Source: Zoroaster sp. YZ-2022
Taxonomy: Eukaryota > Echinodermata > Asteroidea > Forcipulatida > Zoroasteridae
Length of the DNA stretch: 64,000 nucleotides
NCBI GenBank assembly: GCA_029582265.1
Contig: CM055822.1
Span: forward strand, 38,084,679-38,148,678
Direction of reading: 5' to 3'
Shown here: positions 1 to 64,000 of the stretch, piece after piece
Layout of the letters: every line of letters starts with the position of its first letter
Position numbering within the stretch: the first letter of the stretch is position 1
The notes under the pieces: model-generated
The model's database searches: none
Told to the model about the DNA's origin: nothing
What the model saw: only the letters and a program-made list of their open reading frames with translations
Program-made: the position numbers and the translations under genes

Positions 1-2
1 AC

Positions 3-329
3 GCGGGATACAATAATAATATATTGATCGCGACGAGTGATTTATCGTTGGGTTCAAATTTAGATACAAACTCAGAACCCGCTATTTCTCCTATTTTATC
101 GCTAGAACAAACACAACTCACAACAAAGCATGTAGAAGATGAAAAAATGAGCGATCGTTTAGCGCACGCGCTTGCCAGTGAAGATACGATAAAAGAAGAC
201 TCAATCGTAAATCGTCAAGAAGCTTTACCGATAAAAGAAGACGGCCATCAAGAAGAAAAAAATTCTTTAATACTCGGTTTCGCAATTTTAACGGGGCTAG
301 GTATTATGGCTTACGAATTGTTACGCTGA
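3..329 (+). CDS. Small acidic protein with C-terminal membrane anchor (5' partial)
   Basis: The frame is open to the window edge and the first in-frame candidates here are a TTG at 24 and an internal ATG at 147, so the real start probably lies outside the window. The product is polar, rich in Ser, Glu, Asp and Lys, and ends in a hydrophobic segment of about 18 residues followed by Leu-Arg. This suggests a tail-anchored or virion-membrane protein. It faces the 455-aa gene tail to tail with only 27 bp between them. No family is recognised. Its last codons lie inside a 31-bp inverted repeat shared with the 142-aa gene. Confidence 0.55.
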   Translation, partial: AGYNNNILIATSDLSLGSNLDTNSEPAISPILSLEQTQLTTKHVEDEKMSDRLAHALASEDTIKEDSIVNRQEALPIKEDGHQEEKNSLILGFAILTGLGIMAYELLR

Positions 330-353
330 CTCTGACGAGAAGCGCGCGGAGCG
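323..353 (+). repeat. 31-bp inverted repeat, arm 1
   Basis: The reverse complement of 323-353 matches 5269-5299 at 30 of 31 positions. This arm covers the stop codon of the 5'-most gene and the short convergent intergenic gap; the partner lies inside the 142-aa frame. The two arms bracket the capsid/ATPase part of the element. Confidence 0.8.
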
Positions 354-356
354 TTT

Positions 357-1724
357 TTACATTTTTTGTGTATAAGCTAGAATTAACGCCCCAACTGCGG
401 TTAAAGCTAACCATAAATGTTCCGCCGCTAACGTAACTACTTTACTAGCTATTTTAAAAAGCCAACTTACTATACTACCGATGATAGCCGGTAAAGCGGC
501 TAAAGCTTTTGCTCCTAGTTTAGCTAATACGTTAGCTAGATTTTTTAATGTTTTTTTTATCCACTCGCTTATACCACCACTCGGTGGTGTCGGTGGTGGA
601 GTCGGTGGTGGAGTCGGTGGTGGAGTCGGTGGAGTTGGTGGTGTTGGTGGAGTCGGTGGAGTCGGTGGTGGAGTCGGTGGAGTCGGTGGAGTCGGTATAA
701 CTGAACTTACAACATTACTGAGCGATTCGATAATGTAAGCAATAACAAAAGTAAAAGCCGTTAATATACTAGCGATCGTTACGCCTTGCTCTCTAAATAA
801 AGTTTTAATTCTTTCACCCAACGTAACGTCTCTCGTTAACATTTTTTGAAACGTTTCTCTAACTCTATTAATTTGACTACGTAGAACGTTTTCGTTCACA
901 CCAACAGCTTCTAATCTCGCTCGTCTTTCGTCTTGTTTTTCAAGTAGTTGTTGTCGTAGTTTTTCGGTTTCTCCTTCATCTTCATCATCTCTATCTCGAG
1001 CGTTCACGTATTCTTGTTCAAGATTAGATATTTCTTCGTCTAGTTTGCTCAATTTAGCTAAATTTAATTCAAGTTGACCTCGTGTTGTTTGTAAAGCTCT
1101 ATCTAACCCCAAGATTTCACGTCGTGAAATGTTTAATTCTAGATCTCTCGTAGAAATATCCACCATTTCGATAGCTTCTTCTACTTTTTTAGATTTTTCT
1201 ACAAGCGGTAGAGCAGGTAATCTTCTACCACCACTCGGTTCTTTCGCTTTTTCTACAACAAGTAGAAAACTTTGTTCTAATACATCGTATGGTGTAAGAT
1301 CGTCTATAGTTAAACCACTAACCTTGAGTGAATTTAACGAATAAAATCCTTCTCCTCTTTTTAAAGTTAAACGTATTTTTCTTACATCTTTTTTAAAAAA
1401 GAGCACGCTTTTTCCTTTTACTAATTTTTCTTCAAAACTATCATAATGTTTAATTCTTGTTTTTATACCTACACTTTTATAAAAATCATCAACAGTTAAT
1501 CTAAGTTGCATTTGCGATAAAGAGAGAGGTTCTCTATGTCTTTTTGCTATTTCTCCGTCTAACACTTTTTGACTTTCTTTTCTTTCAAGTTCTAATTTTT
1601 CTATACTTTCATCAACATCTTCCAAGGTATACTCGTCACCCGTTATTTCATCGTCTATATATTCATCATCAAGATTTTGTAATAACGGGTCTGCTTCCAT
1701 AAGATCGCGTCCTCCTTCCGCCAT
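357..1724 (-). CDS. 455-aa coiled-coil/membrane protein with Pro-Thr linker, putative virion protein
   Basis: Three parts are visible. The N-terminal half is acidic, then mixed globular (about residues 1-180). Residues about 185-300 are heptad-like and highly charged, consistent with a coiled coil. A conserved-looking block near residues 300-340 (TLGERIKTLFREQG followed by a hydrophobic helix) leads into a run of PTPP/PTPPP repeats at about 345-385. The C-terminal 70 residues contain two more hydrophobic helices. From memory, proteins with the same TLFREQGVTIASIL block, a Pro-rich linker and a hydrophobic tail recur in invertebrate genomes next to PolB elements, but I know of no assigned function. 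Its gene is followed 7 bp upstream by the 143-aa gene on the same strand, so the two are probably co-transcribed from the divergent promoter at 2164-2306. A minor capsid, spike or membrane-remodelling role is inference only. Confidence 0.7.
   Translation of the reverse strand: MAEGGRDLMEADPLLQNLDDEYIDDEITGDEYTLEDVDESIEKLELERKESQKVLDGEIAKRHREPLSLSQMQLRLTVDDFYKSVGIKTRIKHYDSFEEKLVKGKSVLFFKKDVRKIRLTLKRGEGFYSLNSLKVSGLTIDDLTPYDVLEQSFLLVVEKAKEPSGGRRLPALPLVEKSKKVEEAIEMVDISTRDLELNISRREILGLDRALQTTRGQLELNLAKLSKLDEEISNLEQEYVNARDRDDEDEGETEKLRQQLLEKQDERRARLEAVGVNENVLRSQINRVRETFQKMLTRDVTLGERIKTLFREQGVTIASILTAFTFVIAYIIESLSNVVSSVIPTPPTPPTPPPTPPTPPTPPTPPTPPPTPPPTPPPTPPSGGISEWIKKTLKNLANVLAKLGAKALAALPAIIGSIVSWLFKIASKVVTLAAEHLWLALTAVGALILAYTQKM
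583..699 (-). repeat. Coding GGTGGA/GTC minisatellite (Pro-Thr linker)
   Basis: A GGTGGTGGAGTC-type repeat read on the minus strand as PTPP/PTPPP units inside the 455-aa gene. Unit number is likely variable between copies. Confidence 0.8.
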
Positions 1725-1731
1725 TTTATAA

Positions 1732-2163
1732 TTACTTTTTATTTTTTTTAAACAATCTATAACTCGCGTAGCCTACTATACTCATTCCTAATACGATAAA
1801 TATAATCTCGCGCGTTTTTTGATCTTCGCTAGGAACGTAAAAATCTTCAAGTTGAGGTTCGTAGCGTAAATTTAGCGGTAAATTTATTCGCTCGTTCGTA
1901 ATGTTGTAATATTCTTGCATCGCTTCGTCGATGCTGTTGAACGTTCTTATCGCGCCCGATTCTTTTTGTATTTTCTCGTTTAAATAATCTATATATTTTA
2001 AACGTTTTTTACTAAATTCGTCTCTGGCTTTCGAAAGTTGTTCCATCGCTAAATCGTGTCTTTTTTGTTCTTCTCTACCACCTCCGCTAAATAAAAAATT
2101 GCTTCCGGTAAACGCCAACGCGTTTACAACCGCTCCTCCAACCATCATCGCTATAGATACCAT
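1732..2163 (-). CDS. 143-aa two-TM small protein of the Polinton structural block
   Basis: ATG at 2163. A short hydrophobic N-terminus (about residues 4-25, Gly/Ala-rich) is followed by a charged region resembling a coiled coil (about 30-80). A second hydrophobic segment near 118-138 precedes a Lys-rich tail. The block DQKTREIIFIVLGM and the N-terminal NALAFTGSN recall a small-protein family that I have seen beside the 455-aa type in other invertebrate elements; no function is known to me. It lies just upstream of the 455-aa gene, and its 5' side faces the capsid gene across the repeat-rich promoter. A virion membrane or scaffold role is a guess from context. Confidence 0.65.
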   Translation of the reverse strand: MVSIAMMVGGAVVNALAFTGSNFLFSGGGREEQKRHDLAMEQLSKARDEFSKKRLKYIDYLNEKIQKESGAIRTFNSIDEAMQEYYNITNERINLPLNLRYEPQLEDFYVPSEDQKTREIIFIVLGMSIVGYASYRLFKKNKK

Positions 2164-2306
2164 TTTCTTTTATAGTTTGTAAATATAGTTTTGTAAATAT
2201 AGTTTTTGTAAATATAGTTTTGTAAATATAGTTTTTGTAAATATAGTTTTGTAAATATAGTTTTGTAAATATTATAAAAAAATTATTATATTTGCTAACG
2301 TTAAAT
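2164..2306. promoter_or_regulatory. Divergent promoter with seven 13-15-bp AT-rich direct repeats
   Basis: This 143-bp gap separates the start codons of the left-facing 143-aa gene and the right-facing capsid gene. It consists largely of the unit TTTGTAAATATAG repeated six times plus a diverged seventh (about 2174-2278), ending in TATTATAAAA. Read leftward the unit gives CTATATTTACAAA. The position implies a shared bidirectional control region for the structural genes; no transcription data can be inferred from sequence. Confidence 0.65.
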
Positions 2307-3587
2307 ATGACTAGTAATATGTACGGAGATGCGCTAGATCCATACAGAAGATTAAGAGAACCCCGAGGCGTAAAAGGAACGCGCCAAAAAGTAGTCATTA
2401 CAAACAATCCGAGTACCATTACCGAAAATCAATTGTTGACGGTTCGTTTTCCAAATTTAGGAATGAACGACGTTATCGTTCCAAATACCGCTAGATTAGC
2501 TTTTAATATAGAACTCGTTAGCTCGGACGACGAAAATAGAACGTTGGTACAAAACATTGGCAGAGCCATCGTAAAACATATAATAATTAAAATGGAAGGA
2601 AACGAAATATTCAGTTTAGACGACGCGGATGTGTTCAATTGTTACAAAGACGAATGGTTGACCAAAGATCAACGCGAAAATTTAGCGTATCAAGGAATAG
2701 AAGATTTTAATGTAACTAAATTAAGAGTGGACGCCAGCGATAAAGATGTTGCAGCAAACGATGGAAAAGATAAAGCTATAGCGGATACGTATAAGAATAG
2801 ATATTACATTCCGCTCGATTTTGAATTGTTGACCGATCATCAGCCTTATTATCAATCGGGCATAGGAGATAGATTGACTTACGAACTCGTGTTTAATAAA
2901 TTTAGTAAAGTGATAAAAAGTACCGACGTTTCCGCGAAATATGTTATAAGCGGAATTTCTTTAGAATACGAGGTCGTTCATATGCCGGAACTCGCTCGAA
3001 CGATTAAAAATCAATACAGCAATAGAACGAGCATATTGTTTGATCGCGTACTGAGACAGTGCGTGACCGTGTTAAACAAAAAAGATACGACGTGGAATAT
3101 AAATTTAAACACTCCGGCAAAAAGTATGAAAGGAATATTGTTTTTGTTTAAAGAAACCAACGTGAAAGAAAGCAACAAGTTTTTCAACCCGAAAATCGAT
3201 AAAGTTAGTATCACCATAGAAGGCGTTCCCAATCAACTCTACGCGCACGGAATGAGAAGATATCAACATTATGAAGAAATTTCTAAATATTTTGGCGATT
3301 CGAGAAAACAACACGCTATACAAGTTGCGCAAGCTCTAGACTTGTCTCACGTTAAACTACCTGATTATTTACTAAATCGATACGGTTTATTTTTAGATTT
3401 GAGAACGACCACAGACAATAAATTACACGGAAGCGGAAGACGAGTACAAAACTTATCCGAAGGAATTACTATTCAAATGGAAAAAGAATCGGAAAATAAT
3501 ACGGGAGAACTAAACATGTACACTTTTATTATAATGGACGCGCAACTAAACATAAGAAACGGGCGTTTTGAATCCGTCGATTATTAA
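2307..3587 (+). CDS. Putative major capsid protein (double jelly-roll type)
   Basis: An intact 426-aa frame. The ATG at 2307 is chosen over the in-frame TTG at 2292, which is not a eukaryotic start. The product is soluble, without signal peptide or membrane segment, and rich in alternating polar/hydrophobic stretches as expected for beta-sandwich proteins. It includes an N-terminal block (VPNTARLAFNIEL) and a C-terminal block (ELNMYTFIIMDAQLNI). It lies 32 bp upstream of the packaging ATPase, the neighbour usual for capsid genes in Polintons and related viruses. At 426 aa it is shorter than the roughly 600-aa Polinton capsid proteins I know, so it is either a compact variant or another structural protein. 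Assignment rests on size, composition and position, not on a diagnostic motif. Confidence 0.6.
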   Translation: MTSNMYGDALDPYRRLREPRGVKGTRQKVVITNNPSTITENQLLTVRFPNLGMNDVIVPNTARLAFNIELVSSDDENRTLVQNIGRAIVKHIIIKMEGNEIFSLDDADVFNCYKDEWLTKDQRENLAYQGIEDFNVTKLRVDASDKDVAANDGKDKAIADTYKNRYYIPLDFELLTDHQPYYQSGIGDRLTYELVFNKFSKVIKSTDVSAKYVISGISLEYEVVHMPELARTIKNQYSNRTSILFDRVLRQCVTVLNKKDTTWNINLNTPAKSMKGILFLFKETNVKESNKFFNPKIDKVSITIEGVPNQLYAHGMRRYQHYEEISKYFGDSRKQHAIQVAQALDLSHVKLPDYLLNRYGLFLDLRTTTDNKLHGSGRRVQNLSEGITIQMEKESENNTGELNMYTFIIMDAQLNIRNGRFESVDY

Positions 3588-3619
3588 ACATTTTCATATT
3601 TGTTGATATTAAAAAGAAA

Positions 3620-4240
3620 ATGTTGCCTAAATATTCGCACGTTGCGCTCATTTGCGGGCAAACTGGATGTGGAAAAACTGAATTTATTTTAAACTTGTTA
3701 CAAAAAGAATATTTAAAACATTTCGAAAATATCGTTATATTATGTCCTACCATAAAAAACAATGACGCGTATCAAAATAGAAAATGGATTTGGAACAACG
3801 AGCGAGTGCTCGTCGATGATTTAAAAGACTATACGTTAAACAAAGCGATAAAAATATATAGCGACGTACTAGAAGGAAACGAAACGTTGTTTATAATCGA
3901 TGATTGTAGCGCTAATAAACAGTTGCATTATAAAAAATACGACGAAGACAACGAGTGTATGATTACTCAATTAGCTTTTAGCGGAAGGCACGTTAAACAT
4001 AGTTGTTGGATCCTTACTCAAAAATACAATAGCGTATTGAAAGATTTTAGAGAGCAACTCAAATGGGTGTGTTTATTTTATTGTAAAGATAGAGATTCGT
4101 TTGAAAATTGTCTTCGAGAAAACGATGTTATACCAACGGCCGAACTACGAGAGCAAGCGCGCGAGCAACTTAAACAAGTTTTACACAGAAAATTGATTTT
4201 AAAAACGGATCAACCTACTAGTTATGAGATACGTGACTAA
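3620..4240 (+). CDS. P-loop packaging ATPase (FtsK/HerA, A32-like)
   Basis: 206 aa. A perfect Walker A, GQTGCGKT, is at residues 13-20, followed by EFILNLL. A Walker B-like strand (ETLFIIDDCSA) lies near residue 90, and a later block (SGRHVKHSCWILTQK) near 125-140 resembles the sensor region of A32-type genome-packaging ATPases. Such enzymes pump viral DNA into preformed capsids. The length fits the short ATPases of Polintons and poxvirus A32. It follows the capsid gene with a 32-bp AT-rich gap and is followed by the palindromic iteron array. No break is visible. Confidence 0.85.
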   Translation: MLPKYSHVALICGQTGCGKTEFILNLLQKEYLKHFENIVILCPTIKNNDAYQNRKWIWNNERVLVDDLKDYTLNKAIKIYSDVLEGNETLFIIDDCSANKQLHYKKYDEDNECMITQLAFSGRHVKHSCWILTQKYNSVLKDFREQLKWVCLFYCKDRDSFENCLRENDVIPTAELREQAREQLKQVLHRKLILKTDQPTSYEIRD

Positions 4241-4248
4241 AGGGTCGT

Positions 4249-4481
4249 TGAGTAATTGCTCATAGGTTATTGAGTAATTGCTCATAGGTCGTTGAGTAAT
4301 TGCTCATAGGTTGCTCATAGGTCATTGAGTAATTGCTCACAAGTCATTGAGTAATTACTCATAGGTTGCTCATAGGTCGTTGAGTAATTGCTCATAGGTT
4401 GCTCATAGGTCGTTGAGTAATTGCTCACAAGTCATTGAGCAATTGCTCATGAGATCGCTCATAATACGTGAGCAATTACTG
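4249..4481. repeat. Array of nine palindromic iterons TGAGYAATTRCTCA
   Basis: Nine copies of a 14-bp dyad occur at a spacing of about 21-34 bp (near 4249, 4270, 4293, 4327, 4350, 4381, 4414, 4437, 4467). The copies at about 4350 and 4437 are perfect palindromes; the last is degenerate. The spacers repeat as AGGTCGT, AGGTTGC or AAGTCAT, and extra half-sites GCTCATAG fall between units. The array fills the 289-bp gap between ATPase and 204-aa genes. Candidates are an origin-like or packaging site, binding sites for an element-encoded protein, or a control region. Confidence 0.85.
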
Positions 4482-4529
4482 ATAATACGTTGTGTGATGT
4501 ATAAATTTTTCTATAAACACTTATATTAA

Positions 4530-5144
4530 ATGGAAGAAGTTGCTAAATTGTTGAATGAAAATCCAACTACGCTACTCTCTACGCAAGCAAGTGTTGTTAC
4601 AAACGACGACGCTGAAATGCTAAAACAAAAGCTACGAGATAAACGTCTTTTATCGGTTGTAGCTGGAGGAGATTCGAGCAAGTTTTTCGGTAAAGAGTAC
4701 AGCGTTAAAGATATTGAAGCGATGAGTACGGAAGAGCGTGAAGCGTTGCACACGCAATACGAAACAAAATTGGGTCGTGACATTACGCAAAGCTTAGGTA
4801 GTGCTATTTTAACATTGTACGTTAAACTTTTAGGACTCGGTTTAAATCGCGTTGATTTATACGGTTATAGTTTTGAAATTGACAATGAGGGTAAATTAAT
4901 TACAGATTTAGAAAAATACCCATTCATTAAAAGCATGCTTAGTACCGTAGCGTGTGAAATATACTACAAGTACGGTATGTTAGTAGCGCCACTCAGTGCA
5001 ACTTTAATTACGGCAAAACATTTAAAAAGAAAAGAAGAATCTTGTATAGATAATAAAAGGAATGGAGACGAATGCACAAGTACAAGAGACGCAAGTTGTG
5101 GAGACAGCGGTACAACCAAAGACAGTAACAAAAGCACCGATTAA
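4530..5144 (+). CDS. 204-aa protein of unknown function, Polinton block
   Basis: ATG at 4530 directly follows the AT-rich TATATTAA. The first 75 residues are charged; the middle (about 80-170) alternates hydrophobic helices with short polar loops, without a clear single membrane anchor. The last 35 residues are a polar, Lys/Ser/Thr-rich tail. The final 83 bp overlap the start of the 142-aa gene in another frame, so the tail may be constrained by that overlap. Similar proteins seem to recur in comparable elements, but I can assign no function. Confidence 0.65.
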   Translation: MEEVAKLLNENPTTLLSTQASVVTNDDAEMLKQKLRDKRLLSVVAGGDSSKFFGKEYSVKDIEAMSTEEREALHTQYETKLGRDITQSLGSAILTLYVKLLGLGLNRVDLYGYSFEIDNEGKLITDLEKYPFIKSMLSTVACEIYYKYGMLVAPLSATLITAKHLKRKEESCIDNKRNGDECTSTRDASCGDSGTTKDSNKSTD

Positions 5145-5490
5145 AAAAGAAAAAAATCCAAACAGAGTCGCGGCTGGTAAAAAACTCGCAGAACTCAATA
5201 AAAAGAAAAAACTAGAATTAAAAAAAGATGCTCAACAAGCGTTAACGAAAAACACAACGCTGCAAGATCGCTCCACGCGCTTCTCGTCAGAGTCAGCGTC
5301 AACGAGTATAACGACGAGCTCAAACTACTATTATATCGCTATTGCTTTGTTTGTTGGAGGTTTAGGTGCTTACTACTTTTTAAGCGGTAAGCCAACAGAA
5401 AGTAAACTTGTTGAAAATGTTGGTGAAAGTACAACATTTAAAAAAAAACTTGAAACAAAAAAAGAACACGTTGTTTTTGAAATGGAATAA
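5062..5490 (+). CDS. 142-aa Lys-rich protein with one transmembrane segment
   Basis: ATG at 5062, overlapping the 204-aa gene by 83 bp. Residues 1-80 are strongly basic and Gln/Thr-rich, with NPNRVAAGKKLAELNKKKK in the middle. A Ser/Thr-rich stretch leads to a hydrophobic segment at about 91-108 (YYIAIALFVGGLGAYYF). The tail is Lys/Glu-rich. The basic N-terminal part could bind DNA while the helix anchors it in a membrane; that is inference. The 31-bp inverted repeat arm falls at about residues 70-80. Confidence 0.6.
   Translation: METNAQVQETQVVETAVQPKTVTKAPIKKEKNPNRVAAGKKLAELNKKKKLELKKDAQQALTKNTTLQDRSTRFSSESASTSITTSSNYYYIAIALFVGGLGAYYFLSGKPTESKLVENVGESTTFKKKLETKKEHVVFEME
5269..5299 (-). repeat. 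31-bp inverted repeat, arm 2
   Basis: Inverted partner of 323-353 with one mismatch. It lies inside the coding sequence of the 142-aa membrane protein, just before its transmembrane segment, in a Ser/Arg-rich stretch. Confidence 0.8.
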
Positions 5491-5518
5491 AAAAAATTAT
5501 GTTTTATAATTATAAAAC

Positions 5519-5767
5519 ATGTCTTCAATGCCTATAGATACGAAAGGAATCGCTAATTCAGCTTATCACAGCGCCGTTATGACTCTTTTAGTCGTTTTAT
5601 ACAGCATGTTGGGTGAAAAGATATTTAAAATAAAACCTGCCGATTTAGGGAAATTAGATATAAAAGATGGGTTAAAACTCACTACAGTCGTTGCCGCGGG
5701 TGGGATGACGCAAATGTGGCTAGTTAAACAAGGAATTTTGCCTAGTAATGTTATAAATTCTGAATAA
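5519..5767 (+). CDS. 82-aa small hydrophobic protein
   Basis: ATG at 5519 directly follows a TTATAATTATAAAAC dyad. Hydrophobic stretches at about residues 15-35 and 58-75 flank a Lys/Asp-rich middle containing DLGKLDIKDGLK. The ending VKQGILPSNVI recalls small proteins I have seen beside similar PolB elements. It is likely a membrane or virion-associated protein of unknown role. It sits 28 bp after the 142-aa gene and 93 bp before the integrase, on the same strand. Confidence 0.6.
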   Translation: MSSMPIDTKGIANSAYHSAVMTLLVVLYSMLGEKIFKIKPADLGKLDIKDGLKLTTVVAAGGMTQMWLVKQGILPSNVINSE

Positions 5768-5860
5768 AATATATTAAATGTTTTTAAAAATACAATGTAT
5801 TAAATATTTTTTATAAAAAAAATCATGTTTACAAAATATAATAAAAAAATGTATTTATAA
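5768..5860 (+). promoter_or_regulatory. AT-rich leader with TATA-like motif at integrase start
   Basis: The gap is almost entirely A/T and ends in TTTATAAATGG, so a TATAAA-like motif abuts the start codon. The 204-aa gene (TATATTAAATGG) and the second polymerase copy at 62176 (TAGATAAATGG) show the same arrangement. It may be an initiator-proximal promoter of the element. Confidence 0.4.
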
Positions 5861-6865
5861 ATGGATGAGAAAAGGTTATCTAATGTGTATTATAGTCCTA
5901 AAGGATACTTTAAAGGTCAAGATGCAATAAATAAACTGTCTAAAGAAACGAGAATAAATGTAAAAATAGTTAGACAGTGGATAAAAAAGCAAGCGCTGTG
6001 GCAAATTTATTTACCCTATCCTAAATATATTCCTAGACCAACTTCATCATACAGTGCGTTTGAAAAACCAAATAAAGTTCATCAAGCGGATCTATTGTTT
6101 CTTCCTCATGATGTTATCGGTAAAAGAACTTACAAGTATGCGTTAACGGTTGTAGATGAAGCTAGTAGATATAAAGCTGCAGTACTTTTAACCGATAAAA
6201 CCGCTATGATGGTTAGTAACGCGTTTGAGAAAATTTATAAACGTAGACCGTTAACTTGGCCTACACGTTTAAAAGTTGATCCTGGAAAAGAATTTATGAG
6301 TAGCGTTAACGTAATAATGAGTAAACATAATGTAAAAATTCAACGGGGTGAGGCTGGTAATCATAGAGCTCAGGGTATAGTGGAGCGGTTTAATAAAACG
6401 TTGGCTGAAAGATTATTTTCTCACCAGTACGCTAAAGAAATAACGAGTGCAGCAGTATCCGGCGTAGCAACGGTAAATAGAGAGTGGGTTAAAAGATTGC
6501 CAGCGGTTGTGAAAGAGTTAAATAATACAACAACGCGTCTTATAAATTTAAAACCAAAAGACGCGGTTAAATTGAGCAGTGTAGAACAAAATCCAGCCTC
6601 ACCCGTAAGTGTTAAAAAAGAAAAAAGAATCCCAAACAACAGTTTAATTAGGTATTTATACGCACCGGGTGAAGCTGAAAAAGATACGAGACGCAGAGCG
6701 ACCGATCCTATATGGAGTATAAAAATTTATAGAATATCTAAAACTGTTAAAGGTGTGAATCAACCTATATTGTACTATTTAGAAAAAGGCCCCGCTCGTA
6801 GTTTTGTAAGACAAGAATTACAAATTATCCCGCGAAATACACAAAATCCGCCAAAGAGATTGTAA
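5861..6865 (+). CDS. Retroviral-type (rve) integrase of the Polinton
   Basis: 334 aa, intact. The catalytic core shows D77 (KVHQADLLFLP), D140 (LKVDPGKEF) and E175 (GIVERFNKTLAERL), a DDE triad with 34 residues between the last two, as in retroviral and Polinton integrases. The N-terminal 60 residues hold an HTH-like/charged region rather than a clear HHCC zinc finger. The C-terminal part after residue 245 is basic and likely binds DNA. The enzyme would insert the element and create a short (6-bp in Polintons) target duplication. The gene ends about 65 bp from the convergent polymerase gene, separated by short tandem repeats. Confidence 0.92.
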   Translation: MDEKRLSNVYYSPKGYFKGQDAINKLSKETRINVKIVRQWIKKQALWQIYLPYPKYIPRPTSSYSAFEKPNKVHQADLLFLPHDVIGKRTYKYALTVVDEASRYKAAVLLTDKTAMMVSNAFEKIYKRRPLTWPTRLKVDPGKEFMSSVNVIMSKHNVKIQRGEAGNHRAQGIVERFNKTLAERLFSHQYAKEITSAAVSGVATVNREWVKRLPAVVKELNNTTTRLINLKPKDAVKLSSVEQNPASPVSVKKEKRIPNNSLIRYLYAPGEAEKDTRRRATDPIWSIKIYRISKTVKGVNQPILYYLEKGPARSFVRQELQIIPRNTQNPPKRL

Positions 6866-6873
6866 TATAGCGT

Positions 6874-6940
6874 GTCAATCATTCGAAATCAATCATTCGA
6901 AATCAATCATTCATAATCAATCATTCGAAATCAATCATTA
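6874..6940. repeat. Five 14-bp direct repeats in the convergent gap
   Basis: The unit AATCAATCATTCGA occurs five times with small changes between the 3' ends of integrase and polymerase. The last copy runs into the final codons of the polymerase gene (stop at 6931-6933). Possible roles are bidirectional 3'-end formation or a protein-binding array. Confidence 0.8.
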
Positions 6941-9900
6941 TTTGTTATTAAACGGTGACCGTAAGCACGAGTGTCTATTCCGTTTTCTAAAATATGCCTC
7001 TTTGTATCTAAAGGAGAGAGTGATATTTTATTTACTCGCGTTGTATATAGTCTGTGTTTTTCATGATTAATAAAACTCATATCATGATGTAGAGTATTTT
7101 TAAATGATAAAACTTGTTTATAGTGGTCGTGTTTAATCTGTTGCATTAAAACTTGTTTTTTAACTCCTTTAGCTTTTCTTATTTGTTTTTCGTCCGATAA
7201 AAGTATCGAATACATTTTAGGTCTTAAACAAACAACTTCGGAAATTACTGTTCCAGCGCACTCGTCTTTCATTTTACCGATCACTTTTTTATTATCTTCA
7301 GAATGTAAAAAATGATCTTGTTTGTAATTTGAAAAGTCGTACAAAGATTTGTTTTTACATAAATCTTTATACACATCTTGCGTTTTAATCTCGAGTAACA
7401 AGCTATCCGTGTCTGTGTAAATCAACTCACAATCGTAGTTTGTTTTTAAACGGTTGTAATAAAAATCGTACATTAAATGTTTAGATAAATCCAGTATGCT
7501 CATTCCTACGTAAATTGGCCGGTTGAGAACGAGTTTTGTCTTGTGCATGTGAATAGCTACTAGCTCATTATCGAAAATGCGCGCCTCTGCAAAATTTGGT
7601 CTCGCTATAAGCGCACGAATTAAATTGTCTTGTTTTTCATCGTTTAATCGCTTCAAATTTACGTTAACGCGATTTCGTACATTTTCCATCGTTTTACCAA
7701 AAACTGAATTGTTCATCAGTTTAAACAAATCTTTTTCAAAATCACTCTTTGCATCTTTTCTTAATCGTGTATTTAAATCAATGTATGATTTCATCCAACA
7801 TGATTCGTCAAATTCTAAAACTTTATGAATTTTAGTCAGTTTCATACCCAGCTCCAAATACAATTGTAAATTACGATAATGAACTACGTAGTTTTTCTTG
7901 TCGTATAAATTTGGTACTAATTTAACAACGTTTGGAGCCGGCTTGCCGGTTAGCAACTCGTGTTGATAGTCGCTCATCCATTCTTTCGGTACTGTCAACG
8001 ACTCTGGCGCGAGTGGAAATGCGTTGTGATCGTCGTGTAATTCTTTAACGTATTCTAAATCGACTTGTAAAATACATCCTTTGTTGTTTTTAAATCCTTC
8101 GCTCTCAAGTTGTTTTATTTGTTTTTGAGTCAACCATTTGAAATTACCAGTCGGTAAAGGTTGGCTCATCGCGTATCCGTATAAATTGTTGGCGTCTAAA
8201 TACATAATGTAACTCGACGGTTTCGATGAATCGTAGTCGTCTAAATACGCGTTGTTTGCTTTGGCGTATCGTTTGCTCGCCATACACGTTCCTCCCCGCG
8301 TGCCTTTTTCTATAAACAAATGCATGTCAATATCCGTAAACAAATCTAAAGTTTGTTTAGAATGTTTTAACAAAGCGTCCCAACTCAACCCCGGACTGGT
8401 ATAATAATTAGCCGGATCTAAACCGTACTCTCGCATGCAAGTATTACGAAAGTTTTCAAACACATCCGCCAACAAGCAAGTATCGGTGCGCACGTACAAA
8501 TCGTGATAATCTCCTAAATTTTTACAATCAAACTTGCTGTAAACATTTTTAGCGTGCTCGTATTGTTCTCTCGTAATGTGACTATCGTTTAAACTGCTAT
8601 AAAAAGACGCTTGCGCGGGAAGTTGTGTTTCTTTAAATTTTTCAAAACTGTCTACGTACTCGTAAGGATAAATGCCCTTGCTTTTAATAAGATTGAATTT
8701 TTCCAAGGAGGGTTCGAGTTTAGTCGTGATTGGAAAAAAATCGTTTGATTTTACGAGTTTGTCCAACGAAGCTAATAAAAATTGAGCGCTGTCGATAAAT
8801 CGTAGTTGATTAATACTAAAAGAAATATACTTTTCGATATTGTTTGCGATGCACGTTAAATTTCCTTCGCTACGACCGGCGGCTTGCATAATAAGATGAC
8901 TGTCGTAGCCTCGCAAATTATGAAATACGACTGGAATAAATGTTTTACCTGGTTTTAAACTTAGTCTTAAATTACAACAACTATGCGCAGCGCCTCTATA
9001 TTTTCCGGTAATGTGACAATGATCTCTCACCTTTTTACACTTGTTGTCAGAGTCTTTAAAAAACTTGTTTTCACATATCCAACACTCGTTGGCGCGGTTG
9101 TAATCTTGCTCGTCTTCTTCAGTCATGTTTAACTTTTTAATGTTGCTAAATATCGTATTAATCTTTTCTTCTTCTTTTTTTAATTCATTTAAAAAATGTT
9201 CCGCGGCATCTTTTCCCCTATAGGTAACGGGAGAGCTACTTTTTCCATCGCAACAAACAACGATGTACGAATAACCGCAAACGATGTGTTCTTGTAGTTT
9301 TTTAGTATTGGTATCGTTTTCGTCTACAATCTTTTTAATAACACTCTCAAAGTCTGCGTATATCACGAATGGAACTTTCATCTTTTTATGATAGTTGTTA
9401 AACTTTACTTTGTCGTTTTTATACTTTATTGGTAAAACAATTTTTGTTGGTTTGTCATTTATTCCTTTACACATTTCTACGTGGTTTTCTAAATGTTCTT
9501 TCGTCGAAAAACCTTGCAAACATCGTAAACAAAAATGTTTGCGGTTGTGATGGTTCGTTTGATCGTAAAGTAGTTTATTCATGTCTTTTATATAAACGTA
9601 GTGAGATTTAGCGTCTTTGTGAATCAATAATAAATTTATACGATCTAGATTTGCCGGTTGATCGCTAATTTTGTAAACTAGTATCGTTTTTAACTCGCAA
9701 CCAAAAACGTTTATCGCTATATTGTTTTGTTTTTCTACTAGCTTAATTTGAACGATAGGAGTTGGTGTTGAAATATTATTAAAATTAAAACCATCATCTA
9801 TTGGGTATTTACTCGTTCTATCAACGTGATCGGTCGCGGGAAAAAAATGAGCGCGCAAAGCCCATCGCAAACAGTTGTCATCGTTGTTTTTAACGTTGAT

Positions 9901-10680
9901 GCACGCTTTTTTATTTTTAATATAGTCGCATAGCTCGATCCAACTACCTCCTATTAATGGTTGATATTTAGAGATTCTGAGATTCATATCAATAATTCTA
10001 TCTATGAACCATCCACTACCCTCTCGAGTATATTTTTCTAAAGTTTCAGCAATTTGCGAAAAAACAACAACTAGCATATCGTCAATGTCGTTTAAATTTA
10101 ATAAAACAATTTGGTTTTTGTTGTGAAAATTTGGTTCAGCTTCGTCGGTTGAGCCACTCGGGTTTACTTTAAGTAATTTAATGCGTATGTATATCATAAA
10201 CTTTAACGCGTTAAAATCCTGTAAGTCTTTTCGCAACTTGTCAATAATCTTTAAATTTACCGCTCGCGAAAAAATGTTTAAATCTTTTCCTTTGCTGTGG
10301 TTCAACGGAACAATCATTACATGTTCGCGTAAATAACTACCACCAACGATCGTTTTATTAAATTTCAACTCTGTTTCTTTACCGTAAAACCTTTCAATAG
10401 CGGCTACGTAATCTTTTTTAATCAACTGCGCTTTTTTTCCAGAACCGCGAGTAGGAATATTTATATTTTCAACATTTATACGCCTTTTCAATTCAACCAA
10501 ATTTAATTTGTATAATGGTTTTTGTTTATAATGTTGAAAATAATTTTTTACAGCTTCGTAATAAACACGTTTATTAAATCTACCTGTTCTGTTTGAAATT
10601 ATACGAATTTGTTTCTCTCTTACAAAATCTTCTAATTTTTCCTTTGTCCATTTCGATAAAAATTGTTGTTGAGCTTGCAT
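6931..10680 (-). CDS. Protein-primed family B DNA polymerase (Polinton PolB)
   Basis: 1249 aa from the ATG at 10680 (the in-frame TTG at 10695 is not used). Order: an N-terminal DNA-binding-like region (about 1-90); a region with NNDDNCLRWAL near 265-280 and SHYVYIKD near 360; a C2H2-like finger (HFCLRCLQGF...H) near 380-400. The 3'-5' exonuclease motifs follow: Exo I YADFES near 441, Exo II HNLRGYDSH near 583, Exo III YVRTDTCLLADVF near 728. A treble-clef-like insert WICENKF...DHCHITGKYRG lies near 535-570. Polymerase motifs: A DANNLYGYAMSQ near 827, B KLMNNSVFGKTMEN near 985, C YTDTDSLL near 1085. All acidic catalytic residues are present. It would replicate the element with a protein primer. 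It converges on the integrase and has no frame break. Confidence 0.95.
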   Translation of the reverse strand: MQAQQQFLSKWTKEKLEDFVREKQIRIISNRTGRFNKRVYYEAVKNYFQHYKQKPLYKLNLVELKRRINVENINIPTRGSGKKAQLIKKDYVAAIERFYGKETELKFNKTIVGGSYLREHVMIVPLNHSKGKDLNIFSRAVNLKIIDKLRKDLQDFNALKFMIYIRIKLLKVNPSGSTDEAEPNFHNKNQIVLLNLNDIDDMLVVVFSQIAETLEKYTREGSGWFIDRIIDMNLRISKYQPLIGGSWIELCDYIKNKKACINVKNNDDNCLRWALRAHFFPATDHVDRTSKYPIDDGFNFNNISTPTPIVQIKLVEKQNNIAINVFGCELKTILVYKISDQPANLDRINLLLIHKDAKSHYVYIKDMNKLLYDQTNHHNRKHFCLRCLQGFSTKEHLENHVEMCKGINDKPTKIVLPIKYKNDKVKFNNYHKKMKVPFVIYADFESVIKKIVDENDTNTKKLQEHIVCGYSYIVVCCDGKSSSPVTYRGKDAAEHFLNELKKEEEKINTIFSNIKKLNMTEEDEQDYNRANECWICENKFFKDSDNKCKKVRDHCHITGKYRGAAHSCCNLRLSLKPGKTFIPVVFHNLRGYDSHLIMQAAGRSEGNLTCIANNIEKYISFSINQLRFIDSAQFLLASLDKLVKSNDFFPITTKLEPSLEKFNLIKSKGIYPYEYVDSFEKFKETQLPAQASFYSSLNDSHITREQYEHAKNVYSKFDCKNLGDYHDLYVRTDTCLLADVFENFRNTCMREYGLDPANYYTSPGLSWDALLKHSKQTLDLFTDIDMHLFIEKGTRGGTCMASKRYAKANNAYLDDYDSSKPSSYIMYLDANNLYGYAMSQPLPTGNFKWLTQKQIKQLESEGFKNNKGCILQVDLEYVKELHDDHNAFPLAPESLTVPKEWMSDYQHELLTGKPAPNVVKLVPNLYDKKNYVVHYRNLQLYLELGMKLTKIHKVLEFDESCWMKSYIDLNTRLRKDAKSDFEKDLFKLMNNSVFGKTMENVRNRVNVNLKRLNDEKQDNLIRALIARPNFAEARIFDNELVAIHMHKTKLVLNRPIYVGMSILDLSKHLMYDFYYNRLKTNYDCELIYTDTDSLLLEIKTQDVYKDLCKNKSLYDFSNYKQDHFLHSEDNKKVIGKMKDECAGTVISEVVCLRPKMYSILLSDEKQIRKAKGVKKQVLMQQIKHDHYKQVLSFKNTLHHDMSFINHEKHRLYTTRVNKISLSPLDTKRHILENGIDTRAYGHRLITNND

Positions 10681-10789
10681 CGTCTCTGTAATCAATATAT
10701 ATTTAGAAAATATAAACGTACAAAAAAAATTGAAAAAAACGTGAAGTATCTATTTTATGCTTAAAACATGTGGGAAACTGCTTTTTTCA

Positions 10790-10900
10790 AAACGCCCTAC
10801 TACTACCCAGAGAATTTGAAGAAAATGATTTTTTCTAAAAATGCTAGTTTTAAGAAACGCCCTACCACTACCCAGCGAATTTGAAGAAAATGATTTTTTT
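10790..10900. repeat. 65-bp tandem repeat at the polymerase-side end of the element
   Basis: Two units, 10790-10854 and 10855-10900 (second truncated), share AAACGCCCTACYACTACCCAG followed by GAATTTGAAGAAAATGATTT, with few mismatches. Read outward from the polymerase the core is G-rich, GGGTAGTGGTAGGGCG. Its place resembles the G-rich array upstream of the second polymerase copy at 61972. Confidence 0.7.
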
Positions 10901-11769
10901 GAGTAGGTGGTCCGGTTCCCTCATCTAACACACTACTACATGTTACGTTTACATCTGATCGGAGGGAATAGAAGATAAAATACATATTTTATGTGAGCAC
11001 AAACACGTTGGATTATTCATATACAGTTCTTTTATGAACGTGAGTAAACCTTAGTATACATTTAGACCCTTTTTGGTCGTTAAATTGATCACTATGCTCG
11101 TAAATTAAGATCGTTGACTTGTCACCTGTCGTTTTATTTTTAACGTTAACGTTAACGTTAACGTAATGACTAGTACTAGGCCTAGACCGTGTATTTAGGA
11201 CACCTCGATTTTCTTCTTACAAGATCCGTCCAAATCTTGTGTTTGCATTTGACACCAATGACAGAAAATCCGAAATTGACTTTTGCACTCTAGTGGTCTT
11301 TGTTCTTGAGATTAGCAATTTTTTTTTGTAATTCTGATGAGTTGTTTTGGAGAAAACGTGACATTTTTTACCGTTTTTTTTTTCACTGACAAAGTGTCGA
11401 CATCTTGTTTTTTCGTTTCAACTTTTATGACTGTAGCCTGTAGTTGTCGTTTTACCTAACTAAAGAGACTCGACGACAATAAAACACACACTCGTGCAAA
11501 AGGGTGGCTGCCTGGAAGTGTAAGACCATTAATTTTTTTTTATTCTGGTCATAATATTGGTGGTTTAAAATTAATTCAGCTGCATATTCAATTGTATTTT
11601 TTTTTGCTACCCAATTAAGACCCACCCGGCCGTATGCTGCTAGTGCTACTTACATGTAACGTTAAGTAACGTTAAGTACTAACTACTCTGTTAGTAACCA
11701 CTTGGTGAACAAAAACCAAACCCACCCACATTGCAATTTGTTTCATAAACTGATTTGATTGTGTTTCAG
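10901..11769. other. Non-coding, no gene seen; (GTTAAC)n at 11141-11165
   Basis: No reading frame or repeat family is recognised. A short perfect AACGTT/GTTAAC hexamer run lies at 11141-11165. The exact edge of the Polinton must fall in or just before this stretch. Confidence 0.5.
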
Positions 11770-11994
11770 TCAAAAATGCAGGAAGAAGCTGGTCAGCAAA
11801 TTTGCATTATTCACCACGAAGGGTCGAATGATCTACTGTTTTATGTTATTAACCAGACGAGGCTAGACAAGATCCGATCAGTAAAGGAGGAGAGACTCAA
11901 GATGCCAATTGGTTCACCATATCGAATGGACAGAATCTGTTGTCAAATACCTGATGAAATACCGCTCCAAAGTTTTTTCAAGTTTTTAATTTAA
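11770..11994 (+). CDS. Exon-like fragment of a repeated cysteine-rich gene family
   Basis: A good acceptor (TTGTGTTTCAG) precedes an open frame at 11770. The peptide contains IRSVKEERLKMPIGSPYRM and ICCQIPDEIP. This motif pattern recurs, from memory, at the start of multi-copy invertebrate proteins of unknown function, where a GYHR.CY motif usually follows; here the frame ends in FFKFLI instead. No partner exon was found nearby. It may be a decayed, element-borne exon. Confidence 0.35.
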   Translation, partial: SKMQEEAGQQICIIHHEGSNDLLFYVINQTRLDKIRSVKEERLKMPIGSPYRMDRICCQIPDEIPLQSFFKFLI

Positions 11995-12039
11995 TTTGTT
12001 GGCTTATCTGATGACAAATATTTTATTGCAACCTGAACA

Positions 12040-12345
12040 AAATGGCCACCTGTCCCATGTGGCCAGATTTACGGTTTTGTATCCAAATGCAAACATACAT
12101 GCCCATAGTGGCCACCTATTCATTGTGCCTGTGATATATCAATTGTGGCCACCTAAAGATCCATTGTGGCCACCTAAAGATCCATTGTGGCCACTTACAT
12201 TATAGACACTTGCTAAATTGTGGACACCTATGTGGCCACCTATCCATTGATGCTACATATTCCTAATCCATTGTGGCCACCTGTAGATTAATTATATCCA
12301 ATTTGACCACTTGTACATTGTGGCCACCTAGATCCAAAGTGGCCA
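12040..12345. repeat. Degenerate TGGCCACCT minisatellite
   Basis: TGGCCACCT or close variants occur about a dozen times at irregular spacing (10-35 bp), often followed by ATCCATTG. Two adjacent 21-bp units (GTGGCCACCTAAAGATCCAT) near 12143-12188 are perfect copies. Confidence 0.8.
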
Positions 12346-15300
12346 CTTGTCAACAGCAGCCATCTATTCATTCTAACAATTATTCCATCATGGCAACTTA
12401 AATGATATTTTTGCCACTTTCCATTAGCCCCTTCAGCCTTCAGTGTCATTGCAAAAATCCATCTAATCTAGTATCACTGCATGTGCACATCTGTGACTGT
12501 GTGAATGCCAGAACATGTGAAACAAATAGCGTAGCTGTTCTATCAGCCACTTCACCCAGCTAAATCCTTTCAGTTATGGAGTGTTTCCCCAGGGTTAAAT
12601 TATGTGACAGGTGTGAGAGGTGAAAATGTTGGACAGTGTTGACTGATGCAGGAGTGATGCTAAGGGTGTGATGGTGTCGGGGTGTCAGATCAGAGTGTGT
12701 GTGATCTGAAAGACAAAGCGAGCTCCTTGCTACATTGTGGTTGGGAGGTATTGAGACTTTATGTTAGTCTCTTTAAAACCCACCTATTCTCAAACCATTC
12801 ATTTTTCATAGGGTTTTGAGGGATCAAACTATATATAAGAGTTTTAATTAACCCTCCTACTATTGCTGCACTTTAGTGGGAAGTTGCTACAGAGATCAAA
12901 ACCAGTAAACTGCTTGTTTTGACTGTTGACCCAAATGTGCACACAGGGGCTTTTTTGACTGGTTTTTACTGTCATTTTGACCACCCTCAACAATACCAGA
13001 CAATGCTTTTACCAGTCAAAAACGGTCGACTCCTTTTGACCTGTAAATGTACTTACTACACGTAAGGTTTGACAGTGTTTGACTTTTAAGTGCACCAGAG
13101 TAGGAGGGTTAAAGTAACTAAAAGTATTTATTTTTTTATTTGTTTTCCTTATATGTGTGTATACTGTACAATGTACATTGTACTTGTGTGGACATACTAT
13201 TACACTTTTCATTCATACTTTAATATGGTGAGCAGGTGTTTACAAACTGTATTTATTGAAAACTGTATATTTCAAACCTTGGTTGGTGGAAGGGGGAGTG
13301 TTGGGGTTTATCATCATGTGCATAATTAGAGTACCTGTAGCTAACTAAAAGTCAGGTTGCCTGTTTAAGTCAGTTCAAGTTATATTTTTTGAAACTCAGA
13401 TTTTGAAACTCATCAATGTTTTGATTAAAATTAATAAGACAGCATACATATTTTTTATATTGTGAAATAATTGAATGGAAAACATTTTTTCCCCACTGAG
13501 CATGTCACATGCTTGAATTACATTGGTTTTATGAAATCAAAATAATATAAAAAGAATAATAAATTTACATGGCTTGTATTTTCCAGGTCAATAATTACAC
13601 AGATTAGACCCTGATCATGTGCATGTAACTTTAGGCATTATTAATTAATCTCTGAATGATTATCTTTAATGACACATCCACAAAATTCAGAACGTGAAAC
13701 CGGAAGAAGCCCTTAGGACATATTTCATTATTATTGTTACCCTATGTTGCATCCTAAATGTAAATGAGTAGCCTAGAGCGTGAACAATTATAAATTCATA
13801 AATTGTATTACATATGTGTAAGGCTCCAATCGTGGGTACAATTTTTGTCAGTGTCCCTATTATGAACAACAGATTAAAAAATCACTGATGTAAAAATTAG
13901 TATTTCTGTGTGGAGAATGTTAAGTGTACTGGTTAAACACAAAACTGCTCGTAAAATAACAAAACACCAAACCTATAAAAAGCTGCACATTTAACACAGT
14001 TTTATTAATTTATCATTTAAAGCTATTTTTAAAAACCTTTTTAAAAAGTTGCTTTATACTATTACACTAGTAACACAGCTAGTATTGTCTATTGTAATAT
14101 TGTAAATAAACCCTGGGCTAACTGGTCTGAGAATTTGTAAGATCAAAGTTCAAGTACTGTTACCAGTGAACTGAAAATACTATATATTGCTATTTGGGTC
14201 AATGCACAGTAAAGTGCCATAAACATGCATTAGTTGATTCGCTGTTTAAAATAAAACAACTGGATAACATTTGATTGCTGGTAATTTGTTTGTAAGTTTG
14301 TATATATTTGGTGAGTAAATTTTAAAAAAATAGTCAATAAACTGTGTCTATTTAAAGGGGGAAATGGTTTTATTGCAGCCAGTGCGGTTCTTCCACAGAA
14401 TAATTACGTGGGTTTTTTATCACTGCAGGACGCACGGCTTTACGTCCGATGTAAAAAAAAACTAGTTCGGCAAACAATGCTCTATAACTTCCTTGCGTTC
14501 CATTTTTTTTCTGTTTAACATGGATATTATTATTAAGCAATAAATTACGAATCTTTCCATATAGGTTTTGTTTAGCCCTCAGGGTGTTCCACGGAGGTCT
14601 AAAATCCGATGGATCTAATATTGCAGGTTGAACTCCAATAGAGAAAAATCATGGGTCATTACATTACTCCCTACCAGAATTTTCAGTCTCTGAAAAGTAT
14701 GCGACTATAAAAATTTCATTGAAATTTCAAACAAAGTTTACTTAACAACACTATTAAAATACTTTCGCATTAAAACATGAACAAAACCAAAAACTAATAC
14801 TCAATGGGAAATCCTTTCATGAACAAGATTAACTTAAGCAAAACCGTTAAGAGACAAATTTTCGCATAAAACGTCAAAATAACTTGAACAAGAACCAATA
14901 AACAATTAAAAGTCTTCCAAAACAAGGTTTACCGAACCAAATCCGTTAAGTACATGTAATACACTTTTCCTAATTGACATTAAGATAATCTGAACAAAAC
15001 TAATAAACAATGAAAATCCTTTCACAACCAGGTTTACTTTTCTAAGCCCGTTCAGTAACACTTTGCATAAGATATCAAAATAACAACAAACGAATAACTA
15101 ATAATCAATAGAAAGTAAAGGTTCCTTCTCTTTTGTTCCAAACCAATACCGCATTTTATTAACATTAACTTTAAAACATTATTACACAAAGAAACTGTGT
15201 AACTGATCAAAAGTGGCAGAGTTGAATGAATTCAATTTAATTTAACAAAATATAAATGTTCCATAGTTCTCCATGGCTCAATTAGCATCATCAAAGTCAT

Positions 15301-15771
15301 TAAAGTCTTAACACGAAAGGATGCGTAGAAGTTCTTCCTCCTTCAGCCAAGTCAATGAGGGAATCATCCGGGGAAGTTTTCCGGGAAGTCCATTTTCCTC
15401 GGGGTCAGCTGGGACGTGTCATTTGGGGGTGGGGAAAAGGGACAACGGAAAACTTCCACAGAGTTGTGGCTTTTTATCTCTAACAACTTTACTACATAAC
15501 CAAATTTGACAAAACATTACTATAGTAAAACCATTTCGTAACAGCGTATCCACTGTACAAGTGTACTTCCCTGTATGTACATGTATGTGCAGGGCTTGCG
15601 CTGCGCACATATATCGCATACATAATGTATGCGTGTTGACGATAGAGCTATTAATACCTGGCTTAATGGTCACCCATGATAATTTGCGACTTCTTTCACA
15701 TGATCCTGTGAAACGAATTGGAGTGTACCAGCGGTACTTGATTGTACCACGATAAGCACGAGCGAATTATG
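12346..15771. other. Non-coding, AT-rich, nothing recognised
   Basis: Only short open frames without domain features, on either strand. AT-rich and rich in simple runs. No RNA gene or element ends were identified. Confidence 0.5.
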
Positions 15772-15852
15772 TGAAAAAGTCGTTTAAACACAGCGCGACC
15801 GAATTCCAATCGATCCAGCAATTTTGGCTGCAATTGGACATCGTTTTATAGC

Positions 15853-15884
<32 letters not shown>

Positions 15885-15890
15885 AAGTCT
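15772..15890. repeat. Dispersed repeat copy 1 with (CAA)n linker
   Basis: GTCGTTTAAA...GGCTGCAATTGGACATCGTTTTATAGCAACAAC is shared with 43018-43150 and, in opposite orientation, with 48234-48330. In this copy the run following ATAGCAA is a (CAA)12-like array. Confidence 0.7.
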
Positions 15891-17639
15891 GAGGCGAAGT
15901 TGTATTACTTCTGTAAATTAGAGAGTTGAAACCAATGTATATTTCTAAAAAATAAAGTTGTACTTTTTCTTTATAAACTGCATTTCTTTGGCAAGACAGA
16001 CAGAAAGTAGTGCCCGAAAGAAGAATTATATTCTTCAATTGTATCACTATTTGCTATTAATAGTAGGCGCCAACAGTTTAAACGGAATGTGTAAACACAA
16101 TTGCATGCAGTGATGCCACGAATATTACTCATTTGACTGTAAAAAGGTTGTTTTCCCAAGGTGGCTGACAAGTTGCAGTATTAACTGATTGATCGCGGTG
16201 GGGGGGGGGGGGGAGGCAGGGACATAATAAACTTTTTAAAATGTATAAAAAAAATGTTTAATCCATTGTTTATTTTGGAGAGTATTGCGATTTCTCTGTA
16301 TGCACAGCGTGTATCGTCCGCGTATATAAATCACCGCACTCATGACATCACACAGCATTTTTTCAACAAAACTATGTCGTATTATAAACTAGTTGCATAC
16401 ACTTGTCTAGGTCAAACGCTTGTTAAAAACAAAACAAGAAGAAAACTCTGTGATTTACTGGAAAGTTAGAGCTTTTGAAAATGTAACAAGTTGATTAACA
16501 ACTGATCTTTCTAGATACAAATATTCAGGGTTGAACATGACCTCATTATTCGGTTTTCATGATCATCTGTGATTTTAATGTTCTATACTGTCTGCTAGAT
16601 GCTATCTATGGAAATAAAAACATGAGAATGCTTTACATTTGTAATGATTTTTTTAAAGCTACAAATCCTCAAAACGGACATGTTCCTTTTCATAGAGAAA
16701 CAAGGAATTCTTACTTCTTTATGTTGACTTGGTCAGTAGTGAGCGGTGTAGCTATGATTTTTTCAGGGGGGCTGAGATAAACAAAAAAATATACTTTTAC
16801 GCAAAATCAGTTAGAACCAAAATTTTCACATTTAGTATTTGACGACTCTTTATATTAATAATATTTTTATAAAACCTTGTTCTACGTTTTCCTTCCTCCA
16901 TGGTATAGTGCGCAGAATGATGCGCAATGTACTCAAATATCCACACCACTGGTCAATTTGAAATTCAAATAAAACTAGAATTTAGTGTTTGTTTTAAAAT
17001 ACAAACACTAGGTGCTCGAGTAAACTTCCGGTTCAATCAAGTTAGCAGTTGATGGTGTGATAATGATATGTTTGAAAATGTCTGACGTCTGTTATCATGA
17101 CAATATTAATGTAAGCTTCAAAATACATATACATTTTTGTGTTAGAAGGTGTTGAAATTGAGGTTCCTGTTTGGACCAGAAATAAAGGTCACATCGGGTC
17201 AGTTGAAAGTGGTATATGTGAAACAATAATACTTCCTCATGAACATAAAAATAACGATAGTACCTACTTTAATGCAGGAGATATGAATTGTCAGAATATA
17301 AAATTAAAAATGCATAGTCTATAGTGTGCTATGCTGAAGACATGAAGTTTGGGTTCAGTCACGTGACTGTATCTGTACTTCACACAAAAGTAATACATTG
17401 GATGTCTTTTATCATCGTACTAAATGTGATGAAAATCTGTTCGATAATTTCTGAGATATGAAAATATTCCATTTTAAATATTGTTATGGACAGGATGACC
17501 GTCGTAGCCGTCCCCGCCCATGGGATCGTCAACTCAACAAAATAAGACAGTATTTCTTCTGTACGTCTATAACGCAATTAGGTGTTTTATTTAAACACAA
17601 CTCATAATTTACAGGAACATACTTTTTGTTAAATAGTTG
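15891..17639. other. Non-coding; poly(G) run at 16198-16214
   Basis: No supported gene. A 14-15-base G run lies near 16200. Confidence 0.5.
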
Positions 17640-17749
17640 CAGTGTTGGACGACTCGGTGGCGCACCTGAAGGACACAGACCACGATTCGACGGTGTACGT
17701 ACGTTTTATACTAGGTGTTACATAACTAGGAGTGGTCAGATTAGGGTCA

Positions 17750-18010
17750 TATCTATGGACGGAATGTGACTGAGTTCAAGATCTTTAAGATGATGGAAAT
17801 ATTGTGAAAATATTTTCTGTGGTTCATGAGATATGATATTTTGAAATATTCAACTTCTGGTTTCAGCCGGAAGGAGAGGTCAGATTGGGGTCATGTCTGT
17901 GAACGAAATGTCACATAATTCAAGTTCTTGAAGATGATGTAAAGATTGTGAAAATATCTTTTGTGGTTCATGAGATATGATTTTTGAAATATTAAACTTT
18001 GACTGCTACG
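17750..18010. repeat. Satellite-like tandem repeat, about 140-bp unit
   Basis: Two diverged units share GGTCATGTCTGTGAACGAAA, a stretch ending in GTGGTTCATGAGATATGAT and TTTTGAAATATT, then a CCGGAAGGAGAGGTCAG-type joint. The same unit is repeated at 29220-29860. Confidence 0.75.
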
Positions 18011-18011
18011 A

Positions 18012-18131
18012 GTGGTACAGTAAAACTAGCCTCCCGAGGTGATCCCTGGAGCGTTCTATTCTCCCAAGGCGAAGCCGAGGGAAAATAGAACGCTCCAGGG
18101 ATCACGGAGGGTGACTAGTTTTACTGTACCA
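18012..18131. repeat. Near-perfect 120-bp hairpin (palindrome)
   Basis: GGTACAGTAAAACTAG at the left pairs with CTAGTTTTACTGTACC at the right. Inside, CCCTGGAGCGTTCTATT pairs with AATAGAACGCTCCAGGG around a short loop containing CAAGGCGAAGCCGAGG. It forms the left end of the larger foldback element. Confidence 0.85.
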
Positions 18132-18903
18132 CGAGTGAAAACAGTCTCAGGATTTTATAACACCTCATACATAGATTCTGCACAATTTAAGAGACCTGCT
18201 ACAATAAATCAAACCAATACATGACTTTCATTAACTTGACAACACTCCGAAATTAATTGAACTTCTGTAGCACTGATGTAAAACGTAGATATTCATGTTG
18301 TAACAACAACATTGACGCGTTTAGACCAATTTCATTGGTTACCATGGGCTAGTTTATTGGTTGCCATGGGCTAGTCTTTCCTTGTTTGCTTGGCATCACA
18401 ATTAAAATAGCGAAAATCATGTGTCACGCTCACAACCAATTAGAATCTATGTATGAGATGTTATAAACTCAAATAGATGTCCTTTGCTGTCATTTGCCGC
18501 CGCTTGCAAAACAATACAAAGTTCACTTAGTTTATAATGAGTTCTAACTTGAAAACATTATGCACATGTTGGTATCTATGCTGAAATTACTTCTCTTCTT
18601 TAATAATATCTACAGTAAAATTGTATTACATAGGACTTTAAACTGTGCTTACAATATTTTTTATGGAGCTTACACAACAGGCCTAGGTCTTATTTTTTTC
18701 GAGCACAGTATTTAATGTAACCTACATCGGCTTCTAAAATCTGAAAGGGATTTACACCATGGGTAAATCAAATTAAACTGAGAGAAATTATAACCTCAAA
18801 GCTAACTTGTTTTAATGGGAATTCGTAAATGCCCATGGCACTTTAGACAATCTGATTGGACAAAACGTTAATCACGTGGGTGTATTAACTGATGATATAG
18901 ACT

Positions 18904-19076
18904 CAAGGGCGCAACCACGTGTTGAAAGTTGGGGGGTCCCAAGCAGCCATTGTGATGTCATGAATGACATTACTAGGATCATGTATACATAAAATACCAA
19001 AATGTTCCAGAAGTTGGGGAGGTCCACATAAAAGTAGGGGGGTCGTAACCCCGACCCCCCAGTGGTTGCGCCCTTG
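18904..19076. mobile_element. hAT-type MITE, 8-bp target duplication
   Basis: Ends CAAGGGCGCAACCAC and GTGGTTGCGCCCTTG are perfect inverted repeats. They are flanked by TATAGACT at 18896-18903 and 19077-19084. An 8-bp duplication and CA-starting ends fit the hAT superfamily. It carries no open frame and must have been moved by a transposase from elsewhere. Confidence 0.9.
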
Positions 19077-19690
19077 TATAGACTGGCTTATCAAAATCAA
19101 AGCAGCGCGTATGTGCCAGCTGTTCGCTAGCTGTTTTGTGCCACAAATGACGCGGATTTCAAGCAATCAGGGTGATAAAGATTGGCATTACGCGTCTGAC
19201 ATGTACTTTGGAAGTGTTTTGTTTGTCCCCAAAACGTAAATTTGCACATTTCTATTTGGCTTTATTCAACAATATTTGTTTTAAATTTTTAGAATGAAAT
19301 CGATAGGGGCATTTATGAATGGGAATAACAGTTTAACGCTTGGTGTTTACCAGTATAAAAAAAAGTTGTGTAAGCACAATTCAAAATAACTTCCACAACC
19401 TATGGAAGCATGGAGAACAGTTTGGTCCATTTAACTCATTTTGAACTAAGTGTACTTTGTATCCTTTGTGTACTTTGTATTGCAAGCGGCGCCGAAACGC
19501 ATCAATGCTGTTGTTACATGAATAAATAATTTTTTTTAAATGTTGTCAAGTTTATTGTAACAGGTCTCTTAATAAATTGTGCAGAATCTATGTATGAGGT
19601 GTTGTAAAACAGAAATTACTGTTTTCACTCGTGATACAGTAAAACTAGCCTGGAGCGTTTTATTTTAAATAGAACGCCCTGGGGATCGCT

Positions 19691-20280
19691 ATACACCGCT
19701 TGCATCGTTATACAACGTTATACGCCGCTTCCATCAGCATAACCCATACTTAGTTCATAATGAGTTCAATGGACCGAACTGTTCTACATTCTTCCATAGG
19801 TTGTGGAAGTTATTTTGAACTGTGCTTACACAAGTTTTATACTGGTGTTTTTCTAGCATAGACATTAGTCAAATAGTGTAACCTATATCAACTTGTAAAA
19901 TATTAAAAGGGTTTACAGCATAATCAAAATAAACTTAGAGAAATTATAATTTAAAAGCAGACTTGGTTTTAATGGGAAGTAATATCTTAATTCAACGAGA
20001 TAAAGCATACCCATAGGGGCCAATACCACCAATATTTTTACATTCCCGTTAAATATGAGAGTAGCTCAAACAAAGTTCTTTCTCGGTCAGAATAATGCTA
20101 TCAGATTTGCTTTTATCTATTTATTAACCATCACTTGTTTACATATGTTTATGATATGAGGGCGCTATGATCGAGTAAACGCGCTTTCTTACGAGCTCTC
20201 CTTTTAGCTTTAAAATCCAGCTCCAAATCCCGGCATTTTAACATCTTGCTAAACAATCTGATAAGATCTGCGATCTACAA
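19691..20280. other. Non-coding, diverged copy of foldback interior
   Basis: 19740-19980 resembles 18530-18830 (CTTAGTT.ATAATGAGTTC, TGTGCTTACA, GTAACCTA, GAGAAATTATAA). The rest shows nothing recognisable. Confidence 0.5.
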
Positions 20281-20306
20281 ACATAAGAGCTTCAACACTG
20301 ATCACC

Positions 20307-20854
20307 ATGCCTTCTGGACGTAGGAAACCAACAGAATCATCGGAACCTTCTCCACCTCTGTTGTCACCTCTGTTGTCACCTCAGCCGTCGGTGCGTACCC
20401 GACATGACCATTCAAGTGACCATGCTGCCACCACTGATGACCATGGGAACTTCGAGCAGTTCGTCCGGGCGCCACTGTCAGACATACGCCATGGTCAAAT
20501 CGACCTTAACAAGCGTATAGATCGCATGGAAGAGAGCCTGAATGCTTCAATTGAGTTTGAATCCAAACGGATCAACGAGTTAAGGAGCTGGAGAAAATGG
20601 CCAACATAGTGGCTCAAGCAGAACGCCGGAATCCTGATCACGCTGAAAAACTGAACAAGCTTGAGAGGTTCAGTCGACGAAATAATCTTCGAATCATTGG
20701 CTTTCCTCAGGATAAGAGTGAAGACTGTCTGGCGCTCACCTCCACGATGCTAAAGGATAAATTTGGATTTCAAGATGTCAAACTTGAGTGTGCCCATCGT
20801 GATGGACCCAAGACCCCTGGTCGTCCTCAGCATCTCCTTGTAAAAATCAACTGA
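20307..20854 (+). pseudogene. LINE A ORF1-like protein (frameshifted)
   Basis: Two overlapping frames, 20307-20609 and 20597-20854, together read as one ORF1. The first has a Ser/Pro-rich N-terminus and a coiled-coil segment (DLNKRIDRMEESLN); the second contains KLERFSRRNNLRIIGFPQD, the typical L1/jockey-like RNA-binding core. A frame change near 20600 and a stop at 20852 break it. Confidence 0.7.
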
Positions 20855-21639
20855 TATCAGGATAAAGTCCGTGTTCTTCGCCAACAACGCCAGGCCCTGG
20901 ATGATTGTCCATACTTTTGTGTCGAGGATCTCACAAAGCAGGACCTCCAGGAGAAACGACGCTGGGCACCTGATGTATCCAAAGCATACAATGAGGGATT
21001 GAAATATCGGTTTGTGGCTGGTAAGTGGCGCAGTAATGCTGGAGCACTGGCTCACTGCTACAACTCGTGAGGGTATTCTGCACGCATTGCATCCTACTAT
21101 ACATCGTATCCATAGCTTTGTATCACTCTGCCATCCCATCCGCCACTTTCATCGGATTTTGTTTTCATCTTTCTTCCATCGCTTCAGGAACTTTTGTTTG
21201 CATTGAGCTTCTCTAGCTGAACTGTTTATTTAATCATTTTGCCGCTCGTATTTATCACTAATTACGTTTATTAATTTGTAACTCTATTTGCTTGCATGAT
21301 TTTGCCTTAATTTGCCAGCTTTGTTCAGATGTAGCTACATTATTATTTTATTTTGTTATTTTCATTATCTCCTGCTTGTACCATTGTGCCTTTCATAACT
21401 CATTTTAAATTTTAATTTGCTCGTCTCAAGCGTGACATTTTCCTGTTGCATTTATTGACTTTGTTTATTCCGAGTCATTTGCATGATTTGTTAGGTTTTT
21501 TTGTCTTGTCTAAAGCACTTGTCTTTTTCCGCTGATGTTTTCTGACTTTGTTGATGATAATGACAGCAATAGCAGCAGTTCTTATTACGAGAGTAATGAA
21601 TTTAATAACTAATAAATGTTTCATCTATTGGTACTTTTT

Positions 21640-22983
21640 CGATTTTTCACATGAATGCCCGGAGCCTACTAGCCATTTTTACGACATTCAGGATTATGTG
21701 TCCACTCTCAGTCATTCCTTTTCAATATATGGTTTTACTGAGACATGGTTTAAAGAAACACCCCCTTCTTACATTCACATGGACAACTACAGTCTTGTTC
21801 ACTCGTCACGATCTCATAAGCTAGGCGGAGGGGTTGCCATGTTCGTTAAAGACACGTTGAATTTCAAAATTCGTGGTGACCTCCGTTCTACTTCAGGTGA
21901 TTTTGAATCTGTTTTTATTGAAATTCAACGAGACCATGCCTGTAACATCATTGTCGGCAATGTCTATAGGGCTCCATGGGCGGATCCAGAACATTTTTTA
22001 GGGGGGGCTGAGAATCAAAAACAATTATTTTTCAGTACTACAAAAATTACAATGAAATAATCAAAGGGAGAGAAAAACTAAGCACAGTGAGGGGGAAATG
22101 AGAGTGCGTTCTCCCCTCCCCTCCCTCTCTTCTCTCTCTCTCTCTTTTTCTCTCCTTTTTTTATTTTTTATTTTTATTTTTATTTTTGTACGAATCTGGA
22201 GGGGGGGGGCTACAGCCCCCTTAGCCGCCCCCCCCCCTGGATCCGCCAATGGGCTCCGGGTAGTTCCCTTGATAACTTCAATGCTTCTTTTGATTCTTGT
22301 TTAAATGTCATTACAAACGAAATGAAGCTGTGTTACATAATGGGTGATTTCAACTTAAATCTACTCAATTGTTCGGAGCATCAGCCTACTAACGATTTTG
22401 TTAATTCCGTCTTCGCCATTGGCTTTCACTCTCTAATTGATAAACCTACCAGCATCACACCTCACACTGCTACACTTATTGACAATATACCGGTACTAAC
22501 TAATTCTGATCAGGATATACTAGCTGGAATCTTTTACTCTGATATTTCTGATTATTTTCCTCTCTTTCAGATAACTTCTTCTTGCTTTACAAACGCCAAG
22601 ACCACTCCTCAGAAGTATTTCACTACAAGGAACATTAATCCTGCTACCACTCGTTCCTTCCAATCAGACATAGCTGGTACTGATTGGCACCAAGTCTATG
22701 AAAGTGATCAGCCTGACGCAGCTTACGATTCCTTCCTCTCTATTCTCACTTCTCGGTATAATCTTCACTTTCCTTACATTACCAAAACACTTGGCGGTAC
22801 CAATAAAAACCAGCCTTGGATTAAGCAAACAGGCTTTACAGGCGTTTCCTAATACGTAATACTAACGAGGTTAATGAGCGTAATTATAAAACTTTCCGTA
22901 ATCGCCTTACCGCTACTGTTCGGAAAGCGAAACAAGATTATTACGCCCACAGATTGGATCTCCGTAAATCGAGTCTTAAGCAA
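21640..22983 (+). pseudogene. LINE A endonuclease region, interrupted by a MITE
   Basis: The apurinic-type endonuclease domain is visible as FTETWFK, GGGVAMFVKD and VGNVYRAP up to 21975. After the MITE it resumes with MGDFNLNLLN and FHSLIDKPTSI. Downstream, a frame with NYKTFRNRLTATVRKAKQDY is typical of the linker before the RT. Frame changes near 22850 and the insertions make it non-functional. Confidence 0.75.
21976..22250. mobile_element. 275-bp MITE with GGCGGATCC ends, 7-bp target duplication
   Basis: Ends ATGGGCGGATCCAG and CTGGATCCGCCAAT are inverted repeats, flanked by GGGCTCC at 21969-21975 and 22251-22257. The LINE endonuclease frame continues correctly if one copy of the duplication and the insert are ignored. 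The interior has G- and C-runs and a (TTTTTA)n tract. It is probably hAT-like with one mismatched target base. Confidence 0.8.
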
Positions 22984-22984
22984 T

Positions 22985-24188
22985 TATGACAGGAAATCAT
23001 GCTGCTCGTCGATAATCATCACTTTCGTTTTTTTCACGTTCAGGTGCAGATCGTAATTCTCACTCTTCGACTTCACCGCGCTAATCAATTTGTTCAGTCC
23101 CACCGCGGACGTTGAAAACAACACGGTGTCGTCGGCATATCGTAACTCCTTGATGTCGTGCCCTCCAACTCGGATAGTCTCCTCCACTTCAAGTTCCGCA
23201 CTGTCAATTCCTTCTCTCATGACGCATTCTCCGTACAACCCGAAGTAGTGCGGCGATAGTATGCATCCCTGTCTGACGCCACGACCGATAACAAACCGCC
23301 TTGTTGTTCCGGAGGCCAGCTTTACAGCAGCTTGTTGATCCTCATATAGGCTCTGTGAAAGACGCACAATATGAATTGGGAAGCCCATCCCCCACATTGA
23401 GGTCCACAGCAGCTGATGATCAACGCAGTCAAAGGCTTTAGAGTAGTCGATGAAGCACATGTAGAGTGGAATGTTACGCTTCTTGCATTTCTCCATGATC
23501 AAACGCAGATTGGAGATGTGGTTCCGCGTTCCTCTGCCTTTTCTGTAGCCGGCTTGATTCTCTGAAATATTGTCATCCAAGTACCGCTCGATCCTCTTCG
23601 CGATGATGGTCAGCATGATCTTGCTTGCATGGCAAATCAGCGCGATGGTGCGGTAATTGGCGCAATTTTGCAGATCTCCTTTTTTGGGCAGCGTGATGTA
23701 CAGAGAGCATTTGAAGTCCTCTGGCCAACTACCAGTCATCCAAATGGCGACACACAGTTTCCACAAAATGTCGACGCCCTTCTCACCCGAGGCTTCCCAC
23801 AACTCGGCTGCAACGTTATCACACCCCGGACTTTTGCCGCTTTTCAGCAAACGTACGGTACTGCTTGCTCCACCTCTTCCCGTAGTGGAGACTGTTCAGC
23901 AATTTGTTCAAGTGGGGTGTCGATGTCCACCGGTTGCCGATCCTGCTGTCGCTCATAGAGAGATTCGCAATAGCGTGCCCATCTCTCCTTGATTGCTGCG
24001 TCTTCCGTCAGCACATTTCCCGCAGGATCTTTGATCACCAACAGCCTCGGTGCTGGTTTTCGTGTGATGTCCTTTATCAGACTGTGCAGCTCCTTCGGAT
24101 TGTCCGCATGTTGTTCCAGTTTGGCACACATGTCTTCAACAAATGCAACTTTGTCCTTCCGCAGTCGCTTCCTGACCGTTCGGTTCAT
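22985..24188 (-). pseudogene. LINE B reverse transcriptase fragment
   Basis: Minus-strand non-LTR RT, inserted within LINE A. It contains KSPGCDNVAAELWEA, NYRTIALICHASKI, FIDYSKAFDCVDH, GVRQGCILSP and the catalytic RYADDTVLF. Two frames (22985-23850 and 23844-24188) join by a frameshift near 23846. It is 5'-truncated at the (TA)n run and lacks its C-terminus beyond KKTKVMI. Confidence 0.85.
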
Positions 24189-24194
24189 ACTGTT

Positions 24195-24612
<418 letters not shown>

Positions 24613-24614
<2 letters not shown>

Positions 24615-25129
24615 TCAGAAGTGTGATTTGTGGCCGATTTGAGGGCCAATTTGAGAGGCCATATTTAAAAGGCCATAATTATATAAAAGTGGTACAGTAA
24701 ACGTAAATTTTGGGCAGACAAATTATCAATTAGTTTGGGTGGTAAATTTATTTGGAATTGCTTGATGTCAAACATTTTGTTTATCCAAATAAAACCACCG
24801 TGAGCTTCAAAGAGGACAGTCAAGTCCAGCTATAAGAGCGTTTAAAAGCAAATCTATTTATTTAAAACTTTCATTGTGTACACAAAGATAATATTATGAA
24901 TTTGAAGACATATAATCGATGAATAATTGATAACCTAGTTTGTTAATCTTCCTTAATTTAATTATAGATATCTATATCCCAAAATTACTGGTTTAATGTT
25001 TTAGTTTGTTAATTTGGAATTAAATATTAATTAAATTTAATTGAAGATAAATAAGTCAGCTTGATTTTCTTTCTTTTCTGGCCTTGTCATTGGATTCGTC
25101 TAGGCATCTACCTTTCTATACTTAGGAAC
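24613..25129. other. Non-coding, AT-rich
   Basis: No supported gene. Presumably flanks the LINE B insertion or is lost LINE A sequence. Confidence 0.5.
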
Positions 25130-25943
<814 letters not shown>

Positions 25944-26609
25944 TGGATTTGTAGCGCGCACATATCCACCCTGCTGGGCGCTCAAGGCGCGGAAACAAAG
26001 AAAAAAACATGAATACAAACAATATACTATGATAGCATAGGGAAATATTATGTACTGAGATACATGTACCTACAATGCAATTACAAATATGCATCATCTT
26101 TGAAGAATTGTGACATAAGATGAGTTTTAAGCATCGACTTAAATCTAGTTATACTAGTTAAATCTAGTTATACTATGACAAGATTTGAGTTTAGTTGGAA
26201 GATGATTCCAGAGTCTCGGAGCCGCGACAGAAAAAGACCTATCACCCCAGGACTCGATTTCACAAAGCACTAAGATTCATCTTAAGATGAGTTGTTAGTA
26301 TTACCATAGTGATTTGTATTGTGACATCACACTTTGCTAAGCAATTAAGATTGATACACAGTTAAGATCTATCTTAGCTCTTTGTGAAATCGGCCCCAGT
26401 TCCGTTTTGAAGTTGGTTCCTTTAGGAGTGACATGTTGCTGGAGCGCAAATTGCGTGATGGAGTGTAGACTTTAAGCAGTTCAGAAATATAAATTGCAGC
26501 AATGTTATTAAAAGATTTGTGAACAATTAGCATAAGTTTAAAAACAATTCTCTGTGAAACAGGAAGCCAGTGCAGTTCTTTCAAGATTGGCGTGATATGG
26601 CATGACTTA
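25944..26609 (-). pseudogene. LINE C copy 1, 5'-truncated, with MITE insertion
   Basis: Minus-strand C-terminal LINE remnant (LKELHWLPVSQRIVFKLMLIVHKSFNN-type, quoted in part) that also occurs at 34519-35145. It inserted into LINE A between RT and C-terminal domain. A 143-bp MITE interrupts it at 26251. Also a short duplication TTAAATCTAGTTATACTAG near 26150. Confidence 0.75.
26251..26393. mobile_element. 143-bp MITE with empty site in the same window
   Basis: CGATTTCACAAAG...CTTTGTGAAATCG ends are inverted repeats, flanked by CCCCAG at 26245-26250 and 26394-26399. The paralogous LINE C copy at about 34835 has a single CCCCAG and no insert, which proves the insertion. Confidence 0.85.
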
Positions 26610-26619
26610 CACTGTCTTT

Positions 26620-27336
26620 AAACCATTCCAAAACCAGCTTTATTCTCTTCTCCAAGTCTAATCTCTCCATCAATCTTGACCTTCCACCTGTTCTTATAGA
26701 CAACATTCCTATCACCAGGGTCTACTCCACAAAGTTTCTTGGTGTCATTATTGATCACAAACGTTCCTGGTCTGATCACATTTCCTCTCTCACAAAAATC
26801 ATTTCTCGTAATACCGGTGTTATGTCTAAACTGCGTCCTTTTCTCCCGCCCTTTTCTATGGTCTTACTTTATAATACTCTTATTCTGCCCTACTTAAACT
26901 ACTGTAATATTGCTTGGGCTCGGTCAAGCAATAACAAACTGCACTCCCTCATTGTCACTCAAAAACGGGCTATCCGCGTTTGTACTTCTTCACATCTTCG
27001 TGCACACACTGCGCCACTTTTTGCACAGCTCAACACCCGCACACTTTCTGACATAAACAAACTTCACACTGGGATATTTATGTACAAGTATTCCAGAAAT
27101 CTTCATCCTAGTACCTTCTCTTGTTATTTTTCTTCTGTCCAAGACTTGCATTCCTACTCAACCAGATCTTGTCATAATCTCCTGGTTCCTAATTACACCC
27201 GCACTACCTATTCCATGAACACCCTTCGTTTCTATGGTCCTCGCTTATGGAATGCCATTGACGAAGAAATAAAAGTCAACTGTCAGTGGACCGTTTTAAA
27301 GCCTCCTTCAAAAGAGTCATTATCTCCCAGTATGTA
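26620..27336 (+). pseudogene. LINE A C-terminal domain
   Basis: Resumes after LINE C. The readable frame 26822-27336 includes PYLNYCNIAWA, KRAIRVCTS, IFMYKYSRN and YGPRLWNAID, a pattern typical of the region after the RT in CR1/jockey-like LINEs. The first 200 bp are in shifted frames. Confidence 0.75.
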
Positions 27337-27680
27337 ACATAGCTTTCTTTCCATTAGCTGCTTTGCGAGGTACATCATCATTTGTCCCTTTCCAAAAACA
27401 TTATTTTCATCTCATTATAGTTAATTAAGCGTTTTTGTTGTTATTGTAAAATATTTTGCTCATAATTTGTACGTCCTCTGTTTGTCCGTTTGTCTTGTCT
27501 TTGTCTGTCCATAGGCCGATTTTCTACAAGCCTTGGATTATCAAATCGGCCCCCATACTGTTTTCTATTCTTTGATTGTTTAAGCCTAAAAATTTAGACT
27601 ACTCTGTTTATTATATCACTTTCTTTAATTGTGACAGTATGGAAATAAATGTAAACTGAAACTGAAACTGAAATATTAGC

Positions 27681-28542
27681 ATTCCAAGATCAAATGGTGA
27701 CAGGAAAAACTGTACATAAGTCTATGGCAAACACCATAAATCTTTATTCAGCATAATAAGTAATATTTAGTTTTTGGTATAATGTTACCAAATATAGGTA
27801 TGAAATGATTGGTAATAAACAATAATAATGGTTTTTTCTGAGATTCTTTCTTTTTAAGAAAAGTGAAATATTTTCCTGTTAGAATTTAGGAAAAAGTATT
27901 CTCTTTCCATAATTCAAAACATTTAAATGCATTTTAACTAGTTTCTCGACACAACGCAATGAGGTGAAACTTTCACAGGTTGTTTAATTATACCTTTATT
28001 CAAAGAGAGTACGCATGCTCTTAGAAGCAGTTTTCGCCAACATAACCGATGCTGTATCTTTCCTTTAATTAACGTAAGTCACTAAATCTCATATTGTATA
28101 GGCCTATATTGTATTCATTAAAAAAAAATCACAATAGTTTACTTTATATGTGGTATAAATCACCATAGTGTTATAACATATATCTAATAATGATCTATAA
28201 TTATTGTCTTTACGCCACTGAACCATAACTATATATGGGAAAAGAATAGTTTTCTTTTCCTTTCATTTTGCTCATGTATGACGGATGTCGCCAGTCATCC
28301 ATTGTTGGCCGTCCCTGATAGAAATGTAACAATGAAGAGCCCCCTCTGCTAGGTTATCTTGTCATGATCGTTTGATAAATGATGTCTAGGAAATCGTTTT
28401 GAGAGTAAGTTCATGTAGGGACATGTTTATTTAAACGTGACAACGGTGTCAAACCCGTCTTAACTTAAGATTGGTGTGTGGGTCATCTTACCTTTTGAAT
28501 TAGTGTTATATTCACGTTCAAAATTTGTCGTCCACTCTCTCA
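27681..28542. other. Non-coding; contains a dispersed-repeat copy
   Basis: 27975-28062 has TTATTCAAAGAGAGTA...CTCTTAGAAGCAG...CCGATGCTGTATCTTTCC, a repeat found at least five more times in the window. Otherwise nothing. Confidence 0.5.
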
Positions 28543-28635
28543 ATGGCGCTTATACTTTTGGCGGACCACAAAGCTAGACGTGCGTTGAGAAGAGAGCGAC
28601 TCTTTCGGGACATACGAAATCCGTCAGATAGCTAA
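28543..28635 (+). pseudogene. HARBI1/Harbinger-type transposase N-terminal relic
   Basis: A 30-codon frame reads MALILLADHKARRALRRER then LFRDIRNPSDS before a stop. RRER.FRDR.NPL is characteristic of the N-terminus of Harbinger transposases. The stop falls where the conserved domain would continue. Short length keeps this tentative. Confidence 0.35.
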
Positions 28636-29219
28636 ACGACGAGAAAATTGTCAGAAGGTATAGATTTACACGGCAAGGGATAACCCGGGTTGGTCAACAA
28701 ATACAACATGAAACACAGGTAAAACTAGAAGTATTGAGTTTGTAGAAAACAAACTCAGGGTGTTCGAGTGTGCATCACATGTGATGACGTCATCACCTAA
28801 AGTTGTTAAAAGACAAGAGTTACTTCAGGAGATATGAGTTTTCATAATATATAATTAAAATAACATATAATGTGCTATACTGAATACATTAACGTCCGGT
28901 TCAGTCATCCCATATAATTTTAAGTTCTTCCAACCGTAAGTTCCGGTTCAATCATGTGACATCATTCATACTTCATAAAATATTTCCTCATAATATGGGT
29001 GTCAATTGTGCCAAATTTGGTAAAATTTTGTCTAATGTTTTTGTCGAGGTAGCAAAAAGTTACTTTTTTAAACCTGCCGCTAGAGGGCACTGTTAAGAGC
29101 GATGACGTCACCAAATATATTTTTGAAAAGAGCAGATCCCACTTAAATATAAACCCAGAATGTTTTTTTCAAATACCTTTTCAGATTTGCGTCAACTTAT
29201 AAAGAGCTTTGTAAACTTG
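28636..29219. other. Non-coding
   Basis: No gene. Contains CTTCCGGTTCAATCATGTGAC-type motifs shared with 17020-17050. Confidence 0.4.
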
Positions 29220-29860
29220 AACTTCCAGTTTGGACCGGAAGTAAGGTACAATAGGGTCATGTCTTTGTATCAAATGTCGAGTCCTCCATGTTCTGTATGA
29301 TTATGAAGGAATCAAGAAATTATCTATTGTGGTTCACGAGATATAAAATATATTATTTTAATTGTAATTAATTACGTAATAATTTATTAGATGACCTCAC
29401 CATGACGTCACAACGTTACCTGGAAGGATATGTTAAGGTCTAACTATGTGTTAAGTTTTAAGGTTATTTGAACTCGGCAAACTATGCTTTGGCTGCACAA
29501 ATACATTTACAGAATTGTGATTCTGAATAGTTGTTCACTTAAACTTCCGGTTTCGACCGGAAAGAGAGGTCAGATTAGGGTCATGTCTGTGAACGAAATA
29601 TGACATAGTTCAAGGTCTTTAAGATGATGCAAAGTTTATGCAAATATCTTCTGTGGTTCATGAGATATGATTTTTTGAAATATTCAATTTCCGGTTTCGA
29701 CCGGAAAGAGAGGTCAGAATGAGGTCACATCTGTGAACGAAATGTCACATAATTCAAGATCTTTTATATGAAGCAAAGATTGTGAAAATATCTTTTGTGG
29801 TTCATGAGATATGATTTTTTGAAATATTAAACATTGATTTAGTGTAATTCGATATCTGAT
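29220..29860. repeat. Satellite-like tandem repeat, about 143-bp unit
   Basis: At least three units share GGTCATGTCTGTGAACGAAA, GTGGTTCATGAGATATGATT, TTTTGAAATATT and a TTCCGGTTTCGACCGGAAAG joint. They are related to the pair at 17750-18010. Confidence 0.8.
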
Positions 29861-29959
29861 GACCTCAAATGACGTCACAACTATGTGTTAAGTTTTAAGG
29901 TTCTGTGAACTCTGCAACTATGTTTTGTCTCTGGATAAGTCTTAATGAGAAGGAAAAAG

Positions 29960-30140
29960 GAAAAACGAACAATAACAAGAGGTGTTCACGCTGTCGCTCG
30001 AACACCTAAAAAGCAAAAAAGAAAAAAAAAACAGAAAAAAAAAAACAGAACAATAACAAGAAGTGTTCGCGCTGTAGCTCGAACACCTAAAAAACCGAAC
30101 AATAACAAGAGGTGTTCGCGCTGTCGCTCGAACACCTAAA
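29960..30140. repeat. Minisatellite of short hairpins AGGTGTTCG...CGAACACCT
   Basis: Three units each contain AACAATAACAAGARGTGTTC, a GCGCTGT loop and CGAACACCTAAAAA. Each unit is itself an inverted repeat, separated by A-rich spacers. Confidence 0.8.
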
Positions 30141-30145
30141 AAAAC

Positions 30146-30600
30146 AGCATGATCATGACGATAGGCCTACAGTAATTATTTTGACTTTACGCGTCGTAGT
30201 TAGCTAGGTAGCTCGAGGATATATATTTTTAACATGTATTGTTTTTTTTTATAGTATACCGCCCGCAAGCGTTGTGTTTACCACTAGCGATTTATTTTTT
30301 TGTTAGTATACTTGGGGTGTTGGTGGTGATGTAAAAAATCATGACATTTGACCTCAATGTTCACTTGCTAAATTTCCCTAGATACGTATTATACAATTCC
30401 CAAAGGTTTGGTGCCAAAAAGTTGTACATCGACAACTCGCCATCCGCGCCAATCAGCCACCTTGAATTGCTGTGAGCGTGCGAAGTCCCGCCGGCCGTTT
30501 TGTTGTACGTTAAAATAAATATAAAAGAGCCGTCGTACGAGAGAAAGGTCAGCCTCGTTCAATAATTGGATATTCGTTTTAGTATATTTTGGATATGTCC
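30146..30600. other. Non-coding
   Basis: Nothing recognised. Confidence 0.5.
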
Positions 30601-30602
30601 TG

Positions 30603-30720
30603 CGTTTTGTGAAATCGATCTTGGGATTCATCCTAGGTAAGATCGATCTTACGGCTATGATTCTTCTTAAATCCTAGGATATATCCTAAGATAGGAAGAG
30701 TTTTGTGAAATCGATCCCAG
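30603..30720. mobile_element. MITE-like repeat, GTTTTGTGAAATCGATC ends
   Basis: Starts GTTTTGTGAAATCGATCTTG and ends with GTTTTGTGAAATCGATCCC. The interior contains TAAGATCGATCTTA. A truncated copy lies at 31276-31370. Ends resemble the MITE at 26251. Confidence 0.55.
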
Positions 30721-31275
30721 GTATTTCATTGCTTACGTTGTGCCAAAGATCTGACGTCACGCTTCAAGGCTCGCCCGCCAATGTAACTCTTCTACGCGTA
30801 CTTCTGCCATCCAAATATCGCTGGAGATATTGCACGTGGAAGCCCATCATCGCACGCAAGGTCAGTGGGACCAAAGTGCGCCAAAACTAAATTTTCCATT
30901 ATTTTGATGGCATATTACACCCAGATCGGACCCGCAGATGTCAATGGGATTGTTTTTAAACATCTATGACGTCATCAAAATACTGATTTCTGATTGGACC
31001 GTAGATAATTCACGCTTTATAGCCTCTATTGTGTTTTTGTTCGTTTTAAACTACACTAATCAAGTGTATGTGTTACGGCTGTAAATTATTTTAAGGAAAA
31101 AAAGTATCGTTAAACAATTTGAGGAAGTTTGTGATTTAAATCCATTATAAACTATTGGTAATGTTTGTAAAAAAATGTTTCTAAAAGTATCCTTACTTTC
31201 TTTGAATCAAGATATACATTAAACAACGAACCTGTAAAAGGATCAGTTTATTATGTGTCATCACATTGTGAAATC
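30721..31275. other. Non-coding
   Basis: No gene. Around 31188 a reverse copy of the TTTGAATCAAGATATAC dispersed repeat occurs. Confidence 0.4.
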
Positions 31276-31403
31276 GACGCGTTTTGTGAAATCGATCTTG
31301 GGATTCAACCCAGGTAAGATCGATCTTACGGCTATGATTCTTCTTAAATCCTAGGGTTAATCCTACCCGTTTATATATAAACGGTTCGCGAGCAAAGAAA
31401 AAT

Positions 31404-31476
31404 TGGCTGATGCCGGACTCGAACCCGCGACCTCTCGATTACCGTACGAGCGCTCTACCAACTGAACTAACCAGCC
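31404..31476 (-). tRNA. tRNA-like sequence, copy 1 (probably tRNA-derived repeat)
   Basis: Folds as a tRNA: acceptor GGCTGGT/ATCAGCC, D-arm GTTC/GAGC, T-loop TTCGAGT, A- and B-box matches. The anticodon loop ACGGTAA lacks U33 and its stem has a mismatch. The T-stem has one mismatch. It is therefore more likely a Pol III promoter of a repeat than a functional tRNA. Confidence 0.5.
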
Positions 31477-31724
31477 CCTATGTTGGTGGGCGGTCCACTT
31501 ATGCCAATTATCTATTGCTCTATGGGGCCAGGTCAGAGGCCAAACCATATCTGCCGAGTAGCCAGGGATCAAGCCCCGGTCAGATGCAAACAACACAGGT
31601 AACGGCAGTAGCGGGGATCACACAATTAACGGGACACAAGCCTTTTATGTGGTTGTACACAAAGTAGATTTATATGGAGAAACTGACCTGAAATATTATA
31701 AACGGTTCGCGAGCAAAGAAAAAT

Positions 31725-31797
31725 TGGCTGATGCCGGACTCGAACCCGCGACCTCTCGATTACCGTACGAGCGCTCTACCAACTGAACTAACCAGCC
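31725..31797 (-). tRNA. tRNA-like sequence, copy 2
   Basis: Identical in structure to copy 1, one 321-bp period downstream, with the same defective anticodon loop. Confidence 0.5.
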
Positions 31798-32045
31798 CCT
31801 ATGTTGGTGGGCGGTCCACTTATGCCAATTATCCATTGCTCTATGGGGCCAGGTCAGAGGCCAAACCATATCTGCCGAGTAGCCAGGGATCAAGCCCAGG
31901 TCAGATGCAAACAACCCGGGTAACGGCAGTAGCGGGGATCACACAATTAACGGGACACAAGCCTTTTATGTGGTTGTACACAAAGTAGATTTATATGGAG
32001 AAACTGACCTGAAATATTATAAACGGTTCGCGAGCAAAGAAAAAT

Positions 32046-32118
32046 TGGCTGATGCCGGACTCGAACCCGCGACCTCTCGATTACCGTACGAGCGCTCTAC
32101 CAACTGAGCTAACCAGCC
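32046..32118 (-). tRNA. tRNA-like sequence, copy 3
   Basis: Third copy, one base different in the D-arm (GAGCT instead of GAACT in plus reading). The unit is truncated right after it. Confidence 0.5.
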
Positions 32119-32124
32119 CCTCCT

Positions 32125-33080
32125 ATATAAACTCCTCAAAAAAAGTTCGGAAACTCAGGTTTGACTGACGATTTCTCTCTTGTTACCAACTCATTTTCCT
32201 TGCATTTGGTATCATTGGAAAGCCCTTTTATTCCTCTTTACAATGATGTGCCATTTGTTATGATTACGCAATTGGGGGATGTGCAACACAGCTGAATATG
32301 GGGGTGGGTGTAAAGTGAAATGTTGCAAAATGCATTGCTATTGTCAAAAGTGTATTGACTCTTGCTGTTATAGGAGTTGTTTGGAAGATGGATGTGTCTT
32401 GAATGATTGTCTGCTTACTAACCAATATTTAAAGGTTGTAGGCCATAAATGTGCGGGAAAAGTTCAGAAATCCACATGGCCTGTCACAATAAATTGCCTC
32501 CGGGATAGCAACTCTGTTGTTAATGTGGGTGAGTTTCAAACAGAGTAAAAGAATTTGTCATTTTCTGCACTCAAACGCCCAGTAATTCTCCATCAGTATC
32601 AACAAATCTCTCTCACAGTACAATGAAACTCTCTATCACTAACAACATAAAAAACAAGATGTAAGGAAAGTCTTTTTTTCTGATTTAATCATTGAACAGC
32701 TTCCTTCATTGAACAAACAATGTTAAGTCAAGAGCCTTAGTAGCGGGTGGACGATCCGAATGCAGCCACAACAGCCTGGCACATCCTCATACTGGTCACG
32801 AGCCGGGTCACACGTTGCTGTGGAATGGCGTCCCATTCATCGGTCAGAGCACTGTATGACAATAGCAATGCATTTTGCAACATTTCACTTTACACCCACC
32901 CCCATATTCAGCTGTGCTGCACATCCCCCAATTGCGTAATCATAACAAATGGCACATCATTGTAAAGAGGAATAACAGGGCTTTCCAATGATACCAAATG
33001 CAAGGAAAATGAGTTGGTAACAAGAGAGAAATCGTCAGTCAAACTGGAGTTTCCGAACTTTTTTTGAGGAGTTTTATATA
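32125..33080. mobile_element. Tc1/mariner-type relic with about 225-bp inverted repeats
   Basis: Arms 32125-32350 and 32854-33080 are near-identical inverted repeats starting TATATAAACTCCTCAAAA. Between them only the C-terminal end of a Tc1-type transposase remains. TA-rich flanks fit a TA target. Confidence 0.8.
32737..32855 (-). pseudogene. Tc1 transposase C-terminal remnant
   Basis: Minus strand reads LTDEWDAIPQQRVTRLVTSM, then MCQAVVAAFGSSTRY and a stop. This matches the usual Tc1 ending (EW..IPQ..I..L..SM, ..AVI.A.GGHTRY). The catalytic domain is deleted. Confidence 0.75.
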
Positions 33081-33605
33081 AATTAAATCGGGAGGGTGGC
33101 CTTAGCTTTCGATCCAATCTGGACCTTCTTCAGAGGCTTTGACAAAGTACAACATAAAAACTCATCCATTTATAGGGAGAAGGGAAAGCAAAGGATCATG
33201 GGGCGGGATCCAAAAAAGGCGGGAAAATAGTGACCAATTAAAGATAAGCATCAGTCTAGAAAAAGCCAATAGGAGTATCAGAAGTGAACAAAGGGGGATT
33301 ATTGAGCCACACAATAAGTAGATGTGGCAGCTTATGGTGAAGCTAGGGTAAAGGGGGGATTATTGAGCCACACAATAGGTAGAGGTGGCAGCTTTTAGTA
33401 AAGCTGGCATAAACATAGGACAATACACAAAGGGATACGACAACAAAAAAGTGTTTTTTTTAAGCCTTACAAATTGAGCAGTTGGTGTGTGGGTGTAAAT
33501 AGCTAAATTAAAATAGTCCTATGAGAGACAGTTGGAAAAATGTATAAGTATACAAGATAAGATAAAGCAACAGGTTAAAGCAAATACCTGAAAATAGAAC
33601 AGGTT

Positions 33606-33637
<32 letters not shown>
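33081..33637. other. Non-coding
   Basis: No supported gene. A short near-duplicate (GGGGGATTATTGAGCCACACAATA, in part, at about 33294 and 33354) and a (TA)n at 33611-33637 are present. Confidence 0.5.
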
Positions 33638-34462
33638 CACTCCTCAAAATAAAATAAGGGTCAAAAGTATTTTTGTGAAAAATGTTGACCAAGTCAGGAC
33701 ATAGAAACATTTTTAGTAAGGGTAATGGGCTAAAAGTTGCTCTGCAACATTTTAAGCATTTTTCACATGGTTTGCATGTCTATTGGCTTAGAAACTGACA
33801 GATCATGTGACAAGACACAAAAATGCTGATAACAGGTTCATGATGTCGCAATCAAGTTTGGCACATCTGCTTTATTTTTCTTCAAGACTTAATGAGATTC
33901 CCCACACATAATCAATAGGATTCTGCACTTGATAAAGTAAAGTTAAACAGTGGGTTAACCAGCATGGAAGCTGTAGGGATGATGGGACCCCTTGAGCCCC
34001 CTCCCTATTTTGAAGGCTTTCCCACCAGTTGATATTCTCTCCCTGTCATAAACTTTGGCAAATCAACATTACTTCTGTATGTTTTAAGACTTAAAGTTAA
34101 TGTCAGTATGAGGTTGCATGACCCCTTACTCGCACACATTCCGTACAACGCCTCCTCATGGACTGTACTGTGTACCCAGTGTTGAATCCTGTTGACAACA
34201 TCTCAGTAACACCCCACAAAAGAAATAAAGCAGATGTGCCAAACTTGATTGCGACATCATGAACCTGTTATCAGCATTTTTGTGTCTTGTCACATGATCT
34301 GTCAGTTTCTAAGCCAATAGACATGCAAACCATGTGAAAAGTGCTTAAAATGTTGCAGAGCAACCTTTAGCCCATTACCCTTACTAAAAATGTTTCTATG
34401 TCCTGACTTAGTCAACATTTTTCACAAAAATACTTTTGACCCTTATTTTATTTTGAGGAGTG
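33638..34462. mobile_element. Long-TIR Tc1-like non-autonomous element
   Basis: 825 bp. Arms of about 245 bp (33638-33882 and 34219-34462) begin CACTCCTCAAAATAAAATAA and are near-perfect inverted repeats, flanked by TA on both sides. The interior is non-coding. Ends resemble those of the neighbouring relic at 32125. Confidence 0.85.
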
Positions 34463-34518
34463 TACATTTTGTCTGAAGTCGTTTTAAAGAAAAATGTAAT
34501 AATTCCCAGTTCGATTTA

Positions 34519-35145
34519 ATAATAATAATACAGATTTGTAGCGCGCACATATCCACCTTGCTGGGCGCTCAAGGCGTGGAAACAAAGAAAAAAAAAACAA
34601 AAAAACAAAACATGAATACAAACAATATACAATGATAGCATATGAGAAAAAAAAATTGTACTGAGATACATGTATCTACAATGCAATTACAAATATACAT
34701 CATCTTTGAAGAATTGTGACATAAGATGAGTTTTAAGCATCGACTTAAATCTAGTTATACCATGACAAGATTTGAGTTTTGTTGGAAGATGATTCCAGAG
34801 TCTCGGAGCCGCGACAGAAAAAGACCTATCACCCCAGTTCCGTTTTGAAGTTGGTTCCTTTAGGAGTGACATGTTGCTGGAGCGCAAATTGCGTGATGGA
34901 GTGTAGACTTTAAGCAGTTCAGAAATATAAATTGGAGCAATGTTATTAAAAGATTTGTGAACAATTAGCATAAGTTTAAAAACAATTCTCTGTGAAACAG
35001 GAAGCCAGTGCAGTTCTTTCAAGATTGGTGTGATATGGCATGACTTTCTGGACAAAGTCACAACACGAGCTGCTGTGTTTTGTATGTGCTGAAGACGAGA
35101 TATTTGATTCTGCGGGAGACGGTAGAGGAGAGCATTCCCGTTATT
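34519..35145 (-). pseudogene. LINE C copy 2
   Basis: Minus-strand C-terminal domain with ILKELHWLPVSQRIVFKLML, NLRSSNMSLLKEPTSKRNWG and FSVAAPRLWNHLPTKLKS. The 3' end has only four TAA units. It lacks the MITE of copy 1, and extends further 5' than copy 1. Confidence 0.8.
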
Positions 35146-35689
35146 CTCTTTCTTAAACTCTATGTTTGGAATGAATATACAAAATCTGAATGCATTTCAC
35201 TATTTTCATAACTTTCACAGATTGGTTGTTTAATGTATATCTTGATTCAAAGAGAGTATAAATTGTACTCTTGGAACATTGCTAACATTACCAATGCTGT
35301 ACCTTACCTTTAAATACAGTTTCAACCGGGGGTTCACCGTTGCATTCATATTTTGTGTTCAATTTTAACTCATGTTTCGTGTGAGTGTTGTGGTAGAAAT
35401 AGTGTCAGTCATTGATGCATGTAAAAAAATACGTTTTTTGTGTCCTAGAAGATTTTATATTTCACCAGTCTTGCAAAATGCAATGTGCCTTTTAATATAG
35501 CGAGCTATATTTAGTAATAATTCACTTGTAATATCAACACTTGTTGTCAAGTAGTTTAGCAAATGTTAAACTGGAACAAAAAAATGGTCATAGACAATAT
35601 ATAAAATTTGTAATGAAATATTGCATAACATGAGGTATATCTCCCACCAGCAACCTCCATTCCAACACATCTCTACCCATTCACCCTGC
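35146..35689. other. Non-coding; dispersed-repeat copy at 35215-35312
   Basis: Contains CTTGATTCAAAGAGAGTATA and ACCAATGCTGTACCTTACC. No gene. Confidence 0.5.
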
Positions 35690-36940
35690 ATCAACATCAC
35701 ACAAGAACGAAGACTTCCTACCCAGGTATTCCCCGCCTACAACATCCATCCAATAAAATATTAACAATAGTGGGTATGGGGGAATTCCTGAATCTCTCAG
35801 TACGCAGAGCCACACTAGGTGAGACATTAGAGCGAGGTAAGAAATCCCGGTATAATTCTGATTTAAGAAGACTTTTACCAAAATTGAGAATGAGATTTTT
35901 CCTACGTGAATGCAGTGAGGGCAGGTTGGTAATCCACAGGGCATTTTCATAACAAACATAATCATCATGTAGAATAATTCTAAGTGCCCTTTTCTGAACT
36001 CTTTCTATAGAATTACATTGTTTGGTAGTTACAGACCCATGCCAAACAGGAGCAGCATACTCAATAGTAGGTCGATACATATACAGTTATGAGATCAGCA
36101 ATGGCAACTTCTGCCTTTTTTTTTAATTTTTAATTTTTTAATTTTTTAGAATACATAAAGAGAACAGCCTTCCAGAGGCTTTAGACACAATATCCTTGGT
36201 GTTAAGGTCCCACTTCAAGTCATTCTGAATATGGACACCAAGCAACCGCATTATGATTCACAACATCTAAAATAGTGCCATTAAGATGAAATTGGATAGA
36301 CATTTCAGGCGTTCTTTTCTTAAGAAAGTTAATAGACATAACATGACATTTTGAAGGTTTAGGTACCATATTGTTAAGCTTACACCAAATATTGAGTTCA
36401 TCCAGTAAGTTTTGCAAAATAGGTCTGTCATTACTACCAACGACCTCTCCGAGAGTGAGGTCATTGACATACTTCCAACGCCTACAACACTCGACAGGCG
36501 CATCATTAATAAGAACCAACAACAGGATGGGACCGAGAAGTGTTCATTGGGGAACACCACAGGTAATCAGAAGATAATCAGAAATACACCCTGAGAACTT
36601 GGTGCACATGATGCGGCCCATCAAAAAGCTGGAGACGATGAGAATAACAGATGACCTGACCCCTAAATCAATTAGTTTGTTAATGACAACATTATGATAA
36701 ACGCGATCAAACGCTTTCATAAAATCCACAGCACAAATGTTCACATAATTGTCCACATTTTTCGGCATCTCGGATAATAGTGTCAATTAAGCTGATAAGA
36801 TAATGAGTGGCAGAAGACTTCTTTCTACTGCCAAATTGGCGAGAGTCAAATTTAGTCTTGATATCCTGTAGAATCCATTGCACAATAAACTATTCAAAAA
36901 TTCTTGCCAAGAACGGGGTGAGTGAAATGGGTCGAAGATC
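35690..36940 (-). pseudogene. LINE D: reverse transcriptase core and C-terminal part
   Basis: Minus strand. RPISLTP, CAVDFMKAFDRVYHN and CGVPQ (36541-36934) lead to LLVLINDAP and KYVNDLTL (36220-36540). The C-terminal YRPTIEYAAPVWHGS and RVQKRALRII follow (35718-36080). The usual YxDD box reads YVND, and several stops and frameshifts are present, including a stop soon after RPISLTP. Its upstream half is found at 40655 onward, beyond the 3.7-kb insertion. Confidence 0.8.
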
Positions 36941-38093
36941 AGTAGTATGTGTGGCGCATCACAAGCAGGTTTGTGAAGGAGCAGTGTGCAATTGGTTTGT
37001 GAAGGAGCAAATTGCACACTGCTCCTTCACAAACCAGCTTGTGATGCGCCACCTCAATCCCTCCTCCCTGGCGCGCGCGGGCACGTCTGGGCGCGCGCGT
37101 GACTCCCTCCACACAAAATACTGCACACAAAATACTTACTCCCTCCACACAAAATACTGCACACACAAACTGCACACAAAATACACACAATACTCCATCC
37201 ACTGTGGTGGAGGGAGTAGTGCGCAAGCGCAGCATGCATATTGATGATTTCGGGCAAGTTGAGACACGTCTGGGCGCGCGCGTGGAGGTGTGCAGTTTGT
37301 GTGGTGGAGGGAGTAGTGCGCAAGCGCAGCATGCATATTGATGATTTCGGGCAAGTTGAGACATAATGACACAAAAATATAAACACAAAAGAACACATTC
37401 AACTCTTTTTATTATTTATTTATTCACTTTTTTTAAATTCACGTAACAATGAATGGATTACCGATACAAATCACTATATAAAAGAAAACTCAAAAATTAT
37501 TATAACTCAAAGTATTAATAATTCCCAAGAAAAATGCACATTAAACAAGAATCCCTATATAAAAACAATGTAAATCAAATATCTATTGGACTTAGCTTTG
37601 TCAATTTTGTACACGTTATATGGTGATTTTGGGGAGAGGAAATGATGAGGGATGTATAGGACTACGGAAATCAATAGATAGTCAAGTGAATTATAAGGAA
37701 TATAACATAATTAAAAGAAAGTCAACTCACACTGAATTTCACAGGGATTAAGAGTCTACACTCCTTGCAATAAATGTAACACGATAGATTTACACATCTC
37801 ACTCGTTCATACCGAGCACATGGGACGAAGTGTTTTGAATTATATTCAATGAACTGCTCAGGAACTTGGAATTTCGTTGCGTGTACTGTCAACGAAACCG
37901 TAAATGAAGTCGGATATTAGGGCTCATAATACAGTTGTCTATCTTACATGAAACAACGGTCCGCTTTAGAATGTCAGGCCTGTAGTTCACAATACACTGT
38001 CTATTTAAAGATGAATAGAAAGTCACCCAAAAGTTTAGAACCCATGCAGAGGCACTCATTTTCTTCGAAATTAAGTTGTCACTGCCCTTGATG
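36941..38093 (+). repeat. Left terminal inverted repeat
   Basis: Very similar in reverse complement to 39528-40654. Outer part: 98-bp hairpin, GC-rich GCGCGCGCGGGCACGTCTGG blocks, repeated CACACAAAATACTG units. A 60-bp segment with GGAGGGAGTAGTGCGCAAGC is present twice (about 37207 and 37307). The inner 700 bp are AT-rich. Confidence 0.92.
36953..37050. repeat. 98-bp terminal hairpin in left TIR
   Basis: GGCGCATCACAAGC pairs with GCTTGTGATGCGCC. The stem continues with GGTTTGTGAAGGAGCAGTGT pairing to its complement; a few unpaired bases form the loop. It starts 12 bp from the element end. Confidence 0.88.
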
Positions 38094-38280
38094 TCACTGC
38101 CCTTGATGAGCAAATGAGCAAATGAGCAAATGAGTAGTGAAAAGAGCAAATGAGCAGCGAAATGAGCAATTGAGTAGCGAAATGAGCAAATGAGTAGCGA
38201 AATGAGCAAATGAGTAGTGAAAAGAGCAAATGAGCAGCGAAATGAGCAAATGAATAAATGAGTAGCGAAATGGGTAGTTG
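38094..38280. repeat. AATGAGCAAATGAGTAGCGA minisatellite upstream of the zinc-finger gene
   Basis: About eight imperfect units of AAATGAGCA / AATGAGTAGCG lie between the left TIR and the TATA box. They could be promoter-proximal binding sites. Confidence 0.75.
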
Positions 38281-38286
38281 TAGGCC

Positions 38287-38296
38287 TATATATAAA
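38287..38296 (+). promoter_or_regulatory. TATA box of the zinc-finger gene
   Basis: TATATATAAA lies about 50 bp before the ATG at 38347. The spacing allows a short leader containing TCAGTCGGAGATTAAG. Confidence 0.65.
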
Positions 38297-38346
38297 CTAT
38301 TTCTTCCGTTTCTTGTCAGTCGGAGATTAAGCATCAGAGATTCAAC

Positions 38347-39408
38347 ATGAATGTTATTTCTGCTGTCAAACCCCATGCTTGTCACCAGTGCGGCAAAAGC
38401 TTTGGACGGAGATATAACCTACGGAGGCATGCAGAACATGTACATAATGAAGAGAAATCTAAAATGGATGAAGTTGACGATGAAATTAAAGCTATCCAAT
38501 CTGACAATTCTGACATCGATAATTCTGAACCCGATGTTAAAAAGCATAGATTTGAAGATTCGGAAATAGAAACTTGTGAAACTGAATCTACGCAGGATGA
38601 AGACGAAGATTTCGAGGAAGATGATTCAGAATCCGATACGGATAACCTACGGAGGCATGCAGAACATGTACATAATGAAGAGAAATCTAAAATGGATGAA
38701 GTTGACGATGATTCTGAAATTAAAGCTATCCAATCTGACAATTCTGACATCGATAATTCTGAACCCGATGTTAAAAAGCGTAGATTTGAAGATTCGGAAA
38801 TAGAAACTTGTGAAACTGAATCTACGCAGGATGAAGACGAAGATTTCGAGGAAGATGATTCAGAATCCGATACGGAGGTGGAATATGACGAATCATCGGA
38901 AGAGGATGAGTCTAGTTCTGAACTGGAAGACAATGCCACTTTTCGAGACTGGTTGGAAGAGGCTAAAGTGATGTGGTGTGAAAAATATGAAAAGTACGTC
39001 AACGGGGGTATGAGTGAAGATCAAGCCAAGGAAAAAGCCAATAGGAAAACCCTTTGGGCAGTCAAGCGAATCTTTTTCAACAAATACAAGGATTTTTTGT
39101 CAAGTTACCTACATCTGAAAGATAATGGGACTCATCAGGATATTGCGGAAGATCTCGAAGAAAAAGTAAATAAAGGCATGGAAGTAAACAAAGCTCTGAA
39201 CAGAGTAATGCCTAAACACCATACCAAATTTGACGGACTACTACTTCAACTAAATGAGGATGAAGAGAACGAGGATGAGAGAACGAGGATGAAGAGAACG
39301 AGGATGAAGAGAACGAGGATGAAGAGAACGAGGATGAAGAGAACGAGGATGAAGAGAACGAGGAAGAGTGATAATGAAAGACCAGATGTTTCAGAAAGAC
39401 TACTGTAA
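38347..39408 (+). CDS. Element-encoded C2H2 zinc-finger protein with acidic repeats
   Basis: 353 aa. One C2H2 finger (CHQCGKSFGRRYNLRRHAEHVH) lies near residues 12-33. An acidic, Ser-rich region follows, containing a 228-bp tandem duplication (38416 and 38644) that repeats the second half of the finger (NLRRHAEHVH) without its cysteines. A conserved-looking module follows (about 200-300): FRDWLEEAKVMWCEKYEKYV, KANRKTLWAVKRIFFNKYKDF, ALNRVMPKHHTKFDGLL. I have the impression that similar modules recur in multi-copy invertebrate proteins, but know no function. The last 50 residues are a frameshifted repeat (RTRMKR units), see separate entry. TATA box and AATAAA flank the gene and it is the only gene of the TIR element. 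Confidence 0.8.
   Translation: MNVISAVKPHACHQCGKSFGRRYNLRRHAEHVHNEEKSKMDEVDDEIKAIQSDNSDIDNSEPDVKKHRFEDSEIETCETESTQDEDEDFEEDDSESDTDNLRRHAEHVHNEEKSKMDEVDDDSEIKAIQSDNSDIDNSEPDVKKRRFEDSEIETCETESTQDEDEDFEEDDSESDTEVEYDESSEEDESSSELEDNATFRDWLEEAKVMWCEKYEKYVNGGMSEDQAKEKANRKTLWAVKRIFFNKYKDFLSSYLHLKDNGTHQDIAEDLEEKVNKGMEVNKALNRVMPKHHTKFDGLLLQLNEDEENEDERTRMKRTRMKRTRMKRTRMKRTRMKRTRKSDNERPDVSERLL
39257..39370 (+). repeat. 18-bp coding minisatellite with a 1-base deletion
   Basis: GAGGATGAAGAGAAC units. Near 39279 one A is missing (GATGAGAGAAC instead of GATGAAGAGAAC), which moves the frame from acidic NEDEE to basic RTRMKR units. In the other frame the acidic repeats would end at a TGA at about 39369. Confidence 0.85.
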
Positions 39409-39449
39409 TTAAAAAAAAAACATCTATAATAGTGGGGTTTTTTGGTAGG

Positions 39450-39455
39450 AATAAA
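39450..39455 (+). terminator. Poly(A) signal AATAAA of the zinc-finger gene
   Basis: AATAAA 42 bp after the stop, followed by an A-run, before the right TIR. Confidence 0.6.
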
Positions 39456-39527
39456 AAAAATCGATAAAATAACCACCTCTGTTAGTCTTACAGTAATCCT
39501 TTATGGTTATTTTACACTATTACGTTA

Positions 39528-40654
39528 CATCAAGGGCAGTGACAACTTAATTTCGAAGAAAATGAATGCCTCTGCATGGGTTCTAAACTTCTTTAAATAG
39601 ACAGTGTATTGTGAACTACAGGCCTGACATTCTAAAGCGGGCCGTTGTTTCATGTAAGATAGACAACTGTATTATGAGCCCTAATATCCGACTTCATTTA
39701 CGGTTTCGTTGACAGTACACGCAACGAAATTCCAAGTTCCTGAGCAGTTCATTGAAGCGGAAATATAATTCAAAACACTTCGTCCCATGTGCTCGGTATG
39801 AACGAGTGAGATGTGTAAATCTATCGTGTTACATTTATTGCAAGGAGTGTAGACTCTTAATCCCTGTAAAATTCAGTGTGAGTTGACTTTCTTTTAATTC
39901 TGTTATATTCCTTATAATTCACTTGACTATCTATTGATTTCCCTAGTCCTATACATCCCTCATCATTTCCTCTCCCCAAAATCACCATATAACGTGTACA
40001 AAATTGACAAAGCTAAGTCCAATAGATATTTGATTTACATTGTTTTTATATAGGGATTCTTGTTTAATGTGCATTTTTCTTGGGAATTATTAATACTTTG
40101 AGTTATAATGTTTGAGTTTTCTTTTATATAGTGATTTGTATCGGTAATCCATTCATTGTTACGTGAATTTAAAAAAAGTGAATAAAAAAATAATAAAAAG
40201 AGTTGAATGTGTTCTTTTGTGTTTATATTTTTGTGTCATTATGTCTCAACTTGCCCGAAAACATCAATATGCATGCTGCGCTTGCGCACTACTCCCTCCA
40301 CCACACAAACTGCACACCTCCACGCGCGCGCCCAGACGTGTCTCAACTTGCCCGAAATCATCAATATGCATGCTGCGCTTGCGCACTACTCCCTCCACCA
40401 CAGTGGATGGAGTATTGTGTGTATTTTGTGTGCAGTTTGTGTGTGCAGTATTTTGTGTGGAGGGAGTAAGTATTTTGTGTGCAGTATTTTGTGTGGAGGG
40501 AGTCACGCGCGCCCAGACGTGCCCGCGCGCGCCAGGGAGGACACGGCGCATCACAAGCTGGTTTGTGAAGGAGCAGTGTGCAATTTGCTCCTTCACAAAC
40601 CAATTGCACACTGCTCCTTCACAAACCTGCTTGTGATGCGCCACACATACTACT
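39528..40654 (-). repeat. Right terminal inverted repeat
   Basis: Mirror of the left arm, with scattered point differences and a deletion of about 25 bp near 39590 relative to it. The high similarity implies a recent insertion or arm homogenisation. Confidence 0.92.
40545..40642. repeat. 98-bp terminal hairpin in right TIR
   Basis: Mirror copy of the left terminal hairpin, also ending 12 bp from the element end. Confidence 0.88.
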
Positions 40655-41310
40655 AAGATCGTTTAAAGCGCAAGCATTCTGTTCCTTGGGTATAAGAACA
40701 GCCAATTTCTTCCAGCTGTCAGGGAAAACTCATTGTTGTAACGATTCATTGAAAATGTCCATGACAGGTTGAGCTAATTCAGGAACAAATTCCTTCAATA
40801 GGCGGGCAGGAGGATCATCAGAGTGACCAGCTTTCCTGGGATTGAGCATGGTTAACTTTTTCTCAAATTCCCAAACGTGAATGACTGGAGGGGGATCAGA
40901 AGCAGGTAGATAAGCTGGAAGTTGATGCAAGTCCAAAGCAGTTAGACCATTACAAATTGAAGCAAAATTTTCATTTATCTTTACAGCCGCTTCAGAATTA
41001 GACATCCCAGGAAGTGAGAAATGATTAGTTTTCTTGTTTAGATTACACAAACGTTTGACACCTTTATGTCACTTTGCAGGGTTATTAGCTTTCAAACAAG
41101 CCAAAGACTCATTATATATAGTATGCAGATTTGGCTTATCTAATACCAGCTTGAACCTGATTCCGAAATTTACGCCACTCATCAGATTTTCCATATTTTT
41201 CACAAAGTTTCTGTCTAGTATCCAAACGCCTTCTACCTTTAGGAGTCATCCAAGGTTTGTCAGCTACACGCTTCCGTCTTGTTACAAAAGGAAATTTCAC
41301 GTTGAAGGCA
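40655..41310 (-). pseudogene. LINE D: region N-terminal to the RT
   Basis: Minus strand. VADKPWMTPKGRRRLDTRQK (around 41220-41265), FRNQVQAGIR, then LNPRKAGHSDDPPARLLKEF and DIFNESLQQ, as expected just before the RT. Stops are present. Confidence 0.75.
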
Positions 41311-42285
41311 CCTATCAGAATTGAGTTAATTAAAACCCTTTAAACTCAGGCCTGTTTTGGTGAATTTTGCTGCGGTTCTGTATATAAAATTCTGCCTTAC
41401 TTCTCAAAAACCTTATCACATTATATACCATTGGAAAGCTTATATATGGGCCTACATTTGTATCAAAGTTTTGACCCCCACCAACCTTTTGGGAAAAAAT
41501 GGCGGCCAATCTCATATTTTAATTTTCAAATTCCATATTTTTCATATTTTATGTAAATTTCATAAATTTCAAAAAGTGCTGAGAAAGTTTTGATAATATT
41601 TTTGCAATCTACAACATCAGATCTCCCTATCCAACCGAAAATGAAGAAAAAAGATGAATTTTATCCCCCAAAAATGATGTTATACATTGCCATATAATAA
41701 AAGATAACTGGCGGCCATTTTGATTTTTCCAGGTTTTGTCAGTGATCATGTAATTTGCATGACAACTGTGGGAACAATGCAAATAAATTATGTACTTGAA
41801 TGTACATGTACTTTAAATTGTCAGAAACTAAGCACAACAATAACAGCTGAAAAAATATGTATAAAACACTAAATTATTGAAAGAAATAGCCTAGGTCTTA
41901 TTTTTTTATTCAGTTTTATTATCTAGATTTATTTTCTTCCTCACCACTATCAAGATCGCCGTTTTCGTCGCTCTCATCAACAAAGCTCAACAAATCTAAA
42001 ATTTCTTCTTCTCTAAATATCTTCCTGGAACTTTGAACAACATTTGTCTTCTTTTCAGGCTTCTTTTTGGGCATTTTATGAAGCTAAAATATCGCATAGT
42101 GTATGAGATAAAGCGAACGGAAATTGCACACGTGAGTCAAAACTGGTGACGCGTGAGAGGTTTTTTGTGAATGGCAGACAAAAAAATGGTATGGTTTCTG
42201 TTTCGCTTTGTATAGATTTTTCTATAGTTCTTACAAAGGGAACCATACTATGGTTAGAAAGCGTATGTTTTCAGCTTTCTAATGG
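41311..42285. other. Unclassified insertion within LINE D
   Basis: About 1 kb without LINE similarity separates LINE D pieces. It includes a minus-strand 55-codon frame (41907-42074) with Lys-rich start MPKKKPEKK and an acidic middle, DESDENGDLDSGE, of unknown nature. No clear inverted ends were found. Confidence 0.4.
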
Positions 42286-42810
42286 TGCCTGACTTGCCAA
42301 CAGAGGGCGTATAGATGTTGTGTAAGAATTGATTTATTTCATCGGACGCCGGCGTTTTTGGTCCTGGAATTGACAGAACCACCTGCTGATAGAGCCGTGT
42401 GCCAATCAAAGGTAGTAATCCACAGGCCAAAGGCTCTGACTGAAGAATCACGGTAAGGTTGAGATTGAATCTTAATGGCAGCATTAAGAACTTTGATGTC
42501 ATTAACTGCATTAATTATAATTATGGTCACTCCGTCCTAGGGGGGCCACGCGCTTTGGTCTTTTATACAATTCTGGATAGTTCATAAAAACTTTGTCAAG
42601 AACAACATCTTTCCTAGTGGTGAAGTTGATGATTTGAGTGAAGCCGCAGTTCACCAGATAAGATGTATCCAGGTCGTTGAAGTCACCCATCAGAACAATT
42701 GTTAGTAAAAGCAAAGTTTGAGATCCAGTACTTCGTTGTACATTATGCAAACAAATTTCAGCATCACCCCCGCCCACTTTTCGACACGGATTTAGGCCAC
42801 TGATCATTAG
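42286..42810 (-). pseudogene. LINE D: endonuclease C-terminal part
   Basis: Minus strand. LMGDFNDLDTSYLV, NFTTRKDVVLDKVF and APLGRSDHN are the endonuclease motifs (42530-42807). RDSSVRAFGLWITTFDW follows downstream (42290-42530). Broken by frame changes. Confidence 0.75.
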
Positions 42811-43017
42811 TAAATGTCTGTCAATGCCAATGAGAAGATAAGGCCATAAAAAAAAGTATCCGGTTTCTGGTCATCGGTCGACTTTATAATCGGTACGGTA
42901 ACGCGATGTTTTTTTTTTTCGGCCATCGTGGGGACCAGATTTCCCATATACAAACTATGGTGGCTAAGAGAGGTCTCACAAAAAAATAATCGGGCAAACG
43001 TTCCTACCCCAATGTGA

Positions 43018-43150
43018 AAATGTCGTTTAAATCACATTACAGCAGAATTACAATCGATACAGAAATTTTGGCTGCAACGGGACATCGTTTCATAGCAAAA
43101 AAAAAGGGAAAAAAGAAAATTAAAAATGTAGACGCGCGGGTCTGACGCGA
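43018..43150. repeat. Dispersed repeat copy 2 with A-rich linker
   Basis: GTCGTTTAAATCACATTACAGC, then TTTTGGCTGCAACGGGACATC and GTTTCATAGCAAAAAAAAAGG; the linker here is A-rich rather than (CAA)n. Ends with ATGTAGACGCGCGGG, matching copy 3's ATGCAGACGCGTGGG in reverse. Confidence 0.7.
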
Positions 43151-44708
43151 CGCGCGCGGATACCAGAAACCGGAGAATTTTTTGGGTATAATGTATAGAA
43201 ACCAACATACGAACGTTTCAGCTAACTGCATGCCTTGATGTGTTGATAGCGAGAAACATTGAAAATGCATCCAATTCAGCGGCGTAGCCACGGGATGGGG
43301 AGTGGGGGCCTGGGGAGCACGTGTCCCCCCTCACAAATTTCTAGTGCCCCCAGGTGCCCCCACGAAAAAATACCCCTCAAAAGGGAAAATCCCATACCCT
43401 CTAGGGCCCCACTGAAAAGCAATGCCCCCCCCCCATGTTCCCCCCAAGTCATAGTATTCAAAGCTGAAATATTTTATTTTTTGTGTACACATAAAGATTC
43501 TTTAATACCAAGAGTATGGCTTTAATTTGGGACATGTTGGACATGAAATTGCAGGTTATTTTCAAACAAATAATAATGTGAATCAAAACTGGTTGTTCAC
43601 TACATCATCATAATATGATTTTATTCATTTAGAAAGCAATAATAATAATACGATCAGGCTTATTAACAATGGACAGGTGTTTCATATTAAGAAATGTTAC
43701 ACAATAGTTTATGAAGACTTTTACGACTTGATATCAAGTCTGTATAACGTTTGTTGAATGTGTGTGTTTTTCTTTCCATTCTAAGGCGCAAATGTATATA
43801 AATGATTTTATTCTTCAAAATGAATAGTCTGAATCATTTATATTTTGTGTTGATACGTTGCTGTTTTCAGCCCGTTTTAATTGAAAACAAAAATCACTTA
43901 TGTAGCATGTAGAGCATGTACATTAACAGTTACCATAATAATTATCAATAATAATGTTATCCGCAATTGTCGATGACTTCAGTCCATAGTCTTTCGAAGT
44001 CAAACATCTGTGCACTTGTAGCCGTTTAGTGCTGCAAAATAAAACGAAACAAATTGTTTTGGTACAAAATGATATTTCAAATTGGACATCTGCACTTTTA
44101 TAATCAAGCTTTGTGAATAATTTCACAAAGGTGACCCCAACTTAACACTGAGGAGAATTTGCGAGAAACCGAACCGCTGGGGGCCATTGAATATGAGCCG
44201 CAATTTGTACCACAGGTCAATGTGTCTTTGTATCCAAATTCACACGCAAACATGTTTTGATATTAAACCTAGCACTACAACGCCTTAAAGCCATTGAAAA
44301 ATTAAGGCAAAAACGTATTTATCAAGTGTTGTGCAGAATGGCGTTTAAACATTTACACTTGTTTTTACAATGTATATAAGTCTATAGGCATGTGTAATAT
44401 TTTCAATGTTTTATTTTCCTGAAAAGAGAAGAAAAACTGCTTTAAGAGCCCCCTGAAAATCATGGTTTTCCCCAAGTGCCCCTTGTACTAACTGAACCAA
44501 CCCCGATGTATTCTACCGAGTTAACCCTGGCCCGTAGCCAGGAATTGGAACTAAAAAGAAGTATGTGGAGGGGCACAAATATTGGTTTTGTATGGGAATC
44601 AGGAACGACTCAAACGAATTGCATTGGCCGTCTAGCCGCACAGCGGTCTGCACGGGAGCAAGGTGGATGCTCCCCTGTGCTCCCGTGTTGCCCAGTCTCC
44701 CAACCTGG
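43151..44708. other. Non-coding repeats; GGCGTAGCCA motifs
   Basis: AGCGGCGTAGCCACGGG near 43279 and GGCCCGTAGCCAGGAATTGG near 44529 suggest old MITE ends, and a long C-run lies near 43425. No gene supported. Confidence 0.4.
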
Positions 44709-44771
44709 CTACATATAGCCAACATTATACCTACAGCGAGACCTGCACGCTTTGCAGAAGCCAATACTTAC

Positions 44772-54884
<10,113 letters not shown>

Positions 54885-55073
54885 TGCCAGTTCGGGATTC
54901 TGCTTTTCACAATTCAGAGCAAGAACTGAAACGGGGGGGGGGGGGGAATATGTAAAACAAAATTAAACTATCTTTAAATTTGAAGGGAAGGAGCAACATA
55001 AGTGATGTTAGGAGCAAGTGGTGGTTCTGAGAAAAACCGGTAGTGAGATAACTCGACGTTTCGATCAGTATAC

Positions 55074-55863
55074 TGTTACATATACACGCAAACCGTAATC
55101 CGTGCGTGACCGCGTGTTGACCCCAAATGGGGCGGGATTATGAACGTTCTGGAAGTTTATTTTGGAAAATGATGTAATTTTCAGAAATTTCTAGAAGTGA
55201 AGTGAAGAAGAAATCTCTGGTATTTTCTAGAATGGAATAAAAACTATAAATACGGGCTGGTAGAGGATTTTAAACAGGATTTGAGCAAACCGTTAAGACT
55301 TCGGTAAACAGGACTATATCGATACTTCAGTCTACACCCACTAGGACCTGTGATGTCGCTTACGACTTGTCTGTGGAGTGTTTTGAGAAAGTTCGTCTTG
55401 ACCGAGTGAAGTGTCTGAGAGCTGAATTTAATTCCGGAAGAGACATTTTGTGAACTAAATCTACAGTTCAGTATTTTTGGGATTTCTTCTTTCCCATATT
55501 TTGTCACGGTAGTCGACTTGCATCCCCGTGGTTTCGTCTATTTCCGGCTGTTTGTTGGAGGTGAATTCGCCCCACGTCCAGCTCTATTTACACCGTGTCA
55601 GAGAACTGTTTTTGTGTCATTTTCGCTGGAGCCTGCTCAGTCCTCGCCCGTAAGATCTTCTTATTTAGTATAAGATCTTTTCTTAATGTACGCTTGTTAA
55701 ACGCATCGATATTTGAAGCAGTTGATATTTTCATTATTAAATCACTTTCTTTGTTCTTTACATCAGTGTGACCTTGTTTGATTTCTTTGTTGCATCTGGG
55801 AAAATTCAGGCTTTTTGAGTAATTTGCATTCACGGATAGTTTTAAGTTTTTCGGATCGTAACA
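55074..55863 (+). mobile_element. Solo LTR of an LTR retrotransposon
   Basis: 790 bp starting TGTTAC and ending GTAACA, flanked by ATAC at 55070-55073 and 55864-55867. TATAAATA at 55245-55252 marks a promoter in plus orientation. No coding region, PBS or second LTR adjoins, so this is a solo LTR from recombination. A 4-bp duplication fits Gypsy-type elements. Confidence 0.72.
55245..55252 (+). promoter_or_regulatory. TATA box of the solo LTR
   Basis: TATAAATA, about 170 bp into the LTR, oriented away from the subtilase gene. Confidence 0.55.
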
Positions 55864-55867
55864 ATAC

Positions 55868-57404
55868 TTGTTCATGTTTTCTCTGAAATGAGAGCACAGA
55901 CAATTTTGTCGGGATGATTGATCACCTTTATCAACTTCACATCAAGTTAGCATTCGGATAATACTTCAGTAATTTTGTAATCAGGTTAATACATAATGTT
56001 GTATACACACCCTGTTCCCATATATTATTTTGTAAAATAAGAAAAGACATTGATATTGAATGGTATGACGTGCAATTGTTAAGAAAAAAAACAACGCATC
56101 TTTATTACTAAAAATAACGAACCACCTTGAACGGTTGTTAAGTTACGGGAACATTTTTAAGGGGCATTTTAAATATGTGTTACCACTTTTCTGCGTTATT
56201 TTACCGGCAATGTTCATTGCATGATTACTCTCTTTGAATCAAAGTTTATTAATCAAATACGATGTGAAAGTTTCAGCGTTTTACATTGTTTCGTTGACGA
56301 GAAAATAGAGAAAAATACATTCAAGTGAAATATATGTTTTCCTGGTCAATTTCGGCAAATAAGCAGCCAATTTAAACACCGCGTCATTCTGTTTTGCGTG
56401 AAATTGAATGCTGGTCCAAAACATCATTCAATTTCGTTTTATGAGTAGGCAATAGCACTCTTGCGTCATGCGATTTAAACAAAATAACCATCCAATTTAA
56501 GAATCCACTTTGAACAGTATTCAAATTCGCAGGAGCTTTTCGAGGCGCGTATTCAAATTCATTATTGGGCAGGCATTGATGGAATTTGTGCAACTTAATT
56601 GACGCTTGTAGTTTCCTAAAGCTTTTTAAAGGTTTAAATAACAAACCAGGATAAAAAAAATCATAAAGACACACTCAAACTAGACATGTTATGTGTTTGT
56701 CACGTGAACAAACACAGGGCTGTTTCAAGGTTTTTTGGTGGTAGTTTGGATGTGAACTGTGAATACAGTAATGGAACCTGTTTGTTAGGTAGCAAAGACG
56801 GAAGGGATTGGGATGTTGTTATTGGTTTTGTTATGAAACTGGAGATGTGGGGATTAGTGACATTTCTGTTGAATCTTTGAGTTCACATGTGCAGTTTAAT
56901 GTGAAGACGTCATGATGAGGTCGGCTGATTTTGTACCTATAACATATTGTTATGCATTAGCAAAGATATTTTGATTGCGGTTGAATGTGTAGTTTATTTA
57001 AGTAGCGGTACGTGTAGAAATAAACCTTTGTGGAAATGTTATGTGGTTTGTGAGGATGTTATCATATGTATAATACATCGGTATGTAGGTATAATACGCT
57101 GCTGTGCCTATGAACATGGAATATTTGAAGATAATATTATTGAAATTGTAGGTGACGTCATGTTTGTGGTACGTGATGATGTGAGGATGATGGTACTTGA
57201 TATATTTGATATTAGGGAAGTTATTCGTGAAGTGATTAATTCTTAAGACTGTGAGATCTTTTATAATAGCTGGGAAAAAGAAAAAAAAATACATTTTGAT
57301 GTTGTGAATATGAGGTGTCGATGTTTTGATAGAATTGTAAAGAATTACGCCCTACCTGACGGAGTACAAAAAGAATTATTGAACAAAAAATTACTATAAA
57401 ATCG
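55868..57404. other. Non-coding; dispersed-repeat fragment near 56220
   Basis: CTCTCTTTGAATCAAAG at 56226 is a reverse copy of the TTGATTCAAAGAGAG repeat. Other open frames lack features. Confidence 0.45.
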
Positions 57405-57725
57405 TATGATGACGTCATCATGACGCCACATCAATTTTCATCTATAACACATTCTGGCCTACTAGCATTCCACGATTGAACCCAATCGGACCTACGGTTC
57501 TCTAAATATAGGACCTTAGAATATGCCCCTTTAAGATGACGTCACGTGACCCATGATGACGTCATCATGACGTCACACCAATTTTCATCTATAACACATG
57601 CTGGCCTACCTACATTCCACGTCTCAACTTAATCAGACTTGTACTTCCGTAGATATATGGCTTCGAAAAATGCACATTTAACATAACGTCACGTGACACG
57701 TGATGACGTCATGATGACGTAAAAA
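57405..57725. repeat. Tandem repeat with CRE-like TGACGTCA palindromes
   Basis: Three diverged units of about 130 bp: GATGACGTCATCATGACG, then TTTTCATCTATAACACAT, CTGGCCTAC and CATTCCACG. Each joint carries two or three TGACGTCA or CACGTGAC elements. Confidence 0.8.
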
Positions 57726-59410
57726 TTCGGCACACATTTGGAGCAGTTGGTCTAAGTGTCTGCCAGGTTTAAAGGCAATTGGTTGGATAAAAGTAGCCAA
57801 CGTGCCGGTATGAAAGAAAACGTGTACAAATGATGGGATTATTGACGTCTATATTCACGATTTCCGATGTCCCTTCTGGGCCACCATACTGATTGGTACA
57901 TGCTGTAGCTAGCACCGCGCTGTAGCATCGTATAACGTATAGCAGCGCGCCACACAAAATTGTACGTTCGAGTGTGGAATAAATTCACAACGCGCCACAT
58001 CACCTCCACGGTTATACTGCCTTCCCAGAATTATGTTTTTATATTGTTTTTCTGTAAATATTGATATGGTTGTCATTTTACACCCGAGTGAGCTACGATC
58101 GTGAAAATTTGGAATTAGGAAGACGAAAATTGAATGATTACATGTTCCTAAGCATTCTGTTGCCTTTTTTGCATTTTTTAAATTCTCATTTTGCGAAATT
58201 GATTGCCGTTATACAAAAATGAAAGTAACATTTTAGTAAAAATCTCCATTCGAACCAACTTTAGTGCATTACTAAAAAGAACGACGTATAATGTTAAATT
58301 GAATATAATGCCACATGAATGCCTAAAATGAAATTGAATGCTTGAATTCTGAATTCGAAACACAGTAACAACTGGCTGGAGAGGCAAAATCGCTTTAATA
58401 TGAACGTATAAAAGTGAAATTGGCTGCTTATTTGCCAAAATTTACCGGGAAAACCTATACTTATGCCTATGCTGTTAAGTGAAGGTACACCATTGGTACT
58501 TGGTTCAAGTTTCATCACAGTAGGTGTTCATGTTTGTGAGAAAATGACAACAAATATTTTGCAAAAAGTTGTCATCTGACAAAGCAATCCCTTTTATTTG
58601 CAGTAAGATGAAAGCCGTGACGGAATAATTTCTCAAGATGGTTGACAATTGTACCTACTCAACACCAATAAGATTTCTTTTAAATAATTTTCTATCTGAT
58701 GATACTGTATTACCAATGTTGCACCTTCCCTTTGATAAAAAGAAATCCTAAAAATGCTGGTAAAATAGCAAACATACACAGTCGATACATCTTAAAAGAT
58801 ACACCATAAAGCATGTAAAATAAACAACGAATTTGCATCAAGTTTTTGAGCACAATGAAATGGCAAACCATGTATATACATTAAGCCAACTTACCAGTTC
58901 CAATGGTATCGGTTCAGGGTGACAATTAATAACAATTCTGGACGGATATTTATACAATTTGGAGGTAAGATATCTTCCTGCGAACTACGTTTTTGCTCTG
59001 ATTAAGATCATTGTTTGTTTTAATCAAATTTGGGATCGTCCATTTATTTCGAGAAATTTCGAGGGGGAAAAATGATGACCCTTTTTTTCCCAGTGTCCCT
59101 TCCTTCAGAAGTGTCCGCTTAATTAAAGGGAATTAAACGGAATGCACAGCTTTGGTAATATTAGCTAAACTCTACTAGTATGCTTACTTTCTTTGAATGA
59201 AGATATACATCAATAAAAGTGAAGGCACAAAATGTTGGTACAAAATACCCGAATTATTCTCCGAAAGCCAACTTTTATCTTGAAAGATCTTGTCTGAAAT
59301 TCTCAAACATGAGCTGAAACATTCACAAATTGTATAATGTGTATCCTGAATCAAATAAAGGAAGCATGCTCGAGGCAGTTTAGTCTACATTACCGATGCT
59401 TTACCTTCCC
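57726..59410. other. Non-coding
   Basis: No gene. Dispersed-repeat pieces near 58690-58740, 59190-59230 and 59305-59410. Confidence 0.45.
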
Positions 59411-59411
59411 T

Positions 59412-59602
59412 TAAAGGGGCAGTGTCGTCCCGTCCAACAGGGCATGGAATCGGAATGCTAGTTTTAGATTAACACATGATGAGGTCATATTACCGTTGCA
59501 TAAATGAGCCAGTAATTTCAGTCACTCTGTTAATCTTAAACTAGGACATCGATTCCATGCCCTGTCGAAAGTCTGCTCTGATTGTGACGATACTGTCCCT
59601 TT
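59412..59602. mobile_element. MITE with TTAA-type target
   Basis: AAAGGGGCAGTGTCGTC and GACGATACTGTCCCTTT ends, with inner arms CAGGGCATGGAATCG / CGATTCCATGCCCTG and GTTTTAGATTAAC / GTTAATCTTAAAC. TTAA lies at both borders, as for piggyBac- or Kolobok-type elements. Confidence 0.8.
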
Positions 59603-59752
59603 AACAATAAACCTGTGGAAGTTTTATCCTTATTGTGCTCAACTTATTCGGTCGGTAAACACAAAATTTGTTGATTTAATTTTGCCCTACACCGACGTGT
59701 GTATAGCACTGTATGCTCAGTGCTTTCCGAGTACCTGTGAAAAAACTACACA

Positions 59753-59833
59753 GGCGACTCGGGCGGGATTCGAACCCAAGAATTCCTGCTTACTAGTGCA
59801 GACGTCTTAACCTCTCGACCACCGAGCTTGCCC
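59753..59833 (-). tRNA. tRNA-like SINE head 1
   Basis: A and B boxes (GGTGGTCGAGAGG, GGTTCGAATCC) and cloverleaf-like stems; anticodon loop ACTAGTAA has eight bases. T-arm intact but the region before it is mutated (AATTCTTGG). Probably not functional. Confidence 0.4.
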
Positions 59834-59979
59834 AGCTATAGCAGCGGGTTCTGCGATATATATAGATTGGTGAAATTCTTGCGTCGGGAGATAAACAATT
59901 GATTTAATTTTGCCCTACACCGACGTGTGTATAGCACTGTATGCTCAGTGCTTTCCGAGTACCTGTGAAAAACTACACA

Positions 59980-60060
59980 GGCGACTCGGGCGGGATTCGA
60001 ACCCACGACCTCCTGCTTACTAGTGCAGACGTCTTAACCTCTTGACCACCGAGCTTGCCC
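59980..60060 (-). tRNA. tRNA-like SINE head 2
   Basis: As copy 1; TCTGC/GCAGG anticodon stem with the same eight-base loop, and intact T-arm GTGGGTTCGAATCCCGC. Likely the Pol III promoter of a SINE. Confidence 0.45.
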
Positions 60061-60065
60061 GATGA

Positions 60066-60600
60066 TGATTGGCCGGCTAGAATCCTAGCCGGAAGGTATG
60101 CAATTAGACGCGGCGTCTGAGGGGTACTACACCGTGTAGTAGGTTGTAAAATCGTTAATTACATGGGTAAATGAACTGATTTTCCCAATTTTATCAATCT
60201 CAACTTGTTTCAGAGGGTCTAGAGATGTTTTCTATCAAAAAAAATTTGTGTACATTTTTTATGTTTTTCATAGAAAATTAATTAGTTAATTAACACTAAT
60301 TTAACACTAATTTTCTAAAAACCTCATTTTTAAACACAAAATCTGTACTTTTTTCACTCAATAGTAGTCCAGAACACAAATACAACATCTTGCCATGTAT
60401 ACAAACCCATGGCCCATTCATAAAAGCCAGCTACTATTGAAGAAGGTCATCAATCACTAAGATACCGCCATCCTCCGGACCCCCCCCCCCCCAGCAGCTA
60501 TCCCCCAATATCAACCCCCAACATAGACGTTTTATTGGTCTAGATACCTCAGAGCTGTCAAACAGCCATCACAGAAGCCTTGTGATGTCTCCCAGACCGC
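60066..60600. other. Non-coding; C-run at 60480-60492
   Basis: Nothing recognised. Confidence 0.45.
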
Positions 60601-61970
60601 CAGAAGCATGTTATGAGATCGTAATTCTTGCTTGCTCGTCGACAACACCGAAACTTTCCTCCTGCACAACGGTAAATCTGATTGGACTAACCTTGACAGG
60701 AGAGGTTTACATTTGTCAAAGACTGGCACTCAACGTTTGATTATGAATATCAACGACATGCACAACATCGTCCCAACGCGATCACTGAATTCTCAATTTG
60801 ACAGAGTTGATAGCCGGCCTACCACGGAGAGTTACCCGCACCCGCCGCGTAGATTGGAACATAAAACCCGCCTGCGAACTGATTCGCGTTGTAATTTCTG
60901 TGGACTTTCCAACCACAGCACCAGAGACTGTAGACACCGTCGCCCTGTGCAATGCCACTCTTGTCAAGAATTTGGCCACAAGTCATTTGTACCGGGAAGA
61001 ACACCCTACCTCTGTCATGGACCGCCAAATCATCAGCAGTATTCCCGCGCTGAGCGCCGGCGGCCATCCCGCTCAGGACCATGGTAGGATTTAGCCAGCA
61101 ACGTTGAATGTAAGAATACATTTTCTATTCTGGATGGTGAACTTGAATCTGACTCTGAACTGAATGCTATAAATAGTACTCAGCTAAATTGCTCTAATGA
61201 TACAAATATTAATAATGTGCACGTAATTGTTAGAGAAATAGCGGCAAACGTCATAGGCGTGGGGGGAGAAAAACTAACCGTGTCAGAGCTAAGAAATGTC
61301 ATAGTATTAAAATTGCGTTTAACAATGTTAATAGGTTAAGGCCAAATATCCACAAATTAGCCAAGTTGTTGAATGATGAAAGTATTGATGTATTTGGGGT
61401 TGCAGAGACTTTCTTAAAGGGTATTGATAGTATTGATGTTTATGGTTATAGATGGGTAGGCAAAAACGGGTCTAAAAGGGTGGTGGCGGTATAGGCCTCC
61501 TTCTTTCAAACTCGGTTAATGTTGTAGATGATGATTTATTTAATTCAGGCGGTGATGATTATGAAAGATTATGGGTTAAAGTTCGCATTGATAACGATCA
61601 ACCATTACATATTGCTGTTGCATATTTCCCAGTTGAGGGCTCTGATAATGACACTACTGAAGAAATGTACGGACAACTCTTGTCTGAAGTTATGCTTCTT
61701 GAGAACGAAGAGATTGACCCTCGTATCTTAATCATGGGTGACATGAATGCGCGAATTGGCCGGGAAATAAGCAATGGTGATCCTGTTTTGAATTCAAATG
61801 GTGTGCGGCTCCTTAATTTCTGTGATGATGCAAATTTTTCAATTTTAAATCGCCACAGAAATTGCCACGGCAAAATTACTTGGTTTAGAGGTAGTCTGCA
61901 AAGTACTATCGATTACATGATATGTTCAGTGGTATATAAAATGAGGGTTCTGGCTCAGTTGTCTGTTTTT
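60601..61970 (+). pseudogene. LINE E fragment: SGNH-like end, CCHC knuckles, endonuclease
   Basis: Plus strand. DRRGLHLSKTGTQRL resembles the DxxH block of the SGNH/esterase domain found in some CR1-type ORF1 proteins. CNFCGLSNHSTRDC and CHSCQEFGH are zinc knuckles (60632-61087). After a frame break come LLNDESIDVFGVAETFL, ILIMGDMNARIG and STIDYM, the endonuclease (61330-61930). Truncated at 61971 by the second Polinton fragment before its RT. Confidence 0.75.
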
Positions 61971-61971
61971 T

Positions 61972-62069
61972 GGGGGTAGGTCGGTAGAGGTCACTAGGTC
62001 GCTATAGACCAGTTGGGGGTAGGTCGGTAGAGGTCACTAGGTCGCTGTAGACCAGTTGGGGGGTAGGTG
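61972..62069. repeat. G-rich 43-bp tandem array 1 (Polinton B end)
   Basis: Two and a half units of GGGGGTAGGTCGGTAGAGGT followed by CACTAGGTCGCTGTAGACCA. It precedes the second polymerase copy and recurs at 63805. Confidence 0.9.
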
Positions 62070-62090
62070 AGATTTATTTAAAAAAAAGAA

Positions 62091-62131
62091 GCATAAAAAA
62101 ATGAAATAATAATTTCATTTTATGCTTAATA
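62091..62131. repeat. AT-rich hairpin upstream of PolB copy
   Basis: AAGCATAAAAAAATGAAAT pairs with ATTTCATTTTATGCTT around a TAATA loop. A diverged counterpart lies near 63926-63965. Confidence 0.75.
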
Positions 62132-62175
62132 ATTTTTTTTAGATATTATCTCATTTTATCTAGTAGTATAGATAA

Positions 62176-63806
62176 ATGGAGAGTATGTCTGTAAGGTATT
62201 TATCACAATGGACATTAAGAGAATTGAAAGAATTTGCGCGACTTGATAGACCTATTTTATTAGTGCGAGATAGAAGAACGAATAGAATAAATAAACGATC
62301 TTATTACGAGGGTGTAAAAAGATATATAAAGCATAAACCATTATCTAAATTAAAAATAAGAGAACTTGCAAGTGTTATACAAGTTGAAAATATTCCGCTG
62401 ACAGAAGAGGGGAGCGGACAGGGAGGAAGATATTTGCGAAAAGATTAGTATAATATCATCAAAAAGTGGTATAGATCAGGTGATGTAGAATTTGATGAAC
62501 CACCGATTAATGGTGGAAGGTATTTGCGAACGCGAACGATGACCTTGCCAGTAGGTCATAAAAGAGAGCTTGATTTAAAAAAAATTAGCGAGGGCGCTAA
62601 AGCAAAGATAATCGAAAAGTTGACTTTAGATTTAGAAGAATTAGGAGCATTTAAGTTTATGGTATACATATGGGTTAAATTTGATAAAATTTAGGATGAT
62701 GGTACGATTATTTATACAACGCTTCCTTGTCATCATCAGAGGCAAATAGTTTTATTTAATATGGATAATATTGAAGTTGAATTAGCTGAGGCTTTTGCTA
62801 GAATTGTTGAAGTTGTAGAAAGATGTACAAATAACGGCTCTGGATGGAGGATAGCTCGTATTGTACAATTAGAAATTAGAATTTCAAACTATAGGCCTTT
62901 GAGGGGTGGTTCTTATATCAAGCTACCTGGTTACATAAAAAATAAAAAAGCATGCATCAATGTAAAAAACAAAGACGATAATTGTTTGCGATGGGCGCTT
63001 CGTAGCGCTCTTTTTCCTAGTAGGAAAAATTCGGATAGAACGTGTAAATACCCGATAGAGGACGGTTTAAATTTTGATGGAATTGAGGCTCCTACACCAA
63101 TAAGTCAGATTAAGCAAGTTGAGAAACAAAATGCTATTGCAATAAACGTTTATGGTTTGGAAAGAAATTCCTTCGTACCTTACTACATTCATGAGGGAGA
63201 TCATGAGAAGAAACGTATACGTTTATTATTGATCCAAGAAGAGGAAGAAGAAGGAACTAGATCTCACTACGTTTGGGTCAAGGATTTAAATAAATTATTT
63301 TTTGATCAAACAAATAATAGAAATAAAAAGCACTTTTGTGAACTTTGTTTGTGTGGTTTTAGTAGAGAATATTTACTTCAAGATCACATTCCAAATTGTA
63401 GAGGTGTAAGTGATAGGCCGAGAGCATACAAGTTGCCTATAAAGGGTAAAAATGACACGCTAAAAATTTTAAATTTTCATAAAAAGATGAAAGTTCCTTT
63501 TACTATATACGCAGACTTTGAAGCAATTTTAGTTCCAAAGAGTAAAAATCTAGGTGCCAAAACTAAAACAACACACGAACACATTCCATGCGGCTATTCG
63601 TATATTATCATTAGATGCAACGGTGATTTTTTTTTCATCGTGTACATACAGAGGTAAAGATGCCGTGCAACACTTTTTAAATAAACTGGCGGATGAAGTA
63701 AAAAAGATTAACGTGATATTTGAGAACCCTAAAAAAATGATTATGACTGAAGAAAATGAAGAAGATTTCAAAATGCAAAACAGTGTTGGATATGTGAAAA
63801 TTATTG
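62176..63806 (+). pseudogene. Second Polinton PolB, 5' fragment, broken
   Basis: Covers the equivalent of the first roughly 520 residues of the polymerase at 6931-10680, clearly diverged from it. Seen: QWTLRELKEFARL, KNKDDNCLRWALRSALFP, SHYVWVKDLNKLFF, the finger HFCELCLCGFSREY, and Exo I YADFEA. In-frame stops occur near 62446 and 62692 and a frameshift near 63635; the frame is then cut at 63805 by the second G-rich array. The polymerase domain is absent. Confidence 0.88.
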
Positions 63807-63906
63807 GGGGGTAGGTCGGTTAGGGGTCATTAGGTCGCTGTAGAGCAGTTGGGGGGTAGGTCGGTAGGGGTCACTAGGTCTCTGTAGACCAGTTGGGGGT
63901 AGGTGA
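63805..63906. repeat. G-rich tandem array 2
   Basis: Same unit as array 1 with a few changes, followed by the same GTAGGTGAGATTTAT spacer and AAGAAGCATAAAA motif. It interrupts the polymerase fragment. Confidence 0.9.
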
Positions 63907-63974
63907 GATTTATAATTAAAAAAAGAAGCATAAAAAAAAATGAAATAATAATTTAATTTTATGTATTAAAAGAG

Positions 63975-64000
63975 ATGATAGAGAGAAATTTATCAAAAAA
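63975..64000 (+). pseudogene. Possible start of a further PolB copy (cut by window end)
   Basis: ATGATAGAGAGAAATTTATC follows array 2 at the position where the first copy has its ATG, and could encode MIERNLSK, compare the RYLSQW start region at 62176. Only 26 bases are visible. Confidence 0.35.

Follow-up and report, generated by a model that had tools for sequence, protein, structure and literature searches.

The window analyzed here is a 64,000-nt stretch of DNA from Zoroaster sp. YZ-2022 (GCA_029582265.1, contig CM055822.1, positions 38,084,679–38,148,678). It contains a 3,714-bp element whose ends lie exactly at positions 36941 and 40654, with AAGATC on either side and terminal inverted repeats of 1.1 kb. 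The element is inserted in what we take, from its sequence rather than from a database, to be a non-LTR reverse transcriptase remnant, pieces of which flank it on both sides. No second copy was found within the 64 kb. The features of the element are as follows:

36935–36940, unstranded: left target site duplication AAGATC, read from the sequence; a perfect pair with the right one
36941–38097, plus strand: left terminal inverted repeat, starting with AGTAGTATGTGTG (self-alignment and end comparison)
36951–37052, unstranded: imperfect palindrome with 43-nt arms, just within the left end
38100–38280, plus strand: tandem array just 5′ of the TATA box, with ~20-bp units in which TGAG[CT]AA is frequent
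38289–38296, plus strand: TATA box TATATAAA
38347–39408, plus strand: sole gene, 353 codons, encoding a C2H2 finger, an acidic linker and a helical module
38374–38445, plus strand: C2H2 zinc finger, residues 10–33 (Pfam, below Pfam's own cut-off)
38469–38876, plus strand: acidic linker duplicated internally and in frame, as two copies of 174 nt at a distance of 234 nt
38926–39261, plus strand: conserved C-terminal helical module, residues 194–305
39450–39455, plus strand: polyadenylation signal AATAAA
39524–40654, minus strand: right terminal inverted repeat, terminating in CACATACTACT (self-alignment and end comparison)
40655–40660, unstranded: right target site duplication AAGATC, read from the sequence

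The arms of the window copy are 95.5% identical across 1,164 columns and, when realigned, show five gaps and 12 mismatches per 1,124 aligned bases. The original prediction had placed the ends and the AAGATC duplication here, both exact to the base, and its AG..CT termini, arms of about 1.13 kb and lone gene with a TATA box and a poly(A) signal of its own were borne out as well. It had also recognized no transposase, polymerase or integrase; indeed, none was found in the window-copy protein by a Pfam search at E ≤ 1. This search returned five zinc-finger families, each under its own cut-off, with PF00096 as the top match (E 8.9e-4, residues 10–33).

A profile search with this protein yielded 100 proteins, of which 36 had come from an initial search, and some match little beyond the finger. 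Two are named echinoderm proteins, from Patiria miniata and Amphiura filiformis. The alignment of the 36 relatives with the window protein (37 rows) contains 15 invariant residues, and the linker duplication is not seen among these 36. The gene is present again in other copies of the element and in other sources. Within the helical module, the dN/dS value is 0.33 over 38 rows, many of which are dead copies; these rows are not independent, since the window copy is entered twice (L149 is its own place), and a single insertion likewise appears as two gene copies (L139/L150). The calculation excluded stop codons and gaps, as well as columns that are insertions with respect to the window copy. The C-terminal module that had looked conserved spans residues 194–305. 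A wider family (P0100, P0104–P0109) shares the acidic linker, a collinear helical module and, in most members, the finger; a module-only profile comparison gave a probability of 94 and an E value of 1.3e-7, although identity to the window module is only 15–26% for the five members aligned.

As the original prediction proposed, further copies and their duplications were sought, and many copies are present in the same genome. Twenty loci of 10 kb each were fetched from among the best matches to the terminal repeat, a non-random choice. Both ends were found at 14 of them, and identical outer 6-mers, different at each locus, flank 11 of these 14; three loci have both end motifs but no duplication, and six have one end only. 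L160 also shows a single end, recognized by a looser motif. Together with the window copy, 12 elements therefore carry perfect 6-bp duplications, all mutually different. Only 0.05% of random 6-mer pairs from the 20 loci are identical, so the duplications are not due to chance. The first end finder imposed AGTAGT and at least 30 of 40 ungapped base matches between the ends. A second finder, which used exact inverted 12-mers and did not impose AGTAGT, examined 27,764 pairs and returned 17 with identical non-palindromic outer 6-mers: 11 are ends of this element, one per locus, and six are others. The perfect duplication at L131, CATAGC, came from this second finder. All 24 ends of the 12 bounded elements start with AGTAGTAT[AG]TG, and 22 of them with AGTAGTAT[AG]TGTG; the remaining two, both from L131, start with AGTAGTATATGAG. 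At nt 19–45, the mean agreement between the two ends of one element is 0.967 versus 0.646 between elements, a pairing matched by none of 10,000 re-pairings with L131 included (0.980 without L131). The longest arms reported for other copies measure between 80 bp (L140) and 2.3 kb (L132).

The palindrome inside the left end folds, as DNA, with −54.8 kcal/mol (z −14.8), and a fold of comparable strength is present in L134. These folds would suit an element that replicates itself and has hairpin ends like those of parvoviruses. However, nine other bounded copies have no hairpin so strong, so the palindrome is not a family feature, the two ends of the window copy are in the same orientation, and Pfam found no replication enzyme in its protein. 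Such a replicator is largely refuted and is extremely improbable.

The left part of the same window holds part of a 16,441-bp Polinton, 26 kb from the element, which the original prediction had overlooked. Its features in the window are as follows:

1–10937, unstranded: right two thirds of the Polinton, a candidate helper type (left end at L157:4497)
3620–4240, plus strand: Polinton packaging-type ATPase (PF04665, E 8.9e-12)
4226–4500, unstranded: array lying between genes of the Polinton, with frequent TGAG[CT]AA and resembling that of the element
5861–6865, plus strand: Polinton integrase (PF00665 rve, E 2.2e-8)
6931–10695, minus strand: 1254-aa reading frame, presumed from its motifs to be the family B DNA polymerase of the Polinton

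The 1254-aa reading frame, which we take to be the polymerase from the motifs DANNLYG and YTDTDS, gave neither a Pfam polymerase match nor a PDB match. The terminal repeats of this Polinton measure 288 bp, are 98% identical and have the end hexamers AGTAGT and ACTACT. The hexamer AGTAGT is common to the element and four Polintons of the same genome, and the first 10 nt, AGTAGTATGT, are common to the window copy and two resident Polintons; past the first 6–10 nt, the two kinds of ends diverge. With the ends taken as AGTAGT/ACTACT, the Polinton duplications are 5 bp in all four cases examined. A 6-bp reading works only with a shared terminal T and does not hold for one of the four. The elements show 6 bp in 12/12, as compared with 5 bp in the four Polintons, or 6 bp in three of them if the T is shared. 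For Polinton 3, whose left end has three AGT units, the start was chosen to match the right end.

According to the published description (PMC8097293), AGTAGT...ACTACT ends and 6-bp duplications are a signature of Maverick/Polinton elements, and intact vertebrate Mavericks have inverted repeats of 46–1,447 bp. The element has the same ends and duplication length, and the repeats of the window copy fall within this range. Yet, it is 3.7 kb long as compared with 12.7–24.6 kb, the local Polintons show 5-bp duplications when read with AGTAGT/ACTACT ends, and it carries one zinc-finger gene. Neither an integrase or protein-primed polymerase gene nor an ATPase, capsid or packaging gene was found in the window copy, and a search with six reading frames of the window Polinton against the 20 loci of 10 kb gave no match within the elements of the 11 bounded loci; Polinton genes at L130 and L145 lie outside the element. 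The element is therefore not an autonomous Polinton. The original prediction would have been refuted by larger copies in which identical arms enclose a transposase; none was seen inside the elements in this search with six Polinton reading frames, although elements longer than 10 kb and transposases of other kinds could escape it.

The 5-bp duplications of the resident Polintons would fit better if a transposase of another superfamily generated the 6-bp duplications and similar ends, the zinc-finger gene being an accessory or an unrecognized recombinase. IS3EU and GingerRoot do make 6-bp duplications, but the published account (PMC10045372) gives them TA..TA ends, occasionally TG..CA in GingerRoot, whereas the element ends in AG..CT. 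Ginger1 and Ginger2 are described with TGTNR ends and 4-bp duplications, 4 or 5 bp for Ginger2 (PMC10045372, PMC2836005); the element has neither. The small all-helical module showed no nuclease or integrase match in the searches made, which counts weakly against this explanation, and the ends are Maverick-like. We consider it unlikely.

Polinton-type ends and short length could also mark an element that is simply what an internal deletion left of a Polinton, with a leftover or captured gene that has no function for the element. Some adintoviruses carry zinc-finger 'Ziftr' genes, as reported in PMC11071296, which ties such a gene to Polinton-like viruses; there, however, it belongs to a full virus genome. 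Such a relic is at odds with the lack of a match to the six Polinton reading frames in the 11 bounded loci and with a gene that recurs in copies and other sources, with its invariant residues and a dN/dS of 0.33, and it appears quite unlikely.

The Polinton-like ends, together with a single zinc-finger gene, suggest satellite status. The element is probably a non-autonomous satellite of the Polinton/Maverick type, moved and replicated in trans. Of the two readings originally offered, a satellite with its own, predicted, DNA-binding protein fits well, given the further copies, their 6-bp duplications, an enzyme gene looked for but not found, and the conserved finger and helical module. The evidence neither supports nor requires the other reading, a new transposon class, since the ends and the 6-bp duplication are a published Maverick signature and the hexamer is shared with four Polintons. 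In the proposed satellite cycle, a Polinton integrase would recognize the AGTAGT ends and insert the linear element; a local Polinton is a candidate helper only, owing to the 5-bp duplications in 4/4. Copying may be carried out by a Polinton DNA polymerase or by host repair, and a single end would then be the template from which both are made. The two ends are nearly identical within an element, though different between elements. The single gene would supply a predicted DNA-binding protein composed of the finger, an acidic activator-like linker and the helical module, the last perhaps for self-association or partner contact.

The motif TGAG[CT]AA occurs 38 times in the 64 kb, 7 times in the array of the element and 20 times in that of the Polinton; as the arrays are tandem, these counts are not independent. 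The 7-mer coverage between the arrays is 0.578, reached by 0, 0 and 8 of 5,000 unit permutations, and a longest-common-word test of their likeness is weak on its own. One Polinton array was seen; three pieces of a second Polinton show scattered sites only, and the motif is absent from 4 of the 11 fetched bounded copies. The likeness of the array sequences suggests possible regulatory cross-talk. The zinc-finger protein might act on the array that precedes the promoter of its gene and perhaps also on the similar one in Polintons, which would tie its expression to the helper. Virophage-type satellites are dependent passengers of larger virus-like elements. By analogy, the element may work as such a passenger, although no capsid genes were found in it. 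More tentatively, an echinoderm-wide satellite family could parasitize Polintons in the manner of virophage-like satellites of giant viruses, keeping Polinton-type ends for insertion and copying and sensing or rewiring helper expression via the zinc-finger protein and TGAG[CT]AA arrays, one ahead of the satellite gene and one within the helper.

A satellite that carries a gene and has young copies would bear on whether animal Polintons are live, virus-like agents, as independent evidence of Polinton machinery acting in trans, and would be an example of hyperparasitism among the virus-like elements of animals. Its zinc-finger protein and the arrays could offer a tangible starting point for learning how such elements are activated, and the element itself, with known ends and a length of 2.5–5.8 kb, would be a small native substrate for tests of integrase and polymerase activity. 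Integrase genes are abundant in the genome, with 3,980 candidates; among the 120 scored, 113 rows are without a stop.

Judged from its sequence, the window element is a gene-carrying satellite with Polinton-type ends. Its ends, its AAGATC duplication and its one gene with a TATA box and AATAAA, as claimed in the original prediction, were confirmed, and realignment of the arms gave 1,124 aligned bases with 12 mismatches and five gaps. The insertion site is a putative non-LTR reverse transcriptase remnant on the opposite strand, named from its sequence. The features of the satellite and of the Polinton in the same window are as follows.

36941–40654, satellite element, flanked by AAGATC on both sides
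36941–38097, left arm
38100–38280, tandem array between the arms
38289, TATA box
38347–39408, sole ORF between the arms, 353 codons
39450, AATAAA
39524–40654, right arm
1–10937, right-hand portion of a Polinton of 16,441 bp, with its left end at position 4497 of locus L157
2310–3587, putative major capsid gene of this Polinton, named solely by its position

In the host genome, which comprises 1.0 Gb in 616 contigs and contains the window at C7:38084679–38148678, there were 125 matches to the left arm (40 of 1,611 candidates scored) and 198 to the protein (115 of 3,529 scored). Twenty loci of 10 kb were fetched, picked among the best arm matches. Further copies with target duplications were found: 11 of the 20 loci contain an element with its two ends bounded by a perfect duplication of 6 bp (CAAACC, CATAGC, GACAGT, AATTGG, AACTGG, ATCGTT, GAGGGG, AGCGCA, TAGGCC, CAGGGT, and AAAACA); counting the window copy, all 12 bounded satellites carry one. 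Identical 6-mers occurred in 0.05% of random pairs. A second finder without an imposed AGTAGT, which screened 27,764 exact inverted 12-mer pairs, recovered the same 11 ends, plus six further pairs whose 6-mers are identical and non-palindromic. Three loci (L130, L142, and L146) have both end motifs and no duplication, and six have a single end only. The 11 bounded fetched copies span 2,484 to 5,820 bp, including 500 unread bases in L133. Flanking sequences, compared for all bounded elements but L131 (11 of 12), lack mutual similarity at E 1e-10, so these are separate insertions. Five loci (L130, L132, L137, L142, and L144) contain two divergent gene copies per satellite, and in some of them the inverted arms reach into gene sequence.

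The sequence AGTAGTAT[AG]TGTG starts 22 of the 24 ends, and both ends of L131 start with AGTAGTATATGAG. According to PMC8097293, the commonest vertebrate Maverick end is (AGT)2...(ACT)2, duplications are 6 bp long and repeats measure 46–1,447 bp; the satellite resembles Mavericks in end type and duplication. IS3EU and GingerRoot also make 6-bp duplications, but their TA..TA ends (occasionally TG..CA in GingerRoot) differ from those of the satellite (PMC10045372), as do the TGT ends of Ginger (PMC2836005). A satellite or a new transposon class had originally been proposed; further copies, 6-bp duplications, a conserved gene and the lack of any match to an enzyme gene fit the former, and the latter was rejected, as AGTAGT...ACTACT ends with 6-bp duplications are already described for Mavericks. 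No description of a gene-carrying satellite with such ends was found in the literature searched.

The window Polinton encodes a packaging-type ATPase and an rve integrase (Pfam), and has AGTAGT and ACTACT ends and 288-bp repeats that are 98% identical; its 1,254-aa ORF is a putative polymerase, recognised by its motifs. A second Polinton extends from L159 to L158, and its repeats can be aligned at 95.6% across 389 columns. If the ends are taken as AGTAGT/ACTACT, all four Polintons read at both ends have 5-bp duplications (ACATG, GCAAT, AGAGT, and AGGGC), in contrast to the 6 bp of the satellites; in three, the sixth base is the same as the T at the end of the element, and 6 bp with a shared T is possible there. 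The window satellite shares its first 10 nt, AGTAGTATGT, with two Polintons and six to seven first nt with the other two. Thus, Polinton is well supported as the type of moving machinery, but an individual helper family is not. Among 120 integrase places scored (best of 3,980 candidates), 113 of these best-scoring rows lack a stop; genes for Polinton-type helper enzymes are therefore plentiful. The Polinton load of the genome appears large and young-looking by the same count. At 62160–63800 of the window lies a second Polinton polymerase fragment, broken by stops, flanked on both sides by like G-rich repeat blocks and with its upstream region duplicated to the right.

The two ends of one element are far more alike than ends of different elements. 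At nt 19–45, identity averages 96.7% within the 12 elements (lowest 0.83, L131) and 64.6% between them, and the observed sum was reached in 0 of 10,000 random re-pairings; with 11 elements, the values are 0.980 and 0.658. At nt 46–145 they are 0.849 and 0.650 (0 of 10,000 re-pairings). At the loci without duplication, the ends are alike in L130 and L146 and unlike in L142. Such likeness does not arise when two ends drift independently. It does arise when one end serves as template for the other, as would be expected of a linear replicon with terminal repeats or of frequent gene conversion. How the element inserted and how alike its ends are can be read directly from the sequence. In the mechanism proposed as most likely, a Polinton integrase would insert the linear satellite, a Polinton polymerase or host repair would copy it starting at its ends, and regulation would fall to the zinc-finger protein.

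Larger copies with an enzyme inside the arms were absent among the 20 loci when six Polinton ORFs were used as queries. These ORFs matched in two loci, outside the satellite in both.

L130, C12:27232849–27242848, satellite nested within a Polinton ATPase gene
L145, C5:15579047–15589046, with L159 and L158, satellite nested in a Polinton

In L130, the ATPase match breaks off exactly at the right end of the satellite (7892); capsid-gene matches follow past this end, and those to integrase and polymerase lie on the opposite side. Since the expected remainder of the ATPase is unmatched, insertion and then loss would account for the absent duplication. The L145 satellite is flanked by polymerase matches and further ORFs of the second Polinton; this locus also bears a putative Tc1-like transposase ORF.

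The pre-gene array of the satellite resembles the Polinton array at 4226–4500. Over 1,265 sliding windows, 7-mer coverage peaked on that array (157 of 275 bases) against 61 bases for the best window elsewhere, and with array units permuted, 0, 0, and 8 of 5,000 trials came up to the coverage observed. Of 38 TGAG[CT]AA sites in the window, the satellite array has seven and the Polinton array 20. Among the 11 bounded copies that were fetched, seven have 3–79 sites and four have none; the second Polinton's pieces have scattered sites only. P0075, a relative from another source, has an N-terminal extension, STHFTTHF..., which may be read as a translated array with ACTCATTT. Cross-talk between satellite and Polinton through the arrays is suggestive only.

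A first protein search gave 36 relatives of the C-terminal module, and a profile search gave 100 proteins (best 7,991 candidates scored), a few of which, ranked lowest, share little past the finger. P0072 of Patiria miniata and P0096 of Amphiura filiformis are annotated proteins in this set, from which the host is probably an echinoderm. Finger, acidic linker and module recur when the window protein is aligned with the 36 relatives (37 rows), and all 15 invariant residues lie at residue 194 or later. The module by itself gave a collinear match to a wider family (profile comparison, probability 94, E 1.3e-7). The predicted conserved module is borne out by the invariant residues. Its confident, all-helical AlphaFold model of five helices (pLDDT 92.5) matched no solved structure under E 0.001. 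A module dN/dS of 0.33 (38 non-independent rows from this genome, many of them dead copies) suggests that past selection acted on the protein. The window copy is derived, given an in-frame duplication in its linker, a module 12 bases shorter than in most copies, and a tail that reads unlike the acidic ones of its relatives.

Elsewhere in the window, a 321-bp tandem repeat carries three tRNA-Thr genes (31404–32118), and a repeat of 227–228 bp has two tRNA-like copies with incomplete anticodon calls (59753–60055). Microsatellite-like long repeats occupy 25586–26008 and 47613–48250, and two more long inverted-repeat pairs, of 218 and 250 nt and 98% complementary, lie at 32129–34467.
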